Assembly (NCBI GenBank): GCA_018806915.1
Contig: JAGKQI010000088.1
Span: 1,426,001 to 1,490,000 of the forward strand
Direction of reading: 5' to 3'
Source: Phytophthora colocasiae
Lineage: Eukaryota; Oomycota; Peronosporomycetes; Peronosporales; Peronosporaceae
DNA: 64,000 nucleotides
Under the pieces are notes generated by a model. The model saw only the letters and a list, made by a program, of their open reading frames with translations, searched no databases and was not told the origin of the DNA. Numbering within the stretch: position 1 is the stretch's first letter; each line of letters starts with the position of its first letter. Both the position numbers and the translations under genes were made by a program. Shown here one piece after another: positions 1 to 64,000 of this stretch.

Positions 1-422
1 CGTCGGCTGCGGAAGAAGCTTTTCTTGCGTTTACTGGGGGTTGCAGCTCCATCTGAGGCGCCACTAGAGCCTGAGTCACTCACGCGGCTCGAGCGCTCGG
101 ACACGCCGCTGCGCTCCAGTTGGTCCTGTTGCTCCTGTTGGCGCCGCTCAATCACGTCGCGCGGCTCGAAGTAGACCAGGTCCGGGTCTCGCGTCGGAGA
201 GGCCAGTCGTGTCTTGTTACTACCGCTGGAACTCGAGGGCGGCGACGCGTTCTCCTTCCCGTCGCCACCAACGTATTTCTTGTGTAGCACGCGGAAGTAG
301 TACCAGCCCGTGATGGTCGCGTAGGAGAACCAGATGAAGGCGTTCTTTCGCAGCTTGGAGCTGCTGGCCAGCGCCGTCAGGAAGCACACGAACAGCAGCA
401 GCAGCCACAGCAGCACGCCCAT
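1..422 (-). CDS. Partial small membrane-anchored protein, C-terminus outside window
   Basis: An open frame begins with ATG at 422 on the minus strand and stays open to the window edge (140 codons seen). Residues 1-20 are strongly hydrophobic (MGVLLWLLLLFVCFLTALAS), which fits a signal anchor or signal peptide. A second aromatic-rich stretch (NAFIWFSYATITGWYYF, about residues 26-42) could be a second membrane segment. The rest is polar and low-complexity, rich in Ser, Gln, Glu and Arg, with a basic patch (SKRKKSFFRSR) at the visible end. I do not recognise the family. The gene diverges from the IFT54-like gene starting at 622, so the 200 bases between them probably hold both promoters. Codon use is GC-rich as in other genes here. 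Function unknown. Confidence 0.6.
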   Translation of the reverse strand, partial: MGVLLWLLLLFVCFLTALASSSKLRKNAFIWFSYATITGWYYFRVLHKKYVGGDGKENASPPSSSSGSNKTRLASPTRDPDLVYFEPRDVIERRQQEQQDQLERSGVSERSSRVSDSGSSGASDGAATPSKRKKSFFRSR

Positions 423-621
423 TGTCTGTCGTTGGATGTTACTAGCTCTTCTTACCCACCTTCCGACCTAACTAAACTGGCTTATGACTGCGGACGACCG
501 ACTTGACTTGAGTGTCGTAATCGAATCGGAAATAAACGGAGTTTCGTGTGTTGCACTTATATATCATGTGCATTTGGTGTACAGCAGCGTCGCTTCAAGA
601 TCAGTTTTGACAATCGTCGTC

Positions 622-2897
622 ATGGGGGATTCGCTCGAGACGCTCATCGCCCGCACGCAGGAGCAGCTACAGCCGCTGATCGCCAAGCCAAAGCTGGCTG
701 ATAAACTACTGACCAAGCCACCCTTCCGCTTCCTGCACGACGTCTTTACAGCTGTGACGCAGAGCACGGGATTCGCGCAGGGGCTCTACAATGACTTCGA
801 GCTGGGCTCGGCCAACCTCAAGGACAAGCCGCAGAAGACCGCATTTCTAGACAAAATGATCGTGTGCGTAGGCCAGAGCATTGGTAAAGATGTAGACGTT
901 CGCTCGTCCAAGATCGTGGCCGGTCTCGAAGCGGAGAACACGAATCTACTCCTGCAGGCCCTCGCACAGGCCGCAAAGGACAAGTCGCTCGACTGGAACA
1001 AGGCAGTGCAAACAGCACTCGCCAAAGTACCGTCATTCACTGCGGAGGGGGAAGTCGCACCAGGGGCGGCACCTGTAGCAGCAGATCCGGTTGTTGAAGC
1101 TGCAGCCGCTGCACCGCGTCCGAGCTCGAAGGATCGCAGCGGGTCGTCCGAAGCCAAGGAAAGGGTGCGTCTTTAATGCTTACTTGCAAGTTTATTGCTG
1201 TCGGGAGCTCTAACCTTGTAGTGTTCCATTGTCTGATGATCTAGTCGCGACGAGAAAGTGGGAGAGCAGAAAGCAAAACAAGTAGTGAGCCAGCTGCAGC
1301 AGCTCCATCCCGGAGAGAGAGCAAAGCAGAAAAACCGGCACCCGAGACTAGTCGTGCTGCGCCAAGTCGTAGCAGTAGCAGCAGCAAGGACAATAACGTG
1401 GATGAAGCTCTACTTCAAAGCATCGCCGACTGCAACGGGGACATTGAACGCACGAAAACGCTCGTCGAACAAGTGATCTCGAAACCCAAGATGTCTCCAA
1501 AGCTCCTTGGAAAGCCCCCTTTCCGCTTCCTGCATGATGTCATTTCGGAAGTGACGCGAGTGACTGGGTTTGCAGACGGACTCTTTTCTGGTGAGGAACT
1601 CGACTCAGGCGCTATCAAGGAGAAGGGACCAAAGATGGACTACCTTACCAAGATAATCCAGTGCGTTGGCTGCCAACTCAACCTCGAGATGGAGGCTAGA
1701 CCTGCAAAGATTGTCGCGGGACTGGAGCCTGAAGCCACGTGCAAGTTCCTGCAGTTGCTGACAATCGCCTGTAAAGCAGGAAGCTCCAAAGAGGCTGTGC
1801 AACGCGTTTTGGCAGGTGATACAGCGGTTCGCAGTGCCGTTGCCAATGTTAAGAAGCCTGCAAGTCGTGAGCGAGCACCCGAAACGAAGCAGTCATCCCG
1901 TTCCGGCACGCCCCAGGAAAGCAAGCAACGTGCAGAGCCCCAACCTGCTGCAGAGGCCAAGGAGAAGCCGAAGGAAGCGGAACCTGGTAGCTTCTCTGGG
2001 CCAGTGAAGCCTCTGGTGGTGAAAAGTGGTGCAGGAGATGCAGACAACGATAATGATGGTGGCAACCTACGCTTTGAGGCGAAAAATGACGACGATGACA
2101 CTGGGACGGCCCGGATGGGTACTAGCGCCCCAGGCACAAGCGGAACGAGCCGCACGTCGCGGCCAACAACTGCTCGGCGCCGTCCACCGAAACTGAAAGA
2201 GAACGTCACTGAGGTGGGCCGGCTCATGGTTCCTGATGCCAAGGCCGCTCCTGTTGCTGGAATCATGAAGGACGGAGACAACAACGACAGTGACAGCGAA
2301 GACGAAGGTGCCGGTGCTGCTGGAGGAGGCGATAATAACCAGCCTCATTCGACGCTTCTACCCGGCGATGCCGGTGCACACGGACGCCTGGTGCGTGACA
2401 TCCTCAAAGATCAGAATGCTGAAGAAGCTGCACGTCGCGCGAAGGAAGGCGAAGACACCGCTGCAGCGGCTACGAATGAGGCGGAGACTGGGATCCGTCT
2501 AGGACGGCGCAATAAGTCGTTCAAACCCGAGCACATGAAGAGTTCAAGCACTGCAGCTGCATCGTCGCTAGCCGAAATGAACGCGTTGCGTGCCGATATC
2601 CAGCGACTGTGCCAAGCAGCCAATCCGGTGGGGAAAAGCGTCGAGTTCGTTCACGAAGACTTGGACGCGATGTCCAAGGAGCTCGAATACTGGCGAAAGG
2701 AATACGCTCGCAAACGCGACGCCCTTGCAGACGAGCAAAAGCGGACCGAAGAAGCTCTGCAGCCTCTACAGGTGCAGCTCCGTGACGTGGAAGAGCAAGT
2801 CAAGGAGCAGCTGCACAAGATCAACACACTCAAAGCGGCCATCGCGAAGAACGAGGAGAAGACGCAGCAGTTGCTGCGTATGGTGGTCTCTGCTTGA
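622..2897 (+). CDS. IFT54/TRAF3IP1-like intraflagellar transport protein with duplicated N-terminal domain
   Basis: Two exons, 622-1164 and 1245-2897, joined in phase 0 across an 80-base intron (donor GTGCGT, acceptor CTAG), give about 731 residues. IFT54 is a subunit of the IFT-B complex that moves cargo along flagella; its N-terminal calponin-homology-like domain is thought to bind tubulin. Here that domain occurs twice: residues about 1-135 (motif KPPFRFLHDVFTAVTQSTGF) and about 233-365 (motif KPPFRFLHDVISEVTRVTGF). Each has the later KIVAGLE motif. A charged, low-complexity linker follows (about 380-615), then a C-terminal coiled coil (about 622-730) like the part of IFT54 that contacts IFT20. 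The usual family member has one N-terminal domain, so the duplication is notable. I chose ATG 622 because homology starts at once; the frame is open upstream to 484, but that stretch looks like 5' UTR. Family call firm; duplicate function inferred. Confidence 0.85.
1165..1244 (+). other. Intron of the IFT54-like gene
   Basis: The 80-base stretch starts GTGCGT and ends CTAG. Removing it joins two open frames in phase 0 and bypasses the stop at 1174. The downstream frame is open from 1245, right after a stop that overlaps the acceptor. Length and borders fit oomycete introns. Confidence 0.8.
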
Positions 2898-2945
2898 GCC
2901 ACTTCAGAGGTTAAGTTCATGCATAAAACTCTATCATTGGCGGCA

Positions 2946-3809
2946 TTAGTTGTCTGTCTGACGATCGCTGGACGGCAGTTCGTCTTCCGGCTGCTTCCTC
3001 TTGCCCAAACGTTCCTTCACCTCTGGCATCTGTAGCTCTCGTCGCCGAACGCTCTTAGGAACCCACGCCTCGTGCTTCTCGCGACGCAAATCGTCAAGCG
3101 GACGGATCGGTACTTTGCCTGACGTCCACGGCTCGGCCTGAGCAGCCTGCGTGGGGTTGCTCACCAGCTGAGGGTGCCATCTCTCGCGAATGCTCTGCTT
3201 CTCTTGCTCATTCAAGTCACCACGGACTTCAGGGAACCAGTCCAGTAGCCTTTGGAGCACCAATGCGGTGGCTACGGACAGGTTGAGACTCTCACTGAAG
3301 CCGAACAGAGGCAGGTACACTCGTCGGTGCGCCGCCCGCAGCATCTCGGGGCTCACTCCATCCGTCTCACGTCCAATGATGACTGCCAGTCGAGCAGGTA
3401 GTTCACTGGGTTTGTCGCTAGCCACGAGCGGTTCTGCCTGTGGGGATAAATCCGTGGCCCAGATAGTCATTACGCTCTCCCTCAGCGCCTCGAGACAAGC
3501 CGCGATACTCGAGAACTCGCGCACAGTGAGCCACACGGCGCAATTCTTGGTGATCTTTTTGCCGCTTGTCTTGTTGCTCTTCTTGCTTTTGTCCGGATGC
3601 GTCTTGAGCTGCTGGCCGTTGGCTGCGATAAGCCACACATGCTGGATGCCCAGCGCCTCGGCGGTGCGCAGGACGGCCTGGTGGTTGTGCGAGTCCATGC
3701 ACTGCTCCAGCACCAGCACGATGCGACCCGTACGGTGACGCAGCACTGCTTCGGCCCGCCTTAGGCGTTCAGGGGCTTCAGCCGCGTCACCGTCGCCTGT
3801 GCTGCTCAT
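2946..3809 (-). CDS. TrmH/SpoU-family RNA 2'-O-ribose methyltransferase
   Basis: A 287-residue protein starting at ATG 3809. It has the three SPOUT class motifs: motif 1 around residues 45-57 (NHQAVLRTAEALG), motif 2 near 143-158 (AVIIGRETDGVSPEML), and motif 3 near 168-185 (LPLFGFSESLNLSVATALV), which forms the knotted S-adenosylmethionine site. Family members methylate the 2'-hydroxyl of a tRNA or rRNA nucleotide; the TrmH branch usually acts on G18 of tRNA. The order and spacing of the arginine and glutamate motifs favour the TrmH branch, but the substrate is inferred. A basic tail (about 235-287, RRRELQMPEVKERLGKRKQ) may bind RNA. The frame is open upstream to 4367, but that part overlaps the divergent LRR gene and lacks similarity. 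The 3' end lies 48 bases from the convergent IFT54-like gene. Confidence 0.85.
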   Translation of the reverse strand: MSSTGDGDAAEAPERLRRAEAVLRHRTGRIVLVLEQCMDSHNHQAVLRTAEALGIQHVWLIAANGQQLKTHPDKSKKSNKTSGKKITKNCAVWLTVREFSSIAACLEALRESVMTIWATDLSPQAEPLVASDKPSELPARLAVIIGRETDGVSPEMLRAAHRRVYLPLFGFSESLNLSVATALVLQRLLDWFPEVRGDLNEQEKQSIRERWHPQLVSNPTQAAQAEPWTSGKVPIRPLDDLRREKHEAWVPKSVRRRELQMPEVKERLGKRKQPEDELPSSDRQTDN

Positions 3810-4041
3810 GGGATCGCTTTGAATGGCGTCAAGTTGGAGGTGAATCGCCAACGCGGTCACGTTTCTGGCCAGCCAACTGGCCGAGCCCGGAGACTTGCTT
3901 GGAAGCTGCGATGTAGATCTGGCTGGAGCTGTCTTGAGGCCGAATGGAGTCGCCAAACGTCCGAAATACTCGTGATGGAACGTCCGAATCAAAGCTATTC
4001 CTGCGCTACGCCACTTGACCACGCGTAACTTGGCTGGCGCA

Positions 4042-7000
4042 ATGAAGAGCGAGCCGGCGAGACACAGCCTGTCCCGCCCAAGGTCTCGCTCGCGACGCGC
4101 CAGTGTGGAGGAAGAGCCGGTCGCGACACCAACTGCGGTACGAGCTGCAGCTCGAGCAGCTCTAAAGGAAGAAGAGACTCGACCGGCTGATGCCGAAACG
4201 TCCTGCCAAGTCGTCAAGCTCAAACCGAGGCCACCGCCGACGTCAGCGTCGCGCGACCTCAGTTCATCGGGATCCAAGACGTTCCTGACGGCTCTGGTTC
4301 CGGGACCGGCGGCGAGGCGACGCTCAAGAAGGCAAATTGAATTGAGACCGCCGTCACCTCTCGACACAGTAGAACCCTCCAGCGACTACGTGGACACTGG
4401 TGGTTCATCAGTGGCACCCGTACCGGCCAGTTACATGGGGACGGAGGCCATGCAGCAGTTCTGGGGCATCTTCCACCGCCAAGAAACAGTTCACAACAAC
4501 AAAACTGTACCTCCTTCGTCGTCTTCAGGTGAGGTGATGGTACGGCCTAAATCTGCTCGCACCACGTACCTCTCTGCAGTGCGCAGCCTTCGCTTGTGTC
4601 CTGAACCGCTGGGCATCGTACGGCGCCGTGTCGTGGATAAAGCGACATCTTATGCTAGTGGCAGCACGACGCAGGAAGTGAACCTCAGCAGTTATCGGAT
4701 GGGGGATGACTACGCGAAAGCTTTCGGCGAAGGGTTCTCGTTGCTTCCGGGTGTTGAGTCGCTCAATTTATCGCACAACCGGATCGGAGACACTGTTGCT
4801 GCCAGATTGATCTCCACAGCTGCGGTGGCCGCAAATGCGCAGGGCCCGACGGGGCTGCAACAGCTCAACTTATCACACAACGCATTAGCTACAGCATCGT
4901 CAAGGGCTCTTACAGAGCTGATGCGGAGTTCACGCTCGCTGACGTCGCTTAATCTGTCCCACACAGGTCTGCGAGATCGTGAGGTGCAGCAGCTCTGCGA
5001 GTCCCTCACTCCCAACCAGACCGTCGTGCGGCTTCACCTGTCAGAGAACCGCTTCGGCACACCCGGGATGCTCGCTATCGGCCGCTTTTTGGAGGAAAAT
5101 TCACGCGTTGAGGAGCTGTATCTGGCGTGGAACCAACTGCGCGGCATCGGCGCACTGAAGATTGTGGAGGCGTTCAAGTTCCACGCGTCACTGCGCGTGT
5201 GCGATCTGTCGTGGAACGCGCTCAGTTCGTCCGGCCCCAGCTCGGCTTCTACCAGTGGTGGCACTCCCAATGGTTCAGGCGGTGTGCTGCGACCTCGAGC
5301 TGTTGTCACCGCCCTTGCCGACTCGATAGCGAACAACAAGGTGCTGGCGCATCTGGACCTGTCCAGCAATCGACTCGACCTTGAAGACTGCACTCTGTTG
5401 GCAAAGCAGCTCGAGAGCAACCAGACACTCATCGGATTGCACATGAGCGGCAACTGCGCAGTCATGGACTCTCGTGGATTTCTCATCCCTAAAGCCCAAG
5501 CTCACGACGAAGACGCTGGCGGATCACGGAGGCTTCGCGATCAACACAAACTCTACTCTGTTGCAGTTTTCGAGGAAGTGCATAGTGATGCTGGATCAGG
5601 TGTGTTTCCATCGCATCTCGTGTCCATTGTGGACGCCTCGTGCTGGTATTGCGGGCTGTGGTCGGAACATCGCTTTACGTGGACGCCAGCACCCGGTCAA
5701 GGGCCATACGCAGGAACTTCGGACCGGTTTGACATTACTCCGTCCATGCAGGTCCGGTTGCATCTGTCTATCGACGACTGGAGGGGCGTGGCCATGGAGC
5801 GACGGGAGAATGACGGCGACGGTGTGTCTTTCAGTGCGCTTCGAGTGATTCCTCCCGGCGCTACCAACTATTTCTTCACCGTTGTTGATACAAATGCCGA
5901 CCCGACCAGAACAACAAACGTGAGTTATCACTACGTCAGCTCTCGGCCGAGTCGTCCAGTGCATCGTCAACGCCGGCTCGTTCCAGGACGGTCGACAAGC
6001 AGTTGCAGTCTTGGCGACAACGAAGAAGCAGAGACTGCCGCAGCGATGCAGGGAGACATTTTCGGCTGTTTGGAGCGCTTGAACGTGATCCGTCTCACCC
6101 AACGAGGAGGACGAGATCCCTGCAACACGCTGGTCCCGCGCAGTACGGGCAAAAGCAGCGAGAGACGCGGGAAATGGGACATCAACAAGAGCGTATTCGC
6201 CCGGCGCAAGCGCGAGTCGGAATGCCGCAGCTTCCTGGACACGGATGCCTTCATCACAAAAGCGTGCGCTGCAGACTGGAAACAGTGCAAGATTGACCGG
6301 TTTGTGAAGGATCCTGTGCGGCGGCGTGAAGTGGAGGTGAGCGTCACGCGCTGGTACCGCACGGTTTGCAATGCATACCGACGGTACTGCGGCCACAACG
6401 TGCTGTTGAACTTGGCGCCTTTGGGATCGATAACACCCGCGGCAGCTGTGCAACTGCAAAATGACATCACGTGTGTGCCGTGGTCAGGTTACACCGAGTT
6501 CATCTCCGAGGCGAGGATACTGGACGAGACGTCGGAGTATTGCTCACTGCCTGACTTGGAAAATGTCTTTGTGGCTGCAAATCTCGAGCTCACACAGGAA
6601 GCCAAGGAGAAGGACAACCCAGACCGCAGTCTCACGCGGTTTGAGTTCTTGGAGTGCGTTATCCGAATTGCCGCGAACAAATACTTCCGAAGTACGTCCC
6701 TCTGTCTACGTCTACAATTCTACACGTAGTACGCGACTGACTTTCATTTGTGCTGTTCTAGCCAATATTTGTGATACACCGGCTAAAGCTGTGGACAAGT
6801 TAATGCAAGAGAATATCTTGCGAGTGGTTCCAGAAGATGCGAATGAATTCCGCTCTCGATTTCTCTACACGGAGGAAATTAGCGATGCTTTCACCGACCA
6901 TATCACTCTGGTAAGTTACTCAGCTATGGTTTTTCTGAATGAAAACTGAATTTTGTGTATGTTTGTCCTATCCCAGCTACAAGAACTGTACGATGCTAAC

Positions 7001-7732
7001 ATGGGTAAGTACTGCAAACCTGGTGAGAAGAAAGGGATGCATCTCGTGGAGTTCCTGTCCCTCTTAGAGAAGTACCAAATCTTCTCCGACTCGTTCCGAG
7101 TACGCGATATCAAGGATCCGTTCCTAGCGTGCAAGCTGGTGGTGCTGGATGAGATGACGACAGTGGGTCACAAGAAGCTCTACCTTACCGACTTCATGGA
7201 GATAATCTTACGCGTCAGTTGCCTGCGCTATCCGCCCAAGACGTTGACAGTGGTTGAAGTCGTTCGCAGTCTCCAGACGCTGTTGGCCAACCACTTTTAC
7301 AAACACGACGCATTGGTGGGCCAATTCTGCGAGGCGGTCGATCAGGCTCTGGTCAAAGACCGGCTCGAGGCTTTCGCAAGTGCCATCAATTCCCAGCGAA
7401 ACCATCCACAAGCTGCTACCACTTCATCCCCTTCATCCCCTCGCAATCGAGGGGGAGGGCGATCTGCAGCGCCAGTGCAGCGCACAACCATCGCGGAGGA
7501 GAGCGTATCAGATACGGACGAGGGCAGCGAACTGGAAGAGAGCAGTGAGACCATCAGCAGTGAAGCTACTATGGGAAGCCATGCGAACATTATCAGCAGT
7601 GCAGTGGGGAGCGACCAAGTAAACGTCGACGGTGCGATACAAGTTGATGGTGCAAGTGAGGAACGGGTGGATATCCCAGTAAGTAACGAAAGGGGAGGCG
7701 AGGCTCTAGACGTGGCTGCTGCTAAAGCGTGA
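4042..7732 (+). CDS. Large leucine-rich-repeat protein, possibly flagellar
   Basis: Three exons, 4042-6691, 6762-6910 and 6977-7732, give 1184 residues; both introns (70 and 66 bases) have GT-AG borders and keep the frame. The N-terminus (1-200) is basic and low-complexity. Residues about 213-475 hold ribonuclease-inhibitor-type leucine-rich repeats (LNLSHNRIGD, LNLSHNALAT, LHLSENRFG, LDLSSNRLD). A central part (about 500-760) has Trp- and Cys-containing stretches I cannot assign. A conserved-looking helical part follows (about 860-1060), including LTRFEFLECVIRIAANKY and LYLTDFMEIILRVS, a pattern I associate with axonemal or calcium-linked LRR proteins of protists. The last 100 residues are acidic and Ser-rich. 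It is head-to-head with the TrmH-like gene and near IFT54, so a flagellar role is plausible but inferred. No catalytic domain seen. Confidence 0.75.
6692..6761 (+). other. Intron 1 of the LRR gene
   Basis: Starts GTACGT and ends TTCTAG; 70 bases. Removing it joins phase 1 to phase 2 codon parts and restores one frame from AANKYFR into NICDTPAKAVDKL. Confidence 0.8.
6911..6976 (+). other. Intron 2 of the LRR gene
   Basis: Starts GTAAGT and ends TCCCAG; 66 bases, phase 0. It joins DAFTDHITL to LQELYDANMGKYC. Confidence 0.8.
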
Positions 7733-7949
7733 GGGATCGCTACTTGTCTGAATTTTGAAGTCTTTTGTGAATTACTACGACCTGGAAGCGTCTGAAGTCG
7801 ACGTACGGATTCGCTTCTGGATGAAGTCGGATTTCTCAGATCGCTTGTGACTGCCGAATTCCGGTGATACCTGGTAACTGGATGGGTATAGGTACTGAGA
7901 TTTTCAAGCCCATCGTCCCGTGCGCCACAAGTTGTGGCCCACAACCAAT

Positions 7950-7999
7950 GGCGAAGAATCCCAAGGCGAAGAATCCCAAGGCGAAGAATCCCAAGGCGA
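7950..7999 (+). repeat. 15-bp minisatellite, about 3.4 copies
   Basis: The unit GGCGAAGAATCCCAA starts at 7950, 7965 and 7980 and is followed by a partial copy. It lies in the gap between the LRR gene and the first glucanase gene. The rest of 7733-8287 shows no gene I can support. Confidence 0.9.
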
Positions 8000-8287
8000 G
8001 AGGTGGGAGGAGGCATTCCTTACGCCTTTTGCAATTGGATCCCCCCACCTCCCATGTTTAACCGTAGACAAATATTTCAGCCTGGACATAGACAATTATT
8101 CAGCCTAGAGTTGCTCGTACAGCGCATGCTGCATGTACGTTCAGGCGTATTCCTGCATCACTGTGAGCATCTACAGCGCATCCGTTTTCCCGCCGTGACA
8201 TTTTCCCACCTTTCCGTTTCGTTTGCTGGTTCGACTTTAAACCACAGTCCGCGTAGTCATCGCACTACGATTCGTAGTGCCTTGAAG

Positions 8288-8304
8288 GACTCACTATTCA
8301 ATTG
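8288..8304 (+). promoter_or_regulatory. Inr-like start site before GH17 gene 1
   Basis: ACTCACTATTCAATTGG resembles the oomycete initiator consensus GCTCATTYYNCAWTTT and lies 57-73 bases before the ATG at 8361. Visual match only. Confidence 0.4.
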
Positions 8305-8360
8305 GTTGGACTCTACAAAAACAACACTTTGACCTAGTGACCATCTACTCAGCACCAGAA

Positions 8361-9524
8361 ATGCTATCTTTCAAGATTCTCGGTGCCTTTGCAGCCTTCA
8401 CTTCGACCTTCTTGATCCCTCCGACTGCCGCGCAGAACTTCTGCATTCATGGGATCAACTACAACCCACGCATGGGGCCCGACTGGGCACCTGTGAATCA
8501 GCGATGCAAGAGCGTGGATAGTATCAAGGCCGATATGGAGACTTTGGCCCACGTTACTCACTCCGTTCGCTTGTACGGACTAGGAGACTGCGACCAAAGC
8601 TCGACTGTCATTCCAGCAGCTATCAGTGCAGGGTTAACCGTCTCCCTGGGTCTCTGGGTGAGCGAGGACGACGCTGTCTTCGAGGCAGAATTCTTAAAGC
8701 TTCAGGCATTAATCCAGCAGAACGCGGGGATCTTCAGTACCGGGAGCGTCGTCGACATTCATGTGGGCAGTGAGGCAATCTACCGCAAGGAAGTCACAGC
8801 CGCGAAGAACATCGAGAACCTCCAGCGTGTCAAGGCCCTGCTCCAAGCCTACAACTTGGAGCCCGTCCCAGTTACGATCGCCGAGATTGGCGACGTGTAC
8901 TTGGCAAACCCTGAGATCACTGACGCCGTGGACTTTATCCAAGCGAATGGCTTCCCCTTCTGGGAGAGAATCGTGGTGGACAACGCCGTTGCCTACTTTG
9001 AATCGCGGATGGAGCCTCTGTTCCAACAGGCGTTGGCTCGGGACAAGAAGGTCGTGATCGGGGAGACCGGGTGGGCCTCGGGCGGTGACAGTCTCAGAGC
9101 GTCTGAAGCTTCACCCGTGAATGCTGCTCACTACTTCTACGACTTCTTCTACATGGCAAAGCAGAATAACGTCGAGTTCTACTACTTCGAAGGCTTTGAC
9201 GAGTCGTGGAAGACTGGAACCACTAACGACACGGTCGAGGGGTACTTTGGTCTGTTTACCGAGGATCGGACGCTGAAGCCCGAGATCGCCGTTCTCTCAC
9301 TGGGCGGCAGTTGCACTGGGACGAACGAAGAGGCCAGTGCCCCAGGCAGCAATTCCAATGGTGGGTACACCCCCAGTAGCAGTAACAGTGGCAGCTCGGA
9401 ATCCGGTAGCGCTTACACTCCTGGGACTGTTAACCCCGACGACAACGAGTCCGGCGGTGTTACAACAATGCCCCCCACCACTAATCCGGATGAATGTCAT
9501 GTGAGACGATCACTGGCGGCTTGA
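8361..9524 (+). CDS. Secreted GH17 endo-beta-1,3-glucanase, copy 1
   Basis: 387 residues from ATG 8361. Residues 1-25 form a signal peptide ending PTAAQ, so the enzyme is exported. The body is a glycoside hydrolase family 17 barrel: N-terminal motif GINYNPRMGPDW, the acid/base Glu in HVGSEAIYR (Glu near 138), and the nucleophile Glu in VIGETGWAS (Glu near 235). YYFEGFDESWK then YFGLF close the barrel. GH17 enzymes cut beta-1,3-glucan, the main wall polymer of oomycetes, so a role in wall remodelling or in digesting external glucan is likely. The last 80 residues are a Ser/Gly/Thr/Pro-rich tail, probably O-glycosylated; I see no clear GPI signal. First of three tandem paralogues on one strand and the most diverged by eye. 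Intact. A GTG lies in frame at 8337, but the signal peptide supports the ATG. Confidence 0.92.
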   Translation: MLSFKILGAFAAFTSTFLIPPTAAQNFCIHGINYNPRMGPDWAPVNQRCKSVDSIKADMETLAHVTHSVRLYGLGDCDQSSTVIPAAISAGLTVSLGLWVSEDDAVFEAEFLKLQALIQQNAGIFSTGSVVDIHVGSEAIYRKEVTAAKNIENLQRVKALLQAYNLEPVPVTIAEIGDVYLANPEITDAVDFIQANGFPFWERIVVDNAVAYFESRMEPLFQQALARDKKVVIGETGWASGGDSLRASEASPVNAAHYFYDFFYMAKQNNVEFYYFEGFDESWKTGTTNDTVEGYFGLFTEDRTLKPEIAVLSLGGSCTGTNEEASAPGSNSNGGYTPSSSNSGSSESGSAYTPGTVNPDDNESGGVTTMPPTTNPDECHVRRSLAA

Positions 9525-9858
9525 GTAGCTTGTAGTTCGTTGCAAGGCGTTCGCATGGCTAATATTTCCTAACACAGCCACCTCTACATGTACTACATTA
9601 ATGCACAACACTCTAATCCCGTTGCCCCTTTCGAATATCGCTACACAAGTGAATCCTTCATCACTTGCCACCGTGCGCAATGCTTGCGGTGGTGCATTGA
9701 ATGTGCATTGAATGACACCAGTACCAGCGCGTGATGGAAATCCATCAGCACGTGGGACCTCTTGCGACTGTCGAGACGTTGTGTGTTCGAACATCGTGAG
9801 TGCCAATGACATGGAGCGCTTCGGACCACCGCTTTCCCCTCGGAGACCTGGCACTGAA

Positions 9859-9874
9859 GCTCATTTACTATTTG
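9859..9874 (+). promoter_or_regulatory. Inr-like start site before GH17 gene 2
   Basis: GCTCATTTACTATTTG is a close match to the oomycete initiator GCTCATTYYNCAWTTT, 23-38 bases before the ATG at 9897. It is the best Inr match I saw in the window. Confidence 0.5.
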
Positions 9875-9896
9875 CTGCGTCTTACTCAAGTGCAAG

Positions 9897-11187
9897 ATGG
9901 TTCACGTCACCGGGACGTCCTCAATCCTCGCAGTCGCGGCGCTTGTCGCTACCTCTGTCGAATCCGTGGCTTTCCACTGTCCAGGCATCAACTCTAACAT
10001 CCGCGCTGGTCCAGACTGGGCAGCAGCGGAGGACAAGTGCAAGCCAGCGTCTCAAATTACCAGGGAACTTGAGATCCTCAAGAGCTACACGAATGTACTG
10101 CGACTGTACTCTCTGACCGACTGCAACCAGGCAACGGCAGTCGTGCCCGCTGCTATCGAGGCAGGTTTCCAGCTTGAACTGGGCCTATGGGTGGATTCGT
10201 ACAACACGAGCTATGCGGCCGAGAAGGAGGCCTTCGCCACACTCTTAAGCACTGGAATTGTCCACAGTGGCAACATCAAAGGCATCCACGTGGGTAGTGA
10301 AGCCATCTACCGTGGAGACGTTGACTACAGCACGGCCGTTAGCCACCTGAAGGAGATTCGCCAGATGTGCACTGACAACGGCGGCGCGGCCGACGTCCCC
10401 CTGACGATCACCGATGTGGGCAACACATACTTGAAATACCCGTCCCTCATTGACGAGGTGGACTACGTCTCGGCGAACCTCTTCCCCTTCTGGGGCCAAG
10501 GCCGCTTCGTACTTCCTATGGACGTACACGCGCCTGGTAGACCTTGCCGCCGAATACGAAGGCGACAAGGCGGTGGTGATCGGTGAGACTGGCTGGGCCA
10601 CTAACGGCTTGGACGCTCGAGCCAGCGAAGCCACGCCCGAGAACTCGGCCAGGTACTTCCACGACTTCTACCAGCAGGCACAGGAGCATAACATCACGTA
10701 CTACTACTTCTCGGCCTTCGATGAATCCTGGAAGGGAACCGACACCGTTGAGGCCTACTTCGGTTTGCTCTATGAGGATGGCGAGATAAAGCCGGCCATT
10801 GCGGAGCTGGAGCTGGACGACGAGATGGCAGCTTCGACGGCGGGGTCTACCACTGCTTCTGCTTCTGCTTGTGCTGGCTCGACTGAGGAGGATGTCATCG
10901 CGACTGTGACGGCCAACTCGGAAGTGGGGGCAACGGTTGGCACTGCCAGCGAGGAAACGGATGCATCTTTGTCTGCAGTTGATCTCGCGCTCGAGGCAGC
11001 CGACGAGATTGTTGCAGGAGAGTCGACGGGATCAACGGAGACGGACACGAGTGAGGAGACCCCAGCATCTGACGGAGCTGATACGACAACGGCGTTTGCG
11101 GAGGAAGCGAACGAATCAACTGACTCGGTGACTGACGGTAGTGCTGCTGCCACGCCGGCCTCCAACAAGGACTGCGCTATGATCTAA
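9897..11187 (+). pseudogene. Frameshifted GH17 beta-1,3-glucanase, copy 2
   Basis: A second GH17 gene. From ATG 9897 it has a signal peptide (about residues 1-23), the motif SNIRAGPDWAAAEDKC, and the acid/base Glu in HVGSEAIYRGD. The frame fails near 10495-10505, right after SANLFPFWG: the continuation, with YTRLVDLAAEYEG, the nucleophile motif VIGETGWATNG and YYYFSAFDESWK, is in the +1 frame and ends at 11187. Against copy 3 about nine residues are missing at the break (EKVDVDG region), so a small out-of-frame deletion is the simplest cause. A 37-base GT-AG stretch follows, but it would remove coding sequence that matches copy 3, so I do not call an intron. The tail is a long acidic Thr/Ser/Ala-rich domain ending NKDCAMI, like copy 3. 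Either a recent pseudogene or a sequence error; both catalytic halves are otherwise well kept. Confidence 0.8.
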
Positions 11188-11982
11188 CCTTAATGGCCAT
11201 CTTCAAGCAGTGTGTTTGCACTGTTTTTATTTTAGGTGTTGCAAATGCACAACATCTTCACCTATCTTTCTCTCTGCATTGCCATGGCGTCTCGATCGCA
11301 GCGACTGTGATGGATTCATCAGGCTGCATTCAATGTGGCCTTTGAGTTCCAAACTCTGGCTAGCAGTTTTATGACTGTAGACTTGAGTACATGTAGATGC
11401 AGATGCACAAGTCAATGGTTGGAAAAGTACGAATCGTGGCGGCTTCCTGCTCGCGACGATCAGCTGCAGCTACATGTACTTTCGGTGCGCCGTTGGTCTG
11501 CTCGAACGGCGACAAGGATGCTTTTTGCGTCTACGATACGGCGTGCCAATAGAGAGAGTTCTTGCGAACGGGAAAATCAAGCCGTGGCCGCATGCCGGTG
11601 CTGTGCCGCATTTCGTGGCAGCATGTAGCAATGGTAGCAGCTAATACGGACTATCAACGCTGCGACAACAGCCTCGAACACCTTACGCGTGCGCTTCCAA
11701 CTCTGATATCGAGCGCCGGACATGGCCACCATGCGGCCGTCCACTCACCAAATGTGATCGGCTGGCAAATCCCGTTCACTTGGAAAGCTGACGTGCTGGG
11801 CTGCGACTGACAAGGTTTTCGCTGCACGTTGTGCGCTTCTGCTGGCCCAAGCGTAGCGTCCTGTCGTGGGCATGACACGCGATCCAGATGGCGCTGGCGC
11901 GTGGTTGTCGAGATGCGGCCAGGACCTGGCTTCACCTTGCCAAAGCTCCGTCGGGATCGCGAGGAAGGCGGCGTGGACTTCT
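11188..11982. other. Intergenic stretch, no gene seen
   Basis: The open frames here are short, have no start context and do not resemble known proteins. The only signal I can name is the Inr-like motif just downstream at 11983. Confidence 0.6.
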
Positions 11983-11998
11983 GGTCATTTCCTAAACT
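11983..11998 (+). promoter_or_regulatory. Inr-like start site before GH17 gene 3
   Basis: GGTCATTTCCTAAACT partly matches the oomycete initiator and lies 57-72 bases before the ATG at 12055. Confidence 0.4.
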
Positions 11999-12054
11999 CC
12001 TATCTCCCTGATAAGAGTATCCCCCCACAAGCCCCTCAGCGACAGACTTCAAAC

Positions 12055-13191
12055 ATGGTGAATGTGCTGCGTACGACCTCCGCCCTGGCCATGGTGGCCG
12101 CCTCCTTCGGCTTTGCCGACGCCGGCAGCTTCAAGTGCACGGGCATCAACTACAACATCCGCGCCGGCCCCGACTGGGCCGCGGCCGATGTCAAGTGCAA
12201 GCCCACCTCGCAGATCGCCTCCGAGCTGGCGCTGCTCAAGGGCGTGACCGACTCCATCCGCCTGTACTCGCTCACAGACTGCGACCAAGCCACCGCCGTG
12301 GTGCCCGCGGCCATCGAAGCTGGTCTCAAGATTGAGCTCGGCATGTGGGTGGACTCGTCCGCGTCGAGCTTCGAGGCCGAGAAGGCCGCGTTCCAGAAGC
12401 TGCTGGAGACCGGCGTCGTGACCGCCGACAACATTGTGGGCATCCACGTGGGCTCCGAGGCTGTGTACCGCAAGGACGTAACGGCCACCGTGGCCATCTC
12501 CCACCTGGAGGAGATCCGCACGCTGTGCAAGGCCAACTCGGCTGCCTCCAGCATCCCGCTCACTATCGCTGACATCGGCGACTCGTACTCGGCGTACCCG
12601 GAGATGATCGAGGCCGTGGACTACGTGTCGGCCAATTACTTCCCGTTCTGGGAGAAGGTGGACGTGGACGGCGCTGCCGATCAATTCTACACGCGCTTCT
12701 CCGCGCTGGTGAAGACCGCCAACACGTACAGCAAGGAGGTGGTCATTGGTGAGACCGGCTGGGCTTCGGACGGTGTTGGTGCCGGTGCCAGTCCCGCTTC
12801 GGCCGCCAACGCCGCCAAGTACTTCTACGACTTCTACACGCTCGCCACGGAGAAGGACCTGACGTACTACTACTTCTCAGCCTTCGACGAGCCGTGGAAG
12901 CTGCCTACGCTCGAGGCCAACGAGACGGTGGAGGCCTACTTCGGTCTGTTCACGCACGACGGTGTCCTCAAGGATACTATCGCCGCTAAGTTCGACAACA
13001 GCACGTCCTCCACGGGCGACGGTTCGTCCACGGTCACCACCGGCACTGCCGGTGCCGGTACCACCACCACGGGTGCCTCGACTGCGTCGGACGACACCAC
13101 GTCGGTTGACGCGACGCAGGACGGTAAGGATGGCACCTCCGTTTCGACGTCCACCACCACCACGACGTCGCACAACGACTGCGCCATGTAA
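12055..13191 (+). CDS. Secreted GH17 endo-beta-1,3-glucanase, copy 3
   Basis: 378 residues from ATG 12055. A signal peptide (about 1-23, ending FADAG) is followed by a GH17 domain: INYNIRAGPDWAAADVKC at the N-terminus, acid/base Glu near 135 in HVGSEAVYRKD, nucleophile Glu near 233 in VIGETGWASDG, then YYYFSAFDEPWK and VEAYFGLF. The enzyme should hydrolyse beta-1,3-glucan outside the cell. A Thr/Ser-rich tail (about 320-372) ends HNDCAM, the same short Cys-containing end as copy 2, which argues that copies 2 and 3 are the closer pair. Third-position GC is clearly higher than in copies 1 and 2, which often marks high expression in oomycetes. The frame is open upstream to 11866, but the signal peptide fixes the start. 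Intact. Confidence 0.93.
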   Translation: MVNVLRTTSALAMVAASFGFADAGSFKCTGINYNIRAGPDWAAADVKCKPTSQIASELALLKGVTDSIRLYSLTDCDQATAVVPAAIEAGLKIELGMWVDSSASSFEAEKAAFQKLLETGVVTADNIVGIHVGSEAVYRKDVTATVAISHLEEIRTLCKANSAASSIPLTIADIGDSYSAYPEMIEAVDYVSANYFPFWEKVDVDGAADQFYTRFSALVKTANTYSKEVVIGETGWASDGVGAGASPASAANAAKYFYDFYTLATEKDLTYYYFSAFDEPWKLPTLEANETVEAYFGLFTHDGVLKDTIAAKFDNSTSSTGDGSSTVTTGTAGAGTTTTGASTASDDTTSVDATQDGKDGTSVSTSTTTTTSHNDCAM

Positions 13192-13390
13192 GCTTGACAA
13201 CTCCTTCCCGAATCCTGCGACTAAAACGTAGACAAAACTGTGAGTGAACGATAAACACCAGCTCCATTAAAATACAGCAAATGCGCGAGTGGACTGTAAT
13301 ACAAAGTACCCACATGTAACTCTCCAAGTTTTTGTCAGCAAACGCAACGTGAACAACTACACTGTACATAGTTGAGTCCTGCATCATTAC

Positions 13391-14503
13391 ACGCTCTAAG
13401 AGCGTGTTCGCTTTGTACCTCGGGTAGAGATCGCAGTAGAAAAAGTCCCGTATCGTCTTGAGCTGCGTTCGCTACAGCTCCATCCCCACATAAAACTTTT
13501 GACCAATTACACACCAGAGTTGTCCAGCACCTCGACAGCCAGACAAAGACAGCTCCATCGCGATGGCCCCCCGCAACCAAGCCTCACAGCACAATGGTGC
13601 TGTGCTGCCAGCACTTGCGATTGGACCACGACCCGGGGCGCACCTCAACACTTAAAAAATAACTGTCCATTGTCACGACTGCTTGCACATTTAGAGCAGG
13701 ATACCCTTTTCGGCAATAAAAACCATCAAAATCATTTGGCCGTTCAATTTCAATTAGCGATCCATCAATGGCCCCAACAACTCCAGGATAGCGATGGGGC
13801 AACTCAAAGCTCTCCTCAATTGCACTCCATCCTTCACGATCACGGGGAAACGAGATAACTAGACATGCCACTGATTTTAACACGCGAATCACCTCCGCCG
13901 TAATCTCCTTAACATAAGCTTCTTGACATTCCCATAGCGCCACCTACCTCGATAGCCAGCAGGTGCCCCCAAAAAGTAGAGAGCTGCTGCAACCTTTTTC
14001 TCATAAGAGTGTCGTCGAACTTTAGTATTCGCAAACCGAATTCCGCGCTCCTGAAAGAATCGTGCAAGACGTAAAAATGTATCTTTCGTGCAGCGCAAAT
14101 TGTCCTCGAACCAGCTAGCGCACGCCGCCGACTGCAGCATCTCGTCAAAATGCAGGGATGTCACGGTGAGAATATGTGAAGGACTCCTTCGCGGAAACGG
14201 CGCTCTATCAGCTCCAATCGATGCCATGGCGTGACCTACAGCCGCGCAAACAGCCAGCACCAAGTCTTCGTCGTTCATGAATGTTGTTTTGTTCTAGAAG
14301 TTTTGTGTTTGTGGATGCTGTCTCCAGCTCTCTCTCTCCTTCTCCACCTCCGGGAGGTGGAGAGGAATGGTACATAAAACGTTGAAACGTCTCCAGATGC
14401 GTTGTTGAAACCTGCCGTCTTTTAGCCAATCAAAACCAACCTAATCGGGGCTAGGTATGCCGTCTCCATCTCCAGCAGTGAAGCGAACAGGCTCTAAGAG
14501 CCG
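13391..14503 (-). mobile_element. Decayed PIF/Harbinger DNA transposon
   Basis: A broken DDE_4-type transposase (13584-14278) lies between imperfect inverted repeats. The left end is at 13391-13413 (CGCTCTAAGAGCGTGTTCGC), and the reverse complement of the right end, about 14481-14503, reads GGCTCTTAGAGCCTGTTCGC. Each end is itself nearly palindromic (GCTCTAAGAGC). I could not fix the 3-bp target duplication expected for this superfamily. Only about 190 bases separate the transposase remnant from the left end, so the element is internally deleted and probably dead. Confidence 0.6.
13584..14278 (-). pseudogene. Harbinger-like transposase fragment, frameshifted
   Basis: Two overlapping frames make up the remnant. 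The first (14278 to about 13930) begins with ATG at 14278 and holds a helical N-terminal part (FDEMLQSAACASWFEDNLRC). The second (about 13943-13584) carries the start of the nuclease domain, GVVGAIDGSLIEIERP, with its first catalytic Asp, then GFYCRKGYPALNVQAV and VRPGSWSNRKCW. The later Asp and Glu needed for catalysis are missing because the frame ends at 13584. A frameshift lies near 13930-13943. The family is recognised from the AIDG and FYCRKGYPALN motifs of DDE superfamily 4. Not functional. Confidence 0.75.
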
Positions 14504-14577
14504 AGAACACACTTACCAGATTGTATATTAACATAAAAAACGACCAATATTTTTATTGTGATAATTCCACCTTGCAG

Positions 14578-14882
14578 ACAACGAACGCAATGCGATGAGC
14601 CCAGTGCCATCAATGGAGAGAGCCTTCGCCTCTACTTATGCAGCTCACCCGCTGGACTCTCGTTTCGTGTCTGCAGCGCTCGATTTTCTGCTCAATTGTG
14701 GCCCAGACATGACGCTGGAACAGGTCCGAGTGGTGGACCAAATCATCGACAAGGCTGTAAGTAAAACGAAAGAATTACTACTACTACGATACCACAGCGA
14801 AGACAACAGCAACACAGAGGAAATACATGTACAGCAAGAGGGTGACGATGACCGATTAGGAGACCTACTTGTTACTGCATTC
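14578..14882 (+). pseudogene. 5' part of a helical-repeat gene split by Copia-1
   Basis: An open frame (ATG 14595) starts MSPVPSMERAFASTYAAHPL and runs into the left LTR of Copia-1. The frame is open upstream to 14578, directly after TTGCAG, a possible splice acceptor, so an earlier exon may exist; the Harbinger remnant ends about 75 bases upstream and may have displaced it. At the break the host sequence ends in CATTC, and the same five bases follow the right LTR. Deleting the element and one CATTC lets the frame pass straight into the part that starts at 19998. Function unknown; see the 3' part. A GTAAGT at 14758 could be a donor, but the frame stays open through it. Confidence 0.75.
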
Positions 14883-15119
14883 TGTTGTAAGTTTGACTTG
14901 AGCTAGACGAAGTAGATTGGAGACTGATGTATTATGTAGTTAGATAAAAGGCCGAATGCCTGTGTCAATATGCATGCCTCCTGTGAGGAGTTTCTCAACT
15001 TCCCGTACTCCTACGTCCCGTACGGAGATTCCTCACCTTCTCGTGTCCTGCGAAGATACACTTCATCTCAACAGCTTCTCAGGATCTCCTGACAACTGAA
15101 TCTCCGCCATCTTCCGACA
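14883..15119 (-). repeat. Copia-1 3' LTR
   Basis: 237 bases, matching 19756-19992 at every position I compared. It is the 3' LTR with respect to the minus-strand coding sequence. Confidence 0.95.
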
Positions 15120-15134
15120 CTCCTTCCCGCGACG

Positions 15135-18100
15135 TCATCCTGTCAGCATCACCAGCTCACGAATTTCCTTGAGTCGAGGCGCTGGTAGAGCTTTCGTCAG
15201 TATGTCGGCGCGCATCCTCTTAGACTCACAGTACGCCACGGCGATTACCTTCTTTTTGACGAAGTCCTTTACGAACTTGTGGCGTGTATCGATATGCTTG
15301 GCTCTGCCGGATGTGTCCTCGCCTTCTAGTTGAGCAATAGCCGCTTGATTGTCCACGTAAAGTACCGACGGCACTTGTAACTTCAATCCAATTTCTTTTA
15401 AGCACTCCATAATACCTAGCATTTCTGCTGTAATACGTGACGCAGCTACGAACTCTGACTCCATCGTCGAGAGTGAGACACAAGCCTGCTTCTTGCAGAT
15501 CCAGGAAACCACGGCACCTGCCACCATAACAACCCCACCCGTCACAGATTTTCTGTCTTCCTTATCAGATGCGTAGTCGGCATCACTAAACGCCTCCACC
15601 ATCACGTCGTTGTCCGCTACGCTCTTGTCTGTGTCCATCACGAATTTCAGATGCTTCGTGCCCTTCAAGTATCTTGCGATTCGTTTTGCTAATCTCCAGT
15701 CGCGCTCACGTGGTGCATGTGAGTTTCTTGTAACTCGATGAACTGCAAACGAGATGTCGGGCCTCGCCATCTTGCAATCCACAGCAAACTTCCAACCAAT
15801 GATTGGAAGGTTTGTGCTGTTGAGCGCCGGGCGCTCCAGCACTTCCACTTGGCAGTAGCTCTCCAGGTTCCTCACCATCGTGGTCATCCCCGATTGGAGT
15901 TCTCACGGGTACTGCCTTATCCAGCTGGAACTTTACCAGCATATCCTCGATCACCTTTTCTTGATCCAATGTCCATCCGCTCTTGTCGTCGTAGTTGAAC
16001 GAGATCCCCAGGAACTTCGACACCACTCCAAGGTCCTTCAAATCCACTACCTGCATGTCTGTGAAGAACTGGTCTACTTTAGCAACACTCGTAGCCGTCA
16101 CCAGGATATCATCCACGTAAATACCCACAAGTGTCATACCATCCTTCTCATCCTTGATGTACAAACAACTGTCCGAAAAGCACTGCAGGAAACCTAGCGA
16201 GACGAGAATCGAGTGTAGCAATTGGTTCCACAGTCTTCCAGACTGTTTTAACCCGTACAGTCCCTTTTCCAACAGCAACGCTAACTCGTACTTGCTATTC
16301 ACTCCCAGCGTACGGAGCTGCTCGTCGGTAAATTCCATCCCCTTCGGAATAAGAAGCAAAATGACCAAATTTTCTTCTTTTTTTGCTTTGACGTAAGCGC
16401 TTGGTACATCGCCGTGCCGAGCTGGAACATTCCAGATTCTTGACACCACCAGAATAACTCTTCCAGAAGTCAATTCGAGAACTGCTGAAAACGTGTACGT
16501 GTAATCTACACCGTACTCCTGTTCATCGCCATGAGCCACTAATCGTGCCTTGTACCTTTCACCGTGCCGTCCGCATGAGTCTTCAGTTTGAACACCCACT
16601 TGGTGTGCAGAAGCTTGGCGTTCTCAGGTTTCCTCACTACTCGCCATGTTTCGTTCTGCTCGAGAGCTTCAATCTCCTCCCGAATTGCTTGTTTCCACTT
16701 GTTCGCTCGCGGATCTCGCATCGCTTGCCTATAGTTCTTGGGATCTTCTAGCACGACCGAGTTTACTCTGTCCACTGGCACATGTTTCGCTCCCATGTTG
16801 CGTGTTCTCATGCGTGTCACCGGTTCTTCTTCAGCTGGCAACTTCTCATCGTCAGCATTACCAGCTCCTTCCACTTCGTCAGCTTCTTCATGTCTTGAAG
16901 CTTGGTTCTTATTCTTGTTCTTCTTCTTTCTGGATTTATCTTTCTTCGAGTTGGTCTTGTTTGTCGTCTTCTTTTGCTTGGTGACTCCGTCGCGATCTTC
17001 AACAGCCCTTTTCAACTCTGGATCCTCGCGTTCGAGCTGTATTTGCAGCTGCTCGTTCTGCTTGCTGTTCAAGGTCTCCACGTTCTTGATATGCTGAGTA
17101 GTTATCACGATTCTGTCCTTGGGCAGGTAAACTTTGAAACCTTTGGTTTCGTCATTCTTTCCCACGATCATCCCCACTTCAGCCCTTGGTTTCCACGACT
17201 TTTTGCCAGGATCTCTGTATGCAGTGCAGGAGCTGCCGAACACCACTATCTCTGACAAATTCGGGACATTTCCGGTTAATAACTCGATGGGAGACATTCG
17301 CTTTGAGTTAGCCCGACAGGAGCTCCGATTCAGCACAAACGCCGCATATTCGACAGCATCACCCCAAAAGTAAAGAGGTAGCCCACTAGCAAACAGCATA
17401 CACCTCGCAACATTCAGGATCGTCCGATGCATGCGCTCAGCTTTCCCGTTTGAGGCCTGGTTCTCTCGCTCGCTCACTTGCCGTCGGACGCCAGTCGCTT
17501 TGCAGAATGGATCCACATTTATATACTCCTTCCCGCCGTCGGTGCGGAGCACATGGATCTTGCAGTTAAATCGTTTCTCGAAATACACCAAGAATTGCTC
17601 GAAGTTCTTTGTAGCTTCCACCTTGTTCTTTGCTAGGAACACCCTCACGTAATTTGTAGAGTAGTCCACGAAATTAATCATGTATCTGTTTCCGCGTCTG
17701 TCTTTCGGAGTCATCGGGCCCTTGATATCACTCCCAATTACACCGCCAATCTTGTCGATCGGGGCATTCGTGCCGCTGTCCTTCTTACTCTGATTGTTCT
17801 TGCATTGCTTACCCTGAGCACAGGTTAAACAATTGAGTCTAGCCCTGCTGGTCAGCTTGATTCCCGAGCCAACCGCATCTGCCATCTTCTCCACTGTGTC
17901 ATACGCGATATGTCCTAAGCGCTCGTGCAGTTCTAGCAGTGTAGTCTCGGTCACTGCAGTTTCCATTTCTTCACCTGCTTCTTCTACAGCCTGAATAACA
18001 GTATCTGCACGCATCTCCACTCCCATTGGTACTTCGCCCATCGCGTTCACCCACAGCACCTTATTGCGTCTGAACACCTCGAAGACTTTCATCCCAGTGT

Positions 18101-19751
18101 CTTCTTTCACAGCATAACTTTTTCCGTTGGTGCGCTCTAGGAATACACCTTTCTCCTCCAATATACCATAGCTAATGATATTATCTGGCAGATTCTCTCC
18201 GTAATGAACGTCCTTTAAGTCCACTACCACCACGTTGCCGTCTACAATTGCCCGTAGCACGACAGTTCCTTTCTTGTTCACGCGAAAATGATTTCCACTC
18301 GCTGCAACGTATCGTTCGTCACAGTCAACTGCATCTCGCAGCAACTTCTCATCTTTAACCAGATGCACACTGGAACCACTGTCCAAGATCCACCTGTTGT
18401 TTTCTTCAGCTGCACTGGTCTTCACTGCGAGTGAGACCTTGGTCTCCTTAGTGCCACCACCTTTGTCCGGGCAACACCAAGCCAAATGCCCAATTTCGCC
18501 ACAGTTGTAGCACTTGCGAGTCTCTGTTGACGCAACTCGCGCGACAGACTCATTTGCTCGTCCACTCTGGCTACCTCGACCTCCTCCACTGGTCTGACCT
18601 CCTCGACCACGACTTCCACGTCCGCCTTGGCCGCGTATGTTGTCTTGTTTGTTCATTGTCTCTTCATACTCGATCGCAAAAGACACTAACTCGGTAGCTT
18701 GTTGCAGGTAGTCCACCCTCTGCGAGTTCAATCTGGTCAACATTGCGCTTTGTAAGTACGGAGGCGCCGACTTGCACAAGCTCTGCAAGACATGTAAATC
18801 CGAGCAGCCCGATCGTTCAGCCACGTACGTGATGTACTGATAGTGATCAGTCCAGGTCCTATTCTTATCTTTTTCTGCTGTCATCAGCTGCAGTCCTTTA
18901 GCAGCCGAAATAGTTGTCATGTAGGGTACAAGCATCCTATTCATGACGTGTTCCAGCGTCGGTGACTCCGTTGTCCACAATGGAACCATACGTTCGAAAT
19001 AAACTAGCGCAGAACCATTGAGTTTCCCGTTTAGTGCCAAAATCCTGAATTCTTCAGGCCAGTCACCGCCGCTCATCTGTTGAGCTGCCCCCAGTCGTTG
19101 TAGGAACCGCAGTCCCCATGCTTTAAAGTCTGCACCAAGTCCAGGATAAACTTCTTTCCCTGAAAACCTTTCGAAGCCTGGCCAATCGAGGTCACGTGGT
19201 TTGGGAATTTTTACACCGAAGTTCGTCGGTGGCGAGAAGTTCTCCCCGGGTGGTGATGCTATCTTCTCTTGCTGCACTTGTGGTTGCTGAGGAGCAACTG
19301 GAGTTTCCACCGGCCGAGTCGTCACCGGAGGTGGTACTGCTGCAGGCACCGACATTGGATCGTCTAGAGATCCGACTCTCATCCGGCGATCCCTCGCCTT
19401 CAAGAAGTCGGTGAATGCGCTGGAGCCTGAGAACGTGTTCTCGAAGGGCGACGGATGCGGCACCTCAGTGCGATGCTGCATCTGTTGCTGGAGCTTGGCC
19501 TGGTCCTTGATGAACTGCATCTGCTGCTTGGCTAACCCTTCGATGAGACCTTCAAGTCTATCAAGACGCTCAGAGCTTTCGCTTGAGTTCCGACTTCCAC
19601 TCTCAGGAGCACTAGATGCGCCAGAATCCGAGTGCGCCCCTTCAAACAACTCGAACGGGTCTGAAACCACGTTCGGTCCTGAATTGTCGGCATCGCGCTC
19701 GTTGCCAGGACATTGTCGTCGTGAAGCGTCGTCAGATCCGCTTGGGCTCAT
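15135..19751 (-). pseudogene. Copia-1 gag-pol polyprotein with two frameshifts
   Basis: Three overlapping frames form one polyprotein. Frame A (19751-16539, 1070 codons) holds gag with a zinc knuckle (CYNCGEIGHLAWCC), the aspartic protease (WILDSGSSVHLV), the pre-integrase motif (LHERLGHIAYDTVEKM), the integrase (GSDIKGPMTP, LRTDGGKEYI, NGKAERMHRT) and the start of reverse transcriptase (WVFKLKTHADG). Frame B (16599-15706) continues reverse transcriptase with YVDDIL. Frame C (15887-15135) has RNase H (FSDADYASDKEDRKSVTGG, VDNQAA). The shifts, near 16560 and 15880, look like single-base indels. The start codon lies inside the primer binding site. A lysine-rich spacer (KKDKSRKKKNKNKN) sits between integrase and reverse transcriptase. 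Confidence 0.9.
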
Positions 19752-19755
19752 AACC
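19744..19755 (-). other. Copia-1 primer binding site (initiator tRNA-Met anticodon arm)
   Basis: On the plus strand the bases next to the 5' LTR read GGGCTCATAACC, which is the anticodon stem-loop of eukaryotic initiator tRNA-Met as I know it. The minus-strand RNA is therefore complementary to an internal part of the tRNA, as in Drosophila copia, not to the 3' CCA end. The ATG of gag (19749-19751) is inside the site. Confidence 0.75.
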
Positions 19756-19992
19756 TGTTGTAAGTTTGACTTGAGCTAGACGAAGTAGATTGGAGACTGA
19801 TGTATTATGTAGTTAGATAAAAGGCCGAATGCCTGTGTCAATATGCATGCCTCCTGTGAGGAGTTTCTCAACTTCCCGTACTCCTACGTCCCGTACGGAG
19901 ATTCCTCACCTTCTCGTGTCCTGCGAAGATACACTTCATCTCAACAGCTTCTCAGGATCTCCTGACAACTGAATCTCCGCCATCTTCCGACA
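19756..19992 (-). repeat. Copia-1 5' LTR
   Basis: 237 bases, matching 14883-15119; drives the minus-strand gag-pol. Followed by the second copy of the CATTC target duplication. Confidence 0.95.
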
Positions 19993-21417
19993 CATTCCAA
20001 CGTGCCGCTTCCCATCTGGACAGGACGGAGAAACATTCATGTGATGGCCATCAGGTGCCACAGAGATGTAGCCAAGTGATCGATGCACTGTGCGCTATAA
20101 GCACCAAGGATGGAGAGCCCATGGGTCAACAAATACTTTGGCAGGAGCTGCTATGCCACTGTTGGGACGAAACTGCTGCGGGTCTCGCACTCGAGTTGCT
20201 GTTGCTCCGTGCGCAAATGGACGTGGATGGTGACAGTGACAATTGGATGGGAGCTACTGCTACGTTGCAGGTGGTTAGTTCCCTATACGCTCAGCTCCCA
20301 GTGACTTTGAAAAGGTTTTGTATGGACCAAGTGTCGGTACTTGTCTCCACACTCATTGACGAAGGACCAGCGTACCCGTTCACCCCACGAATGCAGCTGC
20401 AACTGGAGCTGCTTCGATACTTGGCAGCGGTTGATTTCTTGGACAATTCGGACGATTTGGATACTGCACAATGGCTTGATGACTACTTCCCCGAGTGTTT
20501 TGTATGCTGCGGGGTGGCTCTCCAGCTACTAGACGACTGGAAACAAGAGGACGGCGTTGGAATGTTTCGCATGATGGACATGTGCTTGTTGGTATTCAAG
20601 ACTGTGCTGGGAACTTTTGCAACGAAGAGGGAGGATTTCAACACATTGTTAAAGATATTAACTCCTACGATCACTGCGGCGTTAAGCAGACTGACCAGTC
20701 GACCTGCGATTCCTAATGAGCCTACCGCCAGGAAGATTTCGGATTCGTGCTTAGGAACGAGTTTGTATTTGCTGGTAAAAATCGCTCCTGTAATTGAAGA
20801 GGATGAATGCGACGTGCTGATGAAGATTTTCGAGAGGCTGCTTGTTCCTATTCCAGCTTCCGACTTCAGTACACGACCAGTGCTGCTTTCAGGATGCTTT
20901 GACGCCATCCACCAGATCCTCGTCCACCAGTATCGGTGAGATGATGGAGCCTCCACTGATTAAGCTGCTGGAAGATGGCGACCTTCAAGTTCTGTACGTG
21001 CAGTACACGTCCCGACAAGATCGCTCTGTGGATAGTAGTAGCAACTCAAGCCATTCTGGATCTGACGAAGACATAGAAACTGAAAAAGCAGTGCCGATTG
21101 CTTGTCTCCTCTCGGATATGGGCCTTGACGACACAGAAGACTCGGACGAGCTTGCAATTCAAGACTCAGATGAGATATCTACATGTACTTGTAGTGGTGC
21201 TTCAGTGTTGAGACCTGATGCACCGCAGTGGTTTGGCGAAGAGGACAGTGACGACGACACAAACGAGATGGAAAGTGAGGTTAGCTCACTGCTTCCGGAC
21301 ACCGTAGACGATGATACTACCACCAGTGGAATTGTCTGTATCGCTTCGACTACGACCATGCCGCAGTGGTTTGACGATACGGATGGCGAGGACGAAGCGG
21401 GTATCGACTTGCCGTAA
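19993..21417 (+). pseudogene. 3' part of the helical-repeat gene split by Copia-1
   Basis: The frame continues from the 5' part at 19998 (QRAASHLDRTEKHS) and runs to a stop at 20939. A second frame from about 20930 continues it to 21417 (MMEPPLIKLLEDGDLQVLY, then an acidic Ser/Asp-rich tail with repeated APQWFGEEDSDD and MPQWFDDTDGED). The change of frame, near 20933-20941, is a net one-base shift; a GT at 20937 could be a donor, but I see no convincing acceptor. The folded part is all-helical and Leu-rich (LALELLLLRAQ, MQLQLELLRYLAAVDFLD, LLVFKTVLGTFATK), which suggests HEAT/ARM-type repeats like those of importins or neurochondrin-like proteins. I cannot name the orthologue. Because of the insertion this allele should not make a full protein. 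Confidence 0.7.
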
Positions 21418-22397
21418 ATTTTTAACAGGAGAGCAGCAGTGTCGAGTTGGGCTTACAGTACAGATCTGGAGAACCTTGGAATTGCAGTCGAAAAAGGGCA
21501 AGGTGCTGCCTTACCCTTCGTCATTGCTCACGTAACCACGGGCGAGTGAGCAGCGCTGCAACAGGGAGGGAGGGGGGACCTGCAAATCGACATCTTGGTG
21601 CGGCAACTCATGTCATTCACATGGATCGCTTCGACCTGAGCTGGCCATGCAGCAGTACAATTGTACATGTACTGCACGCCACACGACGCGGCTCACCCAG
21701 ACGTACGCTGCAGGGGCGAGCCACCGCCCTCCCTCTGCGATTAAAGGCCTAGCAGCAAACCGTCTCTGGTGAAGGTCTCGGTGGAGAGTATCCACCGTTG
21801 AGGCAGCGTAAGGCCAAAGCGCCGGTACTCTTGAGCGTTGGTACCAGCACAAAGGAGACCACACACGTAAGTAACATTAACGCTTCAGTCGACGTGCGCA
21901 CAGCGAACGACTCACCCGCCAAAACGGTCCTTACGGTGGACCATGGACTTGTTGCATTTTGTTGTATCTGGGAACGAACTTGACCGTCGAGCTATTGCCA
22001 TGCTGAGCTCAAAAAGAATGCACATGTACGTAGTTGTCGACAGGGATCCATCGCATGAAGCTGCGCGGCTTCACTGAGTGGCATCCGGGCGGCGTTTATG
22101 ATGGCCAAAGAGAGGTGATCCAACTGGGCTCAGCTCTCTGTGCGGCGCCGGTCTCTACATGGCAACGATCAGATGGATTGGCCGGTCTTCAACACGCACT
22201 TGTCTTGCCGCTTGTATTGAATACAATGTATTCCGCGGAGCTTGGAACAAAAGCATCTGTGCCACGCAGTCTGGTCAGGTGGCAGTGCAGAGTGCCGTCG
22301 CGACGTGCGATGCGTCTGGCCCGAGGGCTCTGCCGCTTCTGGCTATGTGGAGGGAGGGAGCCTTCAGTCCTTTGAGCATAAGACAAGAGGAACGCTA
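21418..22397. other. Intergenic stretch of about 1 kb, no gene seen
   Basis: Only short frames without recognisable similarity. It includes a purine run (GGGAGGGAGGGGGGA, near 21567). A signal-peptide exon of the next gene could be hidden here, but I could not find convincing splice borders. Confidence 0.5.
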
Positions 22398-23842
22398 ATG
22401 GCGATGACTGCCGGACGAAGAGCGCTCACGGCCTTGGCGTCAGACACGAGCGACTTCTGCAGTTCCGTCACGTCCTGCCTCAAGGACGGCAGCACTGCGT
22501 GTGATACTACCACAGGCGAGTGTCCTCCGTGTATCTACGCACTGGACAGCACCTACACGTGCTGGGAGAAGGACAACTCGACCAACACTTGTCCATTCAC
22601 AGGCGTCCGCTACGACTGCTGTACGTTTCTGTTGAGAACCTTCCAACCGCTCAATCTTCCTCCTTTCTAACCAAATTCTGTTCGTCTATCAATGCAGCCG
22701 ACTCGTGGAGCTCTAAGACAACGTCCAGCAGCAGCAACAGTGCTACTAACTCGTCTTCCTCGACTACTTCGACTAGCTCAACTGCTGGTACCTCCACTAC
22801 TTCCCCCACAGATTCGTCCTCCTCGTCCTCCGGAACTGGCATCGACACCTCAAGCTCCGCGGCCTCTGGCGGACTCAGCTCGAGTCTCATCACGTACGGA
22901 GCCATTGGCCTCGGTGCAGTCCTGATCGTTGTCATCCTTGGCATTCTATGTGCTCGTAGACGCAAGATGCGTCGTCGTCGGGAGGAAAACATCGCAGCCA
23001 CAGGTGCCGGCAACTTCGGCCGCAACCGAACTCTGTCGGACAAGCGTATGCGTGGGTTGTCGAAGCCAGATGAAGGGTTTGCCGGCCCATACAACAACAT
23101 TCTCGACTCCAGCAAGGTCAATTACGCTGCCCCTGCGAACCTGAACGCAGGCTACGGCTACGCTCGCAAGGGATCTCGTCCAGACCCGATGGATTCGCTT
23201 TCGCGTGTGCCAACGGACGAGTCTCCACGCAGTTTCGACGGGATGTTGACAGACTCATCGCACTCTCCAGCGATGTTGGGCGGCAGTTCGCACAACTCAC
23301 GTGGTTCACACAAGAGCGGCGGACGTAGCGCTCAGGCTCCTCCTGTTGTCGGAGGAATTGGCGGATTCTCCAACGTGACGGAGTACGTTCAGCAGGACGT
23401 TTCTTCCCGTTGCACGTCGACGCCGAACGTCTTTGGCGAATACCTGCGGATGAAGCAGGAGATGCAGTACGACGAAGCCGACCGCAGCACAATGGGAGGG
23501 ATGAGTGGTGTGAGCTTCAGTGACACTATCAGCGACCTGGACAGCGGCAAGTACTCTTTCGAGTCGTCCCAGGGTATTGCTCGACTACCGCAGCAACGGC
23601 GGACAGATATGGATGGACGGTCTTCCATGGCCGACTCCATTACCGACTCCATTGCGGACTCGGTCACCGACTCCATTGCGGACTCGGTCACCGACTCGGA
23701 ATATGCCGAGCAACTACGCGCTCGTGGTGAGAGCGACTGCTACAGCGAAATGTCGTACAATGACGAAAAGTATTCGTTCAGCAGTATCGATGGGCTAGAC
23801 GACAGCCAGGTACGAGAAGGTAAACGTGAGGTGGAGATCTAA
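22398..23842 (+). CDS. Single-pass membrane protein with Cys-rich ectodomain
   Basis: Two exons, 22398-22620 and 22698-23842, joined across a 77-base intron (GTACGT...TGCAG), give 455 residues. Residues about 18-75 are Cys-rich (eight Cys, e.g. DFCSSVTSCLKDG, CPPCIYALDSTYTC). A Ser/Thr stalk follows (about 77-135), then one transmembrane helix (about 140-162, GAIGLGAVLIVVILGILCA) with a strongly basic stop-transfer patch (RRRKMRRRRE). The cytoplasmic part (about 165-455) is Ser/Gly/Asp-rich, with a short repeat near 410-430 (DSITDSIADSVTDSIADSV). The layout is that of a cell-surface receptor or adhesion protein, but I do not recognise the family, and no kinase domain follows. The predicted N-terminus (MAMTAGRRALTALASD) is a poor signal peptide, so the true start or an upstream exon may be missing. 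Confidence 0.7.
22621..22697 (+). other. Intron of the membrane-protein gene
   Basis: Starts GTACGT and ends AATGCAG; 77 bases, phase 1. It joins the Cys-rich exon to the Ser/Thr-rich stalk. Confidence 0.75.
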
Positions 23843-24267
23843 AATGTCGATCTCTCCTACAGTAGATGCGTGATGTTAGCTGTCCAAATGAACCCCCCCA
23901 TTATTTTATGAGCTGAAGGTCCTTCTTGGACAAGAATCTTGAGTTCGATCAAGTAAAATTGGACAATTGAACATGTAGTCTTCTCTTCTACGAGGTGCAA
24001 CAGTGCTAGACAACTTGCATTTCTACCAACAATTGATACGCTGCACTGCAGGTTAGACGTCGAGACGAGAAGGAAGAGAAGAAACGCTCGAGAGAGGATG
24101 CATGTCATTCATATGGGTAGCGAGAATGATAGCACTAATAGATCTGCACATGCATTGGCTCGGCTCAACTCTGCTAGATGCAGGCGCTCTCGTGCGTCGA
24201 AACCATGCAAACCTAGAGAGCGTCTGAATCCGATATCCCATCCGTCCTAACAGTCAACTTGACGCGA
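23843..24267. other. Convergent intergenic stretch, no gene seen
   Basis: It separates the 3' ends of two converging genes. I see no RNA gene or repeat in it. Confidence 0.5.
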
Positions 24268-25104
24268 TCAATGCACCTTTTTGGTTCTCGCCTCCTCTGT
24301 CCCTGGCTGGCTGGTGTCCAAGATGTCGCTCTCGATGTGTTCTTCGCTCGAAATTGGAGCGTTTGCGTCGTTGTTTGGCGCTTGTTCAGTCTCCAGCTCA
24401 TCGATGCTCGTTTGGGTCGTCGAATCTGCTGCTTCGGCTGCATCAGCTGCAACGACAGGCTCGACTTTGGCCCCGAAGCGCAGGATACACTCCTCCGAGA
24501 TAAAGTCCAAGACTTTTTGGTAGATCCGCGAGCGGAACTCAATTCGTTCCTGTCCTTCGAGATACGACGGCAGAGGCACGACAATACCGTCGAAGTCTTG
24601 CATCACGAACGGGTATGTCACTTGCGGTGGCTGTGGACCGTTTGGTAGGAACATGGCACCATTGTTGGCTGTGGCTAGCACTGGCGTCTGCGTTGTAGTC
24701 GGGGAAGAGGTGGATCCTTCTGCATCTACAGCAGTAGCTGGAGATGGAGATGGAGGAGCAGCAGAACTGGAAGGTAAAGAGACTGAGTTGTTATCTGCAG
24801 ACTCCGCTTCATCCAACGAGTCCACTGACTGGCGTTTGTCCGTCGAATACGGCACGAACCGTTCACCTTTGAAGCTTCTGCGTCGCTCTCGCTTGTGCAG
24901 GCGGTTCTTGGCGTCGAGTTTTCGCTGGTGCTGGTTCTGTCGGTTGCGGTGCTCGTCACAGAGGTTGTGAGCCGTCCCAGATGTCTTGAGCGCGCGCTCG
25001 TTCACGCATTTTCCAGTCTTGTAGAGGCATTTGCCGCGGTAGTCGGCGCGCTCTGAGCCTGGCAGCGCTTGTGAGGGGGCGGGGGAGGCTTTGACGTCCG
25101 ACAT
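24268..25104 (-). CDS. Protein with a Cys/His motif and basic helix, unknown function
   Basis: 278 residues from ATG 25104. Residues about 20-75 form a compact Cys/His block followed by a very basic helix: RGKCLYKTGKCVNERALKTS, then HNLCDEHRNRQNQHQRKLDA and KNRLHKRERRRSF. The spacing C-x5-C with a later C-x2-H could bind one zinc ion, and the Arg/Lys/Gln helix could contact nucleic acid. I have an impression that this block recurs in oomycete nuclear proteins, but I cannot name a described family. The middle is Ser/Pro/Thr-rich. A second ordered part (about 155-200, YPFVMQDFDGIVVPLPSYLE and RSRIYQKVLDFISEECILRF) may be a small helical domain. The tail is acidic. A transcription-factor-like role is inferred. 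The first ATG in the frame is at 25194, but the Cys block is close to the ATG at 25104, which I prefer. Confidence 0.6.
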   Translation of the reverse strand: MSDVKASPAPSQALPGSERADYRGKCLYKTGKCVNERALKTSGTAHNLCDEHRNRQNQHQRKLDAKNRLHKRERRRSFKGERFVPYSTDKRQSVDSLDEAESADNNSVSLPSSSAAPPSPSPATAVDAEGSTSSPTTTQTPVLATANNGAMFLPNGPQPPQVTYPFVMQDFDGIVVPLPSYLEGQERIEFRSRIYQKVLDFISEECILRFGAKVEPVVAADAAEAADSTTQTSIDELETEQAPNNDANAPISSEEHIESDILDTSQPGTEEARTKKVH

Positions 25105-25452
25105 GGCGTTGGCTGGCGAGAGAGAAAAAAGGGAATAAAGAGAAGCAGTGGACAGGTTAGAAGCTGCAGCTTTACACCCACAGGAGGCCGCCACCCATGG
25201 TGAGGCGCATTAATGGAGCAAAGTTCGACATTGAATGGCTTACCACGCCGACGTAGACTCAGAGATTCCTCGTGGACTCAGGGCGGGATCAGAGGTATCA
25301 GTCTCTTTAGATTTTATAGACTTTCCTTTCATTTTCGATCGGAATATTTATAGAAGGTAATACAAACCTAAAGGTGCCTTTACTTGATGTATTATTGTCG
25401 TTTATACATTCATAGGGGATGCCTCATCCAGCACTACCTGGTAGCGATTGCT
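25105..25452. other. Intergenic stretch between two minus-strand genes
   Basis: AT-richer than the genes around it. It should contain the promoter of the Cys/His-motif gene and the 3' end of XPB; I see no further gene. Confidence 0.5.
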
Positions 25453-27915
25453 CTAGCGGTACCGGTCTCGGAAGAGGTTGTGACGCTGCTTGGCGCCATG
25501 TCCAGCTGAATATTCCATGTACTTGGTGCCATCCGCACCTGAAAGAGCTCCGAGTGACGCTTTCTTCCTCTTTCGGCCATGACCAGAAAGTTCCAGTCGC
25601 GATAGGTCTTCATCGTCACGAATTGCAGCGTTCTCGTCCTTGGCGGCGCTCTCCACATCGGCACTCAACACTTCGTTCAGCAGCGCCCGCTGGTCTTCCT
25701 TCCGCGTAAACACCCCCTGGAACGACCCAGGCTCAAACAGATCCGTCACCACCTTGAACGTGTAGCCCTGGTCCACGAGGTACTGCTGGCGCTTGTTGGA
25801 GTAAAACATCTCGTGCGTGTCTGTCGAGATGAGCGTGTAGAAGAAGGCGTTGAACCCGCCAGTGGCGTTGGCCTTGGGCCGCAGAATACGACCGAGACGC
25901 TGCGCCTCTTGTCGACGCGAGCCAAAGTGCGACGACACTTGGATGATCACGTTAGCTTCAGGCAGGTCAATGGAGGTGTCACCAACCTTGGAGATGCAGA
26001 TGACGTTGACCAGTGGGGAGCTCCGGAACGACTGTAGTAGCCGCATACGTTCGCGCTCGCCTGTGCCACCGTAGATGTAACCCTTGTTCAGCTTCGTCGC
26101 GTACAGACGGAGGGCGAAAACATCATCAGAAAAGAGTAGAATCTTGTCACCTCGCTCCTCGTGGTACTGGATGAGGAACTCAGCAGCCGTGAACTTGTTC
26201 GGGTTAGCCACGTACAGCAATGCGCGCTTACGAGCGCTCTTGGTCTCTCGCAGGTACTCGCGGTAAAACTCTCCAGCCATGGGACACCACACCTCCACAC
26301 ACGAGACGTTAGCCAGAAATCCGCTCTGGGTCAGATCCATCCAATTGGCTTCATACAGCTTCGGGCCGATGAGGAAGTTCAAATCGCCGATCAAGTCGTC
26401 CTCACGCACCAGAGTCGCAGTCAGCCCAAGCTTGCAATGGCACGCAATGGAGCCAATGACCTTACGAAACATCTTAGCAGGCACAACGTGCACCTCATCC
26501 AGCAAAATGCACCCCCACTCGCGGCTTTGGATGAGTTGCATCACCTCCTCTGAGGCGCGAGCTCGACGTCCACCGAAGGCAACCATAGTGTACGTAGTCA
26601 CAATTACTCCCGAGTCCGGATCGATAAAGTCTTTCGCCACAGACGTAAAGCGTGCGATCTTCTTCTCTGGGATATTTGTCCACATCTTGAACTGCGCAGT
26701 CCATTGCTCAACTGACACGGCTGACGTGCATAGACACAGACATGATTTCTTGATAGTCGAAGCTGCCGTAACACCGGTAAGTGTTTTGCCTGCACCACAC
26801 GGCAGCACAATGATACCAGATCGCGCACGGCCATTACCGAACATCTTACTGAGGGATTTCTCCTGGTACTCGCGGATACGCGTTGTCGGTTTGAGATCCA
26901 TCTCCAGGTCCGGAATGGTTTTGTCGTTTCGGAAGTCGTATTCCTCCATTAGTGGGTAGTCCAGATCCAGACACGCACGCTTCACTTGCTCCACCATCGT
27001 CTTGCGGATCTTAAAAGACACTGTACGCACCGTCTTTTGCTGGTCGCTTGACGGTTTCCCAGGATGATGTTCGTCTGCCACGTTGTAGTCCTCGTTCAGC
27101 AGCTTCTGATACTGCAGATTCGCCTGATCTTCAGCTGTCACGTCCTTTTGAATAAACTCAGCTGAGTCTTCTGCACGTGCTCCACCAGGGGCCACAGGAG
27201 GCGCAGCACTCGAAGAAGCATTGGCTGCGACATCCTCCGCCGTCTCCTTCACACGAGCAGCTCGGATGTGATCGTGCTCCAGCAGCTTCCGCAGCACTTC
27301 TGGGTACAGACTCTCGACATAGAACTCATTGTGGTGCAGCACAAGCTTAGCCTTGCCGTAGCTGAGAGTGCAGTCCTTAATGAAGGCGATGATACCCTCA
27401 GGTAGACGGTTCTTCGACAGTCTCTCCAGCACTTTGAGGATGCTTTCCGTCTCAATAGCCACCGACACAGCAGCGTAAAGGGAGTACGGAGTCAGTTTGT
27501 ACTCGTGCAGGAACTCTGGACGGGAAACAGGCTCTGAGATGGCTACCAGGAAGTCGTAGGCCTGTTTGTAGATAGGGGAGAAGGCTTCTAGGAAGATGCG
27601 GCCATTGGGGCAGACCCACACAGGACGCGCTTCGTGGTCTGGCTTCATGTCCAATGTAGAAAAATCATAGTAACCAGCAGCTTCTCCGTCTCCACCTGCA
27701 GACTGAGCCACTTCGTTCAGCTTCTGCAGGCGGTTCTGGATGCGGCGAGACAAATTGCTCGAGGCGCCGACGCTGTCCACCGACTGCTGCACGCCGCCAG
27801 GGGCCTCCTCGTTCTCCATGTACTCGAGAAGGTCCTCGCCCACAGATCCGCCATAGTCCTCAGCTAGAGACTTGCGCTTCAGCCGCTGCTTCTGGCCACC
27901 TTTAGTGCTGCTCAT
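25453..27915 (-). CDS. XPB: TFIIH DNA helicase/translocase subunit XPB (ERCC3, Ssl2)
   Basis: 820 residues from ATG 27915, close to the usual 780-850. XPB is the ATP-driven translocase of TFIIH that opens promoters for RNA polymerase II and acts in nucleotide excision repair in the nucleus. The N-terminal damage-recognition-like part is present (RPVWVCPNGRIFLEAFSPIY, about 95-115). Helicase domain 1 has Walker A (LPCGAGKTLTGV, about 368-379), the DEVH box (LLDEVHVVPA, about 470) and the RED motif (ATLVREDD, about 500). Helicase domain 2 ends with motif VI (QRLGRILRPK, about 671). No break or intron seen. The frame is also open upstream to an ATG at 27996, but that part lies in the inverted repeat of the Tc1-type element that starts 45 bases upstream of the ATG at 27915. 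Any promoter that once lay further upstream is now separated from the gene by 31 kb of nested transposons. Confidence 0.95.
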   Translation of the reverse strand: MSSTKGGQKQRLKRKSLAEDYGGSVGEDLLEYMENEEAPGGVQQSVDSVGASSNLSRRIQNRLQKLNEVAQSAGGDGEAAGYYDFSTLDMKPDHEARPVWVCPNGRIFLEAFSPIYKQAYDFLVAISEPVSRPEFLHEYKLTPYSLYAAVSVAIETESILKVLERLSKNRLPEGIIAFIKDCTLSYGKAKLVLHHNEFYVESLYPEVLRKLLEHDHIRAARVKETAEDVAANASSSAAPPVAPGGARAEDSAEFIQKDVTAEDQANLQYQKLLNEDYNVADEHHPGKPSSDQQKTVRTVSFKIRKTMVEQVKRACLDLDYPLMEEYDFRNDKTIPDLEMDLKPTTRIREYQEKSLSKMFGNGRARSGIIVLPCGAGKTLTGVTAASTIKKSCLCLCTSAVSVEQWTAQFKMWTNIPEKKIARFTSVAKDFIDPDSGVIVTTYTMVAFGGRRARASEEVMQLIQSREWGCILLDEVHVVPAKMFRKVIGSIACHCKLGLTATLVREDDLIGDLNFLIGPKLYEANWMDLTQSGFLANVSCVEVWCPMAGEFYREYLRETKSARKRALLYVANPNKFTAAEFLIQYHEERGDKILLFSDDVFALRLYATKLNKGYIYGGTGERERMRLLQSFRSSPLVNVICISKVGDTSIDLPEANVIIQVSSHFGSRRQEAQRLGRILRPKANATGGFNAFFYTLISTDTHEMFYSNKRQQYLVDQGYTFKVVTDLFEPGSFQGVFTRKEDQRALLNEVLSADVESAAKDENAAIRDDEDLSRLELSGHGRKRKKASLGALSGADGTKYMEYSAGHGAKQRHNLFRDRYR

Positions 27916-27959
27916 GTATGGAGTTGATCGAGAATTCGGGATCTGAGCGAAAGTTAGTA

Positions 27960-28173
27960 CAGTGCACGCGGAAAATATAGACTTGGATTTTTGCATTGTT
28001 TTGTCAAATCAAACGCATTGAAGCCAAGCGTTTTAGCCAGTAACAAGCAGTTCTTGGCGGTCATTTTGCGGTGCCGCTTGCGTCAAATCGGACTTGTGGG
28101 GGTCAAGCTACAGTCAAAAATCTACCGGGAGCGGGGGAGTCCAAGCGCGAAAAAGATAGACCAGGTAAGTGTT
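27960..28173. repeat. Left terminal inverted repeat of the Tc1-type element
   Basis: 214 bases beginning CAGTGCACGCGGAAAATATA; its reverse complement recurs at 59134-59352. Confidence 0.93.
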
Positions 28174-28234
28174 CATTTGTCCGACAGTGTTATTAGAGTC
28201 AATTAAGCGTTCTAATCTATTGCTACGGCTTCTT

Positions 28235-28394
28235 TAGTAATCAATCTTGTGGCCGTCGGCCTTGTGGACTTTTAGGCAGCGAGTTTTCATCGAGCGAACG
28301 AGACTTTCCAACGTTGACACAGATATCGCGTTCCATGCGGTCTTGATAGCCTCGACCAGCTCGCTCTTACTGTCATATTGCTTCCCGTTGATGT
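28235..28394 (-). pseudogene. C-terminal part of the Tc1-type transposase
   Basis: On the minus strand this stretch begins at the Copia-2 target duplication and reads INGKQYDSKSELVEAIKTAW, then LRSMKTRC-like sequence and KVHKADGHKIDY before a stop at 28235. It picks up the frame that breaks at 58178-58182, inside ARAVY, so the transposase was complete before Copia-2 entered. The C-terminal motif around SMKTRCLKVHKADG is typical of Tc1-like transposases. Confidence 0.85.
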
Positions 28395-28564
28395 TAACGG
28401 AGTGAGCACTGGGAGATGTCTTAATGCAAAGACGTCAACTTGTTAGATAGAAGGTAAATCTGAGACTGACATACAACTAAGTGCCGCGGGACGCGGACTT
28501 TCTACCATCACTCTTGCAACGGCAACTTCAACTTCTGTAGCAAAAGTGGGTACACTTTCCAACA
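28395..28564 (-). repeat. Copia-2 3' LTR
   Basis: 170 bases, one mismatch to 58008-58177. The polypurine tract on the minus strand (GGAGGGGGCG) is next to it at 28565-28574. Confidence 0.92.
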
Positions 28565-28576
28565 CGCCCCCTCCGA

Positions 28577-28894
28577 TGTGACGGGGGTCACACAGCACTT
28601 CACACAGAGGAAGGCTTGGAGTATACTAACTCCTAGTGAACGGCAGTTCACTCGGTCCCCAAAGACTTGGGGAGACTAACTAAAGATTAGGTAGATTTAA
28701 GACTGAATATATTATAGATACTTGTTAGCTTGGCCTGCAATACAAACTAAAAGATATCTATAGTGTAACCTATATAGAAGGTGATAGGTGGCTGCGGAGC
28801 CACCTGCCACGTGTCACCATTATGTGTGACACACATTAAATGTATCCACTTCGGAAGAGTGACTAAAGTCACTCTTCAATGTAACCCCGTTACA
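28577..28894 (-). repeat. Gypsy-1 3' LTR, built of consecutive hairpins
   Basis: 318 bases, nearly identical to 36498-36813. Perfect stems include TGTGAC/GTCACA at the very start, TCCCCAA/TTGGGGA (28656-28673), AGGTGGCT/AGCCACCT (28786-28805), GTGTCAC/GTGACAC (28811-28832), AAGAGTGACT/AGTCACTCTT (28855-28876) and TGTAAC/GTTACA at the very end (28880-28894). Confidence 0.95.
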
Positions 28895-28907
28895 TCCTCC
28901 CCCACTT
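28895..28907 (-). other. Gypsy-1 polypurine tract
   Basis: On the minus strand AAGTGGGGGAGGA directly precedes the 3' LTR, the expected place for the plus-strand primer. Confidence 0.75.
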
Positions 28908-29075
28908 AGATTCGACTCTCGTCCAATCAGAGAAGAGAGAAAATCCCTTCACATTTCTCTCTTCAATGTCGAAATCGATCGACCTGCCGCCAGCTCTTAT
29001 CGCTGCGGCTTCTGCTCTCACAGAGCACAGGGCGCACTGCCAACGCGTACCAGGCTTCCTTGGAAGCCCAGCAAC

Positions 29076-31265
29076 ATGTCTGCAAAGGGTGCAAACCCAG
29101 ACGCGCAAGCGTCTTCACGGAAGAAGGCTGCAAAGCCAACTTCCAAGCCAGCCAAGCCTCGCGGCAAGGCTTCGGCACTTCATGAGGCCACCGATGTGGC
29201 CTCCAGGGCTCTTAGCTCGCCCAGCAGCACTGCTGCGACGGCTAGCCCTAGCCAAAGGCGCAGTAGGTCTCCGACCCTACCGCCTGATACTCGACCGAAT
29301 CCTCGGTTCGAGTATAGGGACCATAGTCCCGGTTCCTGGAGTCCTTCCGAACAGGAAGCGACTCTTGTCAGCTACTCGGGCGACGAGAGCGACAACGGCG
29401 ACGCCGAGGGCAAGCCTGCGGCGGGTGCTCCGACCACGGAGGAGCACCATGGAGACAAGGACACCGCGTCCAAGTCTCCCGACAACACCAGCGGCCGTGG
29501 TGGCGACACTACGCCACCACCTGTCAGACATCTGACACTTGCTGAAGGGCGCGAACGCGCCCGGGCCATTCTGGCAGAGGAGAAGGTGCCCAGCACCAAC
29601 TCCAAGAAGCGTCATGCTTCACAGTCTCCTCGTCAAGACATGACAAGGAGAAGGGAGCTCGAAGAGATCTTCGGCCCCGACGACGTCGACGATGACGACG
29701 CCGATGAGGAGGAGGGGATCGTCCGCGAGCCCCAAGAGATCACTAACGATCTCGATGAGCAGCAAGAGCTCTTTCAGGCTGCTCAACAGCCAATGCGCAC
29801 CGCACCAACGGTCGCACGTGAGTCTCATCAACACGATGAGGACTCTGCCCACCAGCGGGGATTCTACCCGCCCGAGCAAGGCTCGGGAGCTGCTGCGTAT
29901 CTCGAGCAGCTCCAGGACCCACGTCCTCTCATAGGGGGTCATACCTCCAAAGGCGCCTATGAGCGGGCCTTGGTTCAGAAAGAACCTCTCTTTCAAGGCA
30001 ACCTCTCTGTTGCCAGGTGCGTGCTTCTAGCACAGCACCGAATTCCTCTCAAGGAATTCACCTCGCTTCGCAAGAAGCCTGAGACTAAGGGTGGTCTCAA
30101 GCCCACATGGGGTTACCCATGGGTTCTCCCAGAGAACACTGCGTCGTGGGTCGACGCTGAGGACCTCTTCTGGCAATGGGTCCGGTTGACAGTTAAGTCA
30201 ACCCAGGAGTACAACAAACTCCGTGACGAAGATCACCTGGAGGACATCCTCCGCCTCCGGGACCTTCGTGTCCAGTTTGCCCACCTCGTAGGCAAACGTC
30301 AGCTCCATCATCAGATGGAGCGACTGAGAACTGAGTCTCAGTCCAGCGCTCACAATGAGCGCGGGTATGGAACACATATACCTGTGTTCCAACCCCGTTC
30401 AGCGGCTAAGAAGCCGTGGACTACTTACGAGGCTGCCGACGTGCCTCTTCCCAGCACGCGACAGCCTTTGGGCAGTCAACCTGGAGCCGCTCAATCGGCT
30501 CCCAGGTACTCTGCGACGCAGGGTACCCGCGCCACTTCACTCGGAGCTGGCGCTTCCCACCGCGACGCCGCTCCTGGAGAACCCGCTCCACATGGTAGTG
30601 GCGTTCTCCGTTCCAGTCAAGCAAAGCCGGAGGAGGCCTCGCTCGACTGCTCTTTCGAGCCGTCCCCGACGTTGGGGACTCAGAGGCCTTCGACTGGGCC
30701 TCTTGTCCAACTTGTTGCTGAGCAACAGGAGGAGATCCGTCTCCTCCGAGCGCGTGTCCTTGCGCTTGAGGGTGCTCTTGGTCTTGAGCATGGCGGCCAA
30801 GCTGCCCCTGCAGCCGACCTGCCTGGTGTCTTGCGCCAGTTGGAAGACCTGCGTCTCGCGATGCAGGATCTTCATGGTCGTGTAGACCGTAGTGCCCCTT
30901 CGCGGGCACTTGACTCTCTTCGTCAAGAGGTCTACGACCTTCAGGCGACGATGTCTCGCCGGGAGTCGCAACCGTACGCGTACTCCCAGTCGTCGTTCGA
31001 CTCTCGCCTGGGGCCTACTCGCTTTGGCCCCTCGGTGTATCCACACCGCTCGTACCTTCCACCGGGGTACGGCTTCGCCCCTGGGAGTCACCAAACTCCC
31101 TATTACCTGGGGCGCTCTGCGCCTGACGCTCAACCTCGCGTCGAGGAGGTTCACTCTCCTCCTCGCGGCCGCCTTCAACCTCTTGAGGGGCCGCATGACC
31201 CTGAGGGTCATGGTACCGCTTCAGACGACCCACATAAAACGTCGGGTGGGTCGTCATCGACTTAG
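29076..31265 (+). CDS. Antisense 729-codon ORF within Gypsy-1
   Basis: An unbroken frame from ATG 29076 on the strand opposite to gag-pol. It fills the space between the 3' LTR and the chromodomain and then overlaps the chromodomain and the end of integrase in antisense. The N-terminal 210 residues are basic and Ser/Pro-rich, then acidic (DDVDDDDADEEEG). The middle (about 285-430) looks folded: LVQKEPLFQGNLSVARCVLL, WGYPWVLPENTASWVDAEDLF, LRDLRVQFAHLVGKRQLHHQ. A predicted coiled coil lies at about 550-580 (LVAEQQEEIRLLRARVLALE). I recognise no family. It is the longest intact frame in an element whose own pol is broken, which argues that it is or was translated. It could instead be an open frame forced by the palindromic composition, mainly in the overlapping 3' part. 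Confidence 0.5.
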   Translation: MSAKGANPDAQASSRKKAAKPTSKPAKPRGKASALHEATDVASRALSSPSSTAATASPSQRRSRSPTLPPDTRPNPRFEYRDHSPGSWSPSEQEATLVSYSGDESDNGDAEGKPAAGAPTTEEHHGDKDTASKSPDNTSGRGGDTTPPPVRHLTLAEGRERARAILAEEKVPSTNSKKRHASQSPRQDMTRRRELEEIFGPDDVDDDDADEEEGIVREPQEITNDLDEQQELFQAAQQPMRTAPTVARESHQHDEDSAHQRGFYPPEQGSGAAAYLEQLQDPRPLIGGHTSKGAYERALVQKEPLFQGNLSVARCVLLAQHRIPLKEFTSLRKKPETKGGLKPTWGYPWVLPENTASWVDAEDLFWQWVRLTVKSTQEYNKLRDEDHLEDILRLRDLRVQFAHLVGKRQLHHQMERLRTESQSSAHNERGYGTHIPVFQPRSAAKKPWTTYEAADVPLPSTRQPLGSQPGAAQSAPRYSATQGTRATSLGAGASHRDAAPGEPAPHGSGVLRSSQAKPEEASLDCSFEPSPTLGTQRPSTGPLVQLVAEQQEEIRLLRARVLALEGALGLEHGGQAAPAADLPGVLRQLEDLRLAMQDLHGRVDRSAPSRALDSLRQEVYDLQATMSRRESQPYAYSQSSFDSRLGPTRFGPSVYPHRSYLPPGYGFAPGSHQTPYYLGRSAPDAQPRVEEVHSPPRGRLQPLEGPHDPEGHGTASDDPHKTSGGSSST
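30421..30909 (-). pseudogene. Chromodomain at the end of Gypsy-1 pol
   Basis: The minus frame contains a chromodomain, YHVERVLQERRRGGKRQLRV followed by KWRGYPASQSTWEPIERL, ending at a stop at 30421. Such domains sit at the C-terminus of chromovirus integrases and guide insertion to modified histones. The integrase frame stops at 31015, so the domain is cut off by a frameshift or lies in a long degraded linker. Antisense to the plus-strand ORF. Confidence 0.75.
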
Positions 31266-32490
31266 GCAAGTCGATCGTGTAGGCAGCGCCGTGCCTACTC
31301 AGGACCTTGAAGGGTCCAATGAAGCGATGCTTCAACTTGTTGCTCACCGTGGAGCTAACAGTGTTAAGAGGTAGGTTCCTAGTGTCGAGTAGCACTAAGT
31401 CACCCACATTAAATACACTTAAGTTTCCTCTCCCATGTTGGTCTGAGTACTCCTTTTGCTTGTCCTGTGCGAGTGCCATTGCATCTCGCACCCGGCTGAT
31501 CACATTCAGCCTGTTGCCGACAAATGTCGACAACTTCTTCCGCAACGCGGCTGGTTCCACACCGGAAACCTGGGAGGAAAGCTCTTTCCGAGCCTCTCCC
31601 CCACTTACTCTCGAAGCCGCGGTGCCCCCACCCAGTGTGAGCGGCACCTGGGGGTTCCGAAGCCCGTTCAAGTAGAACGGCGTGAACCCCGTTGACGCGT
31701 GTACCGCGTTGTTGAGTGCAAACTCAACCATAGGCAGCTGCGCTGACCAAGAGTGCGGCGCCTCAGCGCAAACACTGCGCAGCACGTCCTCAACCACTCG
31801 GTTGACGCGCTCAGTCTGACCATCGGTCTGCGGATGGTCCGCTGTTGACATCGTCAACCGTGTTCCAAGCAATTGGAACAGCGTTTTCCAAAACGCAGCG
31901 GTAAACCGCGGGTCGCGGTCAGAGACAACAGTCTCAGGCAACCCGTGATAGCGGAAGACGCTATCAAGGAACAACTTCGCAGTTTGTTCCCGGTAATGGT
32001 CTCAGAGACCGGAGCAAGATGCACCATCTTGCTCAACCGGCATACAAACACCACAATGCCGGTGTTCTTCTGGTCATCGGCCGGAAGGCCGAAGACAAAG
32101 TCGAGACTCATCGACTTCCAGCAGTCCAGTGGGACTGGCAGGCTCTGCAGCGGAGCCGACGCGTGCCCCGCAGGCTTCACGCGCTGACATGTTTCACATG
32201 TCTTGATGTATGGCCACCCACATGTACATGTGGGCCCACCAAAACATCAGAGAGACCCCATGATAGGTCTTCTCTCGGCCCAAGTGGCCACTCGAAGGCA
32301 CATCGTGTGCCTCGTGAAGTATATCATACTTCAGATCCTCGTCGTTCGGAACAACGACCCGCGGAGGATCCCCGGGCTCCACCCGATAGTGGAGCAGGCC
32401 ATCGGCCCACTCATAGCGGTGGAGCCGTGCCCGCTGTCGAGGCGTAAGCCATTCGACCTTGGCATCCGTGCCAGCGGACAAATACCGCAC
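31015..32490 (-). pseudogene. Gypsy-1 integrase, in three frames
   Basis: The zinc-binding N-terminal part is at 32490-32194 (YDILHEAHDVPSSGHLGREK). The catalytic core begins at 32180-31975 (CWKSMSLDFVFGLP, with the first Asp) and continues in another frame at 31974-31015 (VVSDRDPRFTAAFWKTLF with the second Asp; HPQTDGQTERVNRVVED with the Glu). A C-terminal GPY/F-like part follows (LKHRFIGPFKVLSRHGAAYT). The DDE triad is present, but frameshifts near 32195 and 31975 break the protein. Confidence 0.88.
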
Positions 32491-33035
32491 AATAGGGGCG
32501 AGGCGTCATCGTCCCGATACGCCAAGCGTATTCGATCGTAAAGATCCGTCGTGGCCCGACTAATATGAGCGAACTCATAGTCGGGCCTGCGCGACAAAGC
32601 GTCGACAAGCGTGTTGAGCTTGCCAGGCTTGTATTCAACGCGGAAGTTATACTCCGCGAAGAATGACAGCCAACGCGCCATCCGCTGCGATAAGTGCGGC
32701 GTATGGATGGCTGTCCGCAAGGACGCGTGGTCCGTATAGACCACAAAGGGCCTTGAGCCCAGAAGATGCACCCTGAACTTGACAAGGGCATACTTCATCG
32801 ACAAGAGTTCCTTGTCGTGAACGGGATAATTCCGTTCGGCAGCCTTCAGCTGCCTGGACTGGAACGAGATCACCCTATCTCGTCCCTCATCGTCCTGTTG
32901 CAATAGCGCACAGCCAATTGCATAGTCGGAAGCGTCACAGACAACGCTAAACGACTTGGCATCGTCCGGCAACGCCAGGACGGGCGCGCATTGCAAGCTC
33001 GCCTTGATGCTATCAAAAGCATCCTGGTGCTGGCG
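32331..33035 (-). pseudogene. Gypsy-1 RNase H
   Basis: This is the same frame as reverse transcriptase, after an in-frame TAG at 33036-33038. It contains SVVCDASDYAIGCALLQQD, YPVHDKELLSMKYALVKFR and YTDHASLRT, the RNase H motifs of Ty3/gypsy elements, then the tether part LSRRPDYEFAHI. The frame is lost near 32490. Confidence 0.88.
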
Positions 33036-34946
33036 CTACCAGCACCACTCGGCCTCCTTCTTCAGAAGGTCCGACAAAGGCTTTGCGAGTCCCGCATAGC
33101 CAGCACTGTACTTGTGCAAGTAGTTGGCTAAGCCCAACCACTTCCTCAGGTCCTTCTGTGACCGAGGAACAGGCCATGCCGCAATGGCTTTGACCTTGTC
33201 AGGATCCGCTCGGACCCCGACGCTGCTGACGAAGCAGCCGAGGACCTTAATCTCCTCAGCTGCGAAGACGCACTTGTCGATGTTGGCATAGAGCTTGTTA
33301 GCTCTCATGACCTCAAACACTCGACGGAGGTGCTCTCGATGCACCTCTATAGCCGTCTTGCCTCCCTCGGCACGGCTATGGACGAATATATCGTCAAAGT
33401 ACGTCTGCGTGAACGCACGCAAAGGTCTAAACAACTGTGTGACCAAGCGATTGAAGGTCGCTGGTGCGTTGGATAGACCTTGTGGCATTACCAGCCACTC
33501 CCAGAGCATACCGCTCGGCGTGCTCACGGCCGTGAGCGGGATATCACACTCCCGCATCATGATCTGGTAGTATCCATCCACCAGATCCAGCGCGCTATAC
33601 AGCGTGCAGCCGGCCATGTTGTTCAACAACACATCCTTGCGAGGGATCGGCGTCTGTGCTGGCACAGTCGCGCTGTTCAGCTTATTGTAAGCATGAACCA
33701 GACGCCACTTCCCGTTCGGCTTGCGAACGCAGAAGGTTGGCGTCGAGTGCGGGGACTTCGATTCCCGCACCATTCCCGCTTTCGCCTTAGCGGCGAAGAA
33801 CGCGTCAATGACGTCGCTCTGCTCTCGGGGCAGGGGCCATTGACGCGTGACACAATACTTTGTGCCTGGCACGAGATCAATCTCGTGCCTGATCCCTCGG
33901 TCTGGTGGGAGCTTTGAGGGTGGGTCCTTGGACACCACGTCCTCAAACTCCTTCACTAAAGGATACAGCGGATCCTTTGGATTCTTCAGAATCTCTGAGC
34001 CCGTGCGCGACGCACGTTGCTTCCGGAACTCCTCCAGGACGTCTTCGTCCATCACTGAGGAGGAGTTCAACTCCTCTGGAGTGGGCTCCGGCCTAAGGAG
34101 AACCATCTCCGATATCTCCCCGGCCTTCAACTCGGCCAGGAAGTCCTCCATCGCGACTTCCTCGAGGTTCAATAGCTCTGATACCTCAGGCAGGGGTGCC
34201 AACTCGATGGCCCCCGCCTTCACGCGATGCCCGGTCACGCCGTCGAAGATGTGATAGCATTCTTCGACCGACTGTGACCTAGGAGCCTTTAGCTCCTGTC
34301 CCAAGTCCTCGTGGACCTCTTCGGGATGGTATTCTACCAACCCCGGCTTACGACCATGGCGTGGGGTTAACTTACCCACGCCAGGTGATGCCACTACGAT
34401 GGCATCACGAGCCCTCATGGCTCCGTGCGGAACTGCGTTACCCGCATCGGAAGCACCCTTGGTGTCTTCCTGATCAGTTATGGTCTGAGCGACCTTGCGT
34501 GGAACTACTTCTCTCACGCCTGGTGATGCCACTACTTCGGCATCACGAGCCCTCGTGGCTCCATGCGGAACTCTTTGATCCGCTTGTGGACCTAAGTTAC
34601 CCACCTGGTTAGTGCTCTCGGGCACTACCACAGTCGCAGCCTGTACGTCGCTGCGACTTCGTGCGTGGGGCCCTGCTATCGTTGCAGACCCACACGTAGG
34701 GCAAGGGCCTCCGCCCGTTGCCCCGGCCATCCATGGCCCACGATCACTTCTCGTGTGGGGCGATGTAGCACCGACTACACCAGCCCCCAAATACTCCTCG
34801 GACGCTGCCGCGTCCTGGCGGTTCCAGCGAACGCCCTTAGTCCTGACAGAGGTGGGAACATGACTCACCAAAGCTCTGTCAGAGACTGCAGGCCGGCTAG
34901 CCCCAATGGCTTTGCCGCCAATCGATCCAGGGCTCGTGCTTCTCAA
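33036..34946 (-). pseudogene. Gypsy-1 reverse transcriptase, ended by a nonsense codon
   Basis: The frame carries a long spacer with an internal duplication (34380-34580 region: VPHGATRARDAEVVASPGV and VPHGAMRARDAIVVASPGV) and then the polymerase: DRGIRHEIDLVPGTKYCVTR, FCVRKPNGKWRLVHAYNKLN, LDLVDGYYQIMM, the active site YFDDIFVHS, and WLGLANYLHKY. The active site has FDD where YVDD or YIDD is usual in gypsy elements; the two aspartates are kept. The frame stops at TAG 33036-33038, exactly between reverse transcriptase and RNase H. That TAG is in the loop of a 9-bp perfect hairpin. Confidence 0.9.
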
Positions 34947-35244
34947 GCCACGGCATCCCTAGGATCAAGTCGTACTTGTCCATCTCGAGGACAATGAACG
35001 ACTCCACGCTGTCGAAGTCCTCAAACTTCACAGCCAGGTCCACCTGGACCTTTGGTACTTCCACCACCGTACCATCGGCTAGTCGTACGGCGACTAGCCC
35101 ACTTCCCTCGCTCTCACGTAGAGCGTCCTCAAACTTGCCGCGATTCCTTGCGACAGTTTGTCGGCGAGCAAAGTTCTTGCTCGCCCCAGAGTCTATCAAG
35201 ACTCTAAAGGGGTTGTTAAACCCCCGTACACTCGCGTGTACCAC
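34897..35244 (-). pseudogene. Gypsy-1 aspartic protease
   Basis: The frame contains FRVLIDSGASKNFARRQ, with the DSG catalytic motif of retroviral-type proteases, and DLILGMPWLEKHEPWIDWRQ, the usual C-terminal motif. It overlaps the reverse transcriptase frame by 50 bases in a different phase, which could be a frameshift mutation or a programmed shift. Confidence 0.85.
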
Positions 35245-35372
35245 CAGCAGCCCACCGCTGCCCTTCTCCGCTTTGAGAGTCCCAAGACTCTCTGGGGCTA
35301 AGTCTCCACTGCGTGTGCCTCCCGCACCACCCGCATGGGGACTTAGTGTTTCCCCAGTAGGGCGCCCCGCCC

Positions 35373-36413
35373 CTACTGGTCCCCGGAGTTCCCCTGACTC
35401 TTGGGCGCCGGCTTCTTCCAGCGGCCCTTAGAGCCTTGAGGCTTGGAAGACCTCTTCCATTGCCCCCCAGAGGGGCAGACACGTGCGAAGTGTCCGAAAC
35501 GCCCGCACTCGAAACAGCGGATTCGTTTCTGCTCGGCGAGCCCCAAGTCCATAGGGGCTGGTCCCGAGCCTGCTTCATTCCCAGGAGCACTGGCCGACGC
35601 CGTCGTCGGCCCGCTGTGGCCTTGCCACGCAGAGGCAGGAGTCTGAGCCTGTGTATGGCTGTACTCCTCCTGGAGCGCGACTTGAATCGCCTCCTCCATC
35701 GTGTTGACCTGCACGCGGAACAGTTGCGTGCGGGCCGGGCTTACTCTTAAGCCGTCCATGAACACAGTTACTTGGATGTGTTCAGGTAGGGGGTTCCCTA
35801 CCAGAGATGCCGCGAGAACGCGCATCTCTTGGATGTACTCGTGCAGGTCACGTTTCCCTTGCTTGCAGGCTAGGAAGCGTAACCGCTGGCGATACTCATA
35901 GTTCGCCGGGAGGAATGCGGCCCGAAGCTGTTCGCACAGCTGGGCCCAGGATGTAAAACATCCAGGCGACGTCGCTTCGCGCGTGTACGCCCATGTCTTC
36001 GCTCGACCCCCGAGGTTAGACAGCGCGAAAGCGACCCGAAGTCGCTCCACCGAGATGAGAGCCGCCTCCATGGCGAGCTCAACTTCTCGGATCCAGAAGT
36101 GAAGGTTTTCACCTTCTTTCCCTTCATAGGGAAGAACCTTGAGTCTTAAAGGCTTGGGTTGAACCGGCCTCGGTTCAACCACAGGAGCCTCAAAGGTTCC
36201 TCGAACGTGCTCAATGAGCCCACGTTCGTACATGTCGAACGCCGCCACGCGTTCGACCTGCTCGGCCGGCGTCGCCGCCGCCACGCGTTCGACCTGCTCG
36301 GCCGGCGTCGCCGCCGCCAAGCTTCGGAAGGCATCCATCCCAAAGATGCCCGCCATCTTCCGGACCGACTCAAACTGAGAGTCGGTCAAGTGAGGAAACT
36401 CACTTCGATCCAT
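35373..36413 (-). CDS. Gypsy-1 gag
   Basis: 346 residues from ATG 36413. The capsid-like part has FWIREVELAMEAALIS, WAQLCEQLRAAFLP and FLACKQGKRDLHEYIQEM, typical of Ty3/gypsy gag. A CCHC zinc knuckle follows near residues 300-315 (CFECGRFGHFARVC), then a basic tail. A tandem duplication of 39 bases (36242-36318) repeats ATPAEQVERVAA. The frame is intact, unlike pol. Gag builds the cytoplasmic particle and packs the RNA. Confidence 0.9.
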   Translation of the reverse strand: MDRSEFPHLTDSQFESVRKMAGIFGMDAFRSLAAATPAEQVERVAAATPAEQVERVAAFDMYERGLIEHVRGTFEAPVVEPRPVQPKPLRLKVLPYEGKEGENLHFWIREVELAMEAALISVERLRVAFALSNLGGRAKTWAYTREATSPGCFTSWAQLCEQLRAAFLPANYEYRQRLRFLACKQGKRDLHEYIQEMRVLAASLVGNPLPEHIQVTVFMDGLRVSPARTQLFRVQVNTMEEAIQVALQEEYSHTQAQTPASAWQGHSGPTTASASAPGNEAGSGPAPMDLGLAEQKRIRCFECGRFGHFARVCPSGGQWKRSSKPQGSKGRWKKPAPKSQGNSGDQ

Positions 36414-36497
36414 GGTGGCCAACTACTTCTGGCCACAGAGGATTCAGGTAATCAATCTACCCGCGTAGGCGTAGGATTGACTACAAGTGCTACCAAG

Positions 36498-36813
36498 TGT
36501 GACGGGGGTCACACAGCACTTCACACAGAGGAAGGCTTGGAGTATACTAACTCCTAGTGAACGGCAGTTCACTCGGTCCCCAAAGACTTGGGGAGACTAA
36601 CTAAAGATTAGGTAGATTTAAGACTGAATATATTATAGATACTTGTTAGCTTGGCCTGCAATACAAACTAAAAGATATCTATAGTGTAACCTATATAGAA
36701 GGTGATAGGTGGCTGCGGAGCCACCTGCCACGTGTCACCATTATGTGTGACACACCAAATGTATCCACTTCGGAAGAGTGACTAAAGTCACTCTTCAATG
36801 TAACCCCGTTACA
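36498..36813 (-). repeat. Gypsy-1 5' LTR
   Basis: 316 bases, nearly identical to 28577-28894. On the minus strand CTTGGTAGCACTTG follows directly and is the likely primer site (contains TGG); I cannot name the tRNA. Confidence 0.95.
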
Positions 36814-36852
36814 TCCGAAGTCACTTCTTCGGCAAAGGCTCCTTGGATTGAC

Positions 36853-37964
36853 CTAGCAGAGCACAAAGTTTCTCGTGTCGCGCTCCTGCCAGGGGCTTCG
36901 TAAAATGTCGGACGGGTTGTCGTCCGTGTGAACTTTCCACAGGTCCACAGTCTTCTTCGTCGCTTGGTCACGCACGTAGTGCCATCGAAGCTCGATGTGT
37001 CGAGTACGTCTACTATACGTAGGATTAGTCGCCATCACGAAGGCTGGTTGTCAATCCCAAACGTAAAGCTCACCGCTAGTTCCGGGAACACTTCAATTAG
37101 GATGTTTCGTAGACTTTGACCCTCCATGCATGCTTCGCACGCCGCAACGTACTCGGCCTCAGCGGTAGACTGAGCAACAATCGTCTGGCGCCTTGATGCC
37201 CATGATACGGCACCGCCGGCCAGATTCACGACGTAGCCCGAAATACTCTTTCTTGTGTCGGGGTCGTTGCCCCAGTCCGAGTCGCAGTATCCGTCCAGGT
37301 GCAAGTCCTTCTTGTCTTCCTCATCCTTGCTGGTGGAGTACACAATGCCTTGACTCTTTGTTCCAACAAGATACCGCAACAATCGTTTAGCTGCACCAAT
37401 GTGCTGCTGTGTCGGTGCTTGTACGTATCGACTCAACTGTCCGACCACGTACGCAATGTCTGGTCTACTGCATGTAGCTAGGTACATCAGAGAACCAATG
37501 CATTCTCGGTAAGGAAAGTCTCTGCCAAACGCTGGTTTCTGCTTACGACGATCACTTTCATCATCAGTATCCTTCGAAGTAAACCGAGTGTTGGTTTCCA
37601 TCGGAATCCTGCTCGCGTGAGCATCTCCAAAATTGAATCTTTCCAAAACCTCCGTGCAATACTGTGTTTGATGAATCTTCATCGAGGTGGTGTTCTGCTC
37701 CACTTCAACGCCCAAGTACTTATTCAGCAATCCCTGGTCCTTGAGTCCGTAGTCGTTGTCGAGCTTGGTAAACAACTTGACCTTAAACGCTTCGTCCTTT
37801 GTAGCGCAAAGAATGTCGTCTACGTAGATCAGGACTAGCGCAAACTGGCCATCGTGTTTGTAGACATACAGGCAAGGCTCTGTGCTGTTGCGCTCGAAAC
37901 CATAGTCTTTCAACCAACCGTCAAACTCGGAATTCCACTCCCTACCAGATTGCCTCCAGACCAT
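36853..37964 (-). pseudogene. Copia-2 end of reverse transcriptase and RNase H
   Basis: This is the only copy of the true 3' end of Copia-2 pol. After the end of reverse transcriptase (PTQQHIGAAKRLLRYLVGTK) it continues into RNase H: DGYCDSDWGNDPDTRKSISG, WASRRQTIVAQSTAEAEYVA, then GIDNQPS and a shift near 37036 to HIELRWHYVRDQATKKTVDL. The stop at 36853 is 54 bases from the 3' LTR once Gypsy-1 is removed. Domain order confirms Ty1/copia. Confidence 0.88.
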
Positions 37965-39584
37965 ACAGAGCCTTGTTCACCGAGTAAATGTGTCCCTCTA
38001 GCTCACAGGGATAACCTTCCAGCCCGTCCAGATACTGCTTTATCGATAAGGCAGCGTTCAGGTAAGCGGTATTCACGTCTCCTTGGTAGATCACTAGTCC
38101 AAGCCACACACACATCGCGACAAATAGTCTGAACGTGGCCATCCTCGCCACCGGTGAGAACGTTTCTTGGTAATCAATACCGCGTCGCTGCTTATCTCCA
38201 CGAGCAACAATGCGAGTCTTAAACGGAGTCACATAGCCAAGGTGATCCACTTTCAAAGCAAAGATCCACATCGTCTTAATTGTCTGTTGAGTCGCTGGCA
38301 TATCTGATCTTGGTATCATACTCAGCACTTCTTTGTCCTTTAGAGCTTGAATCTCTTGATCCATAGCCTCTTTCCACTCCTTGGCATACTTCGATCTCAT
38401 TGCCTCTCTGTATGTCCTTGGGATTTTCACCTCACAAGCACGAATACCACCAGATCCTCGGCGGTTAGCATGCAGTGCCTTGAAACCCGAGCTCACTTCA
38501 TAGTCCTCAAAGCGCTTTGGTGGTCGTCTTTCATGTTCTTCGCGGAGACCTGGTCTGCGTGAAGTGTTCTCTGATTTGAATCGCTTCACGTCGACCTTAG
38601 TACGCTTCCTGTCTTGTGTGCGTCGAACTTCAACCTCTCGAGGTCGTCTGTGACCGATGATGTGGTTTTGTTGGTAGTGCAAGCTCTTGGCAGCCAATCG
38701 GGACTAATGCGTGTTCTCCACTATCAGCACCATCTTCATATTCATCACTTGGAACTAACGCCTGGTCATCACCCCAGTCAATGGCTTCAGCTTCATCACT
38801 TGGATCAAACAAATCATCATAATTCCCCTCAACACTACTTGCTTCTTCTTCAGCTATTTGTGTGAGGTTCGACACATGACTGGCAGATCCAGCCAATTCT
38901 TCATCATCAGTGTCTTCATCAAGGTCACTATTGTCTCTTTCAATGTCTTCATCGACGCCCTGGTCTTCAAAACCATCAACACTTTCTGCGTCGACACTTC
39001 CAGCGTCTCTATCGTGAGTTTGGTCATTAACGCACCCAACAGCAACACTTCCAGCACTTTCGCCCTCCTGCGTCTCGGACGCATCTTCATAATCGGGCAG
39101 CTCAGTGTTCTGTAGCATCTCTTCCCACAAAGCCTGGTTTTCACTCGTCAAACTGTATGAGCTACTTGGAACTTTGTCACCACACGAGCCACAATCTCCT
39201 TCACCTAGTTTGTCCCACACAGTGCCGTTCTCAAGTGGTTGATCTTCGTCGTTTATTCCTTCACTGTTCGCGCTCTCCATGACAATGTCACTCATACTGT
39301 GTTCAGATTCGCCATCACACTCCAGCCAACTGCGAGTCATTATCTTCTTCATCACCTGGCAGGTCATCAAATTCACCGTCCTCAAAGAACTCTTGGAATG
39401 TCCGTAGCCACTTGTCGACCTTGACCTTGAACCCGCTCTCGTAGCGGTCCTTATATTTGATGCTCTCATTCACCTTGACATCAGAGACGAATCCAGTCTT
39501 GTGTTCCGTCGGGAAATACACGTTGCAGCCAACCACGTCCTCTCGGTAGCCTAGCAGAAAGCCAACTCGACAGTTCATACTGAG
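37386..39584 (-). repeat. Copia-2 tandem unit 1 (2199 bp)
   Basis: Left-most unit, joined to the real RNase H. It has the extra C at CCTCCAGACC (about 37953), the longer AC run (about 38105), four T in GGTTTTGTTGG (about 38665) and a private extra C near 39319. The reverse transcriptase start (38697-37942) and the rest are in separate frames. Confidence 0.93.
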
Positions 39585-42141
39585 TTTAGCTGCACCAATG
39601 TGCTGCTGTGTCGGTGCTTGTACGTATCGACTCAACTGTCCGACCACGTACGCAATGTCTGGTCTACTGCATGTAGCTAGGTACATCAGAGAACCAATGC
39701 ATTCTCGGTAAGGAAAGTCTCTGCCAAACGCTGGTTTCTGCTTACGACGATCACTTTCATCATCAGTATCCTTCGAAGTAAACCGAGTGTTGGTTTCCAT
39801 CGGAATCCTGCTCGCGTGAGCATCTCCAAAATTGAATCTTTCCAAAACCTCCGTGCAATACTGTGTTTGATGAATCTTCATCGAGGTGGTGTTCTGCTCC
39901 ACTTCAACGCCCAAGTACTTATTCAGCAATCCCTGGTCCTTGAGTCCGTAGTCGTTGTCGAGCTTGGTAAACAACTTGACCTTAAACGCTTCGTCCTTTG
40001 TAGCGCAAAGAATGTCGTCTACGTAGATCAGGACTAGCGCAAACTGGCCATCGTGTTTGTAGACATACAGGCAAGGCTCTGTGCTGTTGCGCTCGAAACC
40101 ATAGTCTTTCAACCAACCGTCAAACTCGGAATTCCACTCCCTACCAGATTGCCTCCAGACCATACAGAGCCTTGTTCACCGAGTAAATGTGTCCCTCTAG
40201 CTCACAGGGATAACCTTCCAGCCCGTCCAGATACTGCTTTATCGATAAGGCAGCGTTCAGGTAAGCGGTATTCACGTCTCCTTGGTAGATCACTAGTCCA
40301 AGCCACACACACATCGCGACAAATAGTCTGAACGTGGCCATCCTCGCCACCGGTGAGAACGTTTCTTGGTAATCAATACCGCGTCGCTGCTTATCTCCAC
40401 GAGCAACAATGCGAGTCTTAAACCGAGTCACATAGCCAAGGTGATCCACTTTCAAAGCAAAGATCCACATCGTCTTAATTGTCTGTTGAGTCGCTGGCAT
40501 ATCTGATCTTGGTATCATACTCAGCACTTCTTTGTCCTTTAGAGCTTGAATCTCTTGATCCATAGCCTCTTTCCACTCCTTGGCATACTTCGATCTCATT
40601 GCCTCTCTGTATGTCCTTGGGATTTTCACCTCACAAGCACGAATACCACCAGATCCTCGGCGGTTAGCATGCAGTGCCTTGAAACCCGAGCTCACTTCAT
40701 AGTCCTCAAAGCGCTTTGGTGGTCGTCTTTCATGTTCTTCGCGGAGACCTGGTCTGCGTGAAGTGTTCTCTGATTTGAATCGCTTCACGTCGACCTTAGT
40801 ACGCTTCCTGTCTTGTGTGCGTCGAACTTCAACCTCTCGAGGTCGTCTGTGACCGATGATGTGGTTTGTTGGTCACCCGTGGGATCTCGACGACCTCGTG
40901 ATGAGGCCTCGGACGCTTCAAGCTCGAAGCGTCCGCGCAGTGATGATGAAGCGTCCCCCATGTCGAGGGCGCTCACTGCACCGCGCACTGATCCGCCAGT
41001 GCGCACGCCATGGATGCCTACTGAGGCGGAGATCCATGACCGGTTCGGTGCTAGTTCACCACCGAACCCGATACTGTTGTACTCATGCAACAGTATCAAC
41101 GACGACGACGTCGCCGCTAAGGTTGTCTTTGAGTCCGAGACTCAAAGACGCGACTACTATATCGGGCTCTTCCACGAGCTCCGATACTACGCAGCGAAGA
41201 AGACTTCGCGCAAGAGCAAAGTGCCAGAGTGGCAGTGCAAGCTCTTGGCAGCCAATCGGGACTAATGCGTGTTCTCCACTATCAGCACCATCTTCATATT
41301 CATCACTTGGAACTAACGCCTGGTCATCACCCCAGTCAATGGCTTCAGCTTCATCACTTGGATCAAACAAATCATCATAATTCCCCTCAACACTACTTGC
41401 TTCTTCTTCAGCTATTTGTGTGAGGTTCGACACATGACTGGCAGATCCAGCCAATTCTTCATCATCAGTGTCTTCATCAAGGTCACTATTGTCTCTTTCA
41501 ATGTCTTCATCGACGCCCTGGTCTTCAAAACCATCAACACTTTCTGCGTCGACACTTCCAGCGTCTCTATCGTGAGTTTGGTCATTAACGCACCCAACAG
41601 CAACACTTCCAGCACTTTCGCCCTCCTGCGTCTCGGACGCATCTTCATAATCGGGCAGCTCAGTGTTCTGTAGCATCTCTTCCCACAAAGCCTGGTTTTC
41701 ACTCGTCAAACTGTATGAGCTACTTGGAACTTTGTCACCACACGAGCCACAATCTCCTTCACCTAGTTTGTCCCACACAGTGCCGTTCTCAAGTGGTTGA
41801 TCTTCGTCGTTTATTCCTTCACTGTTCGCGCTCTCCATGACAATGTCACTCATACTGTGTTCAGATTCGCCATCACACTCAGCCAACTGCGAGTCATTAT
41901 CTTCTTCATCACCTGGCAGGTCATCAAATTCACCGTCCTCAAAGAACTCTTGGAATGTCCGTAGCCACTTGTCGACCTTGACCTTGAACCCGCTCTCGTA
42001 GCGGTCCTTATATTTGATGCTCTCATTCACCTTGACATCAGAGACGAATCCAGTCTTGTGTTCCGTCGGGAAATACACGTTGCAGCCAACCACGTCCTCT
42101 CGGTAGCCTAGCAGAAAGCCAACTCGACAGTTCATACTGAG
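39585..42141 (-). repeat. Copia-2 tandem unit 2 (2557 bp, with 360-bp insert)
   Basis: Has the extra C (about 40153), the longer AC run and three T. It carries the hairpin-dense insert at 40874-41233. Confidence 0.93.
40874..41233 (+). repeat. 360-bp hairpin-dense insert in unit 2
   Basis: Foreign block between TTGGT and AGTGC of the Copia-2 unit, no target duplication seen. Stems include GACGCTTC/GAAGCGTC, GCGCACTG/CAGTGCGC, GGTTCGGT/ACCGAACC with a one-base offset, ATACTGTTG/CAACAGTAT and TCTTTGAGT/ACTCAAAGA. The plus strand is open in one frame through it (SDASSSKRPRSDDEASPMSR, KVVFESETQRRDYYIGLFHE). It resembles Gypsy-1 in style, not in sequence. Confidence 0.8.
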
Positions 42142-44699
42142 TTTAGCTGCACCAATGTGCTGCTGTGTCGGTGCTTGTACGTATCGACTCAACTGTCCGA
42201 CCACGTACGCAATGTCTGGTCTACTGCATGTAGCTAGGTACATCAGAGAACCAATGCATTCTCGGTAAGGAAAGTCTCTGCCAAACGCTGGTTTCTGCTT
42301 ACGACGATCACTTTCATCATCAGTATCCTTCGAAGTAAACCGAGTGTTGGTTTCCATCGGAATCCTGCTCGCGTGAGCATCTCCAAAATTGAATCTTTCC
42401 AAAACCTCCGTGCAATACTGTGTTTGATGAATCTTCATCGAGGTGGTGTTCTGCTCCACTTCAACGCCCAAGTACTTATTCAGCAATCCCTGGTCCTTGA
42501 GTCCGTAGTCGTTGTCGAGCTTGGTAAACAACTTGACCTTAAACGCTTCGTCCTTTGTAGCGCAAAGAATGTCGTCTACGTAGATCAGGACTAGCGCAAA
42601 CTGGCCATCGTGTTTGTAGACATACAGGCAAGGCTCTGTGCTGTTGCGCTCGAAACCATAGTCTTTCAACCAACCGTCAAACTCGGAATTCCACTCCCTA
42701 CCAGATTGCCTCAGACCATACAGAGCCTTGTTCACCGAGTAAATGTGTCCCTCTAGCTCACAGGGATAACCTTCCAGCCCGTCCAGATACTGCTTTATCG
42801 ATAAGGCAGCGTTCAGGTAAGCGGTATTCACGTCTCCTTGGTAGATCACTAGTCCAAGCCACACACATCGCGACAAATAGTCTGAACGTGGCCATCCTCG
42901 CCACCGGTGAGAACGTTTCTTGGTAATCAATACCGCGTCGCTGCTTATCTCCACGAGCAACAATGCGAGTCTTAAACCGAGTCACATAGCCAAGGTGATC
43001 CACTTTCAAAGCAAAGATCCACATCGTCTTAATTGTCTGTTGAGTCGCTGGCATATCTGATCTTGGTATCATACTCAGCACTTCTTTGTCCTTTAGAGCT
43101 TGAATCTCTTGATCCATAGCCTCTTTCCACTCCTTGGCATACTTCGATCTCATTGCCTCTCTGTATGTCCTTGGGATTTTCACCTCACAAGCACGAATAC
43201 CACCAGATCCTCGGCGGTTAGCATGCAGTGCCTTGAAACCCGAGCTCACTTCATAGTCCTCAAAGCGCTTTGGTGGTCGTCTTTCATGTTCTTCGCGGAG
43301 ACCTGGTCTGCGTGAAGTGTTCTCTGATTTGAATCGCTTCACGTCGACCTTAGTACGCTTCCTGTCTTGTGTGCGTCGAACTTCAACCTCTCGAGGTCGT
43401 CTGTGACCGATGATGTGGTTTGTTGGTCACCCGTGGGATCTCGACGACCTCGTGATGAGGCCTCGGACGCTTCAAGCTCGAAGCGTCCGCGCAGTGATGA
43501 TGAAGCGTCCCCCATGTCGAGGGCGCTCACTGCACCGCGCACTGATCCGCCAGTGCGCACGCCATGGATGCCTACTGAGGCGGAGATCCATGACCGGTTC
43601 GGTGCTAGTTCACCACCGAACCCGATACTGTTGTACTCATGCAACAGTATCAGCGGACGACGACGCGGTCGCCGCTAAGGTTGTCTTTGAGTCCGAGACT
43701 CAAAGACGCGACTACTATATCGGGCTCTTCCACGAGCTCCAATACTACGCAGCGAAGAAGACTTCGCGCAAGAGCAAAGTGCCAGAGTGGCAGTGCAAGC
43801 TCTTGGCAGCCAATCGGGACTAATGCGTGTTCTCCACTATCAGCACCATCTTCATATTCATCACTTGGAACTAACGCCTGGTCATCACCCCAGTCAATGG
43901 CTTCAGCTTCATCACTTGGATCAAACAAATCATCATAATTCCCCTCAACACTACTTGCTTCTTCTTCAGCTATTTGTGTGAGGTTCGACACATGACTGGC
44001 AGATCCAGCCAATTCTTCATCATCAGTGTCTTCATCAAGGTCACTATTGTCTCTTTCAATGTCTTCATCGACGCCCTGGTCTTCAAAACCATCAACACTT
44101 TCTGCGTCGACACTTCCAGCGTCTCTATCGTGAGTTTGGTCATTAACGCACCCAACAGCAACACTTCCAGCACTTTCGCCCTCCTGCGTCTCGGACGCAT
44201 CTTCATAATCGGGCAGCTCAGTGTTCTGTAGCATCTCTTCCCACAAAGCCTGGTTTTCACTCGTCAAACTGTATGAGCTACTTGGAACTTTGTCACCACA
44301 CGAGCCACAATCTCCTTCACCTAGTTTGTCCCACACAGTGCCGTTCTCAAGTGGTTGATCTTCGTCGTTTATTCCTTCACTGTTCGCGCTCTCCATGACA
44401 ATGTCACTCATACTGTGTTCAGATTCGCCATCACACTCAGCCAACTGCGAGTCATTATCTTCTTCATCACCTGGCAGGTCATCAAATTCACCGTCCTCAA
44501 AGAACTCTTGGAATGTCCGTAGCCACTTGTCGACCTTGACCTTGAACCCGCTCTCGTAGCGGTCCTTATATTTGATGCTCTCATTCACCTTGACATCAGA
44601 GACGAATCCAGTCTTGTGTTCCGTCGGGAAATACACGTTGCAGCCAACCACGTCCTCTCGGTAGCCTAGCAGAAAGCCAACTCGACAGTTCATACTGAG
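42142..44699 (-). repeat. Copia-2 tandem unit 3 (2558 bp, with 364-bp insert)
   Basis: Lacks the extra C and has the shorter AC run. It carries the second copy of the insert at 43428-43791. A 626-codon frame (42963-41083) runs from reverse transcriptase across the junction at 42142 into the integrase end and acidic spacer of unit 2. Confidence 0.93.
43428..43791 (+). repeat. 364-bp hairpin-dense insert in unit 3
   Basis: Same block as 40874-41233 with a 4-base length change near 43652 and a substitution that breaks one stem (CTCCGATAC against CTCCAATAC). The insert therefore entered one unit before that unit was copied. Confidence 0.8.
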
Positions 44700-46892
44700 T
44701 TTAGCTGCACCAATGTGCTGCTGTGTCGGTGCTTGTACGTATCGACTCAACTGTCCGACCACGTACGCAATGTCTGGTCTACTGCATGTAGCTAGGTACA
44801 TCAGAGAACCAATGCATTCTCGGTAAGGAAAGTCTCTGCCAAACGCTGGTTTCTGCTTACGACGATCACTTTCATCATCAGTATCCTTCGAAGTAAACCG
44901 AGTGTTGGTTTCCATCGGAATCCTGCTCGCGTGAGCATCTCCAAAATTGAATCTTTCCAAAACCTCCGTGCAATACTGTGTTTGATGAATCTTCATCGAG
45001 GTGGTGTTCTGCTCCACTTCAACGCCCAAGTACTTATTCAGCAATCCCTGGTCCTTGAGTCCGTAGTCGTTGTCGAGCTTGGTAAACAACTTGACCTTAA
45101 ACGCTTCGTCCTTTGTAGCGCAAAGAATGTCGTCTACGTAGATCAGGACTAGCGCAAACTGGCCATCGTGTTTGTAGACATACAGGCAAGGCTCTGTGCT
45201 GTTGCGCTCGAAACCATAGTCTTTCAACCAACCGTCAAACTCGGAATTCCACTCCCTACCAGATTGCCTCAGACCATACAGAGCCTTGTTCACCGAGTAA
45301 ATGTGTCCTCTAGCTCACAGGGATAACCTTCCAGCCCGTCCAGATACTGCTTTATCGATAAGGCAGCGTTCAGGTAAGCGGTATTCACGTCTCCTTGGTA
45401 GATCACTAGTCCAAGCCACACACATCGCGACAAATAGTCTGAACGTGGCCATCCTCGCCACCGGTGAGAACGTTTCTTGGTAATCAATACCGCGTCGCTG
45501 CTTATCTCCACGAGCAACAATGCGAGTCTTAAACCGAGTCACATAGCCAAGGTGATCCACTTTCAAAGCAAAGATCCACATCGTCTTAATTGTCTGTTGA
45601 GTCGCTGGCATATCTGATCTTGGTATCATACTCAGCACTTCTTTGTCCTTTAGAGCTTGAATCTCTTGATCCATAGCCTCTTTCCACTCCTTGGCATACT
45701 TCGATCTCATTGCCTCTCTGTATGTCCTTGGGATTTTCACCTCACAAGCACGAATACCACCAGATCCTCGGCGGTTAGCATGCAGTGCCTTGAAACCCGA
45801 GCTCACTTCATAGTCCTCAAAGCGCTTTGGTGGTCGTCTTTCATGTTCTTCGCGGAGACCTGGTCTGCGTGAAGTGTTCTCTGATTTGAATCGCTTCACG
45901 TCGACCTTAGTACGCTTCCTGTCTTGTGTGCGTCGAACTTCAACCTCTCGAGGTCGTCTGTGACCGATGATGTGGTTTGTTGGTAGTGCAAGCTCTTGGC
46001 AGCCAATCGGGACTAATGCGTGTTCTCCACTATCAGCACCATCTTCATATTCATCACTTGGAACTAACGCCTGGTCATCACCCCAGTCAATGGCTTCAGC
46101 TTCATCACTTGGATCAAACAAATCATCATAATTCCCCTCAACACTACTTGCTTCTTCTTCAGCTATTTGTGTGAGGTTCGACACATGACTGGCAGATCCA
46201 GCCAATTCTTCATCATCAGTGTCTTCATCAAGGTCACTATTGTCTCTTTCAATGTCTTCATCGACGCCCTGGTCTTCAAAACCATCAACACTTTCTGCGT
46301 CGACACTTCCAGCGTCTCTATCGTGAGTTTGGTCATTAACGCACCCAACAGCAACACTTCCAGCACTTTCGCCCTCCTGCGTCTCGGACGCATCTTCATA
46401 ATCGGGCAGCTCAGTGTTCTGTAGCATCTCTTCCCACAAAGCCTGGTTTTCACTCGTCAAACTGTATGAGCTACTTGGAACTTTGTCACCACACGAGCCA
46501 CAATCTCCTTCACCTAGTTTGTCCCACACAGTGCCGTTCTCAAGTGGTTGATCTTCGTCGTTTATTCCTTCACTGTTCGCGCTCTCCATGACAATGTCAC
46601 TCATACTGTGTTCAGATTCGCCATCACACTCAGCCAACTGCGAGTCATTATCTTCTTCATCACCTGGCAGGTCATCAAATTCACCGTCCTCAAAGAACTC
46701 TTGGAATGTCCGTAGCCACTTGTCGACCTTGACCTTGAACCCGCTCTCGTAGCGGTCCTTATATTTGATGCTCTCATTCACCTTGACATCAGAGACGAAT
46801 CCAGTCTTGTGTTCCGTCGGGAAATACACGTTGCAGCCAACCACGTCCTCTCGGTAGCCTAGCAGAAAGCCAACTCGACAGTTCATACTGAG
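44700..46892 (-). repeat. Copia-2 tandem unit 4 (2193 bp)
   Basis: Lacks the extra C and has the shorter AC run, three T and a private loss of one C near 45307. With unit 5 it holds a 1000-codon frame (48317-45315) that passes through the junction at 46893. Confidence 0.93.
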
Positions 46893-49086
46893 TTTAGCTG
46901 CACCAATGTGCTGCTGTGTCGGTGCTTGTACGTATCGACTCAACTGTCCGACCACGTACGCAATGTCTGGTCTACTGCATGTAGCTAGGTACATCAGAGA
47001 ACCAATGCATTCTCGGTAAGGAAAGTCTCTGCCAAACGCTGGTTTCTGCTTACGACGATCACTTTCATCATCAGTATCCTTCGAAGTAAACCGAGTGTTG
47101 GTTTCCATCGGAATCCTGCTCGCGTGAGCATCTCCAAAATTGAATCTTTCCAAAACCTCCGTGCAATACTGTGTTTGATGAATCTTCATCGAGGTGGTGT
47201 TCTGCTCCACTTCAACGCCCAAGTACTTATTCAGCAATCCCTGGTCCTTGAGTCCGTAGTCGTTGTCGAGCTTGGTAAACAACTTGACCTTAAACGCTTC
47301 GTCCTTTGTAGCGCAAAGAATGTCGTCTACGTAGATCAGGACTAGCGCAAACTGGCCATCGTGTTTGTAGACATACAGGCAAGGCTCTGTGCTGTTGCGC
47401 TCGAAACCATAGTCTTTCAACCAACCGTCAAACTCGGAATTCCACTCCCTACCAGATTGCCTCAGACCATACAGAGCCTTGTTCACCGAGTAAATGTGTC
47501 CCTCTAGCTCACAGGGATAACCTTCCAGCCCGTCCAGATACTGCTTTATCGATAAGGCAGCGTTCAGGTAAGCGGTATTCACGTCTCCTTGGTAGATCAC
47601 TAGTCCAAGCCACACACACATCGCGACAAATAGTCTGAACGTGGCCATCCTCGCCACCGGTGAGAACGTTTCTTGGTAATCAATACCGCGTCGCTGCTTA
47701 TCTCCACGAGCAACAATGCGAGTCTTAAACCGAGTCACATAGCCAAGGTGATCCACTTTCAAAGCAAAGATCCACATCGTCTTAATTGTCTGTTGAGTCG
47801 CTGGCATATCTGATCTTGGTATCATACTCAGCACTTCTTTGTCCTTTAGAGCTTGAATCTCTTGATCCATAGCCTCTTTCCACTCCTTGGCATACTTCGA
47901 TCTCATTGCCTCTCTGTATGTCCTTGGGATTTTCACCTCACAAGCACGAATACCACCAGATCCTCGGCGGTTAGCATGCAGTGCCTTGAAACCCGAGCTC
48001 ACTTCATAGTCCTCAAAGCGCTTTGGTGGTCGTCTTTCATGTTCTTCGCGGAGACCTGGTCTGCGTGAAGTGTTCTCTGATTTGAATCGCTTCACGTCGA
48101 CCTTAGTACGCTTCCTGTCTTGTGTGCGTCGAACTTCAACCTCTCGAGGTCGTCTGTGACCGATGATGTGGTTTGTTGGTAGTGCAAGCTCTTGGCAGCC
48201 AATCGGGACTAATGCGTGTTCTCCACTATCAGCACCATCTTCATATTCATCACTTGGAACTAACGCCTGGTCATCACCCCAGTCAATGGCTTCAGCTTCA
48301 TCACTTGGATCAAACAAATCATCATAATTCCCTCAACACTACTTGCTTCTTCTTCAGCTATTTGTGTGAGGTTCGACACATGACTGGCAGATCCAGCCAA
48401 TTCTTCATCATCAGTGTCTTCATCAAGGTCACTATTGTCTCTTTCAATGTCTTCATCGACGCCCTGGTCTTCAAACCATCAACACTTTCTGCGTCGACAC
48501 TTCCAGCGTCTCTATCGTGAGTTTGGTCATTAACGCACCCAACAGCAACACTTCCAGCACTTTCGCCCTCCTGCGTCTCGGACGCATCTTCATAATCGGG
48601 CAGCTCAGTGTTCTGTAGCATCTCTTCCCACAAAGCCTGGTTTTCACTCGTCAAACTGTATGAGCTACTTGGAACTTTGTCACCACACGAGCCACAATCT
48701 CCTTCACCTAGTTTGTCCCACACAGTGCCGTTCTCAAGTGGTTGATCTTCGTCGTTTATTCCTTCACTGTTCGCGCTCTCCATGACAATGTCACTCATAC
48801 TGTGTTCAGATTCGCCATCACACTCAGCCAACTGCGAGTCATTATCTTCTTCATCACCTGGCAGGTCATCAAATTCACCGTCCTCAAAGAACTCTTGGAA
48901 TGTCCGTAGCCACTTGTCGACCTTGACCTTGAACCCGCTCTCGTAGCGGTCCTTATATTTGATGCTCTCATTCACCTTGACATCAGAGACGAATCCAGTC
49001 TTGTGTTCCGTCGGGAAATACACGTTGCAGCCAACCACGTCCTCTCGGTAGCCTAGCAGAAAGCCAACTCGACAGTTCATACTGAG
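46893..49086 (-). repeat. Copia-2 tandem unit 5 (2194 bp)
   Basis: Lacks the extra C but has the longer AC run. Private losses of one C (about 48331) and one A (about 48475) break the acidic spacer. Confidence 0.93.
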
Positions 49087-51283
49087 TTTAGCTGCACCAA
49101 TGTGCTGCTGTGTCGGTGCTTGTACGTATCGACTCAACTGTCCGACCACGTACGCAATGTCTGGTCTACTGCATGTAGCTAGGTACATCAGAGAACCAAT
49201 GCATTCTCGGTAAGGAAAGTCTCTGCCAAACGCTGGTTTCTGCTTACGACGATCACTTTCATCATCAGTATCCTTCGAAGTAAACCGAGTGTTGGTTTCC
49301 ATCGGAATCCTGCTCGCGTGAGCATCTCCAAAATTGAATCTTTCCAAAACCTCCGTGCAATACTGTGTTTGATGAATCTTCATCGAGGTGGTGTTCTGCT
49401 CCACTTCAACGCCCAAGTACTTATTCAGCAATCCCTGGTCCTTGAGTCCGTAGTCGTTGTCGAGCTTGGTAAACAACTTGACCTTAAACGCTTCGTCCTT
49501 TGTAGCGCAAAGAATGTCGTCTACGTAGATCAGGACTAGCGCAAACTGGCCATCGTGTTTGTAGACATACAGGCAAGGCTCTGTGCTGTTGCGCTCGAAA
49601 CCATAGTCTTTCAACCAACCGTCAAACTCGGAATTCCACTCCCTACCAGATTGCCTCCAGACCATACAGAGCCTTGTTCACCGAGTAAATGTGTCCCTCT
49701 AGCTCACAGGGATAACCTTCCAGCCCGTCCAGATACTGCTTTATCGATAAGGCAGCGTTCAGGTAAGCGGTATTCACGTCTCCTTGGTAGATCACTAGTC
49801 CAAGCCACACACACATCGCGACAAATAGTCTGAACGTGGCCATCCTCGCCACCGGTGAGAACGTTTCTTGGTAATCAATACCGCGTCGCTGCTTATCTCC
49901 ACGAGCAACAATGCGAGTCTTAAACCGAGTCACATAGCCAAGGTGATCCACTTTCAAAGCAAAGATCCACATCGTCTTAATTGTCTGTTGAGTCGCTGGC
50001 ATATCTGATCTTGGTATCATACTCAGCACTTCTTTGTCCTTTAGAGCTTGAATCTCTTGATCCATAGCCTCTTTCCACTCCTTGGCATACTTCGATCTCA
50101 TTGCCTCTCTGTATGTCCTTGGGATTTTCACCTCACAAGCACGAATACCACCAGATCCTCGGCGGTTAGCATGCAGTGCCTTGAAACCCGAGCTCACTTC
50201 ATAGTCCTCAAAGCGCTTTGGTGGTCGTCTTTCATGTTCTTCGCGGAGACCTGGTCTGCGTGAAGTGTTCTCTGATTTGAATCGCTTCACGTCGACCTTA
50301 GTACGCTTCCTGTCTTGTGTGCGTCGAACTTCAACCTCTCGAGGTCGTCTGTGACCGATGATGTGGTTTGTTGGTAGTGCAAGCTCTTGGCAGCCAATCG
50401 GGACTAATGCGTGTTCTCCACTATCAGCACCATCTTCATATTCATCACTTGGAACTAACGCCTGGTCATCACCCCAGTCAATGGCTTCAGCTTCATCACT
50501 TGGATCAAACAAATCATCATAATTCCCCTCAACACTACTTGCTTCTTCTTCAGCTATTTGTGTGAGGTTCGACACATGACTGGCAGATCCAGCCAATTCT
50601 TCATCATCAGGTGTCTTCATCAAGGTCACTATTGTCTCTTTCAATGTCTTCATCGACGCCCTGGTCTTCAAAACCATCAACACTTTCTGCGTCGACACTT
50701 CCAGCGTCTCTATCGTGAGTTTGGTCATTAACGCACCCAACAGCAACACTTCCAGCACTTTCGCCCTCCTGCGTCTCGGACGCATCTTCATAATCGGGCA
50801 GCTCAGTGTTCTGTAGCATCTCTTCCCACAAAGCCTGGTTTTCACTCGTCAAACTGTATGAGCTACTTGGAACTTTGTCACCACACGAGCCACAATCTCC
50901 TTCACCTAGTTTGTCCCACACAGTGCCGTTCTCAAGTGGTTGATCTTCGTCGTTTATTCCTTCACTGTTCGCGCTCTCCATGACAATGTCACTCATACTG
51001 TGTTCAGATTCGCCATCACACTCAGCCAACTGCGAGTCATTATCTTCTTCATCACCTGGCAGGTCATCAAATTCACCGTCCTCAAAGAACTCTTGGAATG
51101 TCCGTAGCCACTTGTCGACCTTGACCTTGAACCCGCTCTCGTAGCGGTCCTTATATTGATGCTCTCATTCACCTTGACATCAGAGACGAATCCAGTCTTG
51201 TGTTCCGTCGGGAAATACACGTTGCAGCCAACCACGTCCTCTCGGTAGCCTAGCAGAAAGCCAACTCGACAGTTCATACTGAG
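49087..51283 (-). repeat. Copia-2 tandem unit 6 (2197 bp)
   Basis: Has the extra C, the longer AC run, an extra G at CATCAGGTGTC (about 50610, shared only with unit 7) and a private loss of one T near 51155. Confidence 0.93.
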
Positions 51284-53479
51284 TTTAGCTGCACCAATGT
51301 GCTGCTGTGTCGGTGCTTGTACGTATCGACTCAACTGTCCGACCACGTACGCAATGTCTGGTCTACTGCATGTAGCTAGGTACATCAGAGAACCAATGCA
51401 TTCTCGGTAAGGAAAGTCTCTGCCAAACGCTGGTTTCTGCTTACGACGATCACTTTCATCATCAGTATCCTTCGAAGTAAACCGAGTGTTGGTTTCCATC
51501 GGAATCCTGCTCGCGTGAGCATCTCCAAAATTGAATCTTTCCAAAACCTCCGTGCAATACTGTGTTTGATGAATCTTCATCGAGGTGGTGTTCTGCTCCA
51601 CTTCAACGCCCAAGTACTTATTCAGCAATCCCTGGTCCTTGAGTCCGTAGTCGTTGTCGAGCTTGGTAAACAACTTGACCTTAAACGCTTCGTCCTTTGT
51701 AGCGCAAAGAATGTCGTCTACGTAGATCAGGACTAGCGCAAACTGGCCATCGTGTTTGTAGACATACAGGCAAGGCTCTGTGCTGTTGCGCTCGAAACCA
51801 TAGTCTTTCAACCAACCGTCAAACTCGGAATTCCACTCCCTACCAGATTGCCTCCAGACCATACAGAGCCTTGTTCACTGAGTAAATGTGTCCCTCTAGC
51901 TCACAGGGATAACCTTCCAGCCCGTCCAGATACTGCTTTATCGATAAGGCAGCGTTCAGGTAAGCGGTATTCACGTCTCCTTGGTAGATCACTAGTCCAA
52001 GCCACACACATCGCGACAAATAGTCTGAACGTGGCCATCCTCGCCACCGGTGAGAACGTTTCTTGGTAATCAATACCGCGTCGCTGCTTATCTCCACGAG
52101 CAACAATGCGAGTCTTAAACCGAGTCACATAGCCAAGGTGATCCACTTTCAAAGCAAAGATCCACATCGTCTTAATTGTCTGTTGAGTCGCTGGCATATC
52201 TGATCTTGGTATCATACTCAGCACTTCTTTGTCCTTTAGAGCTTGAATCTCTTGATCCATAGCCTCTTTCCACTCCTTGGCATACTTCGATCTCATTGCC
52301 TCTCTGTATGTCCTTGGGATTTTCACCTCACAAGCACGAATACCACCAGATCCTCGGCGGTTAGCATGCAGTGCCTTGAAACCCGAGCTCACTTCATAGT
52401 CCTCAAAGCGCTTTGGTGGTCGTCTTTCATGTTCTTCGCGGAGACCTGGTCTGCGTGAAGTGTTCTCTGATTTGAATCGCTTCACGTCGACCTTAGTACG
52501 CTTCCTGTCTTGTGTGCGTCGAACTTCAACCTCTCGAGGTCGTCTGTGACCGATGATGTGGTTTGTTGGTAGTGCAAGCTCTTGGCAGCCAATCGGGACT
52601 AATGCGTGTTCTCCACTATCAGCACCATCTTCATATTCATCACTTGGAACTAACGCCTGGTCATCACCCCAGTCAATGGCTTCAGCTTCATCACTTGGAT
52701 CAAACAAATCATCATAATTCCCCTCAACACTACTTGCTTCTTCTTCAGCTATTTGTGTGAGGTTCGACACATGACTAGCAGATCCAGCCAATTCTTCATC
52801 ATCAGGTGTCTTCATCAAGGTCACTATTGTCTCTTTCAATGTCTTCATCGACGCCCTGGTCTTCAAAACCATCAACACTTTCTGCGTCGACACTTCCAGC
52901 GTCTCTATCGTGAGTTTGGTCATTAACGCACCCAACAGCAACACTTCCAGCACTTTCGCCCTCCTGCGTCTCGGACGCATCTTCATAATCGGGCAGCTCA
53001 GTGTTCTGTAGCATCTCTTCCCACAAAGCCTGGTTTTCACTCGTCAAACTGTATGAGCTACTTGGAACTTTGTCACCACACGAGCCACAATCTCCTTCAC
53101 CTAGTTTGTCCCACACAGTGCCGTTCTCAAGTGGTTGATCTTCGTCGTTTATTCCTTCACTGTTCGCGCTCTCCATGACAATGTCACTCATACTGTGTTC
53201 AGATTCGCCATCACACTCAGCCAACTGCGAGTCATTATCTTCTTCATCACCTGGCAGGTCATCAAATTCACCGTCCTCAAAGAACTCTTGGAATGTCCGT
53301 AGCCACTTGTCGACCTTGACCTTGAACCCGCTCTCGTAGCGGTCCTTATATTTGATGCTCTCATTCACCTTGACATCAGAGACGAATCCAGTCTTGTGTT
53401 CCGTCGGGAAATACACGTTGCAGCCAACCACGTCCTCTCGGTAGCCTAGCAGAAAGCCAACTCGACAGTTCATACTGAG
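51284..53479 (-). repeat. Copia-2 tandem unit 7 (2196 bp)
   Basis: Has the extra C, the shorter AC run and the extra G near 52806; private substitutions at about 51879 (CACTGAG) and 52778 (GACTAGCAG). Confidence 0.93.
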
Positions 53480-55674
53480 TTTAGCTGCACCAATGTGCTG
53501 CTGTGTCGGTGCTTGTACGTATCGACTCAACTGTCCGACCACGTACGCAATGTCTGGTCTACTGCATGTAGCTAGGTACATCAGAGAACCAATGCATTCT
53601 CGGTAAGGAAAGTCTCTGCCAAACGCTGGTTTCTGCTTACGACGATCACTTTCATCATCAGTATCCTTCGAAGTAAACCGAGTGTTGGTTTCCATCGGAA
53701 TCCTGCTCGCGTGAGCATCTCCAAAATTGAATCTTTCCAAAACCTCCGTGCAATACTGTGTTTGATGAATCTTCATCGAGGTGGTGTTCTGCTCCACTTC
53801 AACGCCCAAGTACTTATTCAGCAATCCCTGGTCCTTGAGTCCGTAGTCGTTGTCGAGCTTGGTAAACAACTTGACCTTAAACGCTTCGTCCTTTGTAGCG
53901 CAAAGAATGTCGTCTACGTAGATCAGGACTAGCGCAAACTGGCCATCGTGTTTGTAGACATACAGGCAAGGCTCTGTGCTGTTGCGCTCGAAACCATAGT
54001 CTTTCAACCAACCGTCAAACTCGGAATTCCACTCCCTACCAGATTGCCTCAGACCATACAGAGCCTTGTTCACCGAGTAAATGTGTCCCTCTAGCTCACA
54101 GGGATAACCTTCCAGCCCGTCCAGATACTGCTTTATCGATAAGGCAGCGTTCAGGTAAGCGGTATTCACGTCTCCTTGGTAGATCACTAGTCCAAGCCAC
54201 ACACATCGCGACAAATAGTCTGAACGTGGCCATCCTCGCCACCGGTGAGAACGTTTCTTGGTAATCAATACCGCGTCGCTGCTTATCTCCACGAGCAACA
54301 ATGCGAGTCTTAAACTGAGTCACATAGCCAAGGTGATCCACTTTCAAAGCAAAGATCCACATCGTCTTAATTGTCTGTTGAGTCGCTGGCATATCTGATC
54401 TTGGTATCATACTCAGCACTTCTTTGTCCTTTAGAGCTTGAATCTCTTGATCCATAGCCTCTTTCCACTCCTTGGCATACTTCGATCTCATTGCCTCTCT
54501 GTATGTCCTTGGGATTTTCACCTCACAAGCACGAATACCACCAGATCCTCGGCGGTTAGCATGCAGTGCCTTGAAACCCGAGCTCACTTCATAGTCCTCA
54601 AAGCGCTTTGGTGGTCGTCTTTCATGTTCTTCGCGGAGACCTGGTCTGCGTGAAGTGTTCTCTGATTTGAATCGCTTCACGTCGACCTTAGTACGCTTCC
54701 TGTCTTGTGTGCGTCGAACTTCAACCTCTCGAGGTCGTCTGTGACCGATGATGTGGTTTTGTTGGTAGTGCAAGCTCTTGGCAGCCAATCGGGACTAATG
54801 CGTGTTCTCCACTATCAGCACCATCTTCATATTCATCACTTGGAACTAACGCCTGGTCATCACCCCAGTCAATGGCTTCAGCTTCATCACTTGGATCAAA
54901 CAAATCATCATAATTCCCCTCAACACTACTTGCTTCTTCTTCAGCTATTTGTGTGAGGTTCGACACATGACTGGCAGATCCAGCCAATTCTTCATCATCA
55001 GTGTCTTCATCAAGGTCACTATTGTCTCTTTCAATGTCTTCATCGACGCCCTGGTCTTCAAAACCATCAACACTTTCTGCGTCGACACTTCCAGCGTCTC
55101 TATCGTGAGTTTGGTCATTAACGCACCCAACAGCAACACTTCCAGCACTTTCGCCCTCCTGCGTCTCGGACGCATCTTCATAATCGGGCAGCTCAGTGTT
55201 CTGTAGCATCTCTTCCCACAAAGCCTGGTTTTCACTCGTCAAACTGTATGAGCTACTTGGAACTTTGTCACCACACGAGCCACAATCTCCTTCACCTAGT
55301 TTGTCCCACACAGTGCCGTTCTCAAGTGGTTGATCTTCGTCGTTTATTCCTTCACTGTTCGCGCTCTCCATGACAATGTCACTCATACTGTGTTCAGATT
55401 CGCCATCACACTCAGCCAACTGCGAGTCATTATCTTCTTCATCACCTGGCAGGTCATCAAATTCACCGTCCTCAAAGAACTCTTGGAATGTCCGTAGCCA
55501 CTTGTCGACCTTGACCTTGAACCCGCTCTCGTAGCGGTCCTTATATTTGATGCTCTCATTCACCTTGACATCAGAGACGAATCCAGTCTTGTGTTCCGTC
55601 GGGAAATACACGTTACAGCCAACCACGTCCTCTCGGTAGCCTAGCAGAAAGCCAACTCGACAGTTCATACTGAG
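53480..55674 (-). repeat. Copia-2 tandem unit 8 (2195 bp)
   Basis: Right-most unit, joined to the real integrase. Lacks the extra C; shorter AC run; four T like unit 1; private substitution near 54316 (AAACTGAGTC). That the two outer units share the four-T state suggests it is ancestral. Confidence 0.93.
54096..54788 (-). pseudogene. Copia-2 reverse transcriptase N-terminal part (unit 8)
   Basis: Contains EWKEAMDQEIQALKDKEVLS, MWIFALKVDHLGYVTQFKTR and RRGIDYQETFSPVARMATFR, the Ty1/copia reverse transcriptase start. A shift at the AC run near 54197 moves the rest (GDVNTAYLNAALSIKQYL, KALYGLRQSGREW, LIYVDDILCATKDE) to the frame at 54301-53480. The active site YVDD is intact. Equivalent parts occur in all eight units. 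Confidence 0.88.
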
Positions 55675-56351
55675 TTTCTTTCGCTTTGATTTTGGTGTGT
55701 GGCAGTATGCAAGTGAACCGAAAGCTCGAATATGGTGAATATCTGGCTTTGATCCAAACATCAGTTCGTAGGGCGTCCGTCCAGCCCCCTTACAGAATAC
55801 TCGTTTCTTAACGTAGACTGCGTTCTTCAGTGCATGGATCCAAACGATTTCGGCAAACCTGCCTGGTGCATCATCGTCTTGATCATTCCAACGATAGTTT
55901 GATGTGTGCGTTCCACGAGGTTCAACTGTGACGCATTTGGTCCGACTTTGGTATGCACGATGCCTTTCTTGCGGTACCATCGCTCAATCGTGCCGTTGCA
56001 GAACTCCTGCCCTTTGTCGGTAAGCACTTGTCTGACTGGTTCAACTTCCAGCTCATCGTCGATATTCCACTGACGCGTTACCACCGTGTCCACGCGTCTT
56101 CCATGCTGTCGCTCTGCCCAAGCGATATACTCCATCATGTGCTCATTGACTTCACGCTCACCTTTAGTCTTCAGTAGGTAAGTCTTCACATAACGCGAGT
56201 ATCCGTCCATAATTACTAAGACGGCGGTGTACCTCGAACCATTGTTCACGCCAGGAATCAACAAGTCTGCGAAGACCATGTCATTTACTCTCTCTATAGG
56301 TCGATCGAGAGCTTCCGGAATGTCTTGCGTCGTTGTTTGCCAAAATGGCAA
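54721..56351 (-). pseudogene. Copia-2 integrase and acidic spacer
   Basis: The first frame (56351-55827) holds the integrase core: DMVFADLLIPGVNNGSRYTA with the first Asp, VRQVLTDKGQEFCNGTIERW with the second, and NLVERTHQTIVGMIKTMMHQ with the Glu. After a shift near 55850-55980 the second frame holds RTPYELMFGSKPDIHHIRAF and LGYREDVVGCNVYFP. A spacer of about 250 residues, very rich in Asp, Glu and Ser, lies before reverse transcriptase. All three catalytic residues are visible. Confidence 0.88.
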
Positions 56352-57940
56352 TCGGAGCAGGCGATCTTGCCACGACGTTTCAACATGATGCCGCGAGCCA
56401 TGCCTCGGTCCACCATTAAACGTATGTACTCAGGACAAGTGTGTCCTAACCTCTCGTGCCATACATCAATGTCTTCAACTCCATCAGAAACTGCAAAGTT
56501 CGCAAACACCTTGCCTTTGACGTGGGTCTTCTTCTTATCGATGTGTTTGGCCATGATGTTGTGAGTGGTGAAAGTCCACAGTCTGTTGTCGTACTCTGTG
56601 CGAATCACCTCCACAGTATCCTTCCTCATGCCAAATAACCGTGTACTGGAATCCCAACTCATTTCAAAACCCTGGTCTAACGCCAATCCAGGTGAAAACA
56701 AGTTGCATCCAGCCCCAGGAACGTAGAGCACATTCTCCACCAACAAAAACACCATTTGTTCATCAATCAGTGTCGATAAAATCACTGTACCAAAGCCCTC
56801 TGCCTTGGCATCGACACCGTCGGCGAACCCAGAAATGCTTGGGTTCCATTCACTGTCATCCATGCCGTGGAGTGTAGTGAAATACTCCTTACAGGCGGTA
56901 ATGTGTGCGTTTGTACCCGTATCAAAATACCACAGACCCGGGTCATAGTCCTTTGCCATCTTGCGCACTACTTCACCAATGACCACCTCTCGTTTCTCGA
57001 CATCTTCAGCGACTTCACTTTCCGCTTGATGTGTTTCATCCTCAGCTGCTGCGACTTTGTCGCCTGATCGTGCGTATTTCGCTTGAGCCTTTGGTTTCTC
57101 TTCGTCTTCCAGTTTCGGACAATCACTTTTGTAGTGACCCATTTCACCACATTTGAAGCACTTAATCTCGGTCTTACTGGTCTTCGACTTTGATTCGCTC
57201 TTCGAGCTCTGCTTCTTTGGTCCTCGCTGAGATGCGCTCTTTGAGATCTGACTCTTCTTGCCAGACTTGTTTCCAAAGGCGTTTCCTTCCCAGTCTTTAT
57301 TCCTTGCCTCAGCCGTCAAGATTAGCTCTCGAACCTGCTCCGGCGTGTATTTAGCCATGTTTGAACTAAATAGTACTTTTCTACGAAGCTCATCGTAACA
57401 AGTCTGTGCTGGCAGGCTTCGCAGCATCTTGTCCACCATCTGCAAGTCATTCAGGGGCGCTCCCAGGTCCGCAAGCTTGTTCTTTATGTCGAACAACTTG
57501 TACAGGTGACTGCGTAAGTCGTCCTTTCCGCGCAGATGAGTCTTGTGGAGCTCGCACTGCAGGCGATACACCTTCTGCGCAGTCATGGCGGGATTGGTCT
57601 TGCCTTCGTAGATGTCGACGAGCTCAGCCCACATCTTCGTACCAGTCTCCTTCATCATGACTTGCTTGGCAAGCTTCATAGACAGTGATCCCTGGATCAA
57701 AATCTTGATCTTGGCTTGCTTTTTCTTGAATTCACCCTTCTTCTCGTCGTCCCAGTTCTCGTCCTTCACCTCCTTGCCGAGCACTATCTCGTCTAGAAGG
57801 CTCTTCTCGAACGCATTCATCATAGCGTGCTTGTAGAACGTCCAATCTTCTCCATTCCAGCGCACAGGAGTCCCAGAAGATCCAATCTTGAAGGACTTGC
57901 GCTTGGACTTGCCGTCGTCTGAGTCGGAGGAAGATGACAT
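56294..57940 (-). CDS. Copia-2 gag, protease and pre-integrase
   Basis: 548 codons from ATG 57940. Gag motifs include RWNGEDWTFYKHAMMNAFEK and MWAELVDIYEGKTNPAMTAQ. A zinc knuckle (CFKCGEMGHYKSDCP) is near residue 260, the protease motif LWYFDTGTNAHITACKEYF near 335, and the zinc-binding pre-integrase domain (VWHERLGHTCPEYIRLMVDR, then CSDCHFGKQ) near 490-540. The frame ends just before the integrase core, so a shift of frame lies at about 56294-56351. A 13-codon upstream ORF starts at the ATG inside the primer site (58001). Confidence 0.9.
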   Translation of the reverse strand: MSSSSDSDDGKSKRKSFKIGSSGTPVRWNGEDWTFYKHAMMNAFEKSLLDEIVLGKEVKDENWDDEKKGEFKKKQAKIKILIQGSLSMKLAKQVMMKETGTKMWAELVDIYEGKTNPAMTAQKVYRLQCELHKTHLRGKDDLRSHLYKLFDIKNKLADLGAPLNDLQMVDKMLRSLPAQTCYDELRRKVLFSSNMAKYTPEQVRELILTAEARNKDWEGNAFGNKSGKKSQISKSASQRGPKKQSSKSESKSKTSKTEIKCFKCGEMGHYKSDCPKLEDEEKPKAQAKYARSGDKVAAAEDETHQAESEVAEDVEKREVVIGEVVRKMAKDYDPGLWYFDTGTNAHITACKEYFTTLHGMDDSEWNPSISGFADGVDAKAEGFGTVILSTLIDEQMVFLLVENVLYVPGAGCNLFSPGLALDQGFEMSWDSSTRLFGMRKDTVEVIRTEYDNRLWTFTTHNIMAKHIDKKKTHVKGKVFANFAVSDGVEDIDVWHERLGHTCPEYIRLMVDRGMARGIMLKRRGKIACSDCHFGKQRRKTFRKLSIDL

Positions 57941-57994
57941 CGCTACTGCTCTTGATTCTCTTACGATCGTGTTCTCTTGGACGCAACGTGGTTT

Positions 57995-58007
57995 GGGCTC
58001 ATAACCC
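57995..58007 (-). other. Copia-2 primer binding site (initiator tRNA-Met anticodon arm)
   Basis: Plus strand GGGCTCATAACCC, next to the 5' LTR. It is the same sequence as in Copia-1, one base longer, and matches the anticodon stem-loop of initiator tRNA-Met. The minus strand has ATG AGC CCA in both elements. Confidence 0.75.
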
Positions 58008-58177
58008 TAACGGAGTGAGCACTGGGAGATGTCTTAATGCAAAGACGTCAACTTGTTAGATAGAAGGTAAATCTGAGACTGACATACAACTAAGTGCCGC
58101 GGTACGCGGACTTTCTACCATCACTCTTGCAACGGCAACTTCAACTTCTGTAGCAAAAGTGGGTACACTTTCCAACA
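58008..58177 (-). repeat. Copia-2 5' LTR
   Basis: 170 bases, one mismatch to 28395-28564, followed by the target duplication GATGT. Confidence 0.92.
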
Positions 58178-59017
58178 GATGTATACAGCCCGAGCAAGAA
58201 TTCCCCACAGGTTTTCGATAGGATTTAGGTCTGGAGACTTGGCCGGCCACCACATCACCTTGACTTTGTTGTCCTTCAAAAACTCTCTTGCAACTTTTGC
58301 AGTGTGGATGGAGGCGTTATCTTGTTGAAATTCAAATCGTAGGCCGTGATTCAAGTGCGCAAAAGGAAAAAAATAGTCCCCCAGCGTGTCGATGTACTTT
58401 TCTGCGTTCTGCTTGCCTTCTAGGAAAGCCAGATCAGACTTACCCTTGGCACTAAAAGCACCCCAAATGAACACGCCCCCACCACCTGACTGACGCTTAG
58501 AGAATATCTGTTTGTCCTTTCTTAGATCTCTCCAATTGTATTGGTAGCCATCAGGGCCATCGAGGTTAAATTTCTTCTCGTCTGAGAAGATTACACGGCC
58601 CCATTTGTCGCCGTGTTCAACATGTTGAAGTTCCCACTTCAACCTGGCTGCAATATGCGCAGCCGTGAGCACAGGGCTCGACACTCTCTTCTCGTGGACC
58701 ATGTTCTCGGAGTTGTGTAAGACCCCCTGCACCCGACGGACCGAGATGGGCAGCTGCAGCCCGTCTTTGAGCTGCCTAGCGCTCACACCAGTCTTTGATG
58801 CCTCACGAAGGAGGCGACGCTCAGCAGCAACAGTCAGCTTTCTGGGCATTTCTGAGCTCTTCTTCGAGCCGTACGACTCTGGATCATTCAGGAAGCTTTT
58901 TACGACCTTCCATGACCGCCCTACACGTGCTGCGATAGCGCTGACGGACAGCCCGCACTCTTGGTGAGCGAGAATCTTACCCTTCTCGATGTCTGTTAAC
59001 GGCTTGCCTCTCCCCAT
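58178..59017 (-). pseudogene. N-terminal and catalytic part of the Tc1-type transposase
   Basis: From ATG 59017 the protein has two helix-turn-helix parts (LTDIEKGKILAHQECGLSVS, AIAARVGRSWKVVKSFLND) and a DDE domain: IFSDEKKFNLDGPDGYQYNW with the first Asp, FQQDNASIHTAKVAREFL with the second, and SPDLNPIENLWG with the Glu. There are 34 residues between the second Asp and the Glu, the Tc1 spacing. The frame ends at the Copia-2 LTR within ARAVY and continues at 28394-28235. Without the insertion the transposase would be about 330 residues and look intact. Confidence 0.92.
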
Positions 59018-59133
59018 CTACAGAAATCAACAAGAAGCCCACCATTAGCAACCACCCGTTAGGAAATCTACACGCTGCCATTAGAGGCGCTAAAACGCGT
59101 AGATGGCGCCGTACGCGACATCAAACTGGAGCA

Positions 59134-59352
59134 AACACTTACCTGGTCTATCTTTTTCGTGCTTGGACTCCCCCGCTCCCGGTAGATTTTTGACTGTAGC
59201 TTGGCCCCCACAAGTCCGATTGACGCAAGCGGCACCGCAAAATGACCACCAAGAACTGCTTGTTACTGGCTAAAACGCTTGGCTTCAATGCGTTTGATTT
59301 GACAAAATAATGCAAAAATCCAAGTTTTCGTCTATATTTTCCGCGCGCACTG
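59134..59352. repeat. Right terminal inverted repeat of the Tc1-type element
   Basis: 219 bases, reverse complement of 27960-28173 except for a 5-base indel and a few substitutions; followed by TA at 59353-59354. Confidence 0.93.
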
Positions 59353-59424
59353 TACTACAGTACCATAATAAATACTACTATTTACCGTACTATTTATTGT
59401 ATTAATACTACCAGTAGTCATACC

Positions 59425-59751
59425 AATTCGTGGAAGAGTATAAACATCTTTCTTTGTTGTCGCATTCAATGCACGATAGTCCACACAAAACCTCACTTCG
59501 CCATCCTTCTTGCGAACCATCTCTACCGGGAATCCCCAAGCATCGATTCCTTCCTTGACGAATCCAGTCTTCAGCATCTGGTTCCCATTCTCATCGATGA
59601 CCTTGTCCTCAGCTTGTGCCTGCCAACGCCGCTTCATCATTATCGGCGCTTCCTTGCCTGTGTCAATGTAGTGATGCATATCGAGAGCCATAATCATGGA
59701 TAGGAATCCGCTTGACTGTGACGTCTTGTCGTTATTGGAACGTGGTAACAA
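59425..59751 (-). pseudogene. Gypsy-2 reverse transcriptase fragment
   Basis: Contains [60 protein letters not shown] and YTLPRIG, the N-terminal third of Ty3/gypsy reverse transcriptase. It ends before the active site. Confidence 0.85.
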
Positions 59752-59932
59752 GACAGATCCGTTCCGTCAATTATCCATCAAGTATCTCTTAGCTGAGACG
59801 TTCGGAGACACACGGGTAGTAAACGACCGGGACGTATGTACACTCGAGTCCATGGGGTTTGCAACGGATTCCAGAGGGAAACGCTACGGATATTATCTTC
59901 TCCGCAGTGTGGATGTTCCCGAATGCTCTCCA

Positions 59933-60262
59933 TTACCCGAAGACAATAAGAGGACACGCACTTGCATATCCCGAAAGCTTTCGAAACACACGCAGTAATT
60001 TCAGGATCAACTCTCTGTCTTTAGGTGCATCCGTCCCAATACCCACCTCATCCTCGTTTTCAAACGGTGTCTCGGCGTCGCCCAGCTTGTCCATCCACTT
60101 CGTCAGCTTTTCCGAGTCCATGACGTAGTTTATTGCTAGCACGTCCATGTCCTTGTCCACTGGTACCCAAGTACCCAATTCTTTGTTGTTTAGGAGGCGA
60201 GCCGGCTTGTCGTTCGAGTTAATTGCTGGGTCCCAAGCCTTGCAATTCAGTGCTGTAGTCAC
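59933..60262 (-). pseudogene. Gypsy-2 stretch that precedes reverse transcriptase
   Basis: Reads ELGTWVPVDKDMDVLAINYV, LTKWMDKLGDAETPFENEDE and ELILKLLRVFRKLSGYAS. The last part is the segment just upstream of the IDTG motif in gypsy elements. About 180 bases with shifts separate it from the reverse transcriptase fragment. Confidence 0.6.
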
Positions 60263-60319
60263 AACATCCTCGCTGAGGTCCCTCTTCAGCTCGCCGCACG
60301 ACGCCTTTTCTGGTCTTGA

Positions 60320-60954
60320 CCCGCTACACGCCCTCCCCAGCCCTAGAGTCTTCCACGACTATACCAGTGTTGAAGAGCTTCTCGTACTCAAGGTACGACA
60401 CCCGGTACTTCTTGTTCTTCGGCCACAGCCTTCGGTCTCCAGCTGCTGGACGCCGTCTCTCAGAGTATTCGGCTTCCTCAATGGACTCTGCTGATCACAG
60501 TTCGACTTCGAGAACGTATCGCCCTGCGGTGTTTCGCCGTTGTCACCGTCGAAGCTCCACCAAGACGCCACCCGATTTTCCCAGGATTCTTTCTCTCGCC
60601 ACTGCCTCGCGACTTCTCTTAGTATTTTGTCGTGGAACGGCTGCAAATACCGGAACCGCCGTTGCGACCACAGTCTCTGGTCCCATCGCTTCGTCACATT
60701 TGTGCTCCAGACTGTCCTCGTATGCCAGCTCCTCGTCAATGTCAGCGGCGACAATAGTCAATAGACTAGCCGGACAGTGGTAAGACACCACAAATGAAAC
60801 GTGTGCTATAATTTGCTCGCCCACCCACATTCACCGTCTCCTCGCGTTCCAATACGTAATTATCATATCCCGCGTCCTCGACGATCTTCAACGGTCCAAG
60901 CCACTGATGTACAACCTTCGAGGCCTTGGCACGCACGGAGGTTTGTACATTCAA
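60320..60954 (-). pseudogene. Gypsy-2 pol C-terminus
   Basis: Degraded frames: VVHQWLGPLKIVEDAGYDNY and VLERE (GPY/F-like part), SFVVSYHCPASLLTIVAADI, and near the end EYEKLFNTGIVVEDSRAGEG before a stop at about 60325. Several frameshifts. Confidence 0.55.
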
Positions 60955-61550
60955 ACTCGATCACCCGCCTTGAACGTCCACCTATTCCTCATACGTTTGT
61001 CGTAATACCGCGCCTGTTGTCGCTGCTCGCTCTCTCCGGCCTGTAACGCGTGCTTATGGCTTTTCTTCAGGCCTTCCACCAAATAGCGGTGATACGTCGT
61101 CAAGTCTCCTGCATCTGTCATGTTACCAGTGCGCAGCAACTCGTTAGGGCTGTGTAACTTCTTGCCCATCATGTGCTCATTCAACGTCAGCGCTACAATC
61201 GAATGTCGCCCCGAATTGCATGCGTAAACTGCGAAGCCAACCCACTGATTCCAATCCCGCTGGTACTCATCGTTCATGTAGTGGACACCATGGCTTTCAA
61301 CGTACGATTGAATCCCTTCACTAGCCCAACTATCTGCGGTCTGTAGAGCACTGGTGTTGTCTGCTGAGCCTGTAGTAATACCACCAGCTCCTCAATTACT
61401 CGTCCTGTTAGCTCTGGAGCTCCATCCGTAAGGATCTCCCTGAACGGCCCAAACTTTAACACTATTCGCTTCATCAGGAAGTCAGCGACGCTCTCCACCG
61501 TGTGTCGAGTCACTGTCGCTGCTACGGCATACCTTGTGAGGTACTCTACC
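60951..61550 (-). pseudogene. Gypsy-2 integrase core, missing catalytic Glu
   Basis: The core reads VEYLTRYAVAATVTRHTVES, FGPFREILTDGAPELTGRVI (second Asp) and PQIVGLVKGFNRTLKAM. In this position gypsy integrases have the catalytic Glu (GLVER or similar); here it is Lys. The frame shifts near 61277 and continues MNDEYQRDWNQWVGFAVYAC. The first Asp is lost because Gypsy-3 starts at 61551. Confidence 0.8.
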
Positions 61551-61583
61551 TGTAACGGGGATGTTACACGAATGTTTCTCGTT

Positions 61584-61665
61584 GGTGTGTGACACACGTG
61601 GATACATTTATGTGGGTACATAATGGTGTGTGACACTCATGGATACATTTATGTGGGTACATAAT
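61584..61665 (+). repeat. 41-bp tandem repeat in the Gypsy-3 LTR
   Basis: Two copies, 61584-61624 and 61625-61665, differing at two positions, plus a partial third. Each holds GTGTGTGACAC and GGATACATTTATGTGGGTAC. Confidence 0.9.
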
Positions 61666-62679
61666 GGTGTGGCACACACGAGTAGATACGTAGATGGCCT
61701 CAGAGCCTCACGTTGAATTTTGATTAGGATTTAGTATGTTAGATGTAAAATCCATTACATTTAGGACTAGGGCAATAAACGTCAATATAATTCAGTTTGC
61801 ATTTTACATAATTAGTGTTAGTTCCTTTATTATTGAGCGAGTCCCGTATTTAGTGAACTACTTGGTTCTTGTATAGAACCGAAGGCTAGTGCCTTGCAAG
61901 CAGGACTCTACGAGTCAACTAAACTTCCTCTGTGCCGTGCACATGTGGTGGAGCGGATCTGCCAAAATCTCGTTAAGGCAGGTCTCGATCACCACTTGCG
62001 CCCAGACACCGACTAACGGAGGGGGTCCCCCGATGATCCGTGATCTAGCTGTGTGTAGTTTCACCTTGTGTACCCGTCGGTAGGCGGGTTACGCTCTTCC
62101 AGGTGACTTCTGAAGATGTCTTGAAGGTCGGAAGAAAGTCTTGGGTGACGCAGGGGTTTGAGGTGGCGTGGAACTTCTTCACTCCACCTCGGGGTACTTG
62201 GTCCCGGTCGTAGGCGAACTCTCGAGCCTTGATCCGAGTGCCTGGCTCTTGATCCAGGTCTTCCAATAGTCCAATGTTCGGGATTCAGTCCCTTCCTTTC
62301 CGTTGTTTTCCGCTTCCTTTAGCGGGGGTCTTGAGAGGGTGAGATTCGACGGGATCATCAGGCTAAACAACCAATTCCTTCCGATCCGATGTATGCACTT
62401 AAAGGATAGTTCACTAGATAGGGCAAAGCTGGCCAATATATTATCCAGACTTAACCACTATACTAGATCACGTATCCTTACCTTCTTGACGCTTGTAGGG
62501 CCAATGTAGTTCCCGGTTCCAGGCGTAGCGAAGACACTTGAGTGGTTCAGGGCAAATTCGATTCTCCTTATGGTTATTCCTATGCCTACTAATCCCATCC
62601 TGATTTACTATCCTACGATCACATGACACTGGCTACATAGCTGATCCCTAGCTTGGCTCCCCTAACCCTGATCATGAGC

Positions 62680-62940
62680 CGATTTCGTACTTAACCGAAG
62701 CTTGATCTCGCACTTAATCGGGACTTGCTCTCGCACTTAATCGGGACTTGATCGCTGCCTGATCCCGCTTGGTAGTCGTTCGGAGAATCCGGATCAAGCC
62801 ACCAGAAGGGTCTGCGCCGTGCCTGGGGCTGATCCTGATCCGGAGCTGATCTCGTACTTAAACGGGAGAGGATCACTGCATGATCCCGCTTCGTCGCCGC
62901 CGGGGAAGCAGGATCATGCTGTTAGAAGGCTTTGGGGCGC
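62680..62940 (+). repeat. Imperfect repeats in the Gypsy-3 leader
   Basis: CTCGCACTTAATCGGGACTT occurs twice (about 62707 and 62730), with variants near 62685 and 62851. CTGCCTGATCCCGCTT (about 62755) recurs as CTGCATGATCCCGCTT (about 62876). The repeats lie upstream of the gag-like ORF and are rich in GATC. Confidence 0.75.
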
Positions 62941-63336
62941 CGGGGTGAGCCGATCGTGCTCACTTGGGACCCCGTCATCGCAGATCGCGCGAGAACACCC
63001 TTGATCTCCCCATTCTTCCTCCGGTAGAACTCGGATCACCAACGAACACCGCTCCACTTGATCTTCGGCCGGTGTCTCTGTTGCCTGTTCCCCGGCGGGA
63101 CCCATCGTACCTTTGTCTGATTCGACTCAGATCTGGAGATCACAGGTCCCCGCCACTGTCGCTTGTTCCGGCTCTCTTCGGGTTCGTGGCTGATATCGCC
63201 TCTCCGGGAAAGATTCTCGTTCGCTTCACCACATCCGCCCCCAGCACGCAAGTTGGGCTGCCGCAGCTCACTTCGGGCTTATTTCCACATTTGCCACCTG
63301 GGATACAAGCTGTTCGAACATCACCGCTCCTCCACG

Positions 63337-64000
63337 ATGTCCGATCCGCCTCCCTCACCCCCTTTGACGCCGAGAACTCCTTCGAGCGAGCACTCGATCC
63401 GATCCACCGCCTCACGCTTCTCAACTCCTGGGGTAGATCCTGAGCCGGTCACCTTGCAAGCGAGGCTGGTCCATAGTCAACGGGTGCGCGAGACCTTGGG
63501 TCGCGATCGGGACCACCTGGATGATACCGTTCGCCGGTTGCGGTCCGACATGGAGGATATGGAGCGCTTCCGGGACGACCAGGCGGAGGAGATCTTGCGG
63601 CTGAACACCGAAATCGCTCGTCTGCGGTCGGGAACCGGAGATATTATCGGTGGGGACGCGATCGCCGCCTTGCAAGATCAGCGGGCTCAATACGACGCCG
63701 AACGGCGGGAATCTGAACGGCGAATGGCCCGGATCCAGGCGCGGCTAGACTCTGCGCTTGAGGATCTCGACTTCCGGTTGGCCGAACTTCGCGTAGCAGG
63801 GGAGACGGAGATTGAACTCCGGGATGAGCTTCAGGATCGCGAACGGGAGCTCGCCGCCGTGCGCCATGACTTGACTCTCACTCAGCGTAGCCTTGATCGC
63901 TGGCAGAGGAACGATTCCTCCCAAGGTCTACAAGCGGCCATAGCCACGTCCGCTGATCAGACTCGCCCTTCGGCGGAGGAAGCTCGGTTGAGGTTGGAGT
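63337..64000 (+). CDS. Gypsy-3 gag-like protein, N-terminal part
   Basis: The frame opens with ATG 63337 (MSDPPPSPPLTPRTPSSEHS) and stays open to the end of the window, 221 codons. After a Pro/Ser-rich start it is one long, very charged coiled coil (ERFRDDQAEEILRLNTEIAR, RRESERRMARIQARLDSALE, ELRDELQDRERELAAVRHDL). A disordered start and coiled coil before the capsid part are known from some gypsy gag proteins; position behind an LTR is the main reason for the call. No zinc knuckle in view yet. Confidence 0.55.
   Translation, partial: MSDPPPSPPLTPRTPSSEHSIRSTASRFSTPGVDPEPVTLQARLVHSQRVRETLGRDRDHLDDTVRRLRSDMEDMERFRDDQAEEILRLNTEIARLRSGTGDIIGGDAIAALQDQRAQYDAERRESERRMARIQARLDSALEDLDFRLAELRVAGETEIELRDELQDRERELAAVRHDLTLTQRSLDRWQRNDSSQGLQAAIATSADQTRPSAEEARLRLE

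Follow-up and report, generated by a model that had tools for sequence, protein, structure and literature searches.

Why does a retrotransposon in the genome of Phytophthora colocasiae carry short perfect hairpins along its whole length, and what might select for them? The question is raised by a Ty3/gypsy LTR retrotransposon on the minus strand at 28577..36813 of the window, the 64,000-nucleotide stretch of DNA analysed here. The original prediction held that hairpins are packed into the element from end to end, that its codons are constrained by pairing, and that the cause might be either selection on the RNA or a copying process that perfects near-palindromes during reverse transcription.

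Anatomy and hairpin content of the element and its relatives

The ends predicted for the element were exact. Both LTRs, the 316-bp 5' LTR (36498..36813, minus strand) and the 318-bp 3' LTR (28577..28894, minus strand), have TG..CA ends and are 99% identical over 321 aligned columns, and the element is flanked by a 5-bp target-site duplication, TCCGA, with its left copy at 28572..28576 and its right copy at 36814..36818. A purine-rich stretch of the coding strand that adjoins the 3' LTR (28895..28909, minus strand) is, judging from its sequence, likely the polypurine tract. The gag frame (35373..36422, minus strand) matches Retrotrans_gag, Ty3_capsid and a zinc knuckle. The pol region (31015..34946, minus strand), with an RT frame (33036-34946) and an SH3 domain at the integrase end (31015-31974), is interrupted in the window copy; the order PR-RT-RNaseH-IN is found in an open frame of the natural copy L002, whose integrase zinc domain scores above the Pfam cut-off and whose integrase core match falls below it. 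Yeast Ty3, an element of the same kind, is likewise organised into LTRs, gag and PR-RT-RH-IN. An open frame of 800 codons (28863..31262, plus strand) runs antisense in the interval from pol to the 3' LTR and has no Pfam match. Two points of the original description need correction: gag and pol are on the minus strand, and the hairpins first singled out (30184-30390) lie outside gag-pol and inside the antisense frame.

Two further features of the window concern repeats. A tandem duplication of about 100 bp is present near 34385-34546 in the window copy, and copies L009-L027 seem to be without it. A Copia pol segment (RVT_2, SH3_retrovirus) occurs in eight tandem copies (37258-55360) at a spacing of 2.19-2.56 kb. 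Many of its 300-nt blocks do not differ at all between copies (100% identity), and a few drop to 71-84% in one copy; the array may exist as such in the genome or stem from the assembly.

Perfect stems with loops of 3-12 nt were counted and compared with 40 dinucleotide shuffles. The element contains 165, 78, 42 and 19 stems of at least 6, 7, 8 and 9 bp, with 18.1, 4.7, 1.2 and 0.4 expected; the 4.7 expected in 8.2 kb agrees with the early estimate of one 7-bp stem per 1-2 kb. As had been claimed, similar stems occur in the LTRs, gag and pol, and each part exceeds its shuffles for stems of at least 6 bp: 9 stems versus 0.7 in the 5' LTR, 10 versus 0.9 in the 3' LTR, 37 versus 3.7 in the gag stretch (34947-36497, minus strand), 64 versus 8.3 in the pol stretch (31263-34946, minus strand) and 44 versus 6.6 in the 3' stretch (28895-31262). 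The corresponding densities per kb are 31.4 and 28.5 in the two LTRs, 23.9, 17.4 and 18.6. Counts per 250 bp jump at both LTR ends, which are the element ends, and the flanks stay near chance, at most 1.6-fold (77 versus 64.1 on the left, 22 versus 13.7 on the right). Copia and host genes had been described as showing no such excess to the eye; the Copia array has 24 stems of at least 6 bp versus 39.3 in shuffles, and 10 of at least 8 bp versus 2.5, the latter in eight-fold repeated sequence.

Six perfect hairpins lie within 30184..30391: the five named originally, all correctly placed and one of them longer than described (30368-30391, 9 bp), and a sixth of 8 bp at 30322-30343; four of them stand back to back (30302-30321, 30322-30343, 30346-30362 and 30368-30391). 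Across the element, 160 non-overlapping hairpins cover 38% of the sequence, and neighbours are separated by 0-3 nt in 41 gaps versus 16.4 expected. Loop lengths of stems of at least 6 bp peak at 4 nt (37 versus 1.3), and the excess drops towards background beyond about 12 nt. A conserved tetraloop motif was rejected, the 4-nt loops having no evident common sequence; the comparison was confined to loops of this length. No stem with a loop of up to 12 nt is longer than 11 bp, a figure that refers to perfect stems and not to helices of predicted folds. There is little or no stem extension past the first mismatch: at least 2 further pairs follow in 7.4% of stems versus 6.1% in shuffles, and at least 3 further pairs, one mismatch or one-base bulge being allowed, in 7.4% versus 4.8%.

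The excess was then sought in other loci, the original prediction having suggested a comparison with other oomycete gypsy families. All 30 family loci (the best 30 of 112 listed RT-protein matches in the genome, L001 being the window's own) carry it, with 12.4 to 22.1 stems of at least 6 bp per kb, 5.8-10.8 times their shuffles. None of 30 other RVT_1 loci exceeds 1.9 times its shuffles; these are the best 30 of 150 listed matches, many of which look like copies of a few families, and they therefore do not represent 30 independent families. Several of these unstructured loci among L037-L060 have fewer short stems than their shuffles. The hairpin observation is thus confirmed: the excess is genuine and strong, and among the examined loci it is peculiar to one element lineage. 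A search of IMG/VR for relatives returned one pattern match, and none was confirmed.

A sister family, represented by loci L061 and L062, shares 58% amino acid identity in RT with the structured family and shows a weaker excess of 3.2- to 3.5-fold (80 and 67 stems in 9.9 kb versus 21-23 in shuffles), which in L062 is strongest around gag. L062 also has an antisense open frame of 679 codons (1377-3413) in the same place, with a weak match of 29% amino acid identity over 190 aa. Conservation of most individual hairpins was rejected, as most sister stems are at other positions. Stems of at least 7 bp are fully paired in L061 in 1 of 27 cases in RT and 1 of 11 in gag, and in L062 in 0 of 26 and 1 of 11; for stems of at least 6 bp the fractions are 6/58 and 2/31 in L061 and 4/57 and 2/31 in L062. 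One gag stem of at least 7 bp that is fully paired in the sister family carries two compensatory pairs. Single hairpins thus appear to come and go between the families, which seem to differ mainly in the amount of folding; since most stem positions are unconserved, it is the folding itself that seems to be kept.

The mean folding-energy difference (MFED) was calculated in 350-nt windows with ten dinucleotide shuffles each, 23 windows per strand, and amounts to 28.9% for the sense and 35.0% for the antisense strand of the element (28.1% and 33.7% for the two strands in a rerun with eight shuffles); all 23 sense windows are at 13.5-48%. The antisense strand has the higher MFED and not the lower energy (-156.5 versus -163.9 for sense). 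The sister locus L061 reaches 11.6% and 15.5%, six other RT loci range from -7.4 to 2.7%, and host DNA has means of -0.9 and -2.5% with single windows up to 15.7%. Loci L040, L043, L048 and L050 fold less well than their shuffles (-3.4 to -7.4%).

Codons, variants and pairing in the sense RNA

The claim that codons are constrained by pairing was examined by permuting codons among synonymous positions, 100 times per frame, and it held. The 1297-codon frame of L002 contains 72 stems versus 12.5 in codon-preserving shuffles (maximum 24 of 100) and 16.7 (maximum 27) when the junction dinucleotides are preserved as well; six further family frames and the RT frame of the window agree in the codon shuffles. 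The antisense frame behaves likewise, with 45 stems versus 8.3 (maximum 17). Sister-family frames have 33 and 25 stems versus 11.3 and 9.2, and four frames of other families are at chance with 7, 6, 3 and 4 stems versus about 6. The equal counts in shuffled sequence that would have undone the original prediction were not obtained with dinucleotide, codon or codon-plus-dinucleotide shuffles, all of which fall far below the element.

Variants among the copies provide a second line of evidence. For gag-pol, 30 aligned copies were compared (sense 840-5285), leaving out columns that had under 15 bases and any stem that overlapped a longer one. Private variants, those found in one copy and presumably mostly post-insertion, are evenly spread (132/1070 stem, 65/455 loop and 371/2905 other sites). 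Variants common to at least three copies occur at 15/1070 stem, 26/455 loop and 46/2905 other sites, so that their rate in stems is a quarter of that in loops (p=7e-6), without being lower than at the remaining non-loop sites (p=0.77). The shared/private ratio of stems against the rest gives p values of 0.0035-0.12 across the five natural copies used. Loops in gag-pol hold more shared variants than even the sites outside stems and loops; perhaps some structure at the latter has gone unrecognised. In the 3' stretch (sense 5250-7950; nine copies, HSP mapping, columns with fewer than 6 bases excluded), shared variants number 3/642 at stem, 9/270 at loop and 47/1779 at other sites (stem versus other p=0.0003), and private ones 23, 17 and 87. 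Stems are therefore less variable than loops in both regions, and less variable than other sites in the 3' stretch only. Within the antisense frame, which is interrupted at differing places in six other copies, non-synonymous to synonymous variants stand at 32:22 for shared and 81:32 for private ones.

The kind of change tolerated in stems differs between the strands. Transitions in gag-pol stems that leave a sense G-U or A-C pair stand at 17:2 among variants shared by two or more copies versus 35:40 among private ones (p=0.0007), and when stems are defined by four other natural copies the G-U:A-C counts run from 12:1 to 17:3 (p 0.0021-0.0044). The same mutation classes among shared variants outside stems stand at 38:58 (p=8e-5 against 17:2). 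A sense A-C pair is an antisense G-U pair, and the asymmetry thus points to the sense RNA. The bias is weaker when 5-bp stems are included (18:8), the 2:1 of the 3' stretch is too few for a strand test, and a pairwise comparison with L063 gives 9:10 in gag-pol and 7:3 in the 3' stretch. The extension of existing stems by G-U pairs shows no clear strand preference, so that the strand argument rests on the variants. Some shared variants were inherited jointly within subfamilies, four of 25 stem ones lying at sense 989-1022 in five copies each; variants on the same subfamily branch are not fully independent, and the p values are optimistic. Taken from sequence comparison, the variant and codon data point to selection for base pairing in the sense RNA, and the stem depletion relative to loops and the sense G-U bias fit the cause proposed at the outset, selection on RNA.

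Candidate functions and competing explanations

We consider it probable, at roughly 60%, that the sense transcript, which is both genomic RNA and mRNA, has been selected for near-complete folding into short independent hairpins, with escape from silencing as a less certain benefit. Nearly the whole transcript would be folded in this way, so that an LTR retrotransposon would possess genome-scale ordered RNA structure; the stems, originating for the most part from point changes, would be replaced over time without loss of the overall folding. A transcript made of hairpins of 6-11 bp would leave little free sequence for pairing with small RNAs or antisense RNA and would offer no duplex long enough for Dicer, and, less surely, could in this way escape host silencing. 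Transcription of the antisense frame, if it occurs, would yield a full complement to part of the genomic RNA, so that duplexes would be a special hazard for this lineage to avoid. The host genome has 12 matches to Piwi domains and 6 to RNase III domains, two pairs of the latter apparently in single frames. Gypsy elements of Phytophthora infestans have small RNAs of either orientation mapping along them, according to the available text of the report (PMC3522703). For maize, a correlation between small RNAs and the secondary structures predicted in genes and transposons is reported in the accessible part of the source (PMC10760457), which speaks against simple shielding. A more elaborate version, put forward only tentatively, is that an ambisense LTR retrotransposon rewrote its whole genome into mini-hairpins, so that the sense RNA and the RNA of the antisense frame both stay folded and never form long double-stranded RNA; this would be a structural counter-defence against RNAi, evolved stepwise in one gypsy lineage.

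Shielding from silencing is the preferred candidate function, and compaction for packaging is its main rival. For the single-stranded RNA phages, a compact hairpin-rich genome has been proposed to serve packaging. Applied to the element, the dense and closely spaced hairpins would provide the virus-like particle with a compact genome that resists nucleases, and Gag would bind hairpins as a class. The same script gives MS2 an MFED of 29.5% on the genomic and 23.9% on the other strand and Qbeta 33.7% and 29.0%, values like those of the element; the back-to-back arrangement would also suit packaging, as would the fact that LTRs and gag are densest in stems. Packaging with nuclease resistance explains this anatomy almost as well. 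However, no sequence-specific Gag signal was seen, the 4-nt loops compared showing no conserved loop or stem motif of a packaging hairpin and gag-pol loops being the most variable sites, and the excess is lacking from the 30 other RT loci, whose RNA is presumably packaged as well. As an explanation of the folding, packaging seems rather unlikely.

A copying process, by template switching or fold-back in reverse transcription, could generate perfect inverted repeats without any benefit. It would suit the perfection of the stems, with continuation past the first mismatch at the chance rate only, and the confinement of the excess to one retroelement lineage among the loci examined. Continuation at chance, however, is also no more than shuffles give, and the arms tell against copying: in 45 stems, divergence from the sister family is not concentrated in one arm (variance 3.0, null 3.34 +- 0.58), the sister family being too diverged for recent events to be seen. 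Stem and non-stem codons are equally conserved at the amino acid level in comparison with that family (identity 0.737 and 0.725). In L002 the registers (1:3,2:2,3:1), (1:1,2:3,3:2) and (3:3,1:2,2:1) hold 35, 17 and 20 stems versus 4.7, 2.7 and 5.1, so that registers with the third codon position in two of three pairs are modestly over-represented (52/72, p=0.03); three more family copies, which are not independent, show a similar pattern, and the sister family has no register preference (9, 11 and 13 stems across the three registers). Together with the filtering of shared stem variants towards sense G-U, the stem continuation, arm symmetry and register data led to rejection of a copying artefact, and the perfecting of near-palindromes imagined in the original prediction is very improbable.

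Equally improbable is selection on hairpins in DNA or cDNA (cruciforms, single-stranded cDNA) and not in RNA: pairing in the stems is Watson-Crick whichever strand is read, and good folding extends to the antisense strand, but the shared stem variants are strand-asymmetric, sense G-U being kept and A-C lost, and on this bias a DNA-only structure was rejected. The three types of shuffle practically rule out chance, composition, codon usage and protein sequence as the source of the hairpins.

Relation to known structured genomes and significance

The sense-RNA folding favoured here has well-described counterparts. Genome-wide ordered RNA structure (GORS) is documented in positive-strand RNA viruses (PMC7642675; PMC3950689, in the text available), and the suggestion that no such element class had been described thus applies to retrotransposons, within the open-licence literature, and not to those viruses. 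The likeness extends, by the accessible portions of these two sources, to folding of the whole genome, with an element MFED far above 3%, and to paired sites being less variable than unpaired ones; pairings are unconserved in position between relatives, as reported for coronaviruses (PMC7642675, same portion), and duplexes do not exceed 11 bp, the limit that an unpublished analysis of predicted folds gave for GORS duplexes, 'most >8 bp' (PMC3950689, available text). The element is nevertheless an LTR retrotransposon and not an RNA virus; it resembles GORS and is not classed as viral GORS. Its MFED of 29-35% compares with 15% for SARS-CoV-2, 7.5-10.7% for HCV and 12.5% for human pegivirus, and with 23.4%, the highest reported among vertebrate RNA viruses (PMC7642675, available text), all of these values being based on a shuffling algorithm different from the present one. 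It also differs in being built of perfect short hairpins, mostly of 6-8 bp, at about nine times the chance density. MS2 and Qbeta (Leviviricetes) are comparable in MFED by the same script, whereas their perfect short stems reach about 2 and 2.9 times chance (16 versus 7.9 and 25 versus 8.7), so the phage folding is built differently. Yeast Ty3, for its part, has a SHAPE-mapped genomic RNA with local well-folded regions, 14 of them in vivo, and the word GORS is absent from the available text of that paper (PMC11381356). No earlier report of genome-wide ordered RNA structure in a retrotransposon was found among the papers listed from the open-licence PMC literature, as judged by titles and the beginnings of abstracts. 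The viral kind of genome-wide ordered RNA structure thus seems to be present in an LTR retrotransposon, as strong as in the phages and unusual in consisting of perfect mini-hairpins.

In RNA viruses, pervasive folding has been linked to persistence, and its purpose is unsettled. Such folding, otherwise seen in some RNA viruses, likely protects or compacts the RNA of the element; it would extend genome-wide RNA structure to LTR retrotransposons and would show that the codon choice of a transposon can be under strong structural selection. A structured family, a half-structured sister and unstructured RT families in one genome form a natural experiment: with one host and, in part, one protein set in common, the families can be compared for small-RNA load, packaging and copy number.
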